From Methylomonas sp. (GTDB lineage Bacteria > Pseudomonadota > Gammaproteobacteria > Methylococcales > Methylomonadaceae), in assembly GCA_026988155.1 (NCBI GenBank), contig JALSLW010000081.1:1-38629 (forward strand): a DNA stretch of 38,629 bases. The letters are read 5' to 3'. The notes beneath the pieces are model-generated. The model ran no database searches. It had not been told where the DNA came from and worked only from the letters and a program-made list of their open reading frames with translations. The translations under genes and the position numbers were made by a program. This document shows, piece after piece, positions 1 to 38,629 of the stretch. Position 1 is the first letter of the stretch. Every line of letters starts with the position of its first letter.

Positions 1-36
1 TAACTTGTTAAATAATATGCTTAAGTAAGTTTTTCT
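1..36 (-). repeat. Dispersed repeat fragment (empty MITE target site)
   Basis: Read on the minus strand, this stretch matches part of the repeats at about 12833-13070 and 27073-27147, sharing the AAAACTTRCTTAA and TATTTAACAAGTTA blocks. Unlike the copy at 12.8 kb it carries no insertion, so it shows the uninterrupted target of the MITE-like element. A further piece of the same repeat family (AACTGATTTTTCTAGGATAA) lies on the plus strand at about 191-210. The window edge cuts the repeat, so its full extent is unknown. Confidence 0.6.
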
Positions 37-68
37 ATTCTCACCAGACGGGTGAGACTATTTCGCTT

Positions 69-187
69 CACGGTTTTGTGAAAAATCTGGACGAAAAATT
101 CTGCAGAATAGCTCTCAATAAGGACTACGGCCATTATTTTCGAGCTATTCTTTGCCTTTTTCGCCCAGATTTTCCACAAAATCCGTG
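69..187. repeat. Long imperfect inverted repeat (hairpin element)
   Basis: Two arms of about 46 bases (69-114 and 142-187) are near-perfect reverse complements. Each starts with CACGG and TTTTGTG, continues through AAAATCTGGRCGAAAAA and ends in AGAATAGCTC. A spacer of about 27 bases separates them. An RNA copy would fold into a long stem. No open frame of note lies inside. It looks like a non-coding mobile or intergenic repeat rather than a terminator, because no T-tract follows and no gene ends just before it. Confidence 0.7.
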
Positions 188-256
188 CTCAACTGATTTT
201 TCTAGGATAAAGCTACACATTCAAAGCTAAAAAATACGGCCGCTTCATTTATCTAC

Positions 257-430
257 ATGACACTGATAAAGTTTGCATATGTGGATCAGCAAATTAAAGG
301 GGATATTTCTCAATTCTACACAGCTTGGCAGCAAGATGATTTCCCAAATTTTCTAGAATTTAGAACCGACGGAGTTGCTGATTTCAGAATTGAAATGGAA
401 GCCTTTACTTTTGGTGCCGATATTCATACT
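257..430 (+). pseudogene. Possible gene remnant cut by a MITE-like element
   Basis: A short frame of about 58 codons runs from an ATG at 257 up to the MITE boundary at 432. The element itself then supplies a few codons and the stop (449-451). The peptide is acidic and aromatic (for example DDFPNFLEFRTDGVADF) and reads like real protein, but I do not recognise a family. The frame is open upstream only to a stop at 203-205. The most cautious reading is a remnant of a gene whose 3' part was lost or displaced when repeats entered this region. It may also be a chance open frame. Confidence 0.3.
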
Positions 431-432
431 AA

Positions 433-590
433 GGCAACTCGCAATAAATAACCCACCAATCTTGCTTGTCTTTTTATCCGTCTTCAGCGTTGCAACTTCG
501 GTCACATAGCTTGCTATGCTCCCTTCGCTGCGCCTTGAAGACGAATAAAAATTCTGCGCAATCTGGGTAGGTTATTTAATGCGCGTTACC
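433..590 (-). mobile_element. MITE-like element, copy 1 (158 bp, TAA duplication)
   Basis: This element is bounded by terminal inverted repeats (GGCAACTCGCAATAAATAAC at the left, GGTTATTTAATGCGCGTTACC at the right split here only by one mismatch class) and flanked on both sides by TAA (430-432 and 591-593). Its reverse complement is nearly identical to 12852-13008. It has no transposase and only short frames. The size, the inverted ends and the 3-bp TNA-type duplication fit a non-autonomous element mobilised by an IS5-like transposase. That family assignment is an inference; the ends, duplication and second copy are read directly. Confidence 0.85.
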
Positions 591-665
591 TAAAAAGCTA
601 CATGCTCAATAATGGGTAGTTTAAAACTGACAGTAGTCACATCAACTATTATGCTATCAGTTGGC

Positions 666-1406
666 TTATTCTTTAACAAACTTTCGATAATTAATGGAAA
701 TTTTAAGCCCTATAAATCGCCCTGACATTTTGACCAGTTCGTCGGTATTATTATCAAAGGTTAATTTAACGGCGCTTAACGCCCGATCTTCATAGCCTTC
801 TTTAATGCCTTTGGTTTCCAGTTGAAAATGGTAGAGGTAAATGTCCTGCGCTTCTTTATGCTCTATCTCCAACGGTTCGCCTAACTGACTAAGTATTTGT
901 GTTTTTTGTGGCAATTTTGTGTCAATCTTTTCAATTGAATCAGTGTTTGCCTTTAACTGCCTCTTACCTTTGTTAATTTCTGCACCACCTAAAGAACGTA
1001 TTGAAATCTCAAGGAATTCTGCAGGTGCTATTTGCAAAAACAATTCAGAAAAAGTCCACTCTGTTAGGCGTTCTTCTTTATTAAAAGCTAAATCAAAATA
1101 AAATTTAACTTCAGGCTGAACTATATTGCCTTGCAGATCAACTTTACGAAACCAGTAACGCCAGCTTTCGCCTGTGTCTACTGCCGTTTTTACGCTAGGC
1201 TGTAATTTTGACAGGGAAATTAAATCATCACTATATAGAATGGGGTCTTTAAAAAACAGTTCAAATTTATCCATGGCCAAAATGGAAAAATGCTGATCAA
1301 AATCATCCATTTGCAAATAGGTCTGATAGGCCCGTATCCAGTAGAAACAGCCTGTCAATGTACTTATCAAAAACAATATCAGAATCCAACGCCAAATTTT
1401 AATCAT
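666..1406 (-). CDS. Putative lipoprotein of unknown function
   Basis: This 246-residue protein starts with a short basic segment and a hydrophobic stretch (residues about 5-19) ending in a lipobox, LTGC, with the lipidated cysteine at position 20. It is therefore probably an outer- or inner-membrane lipoprotein facing the periplasm. The rest is mixed alpha/beta, rich in charged residues, and matches no family that I recognise. It lies 32 bases downstream of hslO on the same strand and may be cotranscribed with it. The export signal is clear; the function is unknown. Confidence 0.7.
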   Translation of the reverse strand: MIKIWRWILILFLISTLTGCFYWIRAYQTYLQMDDFDQHFSILAMDKFELFFKDPILYSDDLISLSKLQPSVKTAVDTGESWRYWFRKVDLQGNIVQPEVKFYFDLAFNKEERLTEWTFSELFLQIAPAEFLEISIRSLGGAEINKGKRQLKANTDSIEKIDTKLPQKTQILSQLGEPLEIEHKEAQDIYLYHFQLETKGIKEGYEDRALSAVKLTFDNNTDELVKMSGRFIGLKISINYRKFVKE

Positions 1407-1438
1407 TTTGCTTTACACCTTACATAATTAGCCTAGAA

Positions 1439-2308
1439 TTAATGCCGAGTTTTGGATAATGGTTCTATCGGCAGCCCTGATAGCAAATTTGCCACATCGA
1501 CCTTATCAAAACCATATTGTTTGCCACAAAACTCACAATCCACTTTAATAATATCTCTTTCCAGAAAAATTGCATCCAACTCCTTTCTCCCCAAAGAAAT
1601 TAATGCTGTTTCTATTTTTTTCTGTGAGCATCCGCATTCAAATGTTACTGGTTCTCGCTCAAAAACCCTCACCTTTTCTTCATTAAATAGTCTAAACAGC
1701 ATCTCTTCGCAGTCTAAAGACAGCATCTCATTTTCCGTTACCGTGTCTGCCAAAATGGAAATGCGTTCCCAGTCTGCCTCATAACTCTCCTGTGCCGGAA
1801 GCTCCTGTAAAAATAGGCCTGCCACATGGGTTTCATTAGCAAACAGCCAAACCCGTGTTTGCAACTGTTCTGACTGAGTAAAATAAGCAGTTATTACATC
1901 AGCTAAGGTATCGCCTGCTAATGATACAATTCCCTGATAGGGCTCACCCTCTTCTGGTTCAACTGTTATCACTAATCGTCCCTTACCCATCATTTCAGGT
2001 AAAGTACTTGCTGTACTGTTAGTTTGGCCTCGTGCTAATACACGTACTTTACGGTCATGAGTTGCCTGTGCAACCAAAGTTTTTAAATCGCCGTCCCCCT
2101 GCGCCTGTAAAATCATAGCACCATCAAACTTAATGGTTGCTGACAATAAAACCACTGCAGCCAAAGCCTGCCCCAATTGTCCCTGTACGCCTGCAGACAG
2201 TTGCTGATATTGCTTAGCCTGCTGCCAGCTGGTTTGCAAGCGAACCCACTCACCTCGTACACCAAGTTCTTCAAATAGAAATCGCCGTAGACAATCTTGT
2301 TCTTTCAT
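1439..2308 (-). CDS. hslO: Hsp33 redox-regulated molecular chaperone
   Basis: This cytoplasmic holdase is activated by oxidation. It protects unfolding proteins during oxidative and heat stress and passes them to DnaK. The 289-residue length is normal for the family. The four zinc-binding cysteines that form the redox switch are present near the C terminus as CxC (C225, C227) and CxxC (C258, C261). The N-terminal 190 residues form the usual substrate-binding fold. It is divergent from msrA, another oxidative-damage gene, across 111 bases. The two may be exposed to the same stress control, though I see no clear operator. Confidence 0.95.
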   Translation of the reverse strand: MKEQDCLRRFLFEELGVRGEWVRLQTSWQQAKQYQQLSAGVQGQLGQALAAVVLLSATIKFDGAMILQAQGDGDLKTLVAQATHDRKVRVLARGQTNSTASTLPEMMGKGRLVITVEPEEGEPYQGIVSLAGDTLADVITAYFTQSEQLQTRVWLFANETHVAGLFLQELPAQESYEADWERISILADTVTENEMLSLDCEEMLFRLFNEEKVRVFEREPVTFECGCSQKKIETALISLGRKELDAIFLERDIIKVDCEFCGKQYGFDKVDVANLLSGLPIEPLSKTRH

Positions 2309-2419
2309 TTGTGCTTTATTTAGATTAATAATAGGTTTAATTATATCATTATGCTTTCATCCATTAACAAGATGACTATTTAATCCCTGCCCAACCGATT
2401 TACAGGACGCGAAACTATC

Positions 2420-2989
2420 ATGCCAATAACTAAAAATCACTTTGTTACAGGAAACCCAATCATGCCTCCGTTTCCTGAGCATCTGCAGCAAGTTCTGTTT
2501 GGTTTGGGCTGCTTTTGGGGGGCCGAGAGAAAGTTCTGGCGACAATCAGGGGTGTTTTCTACAGCCGTTGGCTTCGCTGGCGGCCATACGCCTAACCCAA
2601 CATATGATGAGGTCTGCACTGGATTAACAGGTCATAATGAAGTAGTACAAATTATTTTTGATCCGGAAATGATTACATTCCAGCAATTGCTTATCATTTT
2701 TTGGGAGTCACACAATCCTACACAGGGCATGAGACAAGGCAATGACAGAGGAACACAATACCGCTCAGGAATATACACTTTTAATGCTGCTCAGCAAGCT
2801 CAGGCTTTTGCGTCAAAAAAACACTACCAAACAAAGCTAACTTTATCTGGGTTTGGCGAGATAACAACAGAAATACTTGATGCCCCTACGTTTTATTATG
2901 CAGAAGACTATCATCAGCAATATTTGGCCAAGAACCCTCAAGGCTATTGCGGGCTCGGGGGGCTAGAAGTTCTGTTTGAAAAAGGCTAG
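2420..2989 (+). CDS. msrA: Peptide methionine-S-sulfoxide reductase
   Basis: MsrA reduces methionine-S-sulfoxide in proteins and free methionine, with electrons from thioredoxin. The catalytic motif GCFWGAER is at residues 30-37 with the nucleophile C31, and a resolving cysteine lies in the GYCGLGG tail (C177). The protein is 189 residues. I kept the ATG at 2420 because the leader before GCFWG (HFVTGNP, PPFPE) resembles the N terminus of the longer MsrA subgroup. An ATG at 2462 also has a fair AGGA-type site and would shorten it by 14 residues. A hairpin lies just downstream. Confidence 0.95.
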
Positions 2990-3009
2990 AAAAAGTAACG
3001 CGCAAAAAA

Positions 3010-3030
3010 AAAGCAGTTAAAAACTGCTTT
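3010..3030. terminator. Hairpin, possible terminator after msrA
   Basis: AAAGCAGTT and AACTGCTTT form a perfect 9-bp stem with an AAA loop, 20 bases after the msrA stop. The plus-strand tail is only moderately T-rich (AAAGTATATTTT), whereas a run of nine A lies on the left side, so the structure would terminate better for minus-strand transcription. It is probably the 3' end of the msrA transcript. Confidence 0.6.
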
Positions 3031-3116
3031 AAAGTATATTTTAGGAATAACATAACGCAACTTTCGCTGTTTAGCTACCAAGAGCTTTAAAAGTTGAGAC
3101 AATAATAGCAGGACTC

Positions 3117-3147
3117 TTGTCAAGTTGAAATGTGACAAATTGTCGCA
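3117..3147. promoter_or_regulatory. Candidate RegA-type operator upstream of regB
   Basis: Overlapping symmetric half-sites lie 70-100 bases before regB: TTGTCA, 10 bases, TGACAA, then TTGTCGCA. Read on the minus strand the right part is TGCGACAATTTGTCA, which fits one full half of the GCGNC-Nx-GNCGC consensus reported for RegA/PrrA-type regulators and part of the other. Autoregulation by RegA is inferred. The inverted repeats themselves are plain in the sequence. Confidence 0.4.
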
Positions 3148-3216
3148 GTATCAAAAACTCCTGTTTTTTGCAACACTTTTGAGCCACAATATATAAAAAT
3201 CAACACTAAGTCCAAT

Positions 3217-4605
3217 ATGCTTGAAATAGTCCTCCCTAAATCAAATATTTCAATCAGAGATAACTTGAAATGGCTCTACATTCTCAGAAACCTGATGATT
3301 GTAGGTGAATCCATTCTCATTCTTATTTCTGTCTATACTCTTAACATACAGTTGCCTCAAGAGGAGTTATGGCTAGTTCTTTTCTCTATTTGCATGGTCA
3401 ACCTGTATACCTGGATGCGTTTAAAAACAGATGAGCCAATCACAGAACTGGAGATTTTTTCTCAAATCTCTATCGATGTATTTGCTCTCGGGTCTCTGCT
3501 TTTTTTAACTGGAGGGGCGTCGAACCCTATTATCTGGGTATTCCTGCTTCCCTTAATTATTACAGCAATTATGCTGCCTCAGGCATATGCGTGGAATATG
3601 GTAATACTCACATCCTGTACCTATACTTTATTAATTGGCTACAATATCCCTCTGCCAGCAATTGAGCCACACCTTCCAGACCCCAATTTGGTCAGCCCCA
3701 GAATGCAGCATTATCTGCATACCATGCAGGATGAGCAGTATTTTAATTTGCATATTTTTGGCATGTGGTTTGGCTTTGTTTTTAGTGCAGGGCTGGTTGC
3801 TTTTTTTGTGGTCCAATTATCAAAATCACTAAAAGATCGTGAACGCAGTCTTGCTGATGCCAGGGAAAGTGCTTTAAGGGATGAGCGCGTTGTCTCTCTA
3901 GGCACTCTGGCCGCCAGTGCTGCACACGATATGGGGACACCACTTGGCACAATAGCCATTTTAGCGCATGAAATAGAATTGGATTACCCTGAACATCGCT
4001 TTCCTGGCTTGCATCTGCAGTTAAAAATAATGAACGAACAAATTGACCGCTGTAAAAATGCTCTTTCTGTACTTTCGGCTTCTTCAGGAGAAATGCGGGC
4101 AGAGTCTGGCAAACCGATGCCTCTTCTAGAATATCTTGATGAAGTGCTCAGCCAATGGAGAGCTCACAACACGACAAGCAAAATTAATTTAAACATAGAG
4201 CCTAACATTGATGTTGATGCTAAAATAATCGCTGACAGAACACTCACCCATTCCATTATTAATATTTTAAATAACGCAGCTGAAGTCTCTCCTGCCAATC
4301 ACGGAATAGACTATTCAGCCAATTGGGACAGTCAATTCTTGCACTTAAAAATAAGGGATCATGGCCCCGGTTTTCCTAAAGAAATACTGAGGCATGTAGG
4401 AAAAAGTCCTGTAATAAGTGATAAGCAGGGATTAGGTGTTGGTTTATTACTAACATATTCCACAATTACCCATTTAGGCGGTAAAATAGAGTTTTTCAAT
4501 ATGGAGTCGGGGGGAGCCTGCGTTGAAATTAAACTTCCAATCCTAACAATTGAGGCAGATAATGATAAATACGGAAGTGGACAAACCGAACCTGCTATTA
4601 GTTGA
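3217..4605 (+). CDS. regB: Redox sensor histidine kinase, RegB/PrrB/ActS type
   Basis: This is the membrane kinase of the global redox two-component system that tunes energy and carbon metabolism to the electron-transport state. The 462-residue protein has about six membrane segments in residues 20-210, including a GGASNPI loop where RegB proteins have the GG-x-x-NP quinone-sensing motif. The H-box AASAAHDMGTPLGTIA follows, with H237 as the phosphorylation site. A cysteine in MNEQIDRCKN (C279) sits 42 residues after the histidine, close to the 40-residue spacing of the redox-active cysteine in Rhodobacter RegB. N-box (NILNNAAEV) and G-boxes (DHGPGF, GLGVGL) are intact. It overlaps regA, its cognate regulator. 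Confidence 0.9.
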   Translation: MLEIVLPKSNISIRDNLKWLYILRNLMIVGESILILISVYTLNIQLPQEELWLVLFSICMVNLYTWMRLKTDEPITELEIFSQISIDVFALGSLLFLTGGASNPIIWVFLLPLIITAIMLPQAYAWNMVILTSCTYTLLIGYNIPLPAIEPHLPDPNLVSPRMQHYLHTMQDEQYFNLHIFGMWFGFVFSAGLVAFFVVQLSKSLKDRERSLADARESALRDERVVSLGTLAASAAHDMGTPLGTIAILAHEIELDYPEHRFPGLHLQLKIMNEQIDRCKNALSVLSASSGEMRAESGKPMPLLEYLDEVLSQWRAHNTTSKINLNIEPNIDVDAKIIADRTLTHSIINILNNAAEVSPANHGIDYSANWDSQFLHLKIRDHGPGFPKEILRHVGKSPVISDKQGLGVGLLLTYSTITHLGGKIEFFNMESGGACVEIKLPILTIEADNDKYGSGQTEPAIS

Positions 4606-5110
4606 CGACGATGAAACCTTTTGCTCCGTGCTTAAACCTGCGCTAGAAAAAAGAAATTTTCAAGTTTCGATAGCTAATGATGTTAAAAAGGGGATTTCTC
4701 TGGCTGAACAGACCGAACCGGAGTATGCAGTGATCGACCTGCGCATCGGGATTGACTCGGGTTTAGAAATGGTTAAAAAGCTAATTTCACTTGACAGTAA
4801 CACTCAAATTGTAATGCTGACCGGATTCGCCAGCATTGCTACTGCAGTAGAAGCCATTAAATTAGGTGCAATACACTATTTGACCAAACCCGCCAATGCC
4901 GATGAAATCGTCAGCGCCCTGTACAAAAACGAAGGTGATTCATCAATTAAAATCAGCCATAACCCATTATCGATTAAACGTTTAGAGTGGGAACATCTGC
5001 AAAAAGTATTAATGCAGCATGATGGCAACATTTCTGCCGCCGCCCGTGCAATGAATATGCATAGACGTACCTTGCAGCGAAAACTGGATAAGCGCCCCGT
5101 TAGGGAATGA
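4562..5110 (+). CDS. regA: Response regulator, RegA/PrrA/ActR type
   Basis: This is the DNA-binding partner of the upstream kinase. The receiver domain (residues about 8-120) has the acidic pocket (LLVDDDE), the phosphoacceptor D59 in AVIDLRI, LTG, and the lysine of TKPA. The C terminus is a Fis-type helix-turn-helix (GNISAAARAMNMHRRTLQRK), as in RegA proteins. I chose the ATG at 4562 because GAGG lies 6 bases before it. An in-frame TTG at 4550 lacks such a site. The start overlaps the 3' end of regB by 44 bases, so the pair is translationally coupled. Length (182 residues) is usual. Confidence 0.93.
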   Translation: MINTEVDKPNLLLVDDDETFCSVLKPALEKRNFQVSIANDVKKGISLAEQTEPEYAVIDLRIGIDSGLEMVKKLISLDSNTQIVMLTGFASIATAVEAIKLGAIHYLTKPANADEIVSALYKNEGDSSIKISHNPLSIKRLEWEHLQKVLMQHDGNISAAARAMNMHRRTLQRKLDKRPVRE

Positions 5111-5225
5111 TTTCAGAAAACCTTATTATGCAGAGGCGGTCCTTTTTGACTATCCTTTCTATAACATACCCAGTCTGCAAGGGCGACCGCAATGGATCAC
5201 CCCAACAAAGAAATTTCGCGGAACT

Positions 5226-5438
5226 TTACTTAGCTACTTTTTCGCAATCTTCAATCAGAACATCCAATGCCTGAACCGCCGTTTTCGCTTCTGCTTTAAT
5301 TTCCTGTAAAAATGATAATTCACTTTTATTTGCAGAACCGTCAGCGAGAATTACTTCACGAAGGATGTCCACTTCTTTAGTGCTAATATGTCCATCACCT
5401 AATGCACATACTTTTGCTACTTGACGCCATTCAGCCAT
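5226..5438 (-). CDS. Small acidic protein of unknown function
   Basis: This 70-residue helical protein is convergent with regA. Its central part (ISTKEVDILREVILADGSAN, then a charged helix) resembles in tone a short TerB-like or EF-hand-like helical bundle, with a run of D/E-containing helices. I cannot assign it with confidence. It has no signal peptide or membrane segment. There is a plausible ribosome-binding site (GGAGAT) before its ATG. It looks like a real, standalone small gene because codon use and start context are normal. Confidence 0.6.
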   Translation of the reverse strand: MAEWRQVAKVCALGDGHISTKEVDILREVILADGSANKSELSFLQEIKAEAKTAVQALDVLIEDCEKVAK

Positions 5439-5608
5439 TATTTATCTCCATTCAATTAATTATGAGTTCGGCTCCCACTAACAATGAGAGTGAGGCAATT
5501 ATCAAATATTTTGATAAGACTTGCAATAAAAAACTGAGGGCTTTGCGAATTAGTTCCAAACTGCCCATTTATGCTATCATTTGAATTGCAGAGAGACTGT
5601 GTAGCGTA

Positions 5609-6412
5609 TTATGTTTTCCCAAGTACTTTTTTTGCCTCATCCCAAAAAGCATCCAGTTCTGTCAACTCACAGTCACGCAACCCCCGTCCCGATGCTTCAA
5701 CCTGTTTTTCAATATAATTAAAACGCTTACTGAATTTTTTTGTTGCCTGTTTCAGCGCGACCTCAGGTTTTACATTTAAATGCCTTGCTAAATTAACAGC
5801 AACTAACAGTAAATCACCAACCTCTTCCTGGACATGTGACTGGTCATTTTCTTTCCAGGCTTCCTTTACCTCCTCAAGCTCTTCCATTACTTTATCAAAA
5901 ACCGGTTCGACTTCCGGCCAGTCAAAACCGTAATTAGCCGCTTTGTCCTGAATTTTTTCACACTGAAGCAAGGCCGGAAGATTAATTGGCACGCCGGCCA
6001 GCACACTTTCATTCTCTACCTGCTTGCCAGACAGACGCCTTTCTTTAACCTTTGCTTCTTCCCATGCTTTGTGCTGCTCCTCGGCACTGCTATATGTTAC
6101 ATCACCAAAAACATGCGGGTGCCGGTTTACGAGTTTTTCCGAGATAGCTTCAGCAACTTGCTCAAAATCAAATAGCCCCAGCTCTTTTGCTATTTGGGAG
6201 TGAAATACCACTTGCAATAAAAGATCACCCAACTCTAATCTTAAGTCTTCCAGGTCATTCCGCTCAATGGCATCGGCAACCTCATAGGCTTCTTCTATGG
6301 CATAGGGCGCTAAACTGCTAAAGTCTTGCTTTAAATCCCAGGGACAGCCTTTTTCCGGATGGCGCAGCAACGCCATGATGGAGAGCAGTTTCTCTGTGTT
6401 TTTCAATTTCAA
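5609..6412 (-). CDS. mazG: Nucleoside triphosphate pyrophosphohydrolase MazG
   Basis: MazG hydrolyses NTPs and dNTPs to monophosphates and pyrophosphate, a house-cleaning and stress-related activity in the cytoplasm. The 267-residue length matches the two-domain enterobacterial type. The N-terminal signature LRHPEKGCPWD (residues 16-26), the EEAYEV and LGDLLLQVVFHS helices of the first all-alpha NTP-PPase domain, and a second EEVGDLLLVAVN copy near residues 196-207 are all visible. It is 87 bases downstream of the PfkB-type kinase gene on the same strand and may end the same transcription unit. Confidence 0.95.
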   Translation of the reverse strand: MKLKNTEKLLSIMALLRHPEKGCPWDLKQDFSSLAPYAIEEAYEVADAIERNDLEDLRLELGDLLLQVVFHSQIAKELGLFDFEQVAEAISEKLVNRHPHVFGDVTYSSAEEQHKAWEEAKVKERRLSGKQVENESVLAGVPINLPALLQCEKIQDKAANYGFDWPEVEPVFDKVMEELEEVKEAWKENDQSHVQEEVGDLLLVAVNLARHLNVKPEVALKQATKKFSKRFNYIEKQVEASGRGLRDCELTELDAFWDEAKKVLGKT

Positions 6413-6499
6413 AATTTATTCAAATTTTAAGGGCAGCCTCTTGCTGCCCAATATGCTAATACTGTTATAAAGGACAACCACAGGTGATTGCCTTACACA

Positions 6500-7432
6500 T
6501 TAAAATGAACAGCCAAAGCTCTCGTTATATCTTGTTTTAAAAGACTCCAAGGTAAAGCTATGATTCTGAGTGCCATGGTGCTCGATTTTTATCGCCCCTA
6601 GCAATGAAGCTATTCGCCCTGTTGTTTCCCAATCCAGTTCATTCATTATGCCATATAACAGGCCCGCTCTATAGGCATCTCCACAGCCTGTTGGATCGGC
6701 AAGTTCTTTTGCTTGAGCAGAAGGTATTTCAATACATTGCCCATCAGCATAAATTTTAGAGCCATCGCCCCCCATAGTCACAATCAAGGCATCAACTCTT
6801 TCTGCAATTTTATCCAAAGTTAAACCTGTACGATCTTGCATTAATTCAGATTCATAATCATTAAAAGTTGCGTAGGTTGCCAGATCTAAAAGTTCAATTA
6901 ATTCTTCGCCATTGAACATAGGCATGCCTTGACCCGGATCAAATATAAACGGAATTCCCTGCTTAACAAATTCTTTAGCATGCTGCTGCATACCCTCTTT
7001 CCCATCAGGAGAAACAATGCCAATACTATAATCAGACTCTTCCGGCACGGAGTTTTCATGTGATGAATTCATCGCCCCCGGATGAAACGCAGTAATCTGG
7101 TTATCATCCTCATCCGTTGTAATATAGGCCTGCCCTGTATAATGATCGTCCATAGTTTTAATCAATTTAGTCGATATCTGGCAGGCATTCAGCCATTGCG
7201 CATACGGCTCAAAATCATGGCCCACGGTTGCCATAATAGATGGCTTTTCGTCCAGCAGCTTTAAATTGTAAGCAATATTTCCTGCACAGCCGCCAAATTC
7301 CCTACGTATCATTGGCACCAGAAAAGAAACATTTAGCATATGAACTTTTTCTGGCAAAATATGATTCTTAAATTTATCATGAAAAACCATGATGGTGTCG
7401 TAAGCCATAGATCCACAAATTAATGCACTCAT
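6500..7432 (-). CDS. PfkB-family kinase, adenosine-kinase-like
   Basis: This 310-residue ribokinase/PfkB-fold kinase has the N-terminal glycine-rich substrate lid (FGGCAGNIAYNL, about residues 46-57) and the C-terminal signature DPTGCGDAYRAG (about 246-257) holding the catalytic aspartate and anion hole. The TGCGDA variant and the overall pattern resemble the proteobacterial group annotated as adenosine kinase, but the phosphorylated substrate cannot be read from sequence alone. It lies 10 bases downstream of dgkA, in the gcvH-dgkA group. An adenosine kinase would recycle the adenosine released by S-adenosylhomocysteine turnover. That role is inference. Confidence 0.8.
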   Translation of the reverse strand: MSALICGSMAYDTIMVFHDKFKNHILPEKVHMLNVSFLVPMIRREFGGCAGNIAYNLKLLDEKPSIMATVGHDFEPYAQWLNACQISTKLIKTMDDHYTGQAYITTDEDDNQITAFHPGAMNSSHENSVPEESDYSIGIVSPDGKEGMQQHAKEFVKQGIPFIFDPGQGMPMFNGEELIELLDLATYATFNDYESELMQDRTGLTLDKIAERVDALIVTMGGDGSKIYADGQCIEIPSAQAKELADPTGCGDAYRAGLLYGIMNELDWETTGRIASLLGAIKIEHHGTQNHSFTLESFKTRYNESFGCSF

Positions 7433-7442
7433 TATATTTCCC

Positions 7443-7802
7443 TTAAACTAAAATTAATAACCAAGTCGCTATTGCCAGCATAATTGACAGCATAACGGCT
7501 GCTGAACCTATATCTTTTGCCCGGCCAGAAAGTTCATGATACTCTTCGCCAACTCTATCGACCACTGCTTCAATTGCAGAATTCAACAGTTCAACAAGCA
7601 TCACCAAAACTACTGAAGCAATCAGAAGCACTCTTTCAATATTATTGCCTGTCAGCAAAAAAACGGCAGGGATGGCAAGCATAAAAACCATAACCTCCTG
7701 CCTAAATGCTTCTTCGTGTGTCCATGTGGCCTTGAACCCCGCAAAAGAAAACCGGAACGCATTTACAAACCGCTTCAATCCTTTTTCGCTATAAAAAGCC
7801 AT
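7443..7802 (-). CDS. dgkA: Diacylglycerol kinase (prokaryotic DgkA type)
   Basis: DgkA is a small trimeric inner-membrane enzyme that phosphorylates diacylglycerol to phosphatidate and so recycles lipid headgroup leftovers. The protein has 119 residues with an amphipathic N-terminal surface helix and three membrane helices (about 38-51, 57-72 and 99-117). The family motif ELLNSAIEAVVDRV at residues 71-84 carries the catalytic and metal-binding glutamates (E77 and, in the N-terminal region, E30). Its ATG follows the gcvH stop by one base, so the two are translated from one mRNA. Confidence 0.95.
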   Translation of the reverse strand: MAFYSEKGLKRFVNAFRFSFAGFKATWTHEEAFRQEVMVFMLAIPAVFLLTGNNIERVLLIASVVLVMLVELLNSAIEAVVDRVGEEYHELSGRAKDIGSAAVMLSIMLAIATWLLILV

Positions 7803-7803
7803 G

Positions 7804-8187
7804 CTATTCCTCTATCATTTCCTGATAAGCTGTCGCGTCCATTAAATCATCCAAATCTGCCAGGCTATCGGCTTTAATGCAAAATAGCCAAGTATCATAA
7901 GGCTCATCATTCACCTTTTCTGGGGAATCATTCACATCCTCATTAACCTCAACCACAACACCTGTCACAGGGCTATACAAATCAGAGGCCGTTTTTACCG
8001 ATTCAACTACCGCACACTGCTCACCAGCTTTAAGCTGTTTGTCCATTTTCGGCAGTTCTATATACACTAAATCGCCTAACTCTTCCTGAGCAAAATCCGT
8101 AATGCCAACACGGACAATGTTATCAGCTTCAACTTTTGACCATTCATGGGTTTTTGCATATTTCAAGTTTTCTGGCAGTTCACTCAT
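7804..8187 (-). CDS. gcvH: Glycine cleavage system H protein
   Basis: GcvH is the lipoyl shuttle of glycine cleavage. It carries the aminomethyl group between the P, T and L proteins. The 127-residue sequence has the lipoylation motif VVESVKTASDLYSPVTG with the modified lysine at K65, and the typical ends THEWSK and EPY-TWLF. No gcvT or gcvP lies here. Instead gcvH leads a group with dgkA and a PfkB-type kinase. H protein is also a platform for lipoate synthesis. In an organism with serine-cycle genes, glycine/C1 exchange is metabolically central, but this link is only context. I saw no glycine riboswitch upstream. Confidence 0.96.
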   Translation of the reverse strand: MSELPENLKYAKTHEWSKVEADNIVRVGITDFAQEELGDLVYIELPKMDKQLKAGEQCAVVESVKTASDLYSPVTGVVVEVNEDVNDSPEKVNDEPYDTWLFCIKADSLADLDDLMDATAYQEMIEE

Positions 8188-8318
8188 TTTATTTTCTCTA
8201 TATATTCTGAATATAGGGTAAAGGATAACCTGCTATTGATTAAAAACAACAAAAATATTTTTTTGCACAAAAAACTCACCGTATAATCACATAAACACAA
8301 CACTGACTTTTTATCAAA

Positions 8319-9335
8319 ATGACTTGCTACCCCCGCGCTTTACTGATTTGCATTTTATCAATGTTCAGCTTTTTCTGCTTGGCAACTGAAGACGATGACA
8401 AGGCAGGGCCAGAAATCATGCAAATAATTGATGGCCAAGTCGTTATTAAATTGGAAGAGGAGCTTCAGCAAATATCAGGACTAGAAACACAGCATTTCAG
8501 GCAAACCGTATTTCAAGCTGAGTTTATTGCATACGGCAAAGCCATCAGTGCTAGTCCGCTGGCTTCCATACTCAACCAATACTTATCTGCATCAGCTAAA
8601 CAGGCGGGCGCTAAAGCACGGCTATCTCAAACAGAAAAAGCAATTGCCCGTCTGCGTAACCTACACAGGGATGAAATAATTTCCACCCGAAAATTGCAGG
8701 CCAAGCAGTCCAAGTATCAGACAGACAAGGCTATTTATGAGGAGATGCAATTAAAAACTAAATTTATTGCTAACAATAGCAAATTACAATGGGGGGAATT
8801 ATTAACACATTGGGCGACAGGGCGACATTCCCCGCAATTTGAAAAGCTGCTAGAAGGAAGCGCAACATTATTGGTCATAACGTTGCCAGCTGGAAATAAA
8901 CCGCTCTCTCAATTTAATGGCATCTTTATCAGCCCTACAGGGAGTCGTGAAGAGGCTGTCAACGCTTCGTTTGTTAGTGTGCTGCCGACTGTAGATAAAT
9001 TTTCACAAGGACAGCAATATATTTTCATAACGGACAGCCCGAAGATAAAAACAGGCATGAACTTTACTGCATGGGTGCCTCAGAAAAACTCACATTTAAC
9101 AGGCATTACTATTCCAGAAACTTCCCTCATCTGGCATCTCGGCCAATCCTTTATTTTTATACAAATAGACGATGAACATTTTGTACGCCGCTCTATTGTC
9201 AATCCGGTTAAAGTGCCTAATGGCTATTTTATTGCTGAACAGTTAAATGAAAATGAACAGGTAGTTATAACAGGTACGCAGATGTTGCTATCCCATGAGT
9301 TTAGATCGCAAATACCTGATGAAGATGATGATTAA
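8319..9335 (+). CDS. Orphan membrane-fusion/adaptor-like exported protein
   Basis: The 338-residue protein opens with a signal peptide (hydrophobic residues about 7-22). An alpha-helical hairpin follows (about 85-150, with many Q, K and A and a turn near ARLRNLHRDEIISTRKLQAK). A beta-rich C-terminal half ends in an acidic DEDDD tail. This order, with the conserved tone of ...ETSLIWHLGQSFIFI... and EQVVITGTQMLLSHEF, resembles the periplasmic adaptor (HlyD/RND) fold. The lipoyl halves are poorly recognisable and no inner-membrane pump or outer-membrane channel gene is adjacent. It may be a diverged adaptor working with a pump encoded elsewhere. A TATAAT box lies at 8282-8287. Confidence 0.65.
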   Translation: MTCYPRALLICILSMFSFFCLATEDDDKAGPEIMQIIDGQVVIKLEEELQQISGLETQHFRQTVFQAEFIAYGKAISASPLASILNQYLSASAKQAGAKARLSQTEKAIARLRNLHRDEIISTRKLQAKQSKYQTDKAIYEEMQLKTKFIANNSKLQWGELLTHWATGRHSPQFEKLLEGSATLLVITLPAGNKPLSQFNGIFISPTGSREEAVNASFVSVLPTVDKFSQGQQYIFITDSPKIKTGMNFTAWVPQKNSHLTGITIPETSLIWHLGQSFIFIQIDDEHFVRRSIVNPVKVPNGYFIAEQLNENEQVVITGTQMLLSHEFRSQIPDEDDD

Positions 9336-9513
9336 TTTCTAGCATCAGGGCCTTATACATATGGGTGTTGCCTCATCAGCCTGTGGGCTATCCCTTTAAA
9401 AGTGATGTTTCTTATAGGGAAAGGGAAAGAAATAACCTCCTCACCACTCGCATAGCATCCCATAAAAGACTGCTGTCAACGGCATAATAGCTATTGTTTG
9501 AAAAATATAGCAT

Positions 9514-9541
9514 TTGACTTTAAAGATCCTAAAAGTACAAT
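9514..9541 (+). promoter_or_regulatory. Sigma-70 promoter for mclA
   Basis: TTGACT (9514-9519), a 16-base spacer and TACAAT (9536-9541) form a good vegetative promoter. Transcription would start near 9548, giving a leader of about 55 bases with a small hairpin (TTCAGG, ATAAG, CCTGAA at 9558-9574) and an AGGTG site before the mclA ATG. The upstream 180 bases hold no recognisable gene. Confidence 0.65.
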
Positions 9542-9602
9542 GGTGGGTTTCTTTTCTTTCAGGATAAGCCTGAAATAATGATTAACTACCTTAGGTGTTT
9601 AA

Positions 9603-10556
9603 ATGAGTCATACGCTATATGAAGCCAATGTACAGAGAGTCCAGCGCTGTGAGTTAGCCGTTCCTGGGTCAAATCCCAGTATGTTTGAAAAAGCCATGAA
9701 AAGCGGCGTCGATTTCATATTTCTTGACCTTGAAGATGCGGTTGCTCCTGACGATAAATTGCAGGCACGCAAAAATGTGATTGAAGCAATTAACGATATG
9801 GACTGGGAAGGTCACGGCGTAACCATTTCTGTGCGTATTAATGGTTTAGACACCCAGTATATGGTACGTGATGTTGTTGATTTAATGGAGCAGTGCGGTG
9901 ATAAATTAAAAACCATATTGATTCCAAAAGTCGGCGTGTATGCTGATGTTTATATGGTAGAAGCCATGGTTAATCAACTGGAAATGCAACAGGGTTTAAA
10001 AAATAGAATTGGCATAGAATGTTTGATTGAAACAGCACTGGGCATGGCTAATGTTGAAGATATTGCTAAACAAGGTGCGCTTGGCGGCAGAATGGAAGCC
10101 TTGCATTTTGGTGTAGCGGACTATGCCGCAAGCAACCGTGCCAGAACAACCAATATTGGTGGCTTAAACCCTGATTACCCCGGTGATCAATGGCATGCGG
10201 CGATTAGTCGTATGACAGTTGCTTGCCGTGCATATGGCTTACGCCCAATTGACGGTCCTTTTGGTGATATTAAAGACCCCGAGGGGTATAAATTAGCCGC
10301 TAAAAGAGCGGCCGCTTTAGGCTGTGAAGGTAAATGGGCAATTCACCCGTCACAAGTCGAACTGGCAAATGAAGTGTTTACTCCGCCTGCCTCTGAAATT
10401 GATAAGGCACACCGCATATTGGCCGCATTAAAAGAGGCTGCAGCTCAAGGCAAAGGAGCTGCAGCATTAGATGGGCGATTAATTGACGCAGCTTCAGAGA
10501 AAATGGCACAAAATGTGGTAAAGGCTGCGGAAGCAATTGCCACAAAATTAACATAA
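9603..10556 (+). CDS. mclA: Malyl-CoA lyase
   Basis: The enzyme splits malyl-CoA into glyoxylate and acetyl-CoA, the step that closes the serine cycle for C1 assimilation. The 317-residue sequence belongs to the HpcH/HpaI/CitE-like TIM-barrel family: VPGSNPSMFEKA (residues about 20-31), FLDLEDAV (39-46), an arginine-containing VRINGLDT strand, the metal-binding glutamate in CLIETALGM, and WAIHPSQVELANEVF near residues 257-271. It lies upstream of mtkA-mtkB, which make its substrate. This neighbourhood separates it from the related citrate lyase beta subunits. A TAGGTG site precedes the ATG. Confidence 0.95.
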   Translation: MSHTLYEANVQRVQRCELAVPGSNPSMFEKAMKSGVDFIFLDLEDAVAPDDKLQARKNVIEAINDMDWEGHGVTISVRINGLDTQYMVRDVVDLMEQCGDKLKTILIPKVGVYADVYMVEAMVNQLEMQQGLKNRIGIECLIETALGMANVEDIAKQGALGGRMEALHFGVADYAASNRARTTNIGGLNPDYPGDQWHAAISRMTVACRAYGLRPIDGPFGDIKDPEGYKLAAKRAAALGCEGKWAIHPSQVELANEVFTPPASEIDKAHRILAALKEAAAQGKGAAALDGRLIDAASEKMAQNVVKAAEAIATKLT

Positions 10557-10700
10557 CTATCAGGCATAACAGATATGAGCTACTTCAATCTACTGTATAA
10601 AAAACGTAAGGACTTTATGCATCTTTCAAAAACTTTTTTAGTTTAGAAAATATCGAGTTCCTAACAGGAGCTTACTTTATAACAATTAATTAGGAATACT

Positions 10701-11897
10701 ATGGATATTCATGAGTATCAAGCGAAAGAAATTTTAGCAGGATATGGTGTAAAAATCGCTGATGGCGGGTTAGCGTACAGTCCTGAAGATGCTGTACAGC
10801 GTGCAAGAGAAATTGGAGGGGATGTTTGGGCCGTTAAAGCGCAAATCCATTCTGGTGCACGCGGCAAAGCAGGCGGCGTTAAAATCTGCAAATCTCATGA
10901 AGAAGTAGAGGCGGCAGCAGAGTCCATGCTCGGCCGTAAATTAGTCACGCATCAAACAGGCCCCGCAGGGAAAGTCTGTTTAAGACTTTATGTAGAAGCG
11001 GGCACCAATATAGCTAAAGAACTTTATTTCAGTCTTTTGGTTGATCGCACACATGAAAGCATCATCATGGTGGGGTCGGCAGAAGGTGGCATGGAAATTG
11101 AAGAGCTAGCTGAAAATAACCCTGAAAAAATCAAAAAAATTCAAATTGATCCTGCTGTCGGTTTATTAGATTTTCAAGCCAGAGAAATGGCCTTTTCTTT
11201 GGGATTAGAACCGTCACAAATTAGCCCTGCTGTTAAAGTTATTACTGGCTGCTATCGTGCAATGCGTGATTTAGATGCCAATATGATCGAAATCAACCCA
11301 TTAGTCGTTACCGGTGGCAGTGGTAAACTGATGGTTTTAGATGCAAAAATGGGCTTTGATGATAACGCCTTATTCCGTCGCCAAAAAGTTGCTGAGTTGC
11401 GAGATAAAAGCCAGGAAGACAAACGTGAAATGGCCGCTTCAGATAGAGGTTTGAGCTATGTCGGCTTAGATGGTGATATTGGCTGCATGATTAATGGTGC
11501 TGGTCTTGCCATGGCAACGATGGATATGATTAAACTGGCAGGCGGTGAGCCCGCTAACTTTTTGGATGTTGGTGGCGGAGCATCTGCAGAGCGCACCGAA
11601 AAAGCTTTTCGCTTGGTATTGGCAGACGAAGGCGTAAAAGCCATGCTGGTCAATATTTTTGCAGGAATTAATCGCTGTGACTGGATTGCTGAGGGTGTCG
11701 TGCAGGCCGTTAAGAAAATTGATATGAAAATACCGCTCATTGTTCGCCTGTCAGGTACAAATGTCGAAGAAGGCCGAAAAATTATTGAAGAAAGCGGATT
11801 GCCCATCATTACAGCAACAACTTTAGCTGAAGCGGCAGAAAAAGCAGTTAAGGCACGAAATGAACAGGTCGCTAAAGAAGCAGGAGCAACAGCATAA
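10701..11897 (+). CDS. mtkA: Malate-CoA ligase (malate thiokinase), beta subunit
   Basis: Together with MtkB this subunit makes malyl-CoA from malate, CoA and ATP. The 398-residue protein is related to succinyl-CoA synthetase beta: an ATP-grasp N-terminal part starting [12 protein letters not shown], the glycine-rich [11 protein letters not shown] nucleotide loop (about residues 51-61), MIEINPLVV metal site (about 195-203), and a CoA-ligase C-terminal half with FLDVGGGAS (about 289-297). The adjacency to mclA points to malate rather than succinate as substrate. Its stop overlaps the mtkB start by one base (TAATG). The 144 bases after mclA show no strong terminator, so mclA-mtkA-mtkB may form one operon. 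Confidence 0.94.
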
Positions 11898-12784
11898 TGG
11901 CTATTTTAATCAACAAAGAAACTCGCATTGTTGTCCAGGGCTTTACCGGTAAGATTGGCAGTTTTCATGCACAGGATATGATTGAATATGGTTCTAATGT
12001 CGTTGGAGGCATTACCCCTGGCAAGGGCGGTCAAACGCATTTAGATCGCCCTGTTTTTAATACTGTAAGAGAATCAGTTGAGCAGGAAGGAGCTGAAGCC
12101 AGCATTATTTTTGTGCCTCCTGCCTTTGCTGCAGACTCTATTATGGAAGCCGCTGAAGCGGGCATTAAATACTGCGTGTCTATCACAGATGGCATTCCAA
12201 CTCAGGATATGATGAAAGTTAAGCAGTTCTTGCGTAAATTCCCTAAAGAAAAACGCATGATTTTAACTGGCCCAAACTGTGCAGGTACCATTAGCCCAGA
12301 TAAATCCATGCTAGGCATTATGCCCGGTCATATTTATAAAGCGGGCAATGTAGGAATTGTTGGCCGCTCAGGCACATTGGGCTATGAAGCGGCTGACCAG
12401 TTAAAAGGCCTAGGCATCGGTATTTCAACATCTGTAGGTATCGGCGGTGATCCAATTAACGGAAGTTCTCATCGTGATATTTTTGAGATGTTCGAGCAGG
12501 ATGATGAGACAAAGATTGTAGTCATGATTGGTGAGATAGGTGGGCCGCAAGAAGTTGATGCCGGAATATATGCAAACAAGCATATGAATAAGCCTGTGGT
12601 TGCCTATATTGCCGGTTTAACCGCGCCTAAAGGTCGCCGGATGGGGCATGCCGGTGCGATAATTTCTTCGGCTGGCGAGTCTGCCGCCGAAAAAGTAGAA
12701 ATGCTAAAGGACTTAGGCGTTACTATTGCACCTACTCCTTCTGAAATGGGTGAGACTGTTGCCAAGGTGTTAGCTAAGTTATAG
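11897..12784 (+). CDS. mtkB: Malate-CoA ligase (malate thiokinase), alpha subunit
   Basis: This is the CoA-binding subunit, 295 residues. The N-terminal Rossmann part has VVQGFTGKIGSFHAQDM (about residues 12-28) for CoA. The catalytic phosphohistidine lies in RRMGHAGAIIS (H251), and GRSGTLGYEA and GIGGDPINGS are the conserved glycine loops of the succinyl-CoA synthetase alpha family. It is translationally coupled to mtkA. After its stop there is a repeat carrying a MITE, then a strong terminator nearly 290 bases on, so the 3' untranslated region has apparently been lengthened by insertions. Confidence 0.94.
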   Translation: MAILINKETRIVVQGFTGKIGSFHAQDMIEYGSNVVGGITPGKGGQTHLDRPVFNTVRESVEQEGAEASIIFVPPAFAADSIMEAAEAGIKYCVSITDGIPTQDMMKVKQFLRKFPKEKRMILTGPNCAGTISPDKSMLGIMPGHIYKAGNVGIVGRSGTLGYEAADQLKGLGIGISTSVGIGGDPINGSSHRDIFEMFEQDDETKIVVMIGEIGGPQEVDAGIYANKHMNKPVVAYIAGLTAPKGRRMGHAGAIISSAGESAAEKVEMLKDLGVTIAPTPSEMGETVAKVLAKL

Positions 12785-12832
12785 TTCAGCAGAGGCAATA
12801 TATTTTGCAGCCTCCTTTATCCTAAATAAAGT

Positions 12833-13070
12833 AGCTGAAAAACTTGCTTAAGGTAACGCGCATTAAATAACCTTCCTAGATGCGCAGGATTTTTATTCGT
12901 CTTCAAGGCGCAGCGAAGGGAGCATAGCAAGCTATGTGACCGAAGTTGCAACGCTGAAGACGGATAAAAAGACAAGCAAGATTGGTGGGTTATTTAATGC
13001 GAGTTGCCTAAGCCTATTATTTAACAAGTTACAGCCGAACTTAGCTATCAACTGAATTTTTAGGCTTATG
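12833..13070 (+). repeat. Dispersed repeat interrupted by MITE copy 2
   Basis: The outer parts (12833-12851 and 13009-13070) line up with the uninterrupted copies at 27073-27147 and, on the other strand, at 1-36. Shared blocks are AGCTRAAAAACTTGCTTAA, the TATTTAACAAGTTA block or its variant, and CTGAATTTTTAGG or its variant. The MITE sits exactly at the TAA of CTTAAG. The repeat follows mtkB and has no coding frame of its own. Confidence 0.7.
12852..13008 (+). mobile_element. MITE-like element, copy 2 (157 bp, TAA duplication)
   Basis: The ends are inverted repeats of about 20 bases (GGTAACGCGCATTAAATAAC at the left and its near complement, ending GCGAGTTGCC, at the right). TAA flanks both sides (12849-12851 and 13009-13011). 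The body is almost identical to copy 1 in the opposite orientation, with differences mainly near one end. No transposase is encoded. Comparison with the empty site at the window start shows that one TAA became two, so the duplication is real and 3 bp long. Confidence 0.88.
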
Positions 13071-13071
13071 T

Positions 13072-13109
13072 AAAACCATATTCAGCCCTGTGCTGAATAT
13101 GGTTTTTTT
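13072..13109 (+). terminator. Rho-independent terminator after mtkB repeat region
   Basis: A perfect 15-bp stem (AAAACCATATTCAGC with GCTGAATATGGTTTT), a CCTGT loop and a T tract through 13109 form a textbook plus-strand terminator. It probably ends the mclA-mtkA-mtkB transcript, although repeats separate it from mtkB. It is upstream of the membrane-protein gene at 13163. Confidence 0.9.
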
Positions 13110-13162
13110 ATGCCTGTTAGTTTTGTAAGATAGTCATGGACTATTTTTAATTTAAAATCATA

Positions 13163-13687
13163 ATGTTTATTTACTCCTTGCCCATTTTTTTTACCTATAT
13201 TCAACTGGGAACTGCGCAGGAGTATATGGTCACAACCTTATTCCTGATAATGCTATTGGCTATCGCAACACCTGCCGATTCATTTTATAAAGACGCTGAA
13301 TGGGGTATGGTCTCAGAATTAACAATGTACCAATACTTATTTGATTCTTGGAATGGCCAGATAAAATTATGGCTGGTGTTCTGGCCTTTTTTCATTATTT
13401 TAAATTTGTCCCTGTATCTTACTGACAATCTAGCCAGGTCTGGGAATTTTACAGTCTCCAGCTGGGATGAAGTCCATTTCATCTTACTGACACCTGCTGT
13501 TTTTTGGATTATAGCTGTCTGGAGAAACTCATTGAACACCTGTTCTCGCTACTGGGCTATTAGCGCAAGGTTTGTTACGCTAGCGGTAGTTTTTGAATAC
13601 GCCTTAAAATTAGTGATACGGATGGATTATCCGCGCATTTTTTTTCAATGCCAAGAGGCCGTTTTAGACTATGCTTCCTGTTTTTGA
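13163..13687 (+). CDS. Small multi-pass membrane protein, unknown
   Basis: The 174-residue protein is dominated by hydrophobic stretches: about residues 20-38, 67-88, 100-122 and 132-155. Loops carry aromatic and charged residues (KDAEWGMVSELTMYQYLFD). It would sit in the inner membrane with about four helices. I do not recognise a family or motif. It follows a terminator, so it has its own promoter, and it is convergent with ureG. The start at 13163 has no strong ribosome-binding site. A later start at the ATG coding residue 22 is possible. Confidence 0.55.
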   Translation: MFIYSLPIFFTYIQLGTAQEYMVTTLFLIMLLAIATPADSFYKDAEWGMVSELTMYQYLFDSWNGQIKLWLVFWPFFIILNLSLYLTDNLARSGNFTVSSWDEVHFILLTPAVFWIIAVWRNSLNTCSRYWAISARFVTLAVVFEYALKLVIRMDYPRIFFQCQEAVLDYASCF

Positions 13688-13700
13688 TTCTTGGATAGCA

Positions 13701-13857
13701 CTTAGGAGCGAGAATTTAATAATTTCCGGGTTTTGGCTTGTCTTTTGCCTCCACAGAAGCACTCATAAAACCGTTGTGTAGCTTGCTATGCGCCCATTTT
13801 ATTAGCAGTCAAAATTCTTCGCCAAACTTTCGGAAGCAATTAAGGCCTCGCTTCCTA
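13701..13857. mobile_element. Diverged MITE-like element at the ureG 3' end
   Basis: The ends are imperfect inverted repeats (TAGGAGCGAGAATTTAATAA at 13703 onward; reverse complement of the right end TAGGAAGCGAGGCCTTAATT). The 157-bp length equals that of the MITE copies, and the centre shares GCTTGTCTTTT, GTAGCTTGCTATGC and AATTCT-CGCC blocks in the same order. A 5-bp TAGCA occurs at 13696-13700 and 13858-13862, a possible target duplication. The right end supplies the present ureG stop codon. No transposase is encoded. Confidence 0.6.
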
Positions 13858-14463
13858 TAGCATTCCCTGTTTGATAATAAATGCTTCTATGCCGGATAAA
13901 CCCTCGCCAGTTTTTAAATTGCTAAAAATAAAGGGTGAATCACCGCGCATTTTTTTTGCATCTCTATCCATTACCGCCAAAGAAGCGCCAACATAAGGGG
14001 CCAAATCAATCTTATTAATCACTAACAAATCAGAACGAGTAATACCTGGGCCACCTTTTCGAGGGATTTTATCGCCTGCTGAAACATCAATAACATAAAT
14101 CGTTAAATCAGCTAATTCTGGACTGAATGTTGCACTTAAATTATCACCTCCACTTTCAACTAAAATAAAATCCAAATCGGCAAATTTTTCAGATAAATCA
14201 TCTATTGCCGCCAGATTCATCGAGGCATCTTCACGAATAGCCGTATGCGGGCATCCGCCTGTTTCTACGCCAATGATACGTTCTGGCAATAAAGCTTTGC
14301 TTCGGATTAGGAACTCTTGATCTTCTCGGGTGTATATATCGTTTGTAACCACAGCTATTTGGAATTTATCCCGCATACGTTTACAAAGCGCATCGACTAA
14401 AGCCGTTTTGCCTGAGCCAACAGGGCCACCAACGCCAATTCTTAATACTTGTTTTTTAGACAT
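13855..14463 (-). CDS. ureG: Urease accessory GTPase UreG
   Basis: UreG is the GTPase that delivers nickel with UreE, UreF and UreD to the urease apoenzyme. The 202-residue sequence has the P-loop GPVGSGKTA (residues 13-21), the metal-binding CPH motif (C71-P72-H73), ESGGDNL and the [11 protein letters not shown] base-recognition loop. It is the last gene of the urease cluster, 11 bases after ureF. Its stop codon lies inside the end of the element at 13701-13857. Joining the flanks across the element would add about eight residues (SKNQKQEA), so the C terminus may have been trimmed by the insertion without harming the core. Confidence 0.96.
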
Positions 14464-14474
14464 TAATTTCTTCT

Positions 14475-15149
14475 CTATGAACGGAATAATCTTGAATATT
14501 GCATTTCGTGCCGGCTACTGGCTAATGCCAAGCCAAAAACACTGCCACCAATTTCATTATCTTTTAGCTGTAACCCCTGTTCTAGTAGGTCGGGGATTTT
14601 TTGTGATAATTCATATGTTAGCTTCTGTCCAGCCACTTGACCTAAGGGCACTATTTTTACTGCACACAGCACTTGATTTTCTAGCCAGCTCCATAAAAAA
14701 CCTATTAATGCTGATTCTTTGGATATACCCCATTTTACAGCGGCAAAAGCAAATAGGGTCGCCAGCGCGGTATTTTTTTTGCGTTGCCATCGGCTTGCTT
14801 CTTCAAACTCCATCCCTGCTAATAGTCGCGCTAGTGCCTGTCCAGTTTGATTATCTTCGGCTCTTAATTCAGAGGTTTCTCGATGGGCTAGTAAAGTACT
14901 ACTCCATAACTCCACTGATTGAATATCATGTTGTTCCCATGCATCATATAAACGTGAAAGGATGGGTAAATCTACACGCGTTAAACACTGTTCCAGCACA
15001 CCTAAGATCCATTCATTTGCTTCTGTTGAATTTGTTACCCAACCATCTTCAACGGCATGTTCAAAGCCTTGCGAATAACTGTACATACCAATAGGTAAGG
15101 TTGGGCTGACTAATTGCAATAAACGGATGAGCGATAAATCAGTGTGCAT
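14475..15149 (-). CDS. ureF: Urease accessory protein UreF
   Basis: UreF is an all-helical scaffold that joins UreD and UreG and acts as a checkpoint for GTPase activity during nickel insertion. The N terminus [21 protein letters not shown] is cut here by one glance at LVSPTLPIG and YSYSQG, the family hallmarks. I chose the ATG at 15149, inside the end of ureE (11-base overlap), because the family starts just before these motifs. The in-frame ATG at 15179 would add ten residues of no known counterpart. Length is then 224 residues. The Y for the usual F in GMYSYSQG is a mild deviation. Confidence 0.92.
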
Positions 15150-15570
15150 GTGTGTGATAAGCACCTGCTTCTGGCTCAAATGGCAACATGGCTTGTTCCA
15201 CTTTTAGTCCTAAACCTTCCAGCATATGGTCTAAAACATGATCGCTGAGATAGCGCAGTTCGCCTTGTAAAATTTGCAAAGAAATATGACGATTGCCTAA
15301 GTGATAACAAGCTTTGGAAAACTTTAAACTATCACTATTACGCATAACAGAAACGGCTTCATTAGCAGCTTGAATTTGTACGTTAACACCATCAGTTCCA
15401 GTTAAAACCACACCTGAACGAAACATTTGCCCTCTTGGAAAAAATAGCCCCACCTCTTTGCCATTATCGGTGGTTGCAGAAAATCGGCTTTTTTGGCGTA
15501 ATTCAAAAGGAATGGTTAAGGTGTCATCAATTGATACGTCAGCCGTTACTAATTCAGTTAATTTAATCAT
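15139..15570 (-). CDS. ureE: Urease accessory nickel chaperone UreE
   Basis: UreE is the nickel metallochaperone that hands Ni(II) to the maturation complex. The 143-residue protein has the N-terminal peptide-binding domain and a C-terminal ferredoxin-like metal domain with LGNRHISLQI, where the conserved histidine binds nickel. The tail is a short HTHAH rather than the long polyhistidine run of Klebsiella, which still gives three histidines for metal binding. The gene follows ureC by two bases and overlaps ureF. Confidence 0.94.
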   Translation of the reverse strand: MIKLTELVTADVSIDDTLTIPFELRQKSRFSATTDNGKEVGLFFPRGQMFRSGVVLTGTDGVNVQIQAANEAVSVMRNSDSLKFSKACYHLGNRHISLQILQGELRYLSDHVLDHMLEGLGLKVEQAMLPFEPEAGAYHTHAH

Positions 15571-15572
15571 GC

Positions 15573-17276
15573 TTAAAATAAAAAATAGCGTTGAGACATG
15601 GGTAAACTTTCAGCAGGTTCACAAGTAAGTGAAACGCCATCGGCTTTTACGGTATATAACTGCGGATCTACCTCTATATTCGGCTGATAAAAATTATGCA
15701 GCATATCTTTTTTACCTATATTTCGAGTATTAGAGACAACGCCTATTTTTGAATTGAGTTTTATTTTCGTAGGTAAATTATCGTCCATTGCGGCTTTCGG
15801 TAAAAATAGCATGGAGGTGGCATGACACGCACTACCAAAAGAGCCAAACATAGAGCGATAATGTACGGGCTGTGGCGTGGGAATTGAAGCATTAGGGTCG
15901 CCCATCGGCGCTGCTGCAATCATACCGCCTTTTAAAATCAGGCTGGGTTTAACGCCAAAAAAAGCGGGATCCCATAACACTAAATCAGCCATTTTCCCTT
16001 TTTCGATTGAACCTACTTCATGTGAAATACCGTGGCTAATGGCTGGATTTATGGTGTATTTTGCAATATAGCGCTTAATCCGAAAATTATCATTTTGGTT
16101 TGAATCTTCTGGAAGACTGCCGCGTTGCACTTTCATTTTATGGGCTGTTTGCCAGGTGCGAATAATCACTTCACCCACTCGGCCCATGGCTTGAGAATCA
16201 GAGGCGATCATTGAAAATGCACCCAGATCATGCAAAATATCTTCAGCGGCAATAGTTTCTCTGCGAATGCGTGATTCTGCAAAAGCAACATCTTCAGCAA
16301 TATTGGGATCAAGGTGATGACATACCATCAGCATATCTAAATGCTCATCGACTGTATTAACCGTATAAGGTCGAGTTGGGTTAGTGGAAGAGGGCAGTAC
16401 ATTTGCGAAACCACAGGCTTTGATAATATCAGGCGCATGTCCGCCACCCGCACCTTCGGTATGGTAAGTATGAATTGTTCGGTCTTTAAAAGCAGCCAGA
16501 GTATCTTCCACAAAACCTGATTCATTTAAAGTGTCTGTATGAATTGCTACTTGTACATCGTAGCGTTCAGCGACAGATAAACAGCAATCAATTGACGCTG
16601 GTGTTGTTCCCCAGTCTTCATGCAGTTTTAAGCCCATTGCCCCAGCTCTGACTTGTTCATCTAATGCAGCAGGCAAACTGGCATTGCCTTTTCCCATCAA
16701 ACCAAAATTCATGGGGAAAGAATCTAACGATTGCAACATACGATGAAGATTCCAAGGGCCAGGTGTACAGGTGGTTGCATTGGTACCTGTTGCTGGCCCT
16801 GTGCCACCGCCTAGCATGGTAGTGACACCAGACATTAAGGCTTCTTCGATTTGCTGTGGGCAAATAAAGTGGATATGAGCATCTATACCGCCAGCTGTTA
16901 AAATTTTACCTTCACCTGCGATAATTTCTGTCCCAGGACCAATAATAATATCTACCTTTTGCTGGGTATCTGGATTGCCGGCTTTACCTATCGCAAAAAT
17001 TCTACCGTCTTTAATTCCTACATCGGCTTTAATAATGCCCCAGTGATCAATTATTAAAGCATTAGTAATCACCAAATCCATCGCCACAGTTGAATCACAT
17101 TGGCTTTGCCCCATACCATCACGAATAACTTTGCCACCACCAAATTTAACTTCATCTCCATAAACTGTGCGGTCTTCTTCAACTTCAAGAAATAATTCGG
17201 TATCCGCTAAACGAACGCGATCACCTACCGTAGGGCCAAACATTTCGGCATAAGCCTGACGACTGGTTTTGCTCAT
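15573..17276 (-). CDS. ureC: Urease alpha (catalytic) subunit
   Basis: UreC hydrolyses urea to ammonia and carbamate at a dinickel site. The 567-residue protein keeps every active-site residue with Klebsiella numbering: H134 and H136, carbamylated K217 (GLKLHEDWG), H219, H246, H272, H320 on the mobile flap (VCHH, with C319) and D360. The substitution-free motif set indicates an active enzyme. ureB overlaps its start by four bases (ATGA). It is part of the separate-subunit (UreA/B/C) architecture of most proteobacteria. Confidence 0.98.
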
Positions 17277-17590
17277 GCTTGATCTCCTAAGCTGCCCATA
17301 ATATCTTGACGAAAACCATAGACATGACGTAAACCTGTATAAGGTACCAACTGTATTTTACGCTCTTGCCCAGGCTCAAAACGTATTGCTGTACCTGCTG
17401 CAATATCAGGGCGATAGCCTCGTGTTTTTTCTCGGTCAAAATTAAGGGCAGGATTGGTTTCAAAAAAATGATAATGAGAGCCTACTTGAATGGGGCGGTC
17501 ACCTGTATTGGCGACAGTCACAGTGATGGGGCTAAGATTGGCATTAAGTTCTATCTCGCCTGTAGCGACTAAAATTTCACCTGGGATCAT
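17273..17590 (-). CDS. ureB: Urease beta subunit
   Basis: This small structural subunit (105 residues) packs against the catalytic subunit in the (UreABC)3 trimer. The sequence has the usual beta-sandwich signatures: MIPGEI at the start, [19 protein letters not shown] (about residues 29-47) and RFEPG and GFRQDIMG near the end. It starts 9 bases after ureA and overlaps ureC by four bases, so the three subunits are coupled in translation. Confidence 0.97.
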
Positions 17591-17599
17591 CTGACACCT

Positions 17600-17902
17600 C
17601 TATTCAATTGGGTCATGAATGGTTACCAGTTTGGTACCATCAGGAAAGGTAGCTTCTACTTGAACATCGGGCAGCATTTCGCATATTCCATCCATTACAT
17701 CTTCACGATTTAACAGAGTGCGACCATATTCCATTAATTGAGCGACTGTCTGTCCATCACGTGCGCCTTCCATCACTGCCGCCGAGATAAAAGCGATAGC
17801 TTCAGGGTGATTTAATTTAAGCCCCCGAGCCCTTCGCCTTTCAGCCAATAGGCCCGCAGTAAAAATCAATAATTTATCTTTTTCACGTGGAGTGAGTTGC
17901 AT
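17600..17902 (-). CDS. ureA: Urease gamma subunit
   Basis: The 100-residue gamma subunit begins [12 protein letters not shown] and carries [15 protein letters not shown] (about residues 23-37) and the [20 protein letters not shown]-type tail (here [14 protein letters not shown]), all hallmarks of UreA. It completes the trimeric urease core with UreB and UreC. It starts 8 bases downstream of ureD. Confidence 0.97.
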
Positions 17903-17910
17903 AATCTACC

Positions 17911-18738
17911 TCAGGTTGCCCAAATTCTCGGTGTATAAGGTTGTTGTTGTGCTATATCTTGCCGAATAACGGAGCGTACTTTTTCAAAAAAATCACGAAC
18001 AATATTTGATTTATCGGCACTGGCTCTACAAATCAATAAATCATCTATTAAGGTAACACCTTGTCTTGGTGTGTCAGCAATTAATAATCTGACCGCTTCT
18101 AAATTAGCCTGGTTGGCACCAACGGCAAACAGGGTGCCACAGCTAGAATAGCCCTTTAGCCCCCAGCGAGCAAAAAAAGCGTTAGTATCCAATTGCATTT
18201 TCTCTATAAATAAAGGCATTGCATCACGAAAAATGTGCCAATTCAATAGTGCTTCACCGTGGTTGAAACTTTCATTGGCGGCTGGTCTGCCTAGTACTAA
18301 TATTTCCCAGCCTATAAATCGGGCGTTTGTCGCTAAATCAACACGCACATCTGAAACTAATTTTGCACCCTCAAATACAATGGTTTCTTGCGGCAGCCAT
18401 TCTAGTGTGGCATTTTCCTTGATTTTTAAAGATACGGTTTGGAGTGCCTGTTGTCCTGCGCTGCGATAAAATTTTCCCGCACCTGGTGTGGTGATTAATG
18501 CTTTAGCCTCATCTTCGACTTGTATATCAATTGATAGTTGGTCTCCAGCAACGATACCGCCAGGTGGGTGCAATAAATACACATGGCATACCCCGCCTTC
18601 TGGATAAAATGGGCGCTGTACAGTTAATGGTCCTTTATGGACACGCTTAGAAAGTATTGTTTTGGTTCCTGAATACGAAAACCCCAGCTTTAGTTCAGCT
18701 TTCCAGCCTACATTATTTGTGTTTAACTCATCACTCAT
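17911..18738 (-). CDS. ureD: Urease accessory protein UreD (UreH)
   Basis: UreD binds the apoenzyme directly and provides a nickel tunnel from UreG/UreF. The 275-residue protein shows the family blocks GPLTVQRPFYPEGGVCHVYL (about residues 36-55), HPPGGIVAGDQL, TTPGAGKFYRS (about 88-98) and WLPQETIVFEGA (about 115-126). It is the first gene of the urease half of the locus. A 147-base gap with a nested hairpin separates it from urtE, the only sizeable gap between uptake and urease genes. Confidence 0.95.
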   Translation of the reverse strand: MSDELNTNNVGWKAELKLGFSYSGTKTILSKRVHKGPLTVQRPFYPEGGVCHVYLLHPPGGIVAGDQLSIDIQVEDEAKALITTPGAGKFYRSAGQQALQTVSLKIKENATLEWLPQETIVFEGAKLVSDVRVDLATNARFIGWEILVLGRPAANESFNHGEALLNWHIFRDAMPLFIEKMQLDTNAFFARWGLKGYSSCGTLFAVGANQANLEAVRLLIADTPRQGVTLIDDLLICRASADKSNIVRDFFEKVRSVIRQDIAQQQPYTPRIWAT

Positions 18739-18770
18739 GTTGTGACATTCTCGTCATTGAATTAAGAAAA

Positions 18771-18851
18771 TGTAGGCTGGGGTGAAGCCTAAGCGTAACC
18801 CCAGCATTAGCAAAAAGCTGGGGTTACACTACCGTTCCACCCCAGCCTACA
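18771..18851. repeat. Nested palindromic repeat between urtE and ureD
   Basis: An outer 14-bp stem (TGTAGGCTGGGGTG with CACCCCAGCCTACA; 18771-18784 and 18838-18851) encloses an inner 11-bp stem (GTAACCCCAGC with GCTGGGGTTAC; 18795-18805 and 18817-18827). No T tract follows on either strand. It resembles the GC-rich, REP-like intergenic palindromes of many gammaproteobacteria. On the urea transcript it could shield or partly end the urt mRNA. Confidence 0.75.
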
Positions 18852-18884
18852 ATTGCTAAAACCTTTCGCCTTGAGCCTGCTTTA

Positions 18885-19661
18885 TCATACTGTTAAATAT
18901 TGTTTAACCATCTCATCGGTTAATTCTGGCATTTTCCCAACTGCCACATTCCGTCCACGCTCTAAAATACAGAACTGATCCGCCACTCTACGCGCAAAAG
19001 GCAGTTTTTGTTCTACTAACAACACGGTAACCCCCAATTCCTTATTAATTATTGAAATAGCTTCATGTATCATCCCTTTGGGTTGTTTAACCTCTGGATC
19101 AGGAATACCTTTGCTCCGATTTAATCGCATAATAACATCACCAATTTCACTGACAATATTGGGTTGAATACCCTCGGTCGGCTCATCTAGAATCAGTAAT
19201 TTTGGATTTAATACCAAAGCGCGTCCAATTGCTAACTGTTGTTGCTGTCCACCTGATAAATCACCGCCCCGACGATTAAGCATTTGCTTTAATACCGGGA
19301 ATATTTCATATATCTGTTCAGGCACTTGTTTAATGCCTTTTTTACTGACCGCTCGTAAACCTATTTTCAGGTTTTCTTCGACAGTCAACAAAGGAAAAAT
19401 TTCTCGTCCCTGTGGCACATACCCAATCCCCAGTTCCGCCCGTGCTTCTGCCTTAGCATGAGTAATATCCTGCCCATCCATTTTGATTATGCCTTCACGG
19501 ACGGGGATTAACCCCATTATACTTTTTAATAAGGTGGTTTTGCCTACCCCATTGCGGCCCATTAAACATAGGCAGGAACCTTCGGGAATATCTAAATTTA
19601 AATCCCATAGCGTATGGCTTTCGCCGTAATATTGATCTATCGCTGAAACTGTTAGCATCAT
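18885..19661 (-). CDS. urtE: Urea ABC transporter ATP-binding protein UrtE
   Basis: One of the two ATPases that power high-affinity urea import. The 258-residue protein has Walker A GRNGVGKTT (residues 35-43), the signature LSGGQQQQLAIG, Walker B LLILDEPTEG, and the H-loop region VLLVEQK. The pattern is that of LivF-like branched-chain ATPases. An insertion around RSKGIPDPEVKQPKGM between Walker B and the H-loop is typical of UrtE. It overlaps urtD by four bases (ATGA). Confidence 0.94.
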   Translation of the reverse strand: MMLTVSAIDQYYGESHTLWDLNLDIPEGSCLCLMGRNGVGKTTLLKSIMGLIPVREGIIKMDGQDITHAKAEARAELGIGYVPQGREIFPLLTVEENLKIGLRAVSKKGIKQVPEQIYEIFPVLKQMLNRRGGDLSGGQQQQLAIGRALVLNPKLLILDEPTEGIQPNIVSEIGDVIMRLNRSKGIPDPEVKQPKGMIHEAISIINKELGVTVLLVEQKLPFARRVADQFCILERGRNVAVGKMPELTDEMVKQYLTV

Positions 19662-20488
19662 TCCCCCAAATACACTTGAATGACGCGAGGGTCATTTTGC
19701 ACTTCATCCATTGTGCCTTCCATTAAAACTGACCCCTCATGCAATACTGTCACCGTTTTAGCAATGGAACGGACAAAAGCCATATCATGCTCGACAACTA
19801 CAACAGAATGCTTGCCTTGCAGTGATAATAACAGTTCTGCGGTGCGGTCAATTTCCTGATGTGTCATGCCTGCTACTGGCTCATCCACTAGCATTACACG
19901 CGGTTCTTGCATTAATAACATGCCAATTTCCAGCCATTGTTTTTGTCCATGAGAAAGAATGCCCGCAGGTTGAAAACGAAGTTCAGTCATCCCAATAATT
20001 TCAAGCACTTCATCAATGCGGTCTCTCTGTTCACCATTTAAGCTGGCAAATAAAGTAACCCAGGCACCTTTATCGGCTTTTAAGGAAAGTTCTAAATTTT
20101 CAAATACGGTTAATTGATCAAATACACTGGGTTTTTGAAATTTTCTACAAATGCCTGCCTGTGCTATTTCTGCCTCATTCATTTGCAATAAATCTATGGT
20201 TTGTCCGAAAAACACAGAGCCGCTATCTGGCCGTGTTTTACCTGTAATTACGTCCATCAAAGTGGTTTTCCCAGCTCCATTAGGACCAATTAAACAGCGT
20301 AATTCTCCATCATTGATATAAAGGGATAAATTATTTAATGCCTTAAAGCCATCAAAGCTGACGCTTACATCTTCCATATATAAGACGGTACCATGGCTAA
20401 CATCCACATTGCCTTTAATAACAGGGTGGGTGTTTACAAAATTAAAGGTTTGATAGCGATTAAATCGGGTCTTTGCAGGATTACTCAT
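19658..20488 (-). CDS. urtD: Urea ABC transporter ATP-binding protein UrtD
   Basis: This is the second ATPase subunit (276 residues), of the LivG type. Walker A GPNGAGKTT is at residues 68-76, the signature is LSHGQKQWLEIG, Walker B is VMLVDEPVAG, and the switch histidine is in VVVEHDMAFV. A 36-residue N-terminal leader precedes the nucleotide-binding domain, as in other UrtD. The start overlaps the urtC end by eight bases, so translation is coupled. Confidence 0.94.
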   Translation of the reverse strand: MSNPAKTRFNRYQTFNFVNTHPVIKGNVDVSHGTVLYMEDVSVSFDGFKALNNLSLYINDGELRCLIGPNGAGKTTLMDVITGKTRPDSGSVFFGQTIDLLQMNEAEIAQAGICRKFQKPSVFDQLTVFENLELSLKADKGAWVTLFASLNGEQRDRIDEVLEIIGMTELRFQPAGILSHGQKQWLEIGMLLMQEPRVMLVDEPVAGMTHQEIDRTAELLLSLQGKHSVVVVEHDMAFVRSIAKTVTVLHEGSVLMEGTMDEVQNDPRVIQVYLGE

Positions 20489-21575
20489 GGTTTATCTCTC
20501 CAATTTTTCGTTTCCATAAACCGACTAATCCGTCAGGCATATAAATTGTCACCAATATAAATACTGCACCTAAAGTAAACAGCCAGACTTCGGGCAATAC
20601 CCCTGTTAAAACCGTTTTACCATAGTTGACTAAAATGGCGCCGATAATAGCACCGTACAAACTCCCCCGCCCACCAACAGCCACCCAAACTACAATTTCT
20701 AATGAGACTAGCGGTGAGAATTCACTGGGATTGATAATGCCGACTTGAGGAACATATAATGCACCTGCGAGTCCAGCCAATATAGCTGAAAAGACAAAAA
20801 TCCAAAGTTTATACATTTCTACTCGATAACCTAAAAAACGCACTCTTGATTCTTGATCACGAATGGCGGTAACGACGCGACCCAACCGTGTTTTGACTAA
20901 CCAGCGACAGACCATAAACGCAGCAATTAAAATCATCCCTGAGCTCATTAATAACAGCGCTCTTACAGTATCAGACTGCAAGCTATAGCCAACAATGTCT
21001 TTAAAATCAGTCAGACCATTATTGCCACCAAAGCCCATTTCGTTTCTAAAAAATGCTAGCATTAGGGCATAAGTGAGTGCTTGGCTGATAATTGACAAAT
21101 AAACCCCCGTGACTCTTGAGCGAAAAGTTAGCCAGCCAAATACAAACGCTAGTATTGCAGGAGCAACCATCACCATCAACAGGGCAAATGGAAAAGATTC
21201 AAAACCGCTCCAATACCACGGCAATTCCTTCCAGTTTAAAAATACCATAAAATCAGGTAAATCTGGATTGCCATAAACACCCCGATCACCAATCTGGCGC
21301 ATCAGATACATACCCATGGCATAGCCGCCCAAGGCAAAAAAAGCACCTTGTCCTAATACTAAAATACCACAATATCCCCAGACCAAATCCAGCGACAAAG
21401 CCAATAAAGCAAAGGTTAAATATTTGCCAATTAAGGAGACCGTATAAGCTGAAAAGTAAAATACTGACCCTGCTGAAAAAATTAGATTGCACAAAGGGAT
21501 AATCAGGGTAACGGCTGCTAATATCAGTAGTACAACGCCACTTTCTTTATCATTTGAAAAATATTTCAGTAACAT
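20481..21575 (-). CDS. urtC: Urea ABC transporter permease UrtC
   Basis: This is the LivM-like inner-membrane permease that forms the urea channel with UrtB. It has about ten hydrophobic helices and the EAA-like stretch in GLAGALYVP and GGRGSLYGAIIGA. I chose the ATG at 21575 (364 residues), one base after the urtB stop, because GGAG lies about 7 bases before it. An in-frame ATG at 21617 would add 14 basic residues that lie wholly within urtB. Confidence 0.93.
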   Translation of the reverse strand: MLLKYFSNDKESGVVLLILAAVTLIIPLCNLIFSAGSVFYFSAYTVSLIGKYLTFALLALSLDLVWGYCGILVLGQGAFFALGGYAMGMYLMRQIGDRGVYGNPDLPDFMVFLNWKELPWYWSGFESFPFALLMVMVAPAILAFVFGWLTFRSRVTGVYLSIISQALTYALMLAFFRNEMGFGGNNGLTDFKDIVGYSLQSDTVRALLLMSSGMILIAAFMVCRWLVKTRLGRVVTAIRDQESRVRFLGYRVEMYKLWIFVFSAILAGLAGALYVPQVGIINPSEFSPLVSLEIVVWVAVGGRGSLYGAIIGAILVNYGKTVLTGVLPEVWLFTLGAVFILVTIYMPDGLVGLWKRKIGEINHE

Positions 21576-21576
21576 T

Positions 21577-23244
21577 TTAAGACTCCGCCGCACGGCCTTT
21601 TTGTGGAAATAAACCACGCGGACGTTTCTGAATAAATAAAATAATAAAGATCAACACTAAAATCTTTGCCAATACTGCGCCTGCGAAGGGTTCTAATACT
21701 TTGTTAGCAATGCCTAAAGAAAACCCTGCCACCAATGTCCCCCATAAATTACCGACCCCGCCAAAGACCACCACCATAAAACAATCGACAATATAAGACT
21801 GTCCCAAATTTGGTCCGACATTGGTAATTTGGCTTAACGCTACTCCTGCTACACCCGCTATTCCAGAGCCTAAACCAAAGGTCATTGCATCTACACGGGC
21901 TGTTGGAATCCCCATAGCTTTTGCCATATTTCGGTTTTGCGATACGGCGCGTACTTCTAGCCCAAGTCGGGTTCGTTTAAGGATTTGCAATAAAAAGGTA
22001 AACACTAATAAGCAAAAAACCAAGATATATAAACGATTCCAGGTTAATGATAAAAAGTCATTAATTTGCCAGGAACCACTCATAAATTCTGGGGTGATAA
22101 CACTTCTGTTTAAGGGAGAAAAAATAGAACGTACTGCTTGCTGTAAAACCAAACTGACACCAAAAGTGGCTAATAAGGTTTCTAATGGCCGTCCATATAA
22201 ATGGCGGATAATGCCTCTTTCAATGCCGATGCCCACCAGTCCAGACACCATAAAGGCAGCGGGTATTGATAAGAGTAGTGATAAAGCAATATGATTAGGC
22301 ATAATTTGCTGCATCACATAAGTTGTGTATGCGCCTAGCATCATCATTTCACCGTGCGCCATATTAATTACGCCCATTACCCCAAAGGTAATGGCTAATC
22401 CTATGGCGGCTAATACTAATACTGCACCTAAGCTTAAACCAAAAAATATGGTTTCTGTTACATGATAAAACTGTAAACGAGACTGTATTTTTACTAAGGC
22501 TGATTTAGCCTGTTTGCGAATTTCTGCATCAGGCTCTATAAACTGACCTTCACTGTTTTTTTCCTGTAATGCCTGCAAGCGATTAACTGCCTTTAAGCTG
22601 GTTTTCTGTTTTAAGGTCTCAATGCCTTTTAAACGAATTGTTCTGTCTGAGCTGTTCAGGCTATCAAGTGCAAAAATAAGCTGTAATTTATCTAATACAT
22701 CGCTATCTTTTTCCGTTTCAGCCAATGTTTTTAATATTTTTAAACTGGCTGGATTGATTGATTTGCTCAGCATTTTTACTGCTTGCAATCTTTGGTCTGG
22801 ATCTGCTGAATTTAGTCGTATTTCTGCTATTATGTTTCGTATTTTTGAGCGTAAACGGTTATTGATCCTGATTTTTTTTATTACTGAGTTATCTACTAAG
22901 CCAATATTTTTTCCAGACTCAGCAAGCTCAATGGAAAATTTCTCTGCTTTTTTTTCTGCAATGACAATTTGACCATTTTCTCTATCTTCAAATAATTTAC
23001 CATCGACTAAAGCTTGTAAGATAACAATTTTTTGTGGGTTATCAAATTGTACTAACTGTTCAATCGCTGTACCCTTTGCAGATAAAGATCTTACTTTTAA
23101 TTTTGATACGGCAGTGGAAAACGTTATTTTTTCCTGTTCTATCTGATCATCCTGAGCAATTTGAGCATTCGAAGTGCTGATAAAACTGCATAGCATTAGA
23201 ATTAGGAAAACAATATGTACTGGGTAAGTCACCCGATCTTTCAT
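21577..23244 (-). CDS. urtB: Urea ABC transporter permease UrtB
   Basis: This permease (555 residues) has a signal peptide (residues about 9-27), a soluble periplasmic region of about 230 residues with HEAT-like helical repeats (QRLQAVKMLSKSINPASLKIL, then a similar block), and a LivH-like membrane domain from about residue 265 (GLSLGAVLVLAAIGLAITFGV). This N-terminal extension is normal for UrtB and separates it from amino-acid LivH. It is 123 bases downstream of urtA; that gap holds two hairpins. Confidence 0.94.
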   Translation of the reverse strand: MKDRVTYPVHIVFLILMLCSFISTSNAQIAQDDQIEQEKITFSTAVSKLKVRSLSAKGTAIEQLVQFDNPQKIVILQALVDGKLFEDRENGQIVIAEKKAEKFSIELAESGKNIGLVDNSVIKKIRINNRLRSKIRNIIAEIRLNSADPDQRLQAVKMLSKSINPASLKILKTLAETEKDSDVLDKLQLIFALDSLNSSDRTIRLKGIETLKQKTSLKAVNRLQALQEKNSEGQFIEPDAEIRKQAKSALVKIQSRLQFYHVTETIFFGLSLGAVLVLAAIGLAITFGVMGVINMAHGEMMMLGAYTTYVMQQIMPNHIALSLLLSIPAAFMVSGLVGIGIERGIIRHLYGRPLETLLATFGVSLVLQQAVRSIFSPLNRSVITPEFMSGSWQINDFLSLTWNRLYILVFCLLVFTFLLQILKRTRLGLEVRAVSQNRNMAKAMGIPTARVDAMTFGLGSGIAGVAGVALSQITNVGPNLGQSYIVDCFMVVVFGGVGNLWGTLVAGFSLGIANKVLEPFAGAVLAKILVLIFIILFIQKRPRGLFPQKGRAAES

Positions 23245-23286
23245 AATATATCCAATAGGAATGAAATAAACCTAGAAAAAACTCTC

Positions 23287-23338
23287 GTTCCCACGCAGAA
23301 CATGGGAACAAGAATAATCCCCCTTTATTAAAGAGGGG
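23287..23338. repeat. Two short hairpins in the urtA-urtB gap
   Basis: GTTCCCA and TGGGAAC (23287-23309) form one hairpin. CCCC-TTT and AAAG-A-GGGG (about 23319-23338) form another. Both look like short dispersed palindromes seen in many proteobacterial intergenic regions. In the operon mRNA they would lie directly 3' of urtA and could protect the binding-protein message, giving more UrtA than UrtBCDE. This effect is inferred. Confidence 0.55.
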
Positions 23339-23367
23339 AAGTTAAAAGTAATAATTGCTTGTTCTAA

Positions 23368-24666
23368 TTAATAATTTTGTCCAGAACACTTTTTAGTATT
23401 GGTATTGTAATTGCCGCAGTTAATGGGAGCAGTCCAATCAGCAATAATAGGCTTACTTTCTGGTAGAAAATCTGACCAGGCATCGCCTTTAACTAAGGTA
23501 TTTGTTTGCCATACTGTAAAAAGCTGCCCATCTTCTTGAATCTCACCAATCAGAACAGGTTTGCTCAAGTGATGATTAGGTAGCATTTGTGCCAATCCGC
23601 CAGTCAGGTTAGGAAATTTAATCCCAATCATTGCTTTCTGCACCGCGTTAGATTCAGTTGTACCTGCTTTTTCTACCGCTTTTACCCACATATTAAAGCC
23701 AATATAATGTGCTTCCATAGGGTCATTCGTTACACGTTTAGGATCTTTAGTATATGCATGCCATTGTTTAATAAAGGCCACATTTTTAGTGCTATCTTCT
23801 GACATAAAATAATTCCAGGCAGCCATGTGGCCCACTAAAGGTTTAGTGTCCATGCCAGAAAGCTCTTCTTCACCTACAGAAAATGCAACAACTGGAATAT
23901 CTTCAGCAGAAATGCCCTGATTACCTAACTCTTTATAGAAAGGAATATTGGCATCGCCATTGATAGTCGAAACAACCGCTGTTTTCTTGCCAGCTGAACC
24001 AAACTTCTTAATATCGGCAACAATACTTTGCCAATCGGAATGGCCAAAAGGGGTGTAATTAATCATGATGTCTTTGGCATCAACCCCTTTTGACTTTAAA
24101 TAGGCTTCCAGGATTTTATTAGTAGTGCGCGGATAAACATAATCTGTCCCAGCTAACACCCAGCGTTTCACTTTAATGTCATTCATCAAGTAATTAATCG
24201 CAGGGATGGCCTGTTGATTTGGCGCGGCACCAGTATAAAAGACGTTTTTAGAAGATTCTTCGCCTTCATATTGCACTGGGTAAAACAAGATGCTGTTCAA
24301 CTCTTCAATCACAGGCAGTACTGATTTACGGGAAACAGACGTCCAACAACCGAAGATTGAAGCGACTTTTTCTTTAGTAATCAATTCACGAGCTTTTTCC
24401 GCAAATAAAGGCCAGTTTGAGGCTGGGTCAACCACTACAGGTTCTAGTTTTTTACCTAACAGCCCGCCCTTTTTATTTTGTTCAGCAATCAGCATCAACA
24501 TAGTATCTTTTAATGTTGTTTCGCTGATTGCCATGGTGCCAGAAAGTGAATGCAAAATACCAACTTTAATGGTCTCCTCTGCACTAACTGCTGCGGTTGT
24601 TCCAGTCATTAAAACCAGTGCGGAAAGGACGCTGGTTAATCCTGTTTTTCGTAGAAATTTTTTCAT
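23368..24666 (-). CDS. urtA: Urea ABC transporter substrate-binding protein UrtA
   Basis: UrtA is the periplasmic urea receptor that feeds the UrtBCDE importer. The 432-residue precursor has a signal peptide (residues 1-29, cleavage near VSA/EE). The mature part begins IKVGILHSLSGTMAISE, followed by GCWTSVSRKSVLPV, FYPVQYEGEESS and AAWNYF, characteristic of the urea/short-amide receptor family (UrtA/FmdD) rather than leucine receptors. It begins 22 bases after the porin gene, whose transcript it shares. Confidence 0.96.
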   Translation of the reverse strand: MKKFLRKTGLTSVLSALVLMTGTTAAVSAEETIKVGILHSLSGTMAISETTLKDTMLMLIAEQNKKGGLLGKKLEPVVVDPASNWPLFAEKARELITKEKVASIFGCWTSVSRKSVLPVIEELNSILFYPVQYEGEESSKNVFYTGAAPNQQAIPAINYLMNDIKVKRWVLAGTDYVYPRTTNKILEAYLKSKGVDAKDIMINYTPFGHSDWQSIVADIKKFGSAGKKTAVVSTINGDANIPFYKELGNQGISAEDIPVVAFSVGEEELSGMDTKPLVGHMAAWNYFMSEDSTKNVAFIKQWHAYTKDPKRVTNDPMEAHYIGFNMWVKAVEKAGTTESNAVQKAMIGIKFPNLTGGLAQMLPNHHLSKPVLIGEIQEDGQLFTVWQTNTLVKGDAWSDFLPESKPIIADWTAPINCGNYNTNTKKCSGQNY

Positions 24667-24688
24667 AACTTATCTCCTAATTATTGAG

Positions 24689-25921
24689 TTAGATTTGCAG
24701 TTGAAAACCGATGGTAATTGAATGAACTTTATCTCCATCTGCATCAGAACTGTAATCAAGCCCTTTAGTAATGCGATCGCCATAATGCCAATTTAGTGAA
24801 ACCAATGCATTATGGCCATCAATAACATAGTTCAGCCCAGCTTCCCAAGCTGCGCGATCTGAACTGTCTTCTGGCAAAGTATTGGTATAGCGAATAAAAG
24901 GCTGGAACTGACCGATGGCTATTTTTTGCGGGAATAAATACATCGCGCTGATGTCGTATGCATCGCCTTCAAACATATTCCAGCCTGGTGCTCCGCTATC
25001 TCTGCTCGCCTGGCTATAGCCATTTGAAACTGCATAGTTTTTGTATTCGCCACTAATGGTAACAACACCGCCATTAGCCAGCACTTTTTCCATCAATATA
25101 TCAACAGCTGTACCACGGAAATCACCCTTGTCAAACCGTGTGCCCGCACCATCTTCTTGATATTGATTAGAGACACCTAAAGTTAGAATATCGCCACCTG
25201 CACCATAATAAGTGCCTGAGGTGTAATAGCCCGGATTTTTTTCTACATCCCAGAAGTTATAGGAAACACGTTGGGCGTATAAAAGATTATCATCTTCATT
25301 TGCACTGCCTCTTAAACCATTAAAAATGCCAAAGGCATATTGTAAGCGTCCTTCCAGCACAGAACCCCATAAGGTGACACCATCATCACGTCCATAAATA
25401 CCGGCTTGATCTGGGCCTATACCGGCAGGACCGCCAAAATCAGCTGAGTCGAAAGGTGTGCCCGTACTAAAAATATTGTAGACAGCGCTATAGAATGGGC
25501 CATTCATTTCACGGCGCTCAGCAGGGACCAGCATACGCCCAACCCATAGATTAATGTACGGGGTAAATTCAAACTTAGCGATGGCGTCTAATATTTTCAT
25601 GTCACCGCCATTGGTGCCGCAAAACTGACATTCAGTGTTAAATTCTAATTTAATATATTCATGTATTTGAGCATTCAAATACAGTCTCATATTATCGACA
25701 CTAAAGTCGTTACTCCATTTAGAACCGGCTGCAGCCTCTTCTGTTGCAGTAAAACTGGTTCTAAATCCTGCCCCAATACTTACCCATTTGGTATCATCAA
25801 TTTTAAAGGTTGCTCCTGCATTAGAAACTGCTGAATATCCTAACATTGCTGTTGCGAGGGCTACTGCTGACAAGGCTTTAGCATACCGTTTTACAGCATA
25901 TTTATTGCTAGCTACGGCCAT
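24689..25921 (-). CDS. Outer-membrane porin, FmdC-like, first gene of the urea locus
   Basis: The 410-residue protein has a signal peptide (residues 1-35, cleavage near SNA/GA) and a beta-barrel of alternating aromatic/polar strands rich in glycine and asparagine, ending in an amphipathic strand ITIGFQLQI. It belongs to the phosphate-selective porin O/P-like group. In Methylophilus methylotrophus the porin-like FmdC precedes the UrtA/B/C-like FmdDEF genes for short amides and urea. The same order here suggests that this porin admits urea across the outer membrane. A CxxC pair (C98, C101) is unusual in a porin and might form a disulfide. Its gene leads the long operon. Confidence 0.88.
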   Translation of the reverse strand: MAVASNKYAVKRYAKALSAVALATAMLGYSAVSNAGATFKIDDTKWVSIGAGFRTSFTATEEAAAGSKWSNDFSVDNMRLYLNAQIHEYIKLEFNTECQFCGTNGGDMKILDAIAKFEFTPYINLWVGRMLVPAERREMNGPFYSAVYNIFSTGTPFDSADFGGPAGIGPDQAGIYGRDDGVTLWGSVLEGRLQYAFGIFNGLRGSANEDDNLLYAQRVSYNFWDVEKNPGYYTSGTYYGAGGDILTLGVSNQYQEDGAGTRFDKGDFRGTAVDILMEKVLANGGVVTISGEYKNYAVSNGYSQASRDSGAPGWNMFEGDAYDISAMYLFPQKIAIGQFQPFIRYTNTLPEDSSDRAAWEAGLNYVIDGHNALVSLNWHYGDRITKGLDYSSDADGDKVHSITIGFQLQI

Positions 25922-25973
25922 AATAAACTCCTGATTTAATGTAAATTATTTTTAGATTTCGGCGGATTGAAAC

Positions 25974-26003
25974 AATAGAGATTATTGACCTTTATTTTGT
26001 CAA
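25974..26003 (-). promoter_or_regulatory. Candidate promoter of the porin-urt-ure locus
   Basis: On the minus strand TTGACA (26003-25998) is followed after 18 bases by TCTATT (25979-25974). The first box is perfect, the second weak, and the spacer long, which is typical of promoters needing an activator. I saw no GG-N10-GC sigma-54 element in the gap. The leader to the ATG is about 45 bases with CAGGAG near the start codon. Confidence 0.4.
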
Positions 26004-26056
26004 ACCGCCTTAAAACAAGGATATTGTTAAATCTACTATCACCGATGTTGCAGGCT

Positions 26057-26070
26057 TGCGACAATTATTG
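26057..26070. promoter_or_regulatory. Candidate regulator site upstream of the urea locus
   Basis: TGCGACAATTATTG lies about 54 bases before the porin -35 box and shares TGCGACAATT with the candidate site before regB (minus strand, 3138-3147). It fits a half-site of the RegA/PrrA type. The match is short and could arise by chance. Confidence 0.25.
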
Positions 26071-26219
26071 TGTTTTGTAGCGTTTTTCACAATGCGTCAA
26101 ATGACTAATCAGTTAAATGACGTATAACATTATTAATTGCTATGCTATATAGTTGATATTTTTAAAAAAATGAGTGATTTTTAATGTGCTATTACAATAG
26201 TTTGACTGAGGTAATTAAA

Positions 26220-26945
26220 ATGCTTGGCGTATTGTTTCTTAGTATTTTTTTAACGGCATGTGCAGAAGTGGAAAAAAAACCACTGGCTTTTGAAACTAGT
26301 CAAGTCGATTCAATGGCTTTTCAATTTGAGAATAGTATTCGTTTTAATGAAATTTCTTTACCAGTTGAAGAAATAAGCCGGGAAGTAATAAAAAATTTAC
26401 AGCAATGGGGGTATGTTTTTAAATCTGAAGACTACACTCATGACTTAAAAATTTCAATTGGCTCAATAAACCGTAGCTCAACTCCCTTTGGTCTTTCTTT
26501 TAGCGCAGGAAATTCAAATCCTCGCTCACTAAATTTTCAAAAATCATCCACCTTTCCTTTAACGTGTTCATTAATGCCGAAAGGCCAGTTTCATCGTGCT
26601 GAGCTGGTTATGACTGTTATGGCTGACAGTTATGTTATTCTTTTCAATAAACCAAAAGGACAGGACAAAGCGATTGAGATGCTAACGGATGATATCAGCA
26701 CCGTTTGTTATAATCTGCTTAGCAGTTTAAACATTAAAGCGAAGGAGTTAATATCAGTAGAAAAAAGCACCCAACCTAGATGGGTTCCTGAGATTCGCAT
26801 TGAAGTTGAAAATAAGGATAAATCAGGCAATCAAAATATTAAAGAAACCAGATATATTAATAACAAAAAAGAAGAAAGTAGACGTATTATTATTCACAAT
26901 CAAGGAAACCCTGTTATTTTTAAATTTGGTTCTGATAGAAAATAG
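26220..26945 (+). CDS. Putative lipoprotein of unknown function
   Basis: From the ATG at 26220 the protein has a signal peptide with lipobox LTAC (FLSIFLTACAEV) and then about 225 residues with no family that I recognise. I prefer this start to the in-frame ATG at 26184 because GAGG lies 9 bases before it and because it places the hydrophobic signal at the very N terminus. The C-terminal part is unusually rich in K, N and E (KKEESRRIIIHNQ). It is divergent from the porin and precedes the sensor gene by 311 bases. A link to urea use is only positional. Confidence 0.6.
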   Translation: MLGVLFLSIFLTACAEVEKKPLAFETSQVDSMAFQFENSIRFNEISLPVEEISREVIKNLQQWGYVFKSEDYTHDLKISIGSINRSSTPFGLSFSAGNSNPRSLNFQKSSTFPLTCSLMPKGQFHRAELVMTVMADSYVILFNKPKGQDKAIEMLTDDISTVCYNLLSSLNIKAKELISVEKSTQPRWVPEIRIEVENKDKSGNQNIKETRYINNKKEESRRIIIHNQGNPVIFKFGSDRK

Positions 26946-26974
26946 AAGTAATAATCCTAAAAAATCAGTTAAGT

Positions 26975-26998
26975 CCTGGGTTTGAGTAGAAACCAGGG
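26975..26998. repeat. Hairpin after the lipoprotein gene
   Basis: CCTGGGTTT and AAACCAGGG form a perfect 9-bp stem around GAGTAG, 30 bases past the lipoprotein stop. The T tract is weak, so it may be a poor terminator or an RNA end. The rest of the 311-base gap to the sensor gene holds a second loose palindrome (GGTCC and GGACC near 27018-27043), the dispersed repeat at 27073-27147, and the sensor leader. Confidence 0.4.
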
Positions 26999-27072
26999 CG
27001 AGAAAGATAAATAGTTTTGGTCCGTATTTTTCACAGGACCTTAAAACGGAATAGCCTCCCTCATCTTGTGAC

Positions 27073-27147
27073 AGCTAAAAAACTTGCTTAAACCTGTTAT
27101 CTAATAAATTAAAGCCGGACTTAGCAATCGACTGATTTTTTTAGGAT
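27073..27147 (+). repeat. Dispersed repeat, uninterrupted copy
   Basis: This 75-base stretch matches the flanks of MITE copy 2 at 12.8-13.1 kb (AGCTAAAAAACTTGCTTAA, then a diverged CTAATAAATT block, then GACTGATTTTTTTAGG). It gives an uninterrupted reference for that repeat and lies in the leader region of the sensor gene. Confidence 0.6.
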
Positions 27148-27256
27148 AATGGTTCATAATCACATTTATACACCTTCTTAGGCAGGTTATTTATTTCTAT
27201 TGATAAAAGGTATAAATTATGTGTAATCTTAAACCATTTAATCCAGTTGCAATTTT

Positions 27257-30200
27257 ATGTCTTCCACTGTCCGTCAAAGCATTTCAAAAACACGCAGGGA
27301 TTACAATTCCTGGGTAGCCAATGAAACATTAGAAGATTATGCTTTACGGTTTGCACCACGTCGATTTAGAAAATGGTCTGAATTTCAGGTAGCCAATACA
27401 GCTTTTGGTTCAACCTCCTTTTTAGTATTAGAAGCCATTGGCGGTTTCTTATCAGTAAATTACGGCTTCACCAATGCATTTTGGGCCATTTGCATTGTCG
27501 GGCTGATTATTTTTATTATTAGCTTTCCCATCAGCTATTACGCAGCCCGTTACAATATTGATATTGACCTGTTGACTCGCAGTGCAGGCTTCGGTTATTT
27601 CGGCTCCACTATTACTTCTTTAATTTACGCCTTTTTCACCTTTACTTTATTTGCACTTGAAGCCTCAATTATGTCCAAGGCTATCGAATTGTATTTTCAA
27701 GTACCTATTGCATTTGCCCATTTTATTAGCGCCATTATTGTTGTGCCATTTGTAACTTTCGGCATTACTACCATTAGCCGAATGCAGCTGTGGACGCAGC
27801 CTTTATGGCTAATTTTATTGTTTATCCCCTATTATGCGGTATTCACAAAAGAACCCGAAGCATTACTGACTTTAAAAGCCTATTATGGAATTGCCAGCAG
27901 TGGGCAAGATTTTAACTGGCTGCTTTTTGGCAGTGCAGCCACAGTTGCTTTTTCAATGGTTGCTCAAATAGGAGAGCAAGTCGATTTTCTGCGCTTTATG
28001 CCAGAAAAGAAAAAAATCAATCATTTTAAATGGTGGGCAGCAACAATTATTGCGGGTCCCGGCTGGATTGTTTTTGGAGTAATTCGACAGCTTGGCGGTG
28101 CGTTACTTGCTCACCTTGCCATTCAGCAAGGTATTGCTATAGATCATGCGCATGAACCCACGCAAATGTACTTAATTGCATATACCATGCTGATTGATAA
28201 CACCGACCTTGCACTGGCTATTACAACCTTATTTGTGATTATATCTCAACTAAAAATTAATGTGACCAATGCTTATGCTGGCTCACTGGCCTGGTCTAAT
28301 TTTTTTTCCCGTATAACTCATACTCACCCAGGGCGTGTTATCTGGCTTTTTTTTAATGTCTCTATTGCCTTGCTACTGATGGAGTTTGGTGTCTTTGGCG
28401 CATTGGAAAAGGTGCTTGGTTTATTCTCCAACATCAGTATTGCATGGATCAGTGCTGTTTCAGCCGACCTTATGATTAATAAACCTTTAGGTTTAAGTCC
28501 AAAAATCATTGAATTTAAACGGGCCTATTTGCCCGATTTGAACCCAGTTGGTCTTGTTTCAACCTTTTTTGCATCATTGATTTCCATCTTAGCCTACTTA
28601 GGTTTATTTGGTGAATATCCTCAAGCCTTTTCTGCTTTTATTGCTTTAGGGTTAACATTTATTTTAGTCCCCAGCATCGGGTACTTTACCAGTTACCGCC
28701 ATTATCTGGCTCGTGCACGCCACTATAAACATGATATATCAACTAGACAATGCTGTATTTGCAAAAATCACTTTGAACATGAAGATACAGCCTATTGCCC
28801 CGCTTATCAGGATAGCATCTGTTCATTGTGCTGCACATTAGATTCACGCTGTTTAGATAGCTGTAAAAAAGGCGCACGGTTAGAAGATTATTTTAATGAT
28901 TTCGCAAGCTCTTATCTTCCTTCGTTTATCTCATTAAGCTCAAGAATACGATTCCTACGGTTCGTACTTTTATTTGCTTTTCTAAGCACTTTGACCAGTG
29001 TTTTTATAGGGATAATCTATTATCAAGACTTTTTGACAGCACAGAACAGCCCACAGTCATTTAATCTTCTGTTTGATAACTTCGTTAAAGTTTATGCGGC
29101 ATTATTGATATTTATTGGGCTATGCAGCTGGTGGCTAATATTAATTCATGAAAGTCGCCAATTAGCGCATGAAGAAACCACCAAACAGACCCAATTATTA
29201 TTGAAAGAAATTGAAGAGCACAAAATTACTGATGAAAAATATCAGCAGGCCATTTTAACAGCGGATAATGCTAACAGTGCCAAAAGCCGGTTTCTCAGTA
29301 ATATGAGCCATGAAATCCGCACCCCTCTAAATTGCATTGTCGGCTATTCCCATATTTTGCATAATGACCCGTCAATCCCTGATCACAGAAGAGAAGCAGT
29401 TGAAATATTAAACCGCAGCAGCGAGCACTTATCATCATTGATTGAAGATATTTTAGACATTGCCGGAATTGAAGAACGTAAATTTGAGCTCCGGTACGCT
29501 GCGCTGGATTTGCCAGCACTAATTGAGCATTTAGTCAGCAGTTTTAAATCCCAAGCTGAAGATAAGGGACTTATATTTCGTTGTCATATACTGGATTCCT
29601 TGCCCCAAACAGTGCGTGGCGATGAAAAACGCATTCGGCAAGTATTAATAAACCTGTTAAGCAATGCAATTAAATTTACCAATACAGGCGAAATAATTTT
29701 TCGTATTGGCTTCCGCAGTGATGTAGCTACATTTCAAGTGATTGACAGTGGCGAGGGTATTTCCGGCCATAATCTTAAAGATATTTTCCAGCCTTTCACA
29801 CGTTTAAGCAAAGCAACAGGAAATGCTGTTGCCGGGAGCGGTTTGGGGTTAACTATTTGTAAAATCATTACCGAACTGATGGGAGGTGAGATTACAGTCA
29901 AAAGTATTGAAAAGAAAGGCTCTACCTTTACTGTACGCTTTTTGCTTGCCAGTTTAAGTAACAAGACCAATATTGTCGCTGAAAAGAATATTGTCGGTTT
30001 TCAGGAAAATAGTAAAAACATACTGATTGTTGATGACCAATATGAACACCGCATACTTATTGCAACCATACTCGAACCTTTAGGGTTTTGTGTAAAGCAG
30101 GCAGATTCGGGAGAAACCTGTATAGCAATGCTTCCTAATTTTATGCCTGATCTTATTTTAATGGACTTATCAATGGAGGGCATTAACGGCATAGAAACAT

Positions 30201-30625
30201 CTCAATATCTTCGTCAAAAAGGCTATTCAATGCCTATTGTTGTACTAAGCGCCAACGCTTATCCATCAGACCAGAAAGCTGCTTTGGATGCAGGATGTGA
30301 TGATTTTCTTGCAAAACCATTACAAGTTACTGATCTATTAAATAAACTTGCACTGCAATTATCAATAAACTGGATATATGATGGCAATATAAAAGAGAAG
30401 ATGCGGCCTGAACAAAATAATGATTTTACCAGGCCTCCCCCCAATATTATTAAGCAATTAATGGCATTCGTACAAATAGGTGACCTATTGGGATTGAAGC
30501 ATCAATTGAATGATTTGATTATGAATGAGCCCCGGTATAAAAGCTTTACTCAACGTATCAAATCCTTAGCCAATGAATTTCGCATTGCAGAGATTAAAAA
30601 ACTCTTAAATAAAGCTGATGAATAA
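27257..30625 (+). CDS. NCS1-permease/hybrid histidine kinase fusion sensor
   Basis: The 1122-residue protein joins a transporter to a kinase. Residues about 1-490 look like an NCS1 (purine-cytosine/allantoin-type) permease with about 12 membrane helices (starting FAPRRFRKWSEF). Residues 499-536 are a cysteine cluster (CCIC, C514, C522, CC525-526, C532, C536), probably metal binding. Two further membrane helices (about 565-590 and 610-635) lead by a coiled coil to the kinase: H-box SNMSHEIRTPLN (H685), N-box LINLLSNAIKF, G-boxes DSGEGIS and GSGLGLTI. A receiver follows with D970 (LILMDLSMEG) and AKPL. No Hpt domain is present. It likely senses a small nitrogen compound by binding or transport. 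The ligand is not known; urea is inferred from the neighbouring locus. Confidence 0.88.
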   Translation: MSSTVRQSISKTRRDYNSWVANETLEDYALRFAPRRFRKWSEFQVANTAFGSTSFLVLEAIGGFLSVNYGFTNAFWAICIVGLIIFIISFPISYYAARYNIDIDLLTRSAGFGYFGSTITSLIYAFFTFTLFALEASIMSKAIELYFQVPIAFAHFISAIIVVPFVTFGITTISRMQLWTQPLWLILLFIPYYAVFTKEPEALLTLKAYYGIASSGQDFNWLLFGSAATVAFSMVAQIGEQVDFLRFMPEKKKINHFKWWAATIIAGPGWIVFGVIRQLGGALLAHLAIQQGIAIDHAHEPTQMYLIAYTMLIDNTDLALAITTLFVIISQLKINVTNAYAGSLAWSNFFSRITHTHPGRVIWLFFNVSIALLLMEFGVFGALEKVLGLFSNISIAWISAVSADLMINKPLGLSPKIIEFKRAYLPDLNPVGLVSTFFASLISILAYLGLFGEYPQAFSAFIALGLTFILVPSIGYFTSYRHYLARARHYKHDISTRQCCICKNHFEHEDTAYCPAYQDSICSLCCTLDSRCLDSCKKGARLEDYFNDFASSYLPSFISLSSRIRFLRFVLLFAFLSTLTSVFIGIIYYQDFLTAQNSPQSFNLLFDNFVKVYAALLIFIGLCSWWLILIHESRQLAHEETTKQTQLLLKEIEEHKITDEKYQQAILTADNANSAKSRFLSNMSHEIRTPLNCIVGYSHILHNDPSIPDHRREAVEILNRSSEHLSSLIEDILDIAGIEERKFELRYAALDLPALIEHLVSSFKSQAEDKGLIFRCHILDSLPQTVRGDEKRIRQVLINLLSNAIKFTNTGEIIFRIGFRSDVATFQVIDSGEGISGHNLKDIFQPFTRLSKATGNAVAGSGLGLTICKIITELMGGEITVKSIEKKGSTFTVRFLLASLSNKTNIVAEKNIVGFQENSKNILIVDDQYEHRILIATILEPLGFCVKQADSGETCIAMLPNFMPDLILMDLSMEGINGIETSQYLRQKGYSMPIVVLSANAYPSDQKAALDAGCDDFLAKPLQVTDLLNKLALQLSINWIYDGNIKEKMRPEQNNDFTRPPPNIIKQLMAFVQIGDLLGLKHQLNDLIMNEPRYKSFTQRIKSLANEFRIAEIKKLLNKADE

Positions 30626-31532
30626 AAAAATAAATGAAACCGTTTTAATTGTTGATGATACACCTGACAATTTAGCAGTACTTTCAGATATGCTGTCAGA
30701 ATATGGCTATCGTGTATTAGTTGCCACTGATGGCCTGTCGGCTCTTGAACAAATTAATCATTTGCAGCCGGATATTATTCTGCTAGATATTATTATGCCG
30801 GGCATTGATGGGTTTGAAACCTGTCATAGGCTTAAAGAGAGTCCGCTTACCAAAGATATTCCTATTATTTTCATGACTGGTTTGAGTGAGTTGGATGATT
30901 TATTAAAAGGTTTTAAAGAAGGGGCTGTTGACTATATAGTAAAACCTATCCGGCCAGCAGAAGTTATTGCCAGAATAGAGGCTCAATTATCCCAGAAACA
31001 CAACACCCAGCGCGTTGAACAAACTTTAACCCATACTGGTTTTTCTGCCATAGCTTTCAATAACTCTGGAAGCATCACTTGGCTTTCTGCTTCAGCCGAG
31101 AAAATACTTTTAGACTGCTGCCCAATTGATAAAACTTATAAGGCTACAGCTCAAAGCGACCGGTCTTTGCCCCAAGTCTTGCTTGAGCAAATCATACCTA
31201 TAATTAAAGGTCAGCAAGTTTTGTTGACCGACGTACAATTAGGGAGCGAGTACATGGGTAAAATAGTGCCAGGATCAATAGATGATGAATATATGCTGCT
31301 CATTCAGAAAAGTAGCAAAGAGTGGGACTTAGCATCACTAAAAGTTTCTTTTGGCTTAACCGCAAGAGAAGCGGAGATTCTAATGTGGGTTTCACGGGGT
31401 AAAACCAATAAAGAGGTTGGGTTGATTTTGGGTACTAGTCCCAGAACAGTTAACAAACACCTCGAACATATTTTTGAAAAACTCGGGGTTCCAACGAGGA
31501 CAGCAGCCGTTGCAAGAGTTTTAAAAAACTAG
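30618..31532 (+). CDS. Response regulator with LuxR-type DNA-binding domain
   Basis: The 304-residue regulator overlaps the sensor gene by eight bases and is its likely partner. The receiver (residues about 8-122) has IVDDTPDN, the phosphoacceptor D57 in IILLDIIMPG, FMTG and the lysine of YIVKPIRP. A PAS-like middle part (about 140-220, SAIAFNNSGSITWLSASAEK) precedes a LuxR/NarL helix-turn-helix (about 237-295, LTAREAEILMWVSRGKTNKE, then SPRTVNKHL). It should control transcription. The nearest candidate target is the divergent porin-urt-ure operon. Confidence 0.9.
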   Translation: MNKKINETVLIVDDTPDNLAVLSDMLSEYGYRVLVATDGLSALEQINHLQPDIILLDIIMPGIDGFETCHRLKESPLTKDIPIIFMTGLSELDDLLKGFKEGAVDYIVKPIRPAEVIARIEAQLSQKHNTQRVEQTLTHTGFSAIAFNNSGSITWLSASAEKILLDCCPIDKTYKATAQSDRSLPQVLLEQIIPIIKGQQVLLTDVQLGSEYMGKIVPGSIDDEYMLLIQKSSKEWDLASLKVSFGLTAREAEILMWVSRGKTNKEVGLILGTSPRTVNKHLEHIFEKLGVPTRTAAVARVLKN

Positions 31533-31574
31533 TGGTCCTAGGTATTCTGGCGAAATCCCCCCAGGTTGCTTGCC

Positions 31575-32432
31575 TTACCTGTTTCTTGCTTCAAGTCTAG
31601 CAATATCCTTGCTAATAAATAAAGCTGGATCGACAGGCGATTTGTTTAAATACACAATCCAGTGCAAATGGGAGCCTGTGACGCGGCCTGTTGCACCAAC
31701 TGTCCCCAGCGTATCACCTTGCTTAACAAGCTGGCCGGGTTTCACTTTGATACTGTTCATATGAAGGTATGCACTGAGCAAGCCTTGTCCATGATCTAAG
31801 AAAACGGTATTGCCATTAAAATAATAATTGCCCGTATCAATAACTTTGGCAGATGCCGGTGCCAGAATGGGCGTTCCGGAATCGGCAGCAATATCAAGCC
31901 CGTTATGAGGGCGTTTAGGAATTTCGTTAAAAAAGCGCTTTAAACCAAATAAACTGCTTAGCCTGCCATCTACGGGAGCTATAAAATCTGCATCTATAGG
32001 CTGTTCAGTCCAAACTGATTTTGCCCTGTCCATAGCTTTTTTATCCGTATTGATTTTCTTTAGATCAGCTTCAGTAAAGCCTGTAACCATCCGTTTCTTT
32101 TTTATGGTGAGGTACTGAGCAGGGTATTTTTTATCAGCAATGCTAAAGCTGAACTGCTGACTATTATCTGCTGTTTTAACCGTTATTTTATGCCTGCCAA
32201 TTTTCTCCGATAGAGGGACGCCAACTATGGCAATCCATTGGTTCTTGCTAGCTTTAATGGCAACACGGTTATTACCATAAAATGCTTTTGGCCGCTTTTG
32301 GCTCATTTCAGCAACAGGGATTTTAATAATGCCGCCCGGCACGGCCAATTGATCAGGAAGTGCCTTTGCCAAACTAAAGACAGGAAATAGTGCAGGACAG
32401 AGAAGAAGTAGAAACGACCGCAGTTTATTCAT
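31575..32432 (-). CDS. M23 family (LytM-type) peptidoglycan peptidase
   Basis: This exported cell-wall endopeptidase has 285 residues from the chosen ATG at 32432, which begins a clear signal peptide (MNKLRSFLLLLCPALFPVF). The longer in-frame ATG at 32498 would hide that signal and lie within xseA. The LytM zinc motif is complete: HNGLDIA (HxxxD) and SHLHW (HxH), with a GDTLGTVGATGRVTG strand between. All metal ligands are present, so it is probably active. The start overlaps the xseA end by eight bases. Confidence 0.93.
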   Translation of the reverse strand: MNKLRSFLLLLCPALFPVFSLAKALPDQLAVPGGIIKIPVAEMSQKRPKAFYGNNRVAIKASKNQWIAIVGVPLSEKIGRHKITVKTADNSQQFSFSIADKKYPAQYLTIKKKRMVTGFTEADLKKINTDKKAMDRAKSVWTEQPIDADFIAPVDGRLSSLFGLKRFFNEIPKRPHNGLDIAADSGTPILAPASAKVIDTGNYYFNGNTVFLDHGQGLLSAYLHMNSIKVKPGQLVKQGDTLGTVGATGRVTGSHLHWIVYLNKSPVDPALFISKDIARLEARNR

Positions 32433-33786
32433 CTGAAATTTTTGTGATTTGGCTAATAATATGTCCATGAGCAAAGCGAGTTTTAACTTTGTCGCCAATT
32501 GATACTTGATCGCTGGAACTTATGATAGAAGAAGATCCGGCCGGGCTAGTAATTGAATACCCTCTTTCTAGCGTTGCCAATGGGCTTATTGCATTCAGCG
32601 TTTGGGTAAGCGAGTGCTGTTTGCTTTTAAGGTTCTTAATTTTATTGCGAACGGCAATGTTCAGTCGATTGCCCAGATAATGTAGCTGCTCCTGATAGCG
32701 GATTATTCTGTTCACTGGATTATGCTGCTGCAAGACATTTTTCTGATTAGCGATCAAGCCTTTATCATGTTTGATTTTTGTTTGAATTGCACGCAATAGC
32801 CTGACTTCCAAATGATCCAGTAATTGGGCGTGCCGCTGATACTGCTGCTGCGGGTGCTGCTGCATCAGCCTTTTGTTTAACCAGTGTAATGATTGCCAAT
32901 ATTGAGATAGCTGGCGCTGAATAATTTGCTGCAATTTAAACTCAATAGCCTGAAAGTTAGAGAGCCATGCCTGCTGGCTAGGTACAGCGGTTTCAGCTGC
33001 GGCAGATGGTGTAGGTGCTCTCCGGTCTGCAGCTAAATCGGCAATAGTAAAATCCACTTCGTGACCTATGCCAGTAACAATAGGGATTTCACTTTTTGCG
33101 ATAGCCCTAGCAACACACTCTTCATTGAATGACCAAAGGTCCTCTAATGAACCTCCGCCTCTAGCCAGCAAAATAACATCAACTTGTGCCTGCTGATTAG
33201 CTTTTTCAATGGCATGGACAATTTCAGACTTTGCAGAATCCCCCTGTACAGACGTGGGATAAATAATTACGGGAATAGCCGGAAACCTTCGCTTAAGAAC
33301 GCTTAAAATATCGTGAATGGCCGCGCCAGTAGGAGAGGTAATAACGCCAATATGATTTGGAAGCGACGGTGGGTCTTGCTTTTTATTCTGGTCAAACAGG
33401 CCTTCATTGCTAAGCTTTGATTTGAGAACCTCAAAAGCAAGCTGCAGATCACCTTCGCCTGCCAGCTGTATTTTATCTGCAATTAGCTGATAGTCGCCTC
33501 GTGTTTCATACAGGCTGACTTGAGCTGATACAATGACCTGACAGCCATTTTTAGGAATAAAATTTAATCGCCTTAGCTGGGATTTAAACATAGCGCAGCG
33601 GATTTGTGCCTTTTTATCTTTCAGAGAAAAATAAATATGCCCTGATGCAGGCTGGCTTAAGTTGGATATTTCACCTTCAACTTGAATGAAAGAATAATGA
33701 CTGGATAATAAGTTTTTGGTTTCCCTATTGAGTTCGGAAACGCTGTAAACCTTTTTCCCCGCTAATGCTGCATTCAATAAACTCAT
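32425..33786 (-). CDS. xseA: Exodeoxyribonuclease VII large subunit
   Basis: XseA is the catalytic subunit of exonuclease VII, which degrades single-stranded DNA in repair. The 453-residue length is usual. The N-terminal OB fold (VEGEISNLSQPASGHIYFSL), the catalytic core with LLARGGGSLEDLWSFNEE and GIGHEVDFTIADLAADRRAPTPSAAAE (both longer than shown in fragments: ARGGGSLEDLW, GHEVDFTIAD, RAPTPSAAAE), and a long Q/L-rich coiled coil are visible. It ends in overlap with the M23 gene and starts four bases inside the PilZ-type gene upstream. Confidence 0.95.
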   Translation of the reverse strand: MSLLNAALAGKKVYSVSELNRETKNLLSSHYSFIQVEGEISNLSQPASGHIYFSLKDKKAQIRCAMFKSQLRRLNFIPKNGCQVIVSAQVSLYETRGDYQLIADKIQLAGEGDLQLAFEVLKSKLSNEGLFDQNKKQDPPSLPNHIGVITSPTGAAIHDILSVLKRRFPAIPVIIYPTSVQGDSAKSEIVHAIEKANQQAQVDVILLARGGGSLEDLWSFNEECVARAIAKSEIPIVTGIGHEVDFTIADLAADRRAPTPSAAAETAVPSQQAWLSNFQAIEFKLQQIIQRQLSQYWQSLHWLNKRLMQQHPQQQYQRHAQLLDHLEVRLLRAIQTKIKHDKGLIANQKNVLQQHNPVNRIIRYQEQLHYLGNRLNIAVRNKIKNLKSKQHSLTQTLNAISPLATLERGYSITSPAGSSSIISSSDQVSIGDKVKTRFAHGHIISQITKISDE

Positions 33787-34523
33787 GGTTTAATTAGATT
33801 TCTCTTGTTTTCACGTTCAATCCCTTGCATATAACGCAGGAATGCATTTTCTGTTCTTGGGCTAAGGTTGACAAATTCACAGCCTATTCTTTGGCTTTTT
33901 TCTGGGCTGTTTGGGTTAATGGCAAGTCTGTTATGAGGAATAAAGGAAATAATATGTGTTTCAGTACCATTAAGTACCAATTTGCAGTTGCTAAACTCTG
34001 CATCCATTGTAATTTCTTTTGCTTGCTCTAAGCTATCACCAATAATTGAAAAACCGGAAATGCTAAGGTCATAGAGTTTAAAGCTAAGGTTTTTTGCATC
34101 ATCTGACGCTGACGATTGAAAGGTAATGGTACAGTAGCTTTTTTTTGATAGCGGTGAACGCACTCGATAAAACTGGCGACGCTGAACCCAATAGATTTGA
34201 TCAGGAATTCTTATAGACAAAGCAGGCTGATCAGGTTTGCCAGTTCTTTTAACGTCACGCCCTTCAAATAAAACCTTAATGCCCTTAAAATCAGCTTTAC
34301 AATCAACTATGCCTAAGTTTAGCAACTCTTTATTCAAGTATTCTTTAGGTCCGCAATCCATAATGACAGTTCGATTCTTTTCATCAATTTCTAAAATGGC
34401 GGTTAGAAATGAATGCCTGTCACCAAAACCGGCCGCTATCAGGCATTTTTCTGTCGAAAGCGTTGTTAAATAATTGAGTATCTGTTTTGGATTTTTGATC
34501 AGAAAGGTAGAAATATTTTCCAT
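33783..34523 (-). CDS. YcgR-like PilZ-domain protein, paralogue 2
   Basis: The protein has an N-terminal YcgR-like domain (about residues 1-105) and a C-terminal PilZ domain. The cyclic-di-GMP motifs RRQFYRVRS (RxxxR) and DLSISGFSI (D/NxSxxG) are intact. I chose the ATG at 34523 (MENISTFLIKNPKQ), which gives 246 residues and aligns exactly with the start of the neighbouring paralogue (MTDIAKYLVRNPKQ). An upstream GTG at 34562 is less likely. Such proteins link cyclic-di-GMP to motility or surface behaviour. The pair probably arose by tandem duplication. Confidence 0.85.
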   Translation of the reverse strand: MENISTFLIKNPKQILNYLTTLSTEKCLIAAGFGDRHSFLTAILEIDEKNRTVIMDCGPKEYLNKELLNLGIVDCKADFKGIKVLFEGRDVKRTGKPDQPALSIRIPDQIYWVQRRQFYRVRSPLSKKSYCTITFQSSASDDAKNLSFKLYDLSISGFSIIGDSLEQAKEITMDAEFSNCKLVLNGTETHIISFIPHNRLAINPNSPEKSQRIGCEFVNLSPRTENAFLRYMQGIERENKRNLIKP

Positions 34524-34536
34524 AACAAAAAGAAGG

Positions 34537-35277
34537 TCACTTTGCTTTTTGTTTGATTTCACGCTCTATATTTTGCATGTAACGCAAAATAGTTGACTCA
34601 ACCCTTGGCGTAGCATCTATTATTCTACAGCCAATGCGTTCTGTTTTTCCTGGGTTATTTGGATTTAGAGACATTTTGTTGCGAATCTCAAGATCAATGG
34701 TCAGCTGTTCTTCATTCTCAAGAACAAGAATGCAGTTATCAAATCTAGCAGACGCAGAAAGTTGAGCAGACAAGTCTGTAGAGTCATTCAGAATGGAAAT
34801 TCCGCAGGCACTTAAATCATTAAGTTTAAAGTCAACAGATGTTTCTTCTTCTGTTTCGGTATCTTTAAAAGAAAGGGTGCAAAAGCTATTTTTTGATAAA
34901 GGTGATTTTATTCTGTAAAACTGCCTTTTTTGCATCCAGTAAATTGAGCCGGGAATGGGAAGTGAAAATGCCGGTTGCCCCGGTTTACCCGATTTTTTAA
35001 CTTTTCTGGCTTCAAACAGAACCTTTATACCTTTATATTTTGTCGTGCATTTAATAACGGCACTATCAATTAACTTTTTATTTAGATATTCTTTTGGGCC
35101 ACAATCAACCGTAATGGTCTGTTTTTTCTCATCAATGTCTATAATAGCGGTTAAAAAAGTATCTTTATCCTCAATTCCGAAGTGAGCAGAAATCAAACAT
35201 CTTTCTGCAGATAACATTTTTAAGTAAGTAAGAACCTGCTTAGGGTTTCTTACCAGGTATTTTGCAATGTCAGTCAT
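34537..35277 (-). CDS. YcgR-like PilZ-domain protein, paralogue 1
   Basis: This 246-residue protein has the same two-domain order as its downstream neighbour and matches it along the whole length (YLNKKLIDS versus YLNKELLNL; GPKEYLNK in both). The PilZ motifs are KRQFYRIKS and DLSACGISI, still consistent with cyclic-di-GMP binding. The gene ends 13 bases before its paralogue starts. No flagellar or cellulose gene lies in the window, so the output is unknown. Confidence 0.85.
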   Translation of the reverse strand: MTDIAKYLVRNPKQVLTYLKMLSAERCLISAHFGIEDKDTFLTAIIDIDEKKQTITVDCGPKEYLNKKLIDSAVIKCTTKYKGIKVLFEARKVKKSGKPGQPAFSLPIPGSIYWMQKRQFYRIKSPLSKNSFCTLSFKDTETEEETSVDFKLNDLSACGISILNDSTDLSAQLSASARFDNCILVLENEEQLTIDLEIRNKMSLNPNNPGKTERIGCRIIDATPRVESTILRYMQNIEREIKQKAK

Positions 35278-35365
35278 AGAAAAGCATTTGTTAATTATTG
35301 ATACTAAGGGATGTATTGTAGAATAAGTAGCTTTTTATTGCATCTTAAGAATAGGGGGGAGCTAA

Positions 35366-35686
35366 ATGGGTTGGCTGTTTTTGCTGTTAGCAGGTCTATC
35401 AGAAATAATTTTTGCACTGAGCCTAAAATACAATATGGGATTTACAAAGCTGTATCCAAGCATAGTGACGATGATATCTGGCGGAACCAGCTTTTATCTG
35501 TTAATGCTTGCCATTAAAACCTTACCCTTAGGTACTGCATATGCAATATGGACAGGCATGGGAGCAGTTGGCGTGGCAGTTCTAAGCATCTTTCTTTTTA
35601 AAGAATCGGTGGAATGGGTCAGGCTTGTATCGATTAGTCTGATAGTTATAGGAATTGTTGGGTTAAAGTTAACACATGTTGAGTAG
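35366..35686 (+). CDS. sugE: SMR family exporter, SugE/Gdx-like
   Basis: This is a 106-residue, four-helix inner-membrane protein of the small multidrug resistance family, working as an antiparallel dimer. The membrane-embedded glutamate is in the first helix (LAGLSEIIFALSLKY, E13), and GTAYAIWTGMGAVGVA is the hallmark of the SugE/Gdx branch. That branch exports guanidinium, in exchange for protons, rather than bulky drugs. A GGGGGGAG site precedes the ATG. tusB starts 6 bases after its stop. I looked for a guanidine riboswitch upstream and saw none. Confidence 0.9.
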   Translation: MGWLFLLLAGLSEIIFALSLKYNMGFTKLYPSIVTMISGGTSFYLLMLAIKTLPLGTAYAIWTGMGAVGVAVLSIFLFKESVEWVRLVSISLIVIGIVGLKLTHVE

Positions 35687-35692
35687 GCCAGA

Positions 35693-35986
35693 ATGCTGCA
35701 TTTAATATTTCAATCTTCTTTTGATAGTGCCTTGCTGCAGCGGATTGAAGCGGGAGATGATGTTATTTTTCTTGAAAATGCAATTTTTCGAGTGGTAAAG
35801 CAAGGGTTTTTAGCCACAAAATTGCAGGCACTGCTTAAAAACCGAGTCTATTTGCATGTTTTACATGTTGAGCTTGAAACCAGGGGAGTTACAGCAGAAG
35901 AACTGGTTTCGGGCATTAAAATAATTGATTATCCTGACCTGGTTAAGTTAACTGAAAAAAACCGAGTTATTAAAACGTGGAATTAA
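35693..35986 (+). CDS. tusB: Sulfur-relay protein TusB/DsrH family
   Basis: The 97-residue protein has the DsrEFH fold: MLHLIFQSSF at the start, a strand-helix GDDVIFLENAIF and VYLHVLHVELETRGV. It belongs to the chain that moves persulfide sulfur from cysteine desulfurase toward MnmA for 2-thiouridine in tRNA wobble positions. TusB normally works with TusC and TusD, which are not next to it. The cysteine of active DsrH proteins is absent. It overlaps the next gene, tusE, by ten bases. Confidence 0.85.
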   Translation: MLHLIFQSSFDSALLQRIEAGDDVIFLENAIFRVVKQGFLATKLQALLKNRVYLHVLHVELETRGVTAEELVSGIKIIDYPDLVKLTEKNRVIKTWN

Positions 35987-36309
35987 TTGTAGAAAACAAA
36001 AGCTTAAAAACAACGGCAGACGGTTTTTTAGTTGATCTAAATGACTGGAATAAACCGATTGCTATTGAAATAGCCAGGTTAAATAATGTTCAGTTAACAG
36101 CACAGCATTGGGAGATAGTTTTTTTTATACGAAGCTATTATCAGCAATATAGACATTTGCCAAATGCACGCGTGTTTACCAAAGCCATCCAGAAAGAATT
36201 TGGAACAGAAAAGGGAAACAGTCGCTATTTGCACAAATTATTTCCTATGGGGCCCTTAAAATACGCCTGTAAAATTGCCGGAATTCCAAAACCTCCGACT
36301 TGTTTGTAA
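35977..36309 (+). CDS. tusE: TusE/DsrC family sulfur carrier
   Basis: The 110-residue protein ends with the flexible arm of the family, CKIAGIPKPPTCL. It has both the penultimate cysteine (C109) and a second cysteine 11 residues earlier (C98), the spacing of DsrC proteins; E. coli TusE keeps only the penultimate one. It starts with a GTG at 35977 inside tusB. Given no dsr genes here, tRNA thiolation is the default role, but the two cysteines would allow a DsrC-type trisulfide or regulatory disulfide. Confidence 0.88.
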   Translation: MELIVENKSLKTTADGFLVDLNDWNKPIAIEIARLNNVQLTAQHWEIVFFIRSYYQQYRHLPNARVFTKAIQKEFGTEKGNSRYLHKLFPMGPLKYACKIAGIPKPPTCL

Positions 36310-36376
36310 ATACGGGGGGGGCACAAGGTAAATGGCTATACATAAATAAAGAGGGCGGATTTTAATACTGCTTACT

Positions 36377-38240
36377 TAGTGTCTGAACGGAAAAAAACCA
36401 TATCCAAACAATAAGTTACATCATTTGTTCTAATTCTAATTGAAGAAGTGATAAAGCCAGCCAAATCTCTTGCTTAAAGACTATCTTGTTGAAATATAAG
36501 GTATAATGCAGAATGGTTTCCTCAAACAACTTATTCAACTTCAAAATCATCACATGCGCCACGGCATCAATCCACAGCTCCAGATCGGTGAAACCCTCAT
36601 CGAAGACATTCAGTTCGACACTCACTCACGAGATGATATTCCTCAAGTCCTCCGAGGATTACAGCAGATTTACAAGGATACAAAAACAAGGGATGCCATT
36701 TTCGAACAAATAGCCACTGTTGTTATTGCAAAGACTGACTCTGAGACTGGTCGCCCCGGGATGAGCTTATGGTGTGTATTCGTACTGGGTGTACTCCGAC
36801 TGGCATTGAATAGCGATTATGACCGAATAATGGAGCTAGCCAATGAACATCGCACACTGCGTCAAATGCTGGGGCATGGCATTTTTGATGAAGATAAGCG
36901 CTATGGACTGCAAACTATTAAAGATAATGCGACTAAACTGACAGATGAAGTTCTGGCTAGCATCAACCATGAAATAGTCAAACACGGACACACCGGATGC
37001 TCGGACAAGAAAATCAAGCCCTCCTCGGTCGTTGCGATTCCTTTGTAGTAGAAACCGACGTGGACTTTCCGACCGATATCAAGCTGCTGATTGATGCCAT
37101 GCGAAAACTAATGGCTGCCTGTGGTAAAGGGGACAAATCACTAAATGAAATCAAAGGGTGGAGGCAATGGAAACATCTCTACGACGGCCTGCGTAATTAG
37201 GCTCACAAGGCCAGCAAACTAAAGAAATCAAATTCCAGCAAACCCGAGCAAGTAGAAAAACGCGAAGCACTCATCAAACAAACCTACCAAATACTGCTTG
37301 ACCGCAGTCAGGTATTACTGGACAGAGTAGAGCAGACCCATAAAAAATTACAGACTTGTTTATCACCCACAGCTATCGGACTGACTAAAACTATCGAATA
37401 TTACCTGCCCCATGCGACACGTCAACTTGATCAGATCAATCGCCGTGTTATTCTGGATGAAACCATTCCACACGAAGAAAAAGTGTTTTCGATATTTGAA
37501 GAACATACCGAATGGATTAATAAAGGAAAAGCCGGTGTCCCCGTCGAGCTAGGTTTAAGAGTTTGCGTCCTGGAAGATCAGATGGGGTTCATTCTGCATC
37601 ATAAAGTGATGGAAAAACAAACGGATGATAAAGTTGCCGTAGCCATGATTGAAGAAACACAGCTTAACTATCCGCAACTGAACGGCTGTAGCTTTGACAA
37701 AGGTTTTTATAGCAAAAGCAATCAGGAACAATTGCAGGGATTACTGGATGAAGTGACACTGCCTAAAAAAGGAAAGTGGTCGAAGGCCGACAGAGAACGA
37801 GAAAGTACGGAAGCCTTCGTAACCGCTCGTAAACAGCATCCTGCCATAGAATCGGCTATCAACGCACTGGAAGTTCATGGACTGGATCGCTGTCCAGACC
37901 ATGGTATTGAAGGTTTTAAGCGATATGTTGCCTGGTCTATAGTGGGCCGTAACCTGATTAAAATTGGCGCAATCGTACAACAAAAGGAGCGGGAGCAATT
38001 AGAAAGGGAACGACAGCGAGAATATCGCAAGGCCGCTTAACCAAGGATCAGCTCAGGGAATCTGCAAAAGGCTCGAAGGATTCGTTTGCCTGAAATATGG
38101 TGATTGTGTATTATTTATACAAAAACATTAAATAAATTAATGTTTTATGGCGATTATCCTTTTTTTTGATAAATTCGCGCATTGAAAACAGGCTGGCAGA
38201 TTTTTTTGAATGGAATTTGTTGGTTTTCGTTCAGGCACTA
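36377..38240 (+). mobile_element. ISNCY-type insertion sequence with broken transposase
   Basis: The element is about 1.86 kb. The ends are imperfect inverted repeats: TAGTGTCTGAACGG with AAAAACCA at the left, and the reverse complement of the right end reading TAGTGCCTGAACG with AAAACCA. It encloses one transposase-like reading frame now split by a frameshift and a stop. No clear target duplication could be read. A perfect 10-bp hairpin lies at 38122-38146 near the right end. The element follows tusE by 67 bases. Confidence 0.8.
36506..38040 (+). pseudogene. ISNCY family transposase, frameshifted and with internal stop
   Basis: The N-terminal part (36506, or more likely the ATG at 36554, to 37048) reads in one frame with NPQLQIGETLIEDI and SRDDIPQVLRGLQQIY. 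The frame then shifts by one base near 36990-37020, and CDSFVVETDVDFPTDIKLL continues in another frame to a TAG at 37198-37200. Past this stop the same frame stays open to 38040 with VLDETIPHEEKVFSIFEEH-type core sequence, FDKGFYSKSNQ and EGFKRYVAWSIVGRNL. Two independent lesions make an inactive copy the simplest reading. Confidence 0.85.
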
Positions 38241-38515
38241 GTTTAATGAGCTTGCAGGTTGCCTTCATATGAGAGTAGGAGGTAGTGAGGTTGCACTTTA
38301 ATTACGGGCGTAGTCGATCTTTTGTCCGAGTTAACGACTTCGTCCAATTATAAATTTAGGCAGTCCGAGGTGCTAGGCATTGCAAAAGATTATAAGTGTG
38401 AACCTCGGGAAGGTAGAAATGAAAAAATAAGCGACCCTAAGCTGATGATTTCATCGGGAAGCAGTCAGATCTACCAGGTAGGCAAGAGAAAATTTGCCCG
38501 GGTAGAAATCAGGCC
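38241..38515. other. Region without a recognised gene right of the IS
   Basis: The 275 bases between the insertion sequence and the promoter at 38516 hold no convincing coding frame. The only open stretch (38322-38519, TTG start) is of odd composition and has no ribosome-binding site. Base composition is less AT-rich than most of the window's gaps. I see no clear terminator, tRNA or repeat here. Confidence 0.4.
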
Positions 38516-38543
38516 TTGACGGAATCGGCAGATGCTGTAGAAT
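38516..38543 (+). promoter_or_regulatory. Strong promoter of rRNA/tRNA type
   Basis: TTGACG (38516-38521), a 16-base spacer and TAGAAT (38538-38543) are followed at once by the GC-rich discriminator GCGC. This layout is characteristic of growth-rate-controlled stable-RNA promoters in gammaproteobacteria. The transcript would begin near 38550 and enter a GC-rich, structured leader (GACT-TTG-AGTC flanked by GGCG and GCC at about 38606-38626). The transcribed gene is beyond the window. Confidence 0.6.
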
Positions 38544-38629
38544 GCGCTGTTCTTTCGGTGCCGATGGGGCTGAAGGGGCGCAGGAAGCGGTCATTGCATC
38601 TTTTCGGCGGGGACTTTGAGTCGCCGGGC

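Follow-up and report, generated by a model that had tools for sequence, protein, structure and literature searches.

The window, by which is meant the whole stretch of 38,629 nucleotides analysed from Methylomonas sp., encodes a two-component system in which the membrane part of the sensor probably derives from an NCS1-type permease for urea or short-chain amides, and which would activate the porin-urt-ure genes. This reading draws on domain architecture, a predicted fold, genetic linkage, and a conserved palindrome that keeps a set distance from the promoter and tends to occur in the genomes that have the system. The new element is the 28-bp palindrome itself, a candidate operator that lies beside the predicted porin-urt promoter and, in genome scans, is co-distributed with the sensor. 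The features are as follows:

13855–18738, minus strand: ureD, A, B, C, E, F, G (profile matches)
18885–24666, minus strand: urtA, B, C, D, E (UrtA–E models above cut-off)
24689–25921, minus strand: porin (ExtI model, score below cut-off)
26064–26092, minus strand: predicted porin-urt promoter (-35 TTGTGA 26092–26087, 17 bp, -10 AATAAT 26069–26064)
26095–26122, no strand assigned: 28-bp palindromic candidate operator CGTCATTTAACTGATTAGTCATTTGACG (read on the minus strand; motif scan)
26184–26945, plus strand: putative lipoprotein, 253 aa, kept beside the sensor (ORF, neighbour comparison)
27257–30625, plus strand: sensor, hybrid histidine kinase, 1122 aa (ORF, Pfam, structure model)
27344–28699, plus strand: NCS1-like membrane core, residues 30–481, the range aligned to CodB (structure comparison)
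28751–28864, plus strand: Cys cluster, residues 499–536, eight invariant Cys (alignment; low model confidence)
28934–29233, plus strand: two long helices, residues 560–659, running into the kinase (AlphaFold model)
29279–29476, plus strand: HisKA, residues 675–740 (Pfam)
29618–29947, plus strand: HATPase_c, residues 788–897 (Pfam)
30020–30349, plus strand: receiver of the hybrid kinase (Response_reg), residues 922–1031 (Pfam)
30618–31532, plus strand: response regulator, 304 aa, with receiver, variable middle and LuxR-type HTH (ORF, Pfam)

Architecture and fold of the sensor

The permease-kinase fusion described in an earlier note is confirmed: Pfam and the AlphaFold model place the NCS1-like core, the Cys cluster, two helices, HisKA-HATPase and a receiver in one chain, and the ORF of the LuxR-type regulator, as that note had also seen, overlaps the sensor ORF (by 8 bp). 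The two proteins carry the hallmarks of a two-component system: the HisKA motif SHEIRTP, N and G boxes, receiver Asp residues and a receiver-HTH partner. SHEIRTP starts at residue 684, so the predicted phospho-acceptor is His685; by the same reasoning, the receiver residues are Asp970 in the sensor (LILMD from 966) and Asp57 in the regulator (IILLD from 53). The regulator matches Response_reg at residues 9–121 (30642–30980) and GerE at 247–299 (31356–31514), and its HTH is the best conserved part (mean column identity 0.84 vs. 0.42 for the middle). The sensor architecture is not due to chance, since most full-length relatives from the methanotroph loci listed share 58–85% identity with it. Pfam finds no Hpt domain anywhere in the 1122 residues; such a match is present in two wider relatives (L153 and L155). 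In the model the extra helices span residues 560–595 and 599–659. The cluster that precedes them consists of C499, 502, 514, 522, 525, 526, 532 and 536, invariant in 42 of 42 aligned sequences. Over this Cys part, one PDB sequence search matched cytochromes and another a Cys-rich protein (E 1.4).

The N-terminal 560 or 641 residues give no Pfam match below E 0.3, and sequence searches of solved structures in the PDB, with the domain, two profiles and one relative as queries, returned no NCS1 chain; the sensor sequence by itself therefore does not decide the NCS1 assignment. Support comes from an AlphaFold2 model of residues 1–660 (alignment of 42 sequences, mean pLDDT 74.6). Foldseek ranks 1–5 with this membrane model are all CodB and Mhp1 chains. 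The VIA Z is 31.0 over 391 residues for CodB and 26.5, 26.1 and 24.1 for Mhp1 entries, the best other family reaching 24.7. Among LeuT-fold proteins the core model is thus closest to CodB and Mhp1, the likeness by which the NCS1 fold was judged, and NCS1 chains give it a higher fold score than SLC5 chains do. The PF02133 (NCS1) cut-off is not reached by the sensor or by 16 of 17 other family members scanned. The single pass among relatives, a kinase-free homologue (31.8 bits vs. a cut-off of 23.5, 42% identical), further supports an NCS1-like core. CodB and Mhp1, which the core resembles in predicted fold, differ in being plain transporters, and their aromatic substrate sandwich appears to be lost in the sensor. 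CodB Trp108 and Phe204 form the aromatic pair that sandwiches the substrate and are said to be conserved in the NCS1 family; in a MAFFT sequence alignment with CodB and AllW they fall opposite Leu131 and Met234, so that the nucleobase sandwich is absent there (hhalign also gives the TM3 part). At the Na2 cation site the alignment, which may be shifted by one or two positions, keeps the TM1 Gly and not the TM8 hydroxyls. The sensor has no Pfam match to an SLC5 (SSF) domain, and neither a STAC nor a PAS domain was found in it.

The facing urea locus and its candidate operator

Profile matches bear out a porin-urtABCDE-ureDABCEFG locus on the strand opposite the sensor and regulator; the UrtE model covers only the first 186 of 258 residues. 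ExtI, the model matched by the porin, is reported to lie closest to FmdC, the porin for amides and urea in Methylophilus. The lipoprotein gene, which the earlier note omitted, sits between the porin promoter and the sensor, and its cluster is present in 60 of 97 compared sequences.

The palindrome abuts the predicted -35/-10 promoter of the porin-urt operon and falls within 25922–26219, the region that the earlier note had named for a binding test with the regulator. At up to three mismatches it occurs at one place in the host genome (3.40 Mb). Across 237 genomes of the host's family it is found in 101 (reversed-pattern control, 0), and 99 of these carry a sensor orthologue; the other two are MAGs of 73–78% completeness. 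Most of the listed sites (73 of 89) lie 1.43–2.12 kb upstream of a UrtA-type gene, and the palindrome stays with urt where the sensor is distant, as in M. buryatense (site 71431, sensor 1541415). It also occurs before formamidase operons. At 40 of 60 distinct sites it is followed at 2 nt by TTGT[GC]N, a 17–18 bp spacer and a -10 box, a pattern met in shuffled flanks at 0.03% per side. Control of the porin promoter by sigma-54/NtrC was considered and rejected: the 48 upstream regions contain no good site, the best matching 9 of 12 positions of the consensus.

A single-palindrome form, read by eye after a crude inverted-repeat ranking and then scanned against Markov-resampled sequence, adjoins sensor/regulator pairs in many, not all, distant loci of the Pseudomonadota. 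It is absent at up to two mismatches from 14 of 29 wider loci, including some in Alphaproteobacteria where formamidase or urease genes are neighbours, and from L139 and L147. In the host genome the strict single form has 0 places at up to one mismatch (reversed control, 2+2).

Genomic neighbourhood and distribution

The neighbourhood survey called for in the earlier note was positive: among the best 80 of 208 candidate loci, each examined over the stretch available, 60 have urea or amide genes (urt, urease, formamidase, allophanate hydrolase) or the urt porin. Among the loci whose flank reaches 9 kb or more upstream of the sensor, the count is 41 of 47; in six loci with good flanks a urea gene was not seen near the sensor. 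The neighbour sets are urt with urease, a urt-like ABC system with formamidase, and allophanate hydrolase with BiuH. ORF calls are partly wrong in the G+C-rich loci L136 and L147, the former being re-read from the ORF list, and at L043 and L102 the sensor has no neighbour called as a LuxR regulator. All eight annotated plasmid records examined have urea or amide genes beside the sensor: ABC/urt with formamidase in Burkholderia, Paraburkholderia, Methylobacterium, Klebsiella and Chelatococcus, urease with urt in Methylovirgula and Methylosinus, and formamidase with AmiS/UreI in Paracoccus. These neighbours sustain one part of the earlier proposal that the domain reads urea or a related nitrogen compound, pointing to urea, formamide, other short amides and biuret. 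For the other part, allantoin, hydantoin or pyrimidine, no genes stand among the neighbours identified, a set that leaves out many unlabelled ones.

In the 237 family genomes, sensor and ureC occur together in 118, the sensor alone in 5, ureC alone in 7 and neither in 107; within 13 mixed genera, 88 genomes have both sensor and urease where 57 would be expected. All 22 genomes of this family with FmdA and all 27 with AH_C carry a sensor orthologue. The 123 orthologues were split from 14 other proteins by identity, G089 being counted as an orthologue and G085, G233 and G234 not (their rows stand outside the matches listed). Since some genomes appear under two labels (L040 = G160, L090 = L163, L097 = L164, L069 = G044), named-locus and genome counts overlap, and since the genomes are related, the counts are not independent.

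Two kinase-free homologues share these surroundings. P0002 (540 aa), which passes PF02133, adjoins urease genes and a NicO gene on the same strand, and P0003 (559 aa) is divergent from a sensor and directly precedes a formamidase gene. The membrane module is also found fused to GGDEF-EAL.

Proposed mechanism, alternatives and related systems

Urea would reach the periplasm through the porin and then bind the NCS1-like core, whose conformational change would pass via the Cys cluster and the two extra helices to the kinase. The kinase may phosphorylate the LuxR-type regulator directly from His685; alternatively, the phosphate could travel by way of the sensor's own receiver and an HPt from another locus. 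The regulator would then bind the palindrome at 26095–26122, just upstream of the -35 box, and would activate rather than repress the porin-urt-ure operon. A broader proposal, for and against which we find the case evenly balanced, is that an NCS1-type urea/amide permease, the 8-Cys cluster and two helices form a phylum-wide and so far unmodelled sensory module that serves as input to histidine kinases and GGDEF-EAL proteins. Urea or amides could then be both a transcriptional and a c-di-GMP signal, and, from methanotrophs to Klebsiella plasmids, the kinase branch would control urea and formamide genes via a conserved TACGTCAWWTGACGTA operator.

The nature of the input admits other readings. 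The NCS1 part could also be a working transporter, in which case signalling would depend on flux and not on binding alone. This is possible but on the whole doubtful: CbrA is reported to take up histidine (PMC13022988) and kinase-free homologues exist, against which the operon already has an ABC importer and, where the alignment is weak, the aromatic substrate pair and the TM8 cation-site hydroxyls fail to align. It is unlikely that the system drives the urea genes while its membrane part reads a signal other than urea or amides (ammonium or general nitrogen status, pH, membrane potential). Redox state or a metal could be what the Cys cluster senses, and some orthologues lie far from urea genes; yet the targets vary (urease, formamidase, biuret enzymes) with small amide substrates as their common factor, the kinase-free homologues stand with urease and formamidase, and the porin promoter showed no good sigma-54 site. 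That the domain reads allantoin, hydantoin or pyrimidine, the urea genes being induced as the downstream pathway, is very unlikely: the nearest folds are indeed CodB and Mhp1, but such catabolic genes are absent among the identified neighbours and the nucleobase sandwich is missing in the sequence alignment.

The palindrome might instead be bound by another regulator travelling with the cassette or with urt, which we consider quite improbable. Such a regulator would suit the 24 of 123 sensor genomes that lack the palindrome at up to three mismatches. However, six of the seven urease genomes without a sensor lack it too, sensor/regulator pairs of other classes are again accompanied by a related palindrome, and the HTH is the regulator's best conserved part. 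In a last reading, the published kinase MxaY (METBUDRAFT_1818) is the orthologue or paralogue found in M. buryatense, so that the sensor family would serve the lanthanide switch. In the available passages MxaY likewise has a response-regulator gene downstream, but these passages contain neither a transporter domain nor the words "transmembrane" and "symporter". Both M. buryatense sensors adjoin formamidase/ABC genes, transhydrogenase and others rather than mxa, and an orthologue is missing from 114 of 237 family genomes; on this comparison, made by description and neighbours, the identity is scarcely credible.

Known systems offer partial parallels to the proposed urea/amide sensor. CrbS/CrbR and RpuS/RpuR pair an SLC5-STAC hybrid kinase with a LuxR-type regulator (PMC9100948, PMC5715377). 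They share with the present system a hybrid kinase that has a LeuT-fold transporter as its membrane part and a receiver at its end, a LuxR-type regulator and substrate-utilisation genes as targets, as well as, for CrbR, an inverted repeat at target promoters (PMC9100948, PMC5715377). They differ in that here the core is NCS1-like instead of SLC5 and is followed by the 8-Cys cluster and two helices, the targets are urea and amide genes, and the operator is different. CbrA of Pseudomonas likewise uses a transporter fold as the sensory part of a kinase, but is described as an SLC5/STAC protein that binds histidine (PMC13022988). The present sensor works like CrbS and CbrA, yet is not an SLC5/STAC protein. 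The Kuenenia ammonium transporter-kinase also fuses a nitrogen-source transporter to a histidine kinase, but with an Amt/Rh domain and ammonium (PMC5764959). Further papers served as sources (PMC5018670, PMC13390362, PMC9379551, PMC5877670, PMC13209695). Searches of the open-licence PMC literature listed neither an NCS1-kinase fusion nor a urea-sensing kinase of this kind. Records examined name the proteins "ATP-binding protein", "response regulator", "hybrid sensor histidine kinase", "ArcB" or nothing, which explains how the transporter-shaped sensory part was overlooked. If the proposed sensor is borne out, it would provide a membrane receptor for urea or amides with a defined operator and promoter for testing, and would add another transporter fold to SLC5 and Amt, the ones already known in kinase sensors.

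It would also supply a probable regulator for the Klebsiella plasmid urea-transport gene set. This set, UTS (urt-amiF), is published as a transport gene set (PMC13060141), in the available text of which there is no instance of "histidine kinase" or "response regulator" and one of "regulator". Gene names suggest that the genes of the one Klebsiella plasmid examined are this UTS; there, urtABCDE-formamidase runs divergently from the sensor and regulator genes, and a palindrome lies in between.

The sensor, its regulator and the facing genes

The earlier note's coordinates for the sensor and regulator genes agree with the ORF listing, and the urea locus that it had read on the opposite strand (porin, urtA-E, ureD, A, B, C, E, F and G) was found there.

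Features of the window
27257-30625, forward strand, sensor, 1122 residues
30618-31532, forward strand, LuxR-type regulator, 304 residues
26095-26122, candidate palindromic operator, 28 bp, upstream of the predicted porin-urt promoter

The sensor contains HisKA, HATPase and receiver domains, with the motifs of an active kinase (SHEIRTP from residue 684; N and G boxes from 799, 830 and 860) and of a receiver (LILMDLSM from 966). The regulator joins a receiver (IILLD from residue 53) to an HTH domain through a variable middle part. The source genome is 3.40 Mb, and its nearest named relatives are Methylococcales, among them Methylomonas, Methylobacter and Methylotuvimicrobium.

The membrane part, which the earlier note had called an NCS1-like permease, matched no family in a Pfam scan. 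A structure model built from 42 sequences (mean pLDDT 74.6, pTM 0.73; weak at residues 1-37 and in the Cys part) aligns with CodB at Z 31.0 (391 residues, 3.8 A), with Mhp1 at 26.5, 26.1 and 24.1, and with the Nramp-type NRAT at 24.7. The PF02133 cut-off was passed by one kinase-free relative, which stands with urease genes; the other 17 of 18 scanned family members gave no match. Because of the CodB and Mhp1 matches and this single pass, the modelled fold is assigned to NCS1, but the sequence group is distant within it; the permease claim is thus upheld at the level of fold. The aromatic pair described as holding the base in CodB aligns, weakly, with Leu131 and Met234; all 42 sequences keep Gly51 (TM1 break) and Gln237, Glu240 and Asp243 (TM6). 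The weak alignment would predict a smaller, non-aromatic pocket, better suited to urea or formamide than to a nucleobase.

A putative lipoprotein gene (26184-26945), kept beside the sensor in 60 of 97 sequences, shares one intergenic region with the operator; its product had no match in Pfam and NCBIfam scans. For UrtE (18885-19661) the model match is limited to residues 3-186 (profile 1-183 of 230), and the C-terminal part looks divergent. At 9603-12784, adjoining the urease genes, stand a gene for an HpcH/HpaI-type lyase and malate-CoA ligase genes, the beta subunit being over the equivalog cut-off; these are probably serine-cycle genes.

The candidate palindromic operator

A single block is kept across genera in the porin upstream alignment, CGTCAWWTRACTGATNAGTCAWWTGACG, and it matches the source genome at one place only, 26095-26122. 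The candidate operator occurs in 101 of 237 Methylomonadaceae genomes (reversed-pattern control, 0): together with the sensor orthologue in 99 and alone in 2 (G130 and G200, incomplete MAGs). A further 24 genomes have only the sensor, and 112 have neither. The scan found no site in six urease genomes without the sensor (G050, G051, G185, G187, G188, G189), yet one in G200, which also has urease and lacks the sensor. Among the 89 sites listed, 73 precede a UrtA-type gene by 1.43-2.12 kb, a placement ahead of either the porin or fmdA. Of the other 16, nine have no listed UrtA on their contig and 7 lie farther away; four of these 16 (G165, G167, G173, G174) are 214-308 bp upstream of a sensor match. 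Where the sensor is distant from urt (G160, G164, G020, G056, G192) the operator remains at urt, and in seven methanotroph loci (L069, L083, L090, L094, L097, L103, L105) it lies between fmdA and the lipoprotein/sensor genes.

Promoters were checked at 60 distinct sites with at most 4 mismatches. At 40 of them TTGT[GC]N begins 2 nt on, followed after 17-18 bp by a -10 hexamer, a pattern that shuffled flanks give at 0.03% per side. A start point about 7 nt past the -10 box would put the palindrome centre near -51, as is usual for an activator.

Distant loci carry a single palindrome, TACGTCAWWTGACGTA, and the 28-bp operator looks like two overlapping elements of this form. Of 11 non-orthologue loci in which a sensor neighbours urt, fmd or the porin (L109, L133, L136-L140, L142, L143, L160, L161), ten have it with no more than 2 mismatches, at up to about 400 bp from the called sensor start; L139 lacks it at this threshold. 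It is found in 0 of 17 sensor loci without a labelled urt, fmd or porin gene (L134, L135, L141, L144-L146, L149-L159), nor is it in L147 (urease gene called nearby) or L148 (kinase-free homologue). The scan gave 14 places in 0.61 Mb, while 3.06 Mb of resampled sequence gave 2. Among 29 further loci (16 places in 0.29 Mb against 2 in 2.9 Mb resampled), 15 have the palindrome at no more than 2 mismatches; in 13 of them it precedes the sensor by up to about 400 bp, and it lies directly before ureD in L206 and about 100 bp before urtA in L209. Because the other 14, including Methylobacterium, Methylosinus and Paracoccus, are without it at that threshold, the operator is common to many loci, not all.

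Neighbouring genes and outputs

The neighbourhood survey, which took the best 80 named loci among 208, bears out the proposed link with urea genes: at least one of urt, urease, formamidase, allophanate hydrolase and the urt porin stands in the available stretch of 60, and in 41 of the 47 whose stretch reaches 9 kb or more upstream of the sensor. None of these genes is near the sensor in L046, L061, L062, L073, L101 and L110, where at least 9 kb upstream is available. Of the 80 loci, 69 have a called LuxR regulator. In M. buryatense two sensors are separated by about 10 kb. One, the orthologue, is far from urt; the other is a paralogue (51-52% in its membrane part), which has a regulator of its own and faces urtA-like..E-fmdA-fmdB. 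Sensor neighbours in Methylovulum and others include allophanate hydrolase and biuret amidohydrolase (over the NCBIfam cut-off), accompanied by a membrane-protein-like family of 516-529 aa, a candidate biuret carrier, whose L076 member had no match in Pfam and NCBIfam scans.

Members of the 516-529 aa family
L043, 7911-9464
L076, 2378-3967
L095, 7842-9392
L102, 7962-9512

Three Methylovulum loci have a palindrome a short way upstream of the sensor itself (L043, 9763; L095, 9671; L102, 9743); in two of them, L043 and L102, ORF calling gave no LuxR regulator next to the sensor.

Across the 237 family genomes, sensor orthologue and ureC occur together in 118, the sensor alone in 5 (completeness 70-94%), ureC alone in 7 and neither in 107. 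Within the 13 variable genera both are present in 88 genomes, with 57 expected; the p-values (1e-51, 1e-30) are inflated by relatedness among the genomes and by frequent linkage of the genes. The orthologue is in 22/22 FmdA genomes and 27/27 AH_C genomes.

The membrane module is also joined to kinases that lack a receiver, to kinases carrying one or two receivers and in some cases HPt, and to PAS-GGDEF-EAL and PAS/GAF-GGDEF-EAL; the GGDEF-EAL fusions may feed c-di-GMP signalling.

NCS1-Cys-helix module with PAS/GAF and GGDEF-EAL
L145, 7349-11020
L149, 2618-7315
L152, 6224-10846
L154, 7741-10953
L157, 7366-11025

We give an even chance to a phylum-wide module that reads urea or amides as a transcriptional and c-di-GMP signal, its kinase branch using a shared operator for urea and formamide genes. 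This estimate goes no higher because the ligand of the GGDEF-EAL members may differ, as no urea gene was seen among their partly labelled neighbours. The computations establish the architecture, fold, linkage and palindrome; we infer the ligand, the sense of activation, how phosphate is passed on and which protein binds the palindrome.

Transporter-kinase fusions are already known (CrbS, CbrA; PMC9100948, PMC5715377, PMC13022988). The system resembles CrbS/CrbR in its transporter-shaped receptor, hybrid kinase, proposed LuxR-type activator and inverted repeat; the sensor is not assigned to the SLC5/STAC family. An NCS1-type transporter-kinase that combines this Cys-helix connector with an operator of its own and with urea/amide targets did not turn up in searches of the open-licence PMC literature, outside which most subscription journals lie.

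Spread and plasmid loci

A sensor match is present in 137 of the 237 family genomes (123 counted as orthologues), in 18 of 369 from an even draw of the class and in 27 of 200 from an even draw of the phylum, the source genome counted in both draws. Relatives occur in 525 of 72,556 plasmid records, including 342 from Klebsiella and 78 from Sinorhizobium. Each of the eight annotated plasmid stretches combines formamidase or urease with either ABC/urt genes or AmiS/UreI, and the sensor is divergent from these genes in seven; on the Methylovirgula plasmid it lies downstream of urease on the same strand. In two further records, both unannotated, tblastn found urtA in Sinorhizobium and no urtA match in Acinetobacter.

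Klebsiella pneumoniae plasmid locus
L207, NZ_OM489427.1, 3906-14261, sensor relative and LuxR-type regulator divergent from urtABCDE-formamidase

This locus, from the one Klebsiella plasmid examined of the 342 records, has a palindrome at 9876. In the Acinetobacter baumannii record (L210), a 548-aa kinase-free homologue (6147-7793) is divergent from the sensor/regulator pair (7959-12379), as in L136, and a three-mismatch palindrome lies between them.
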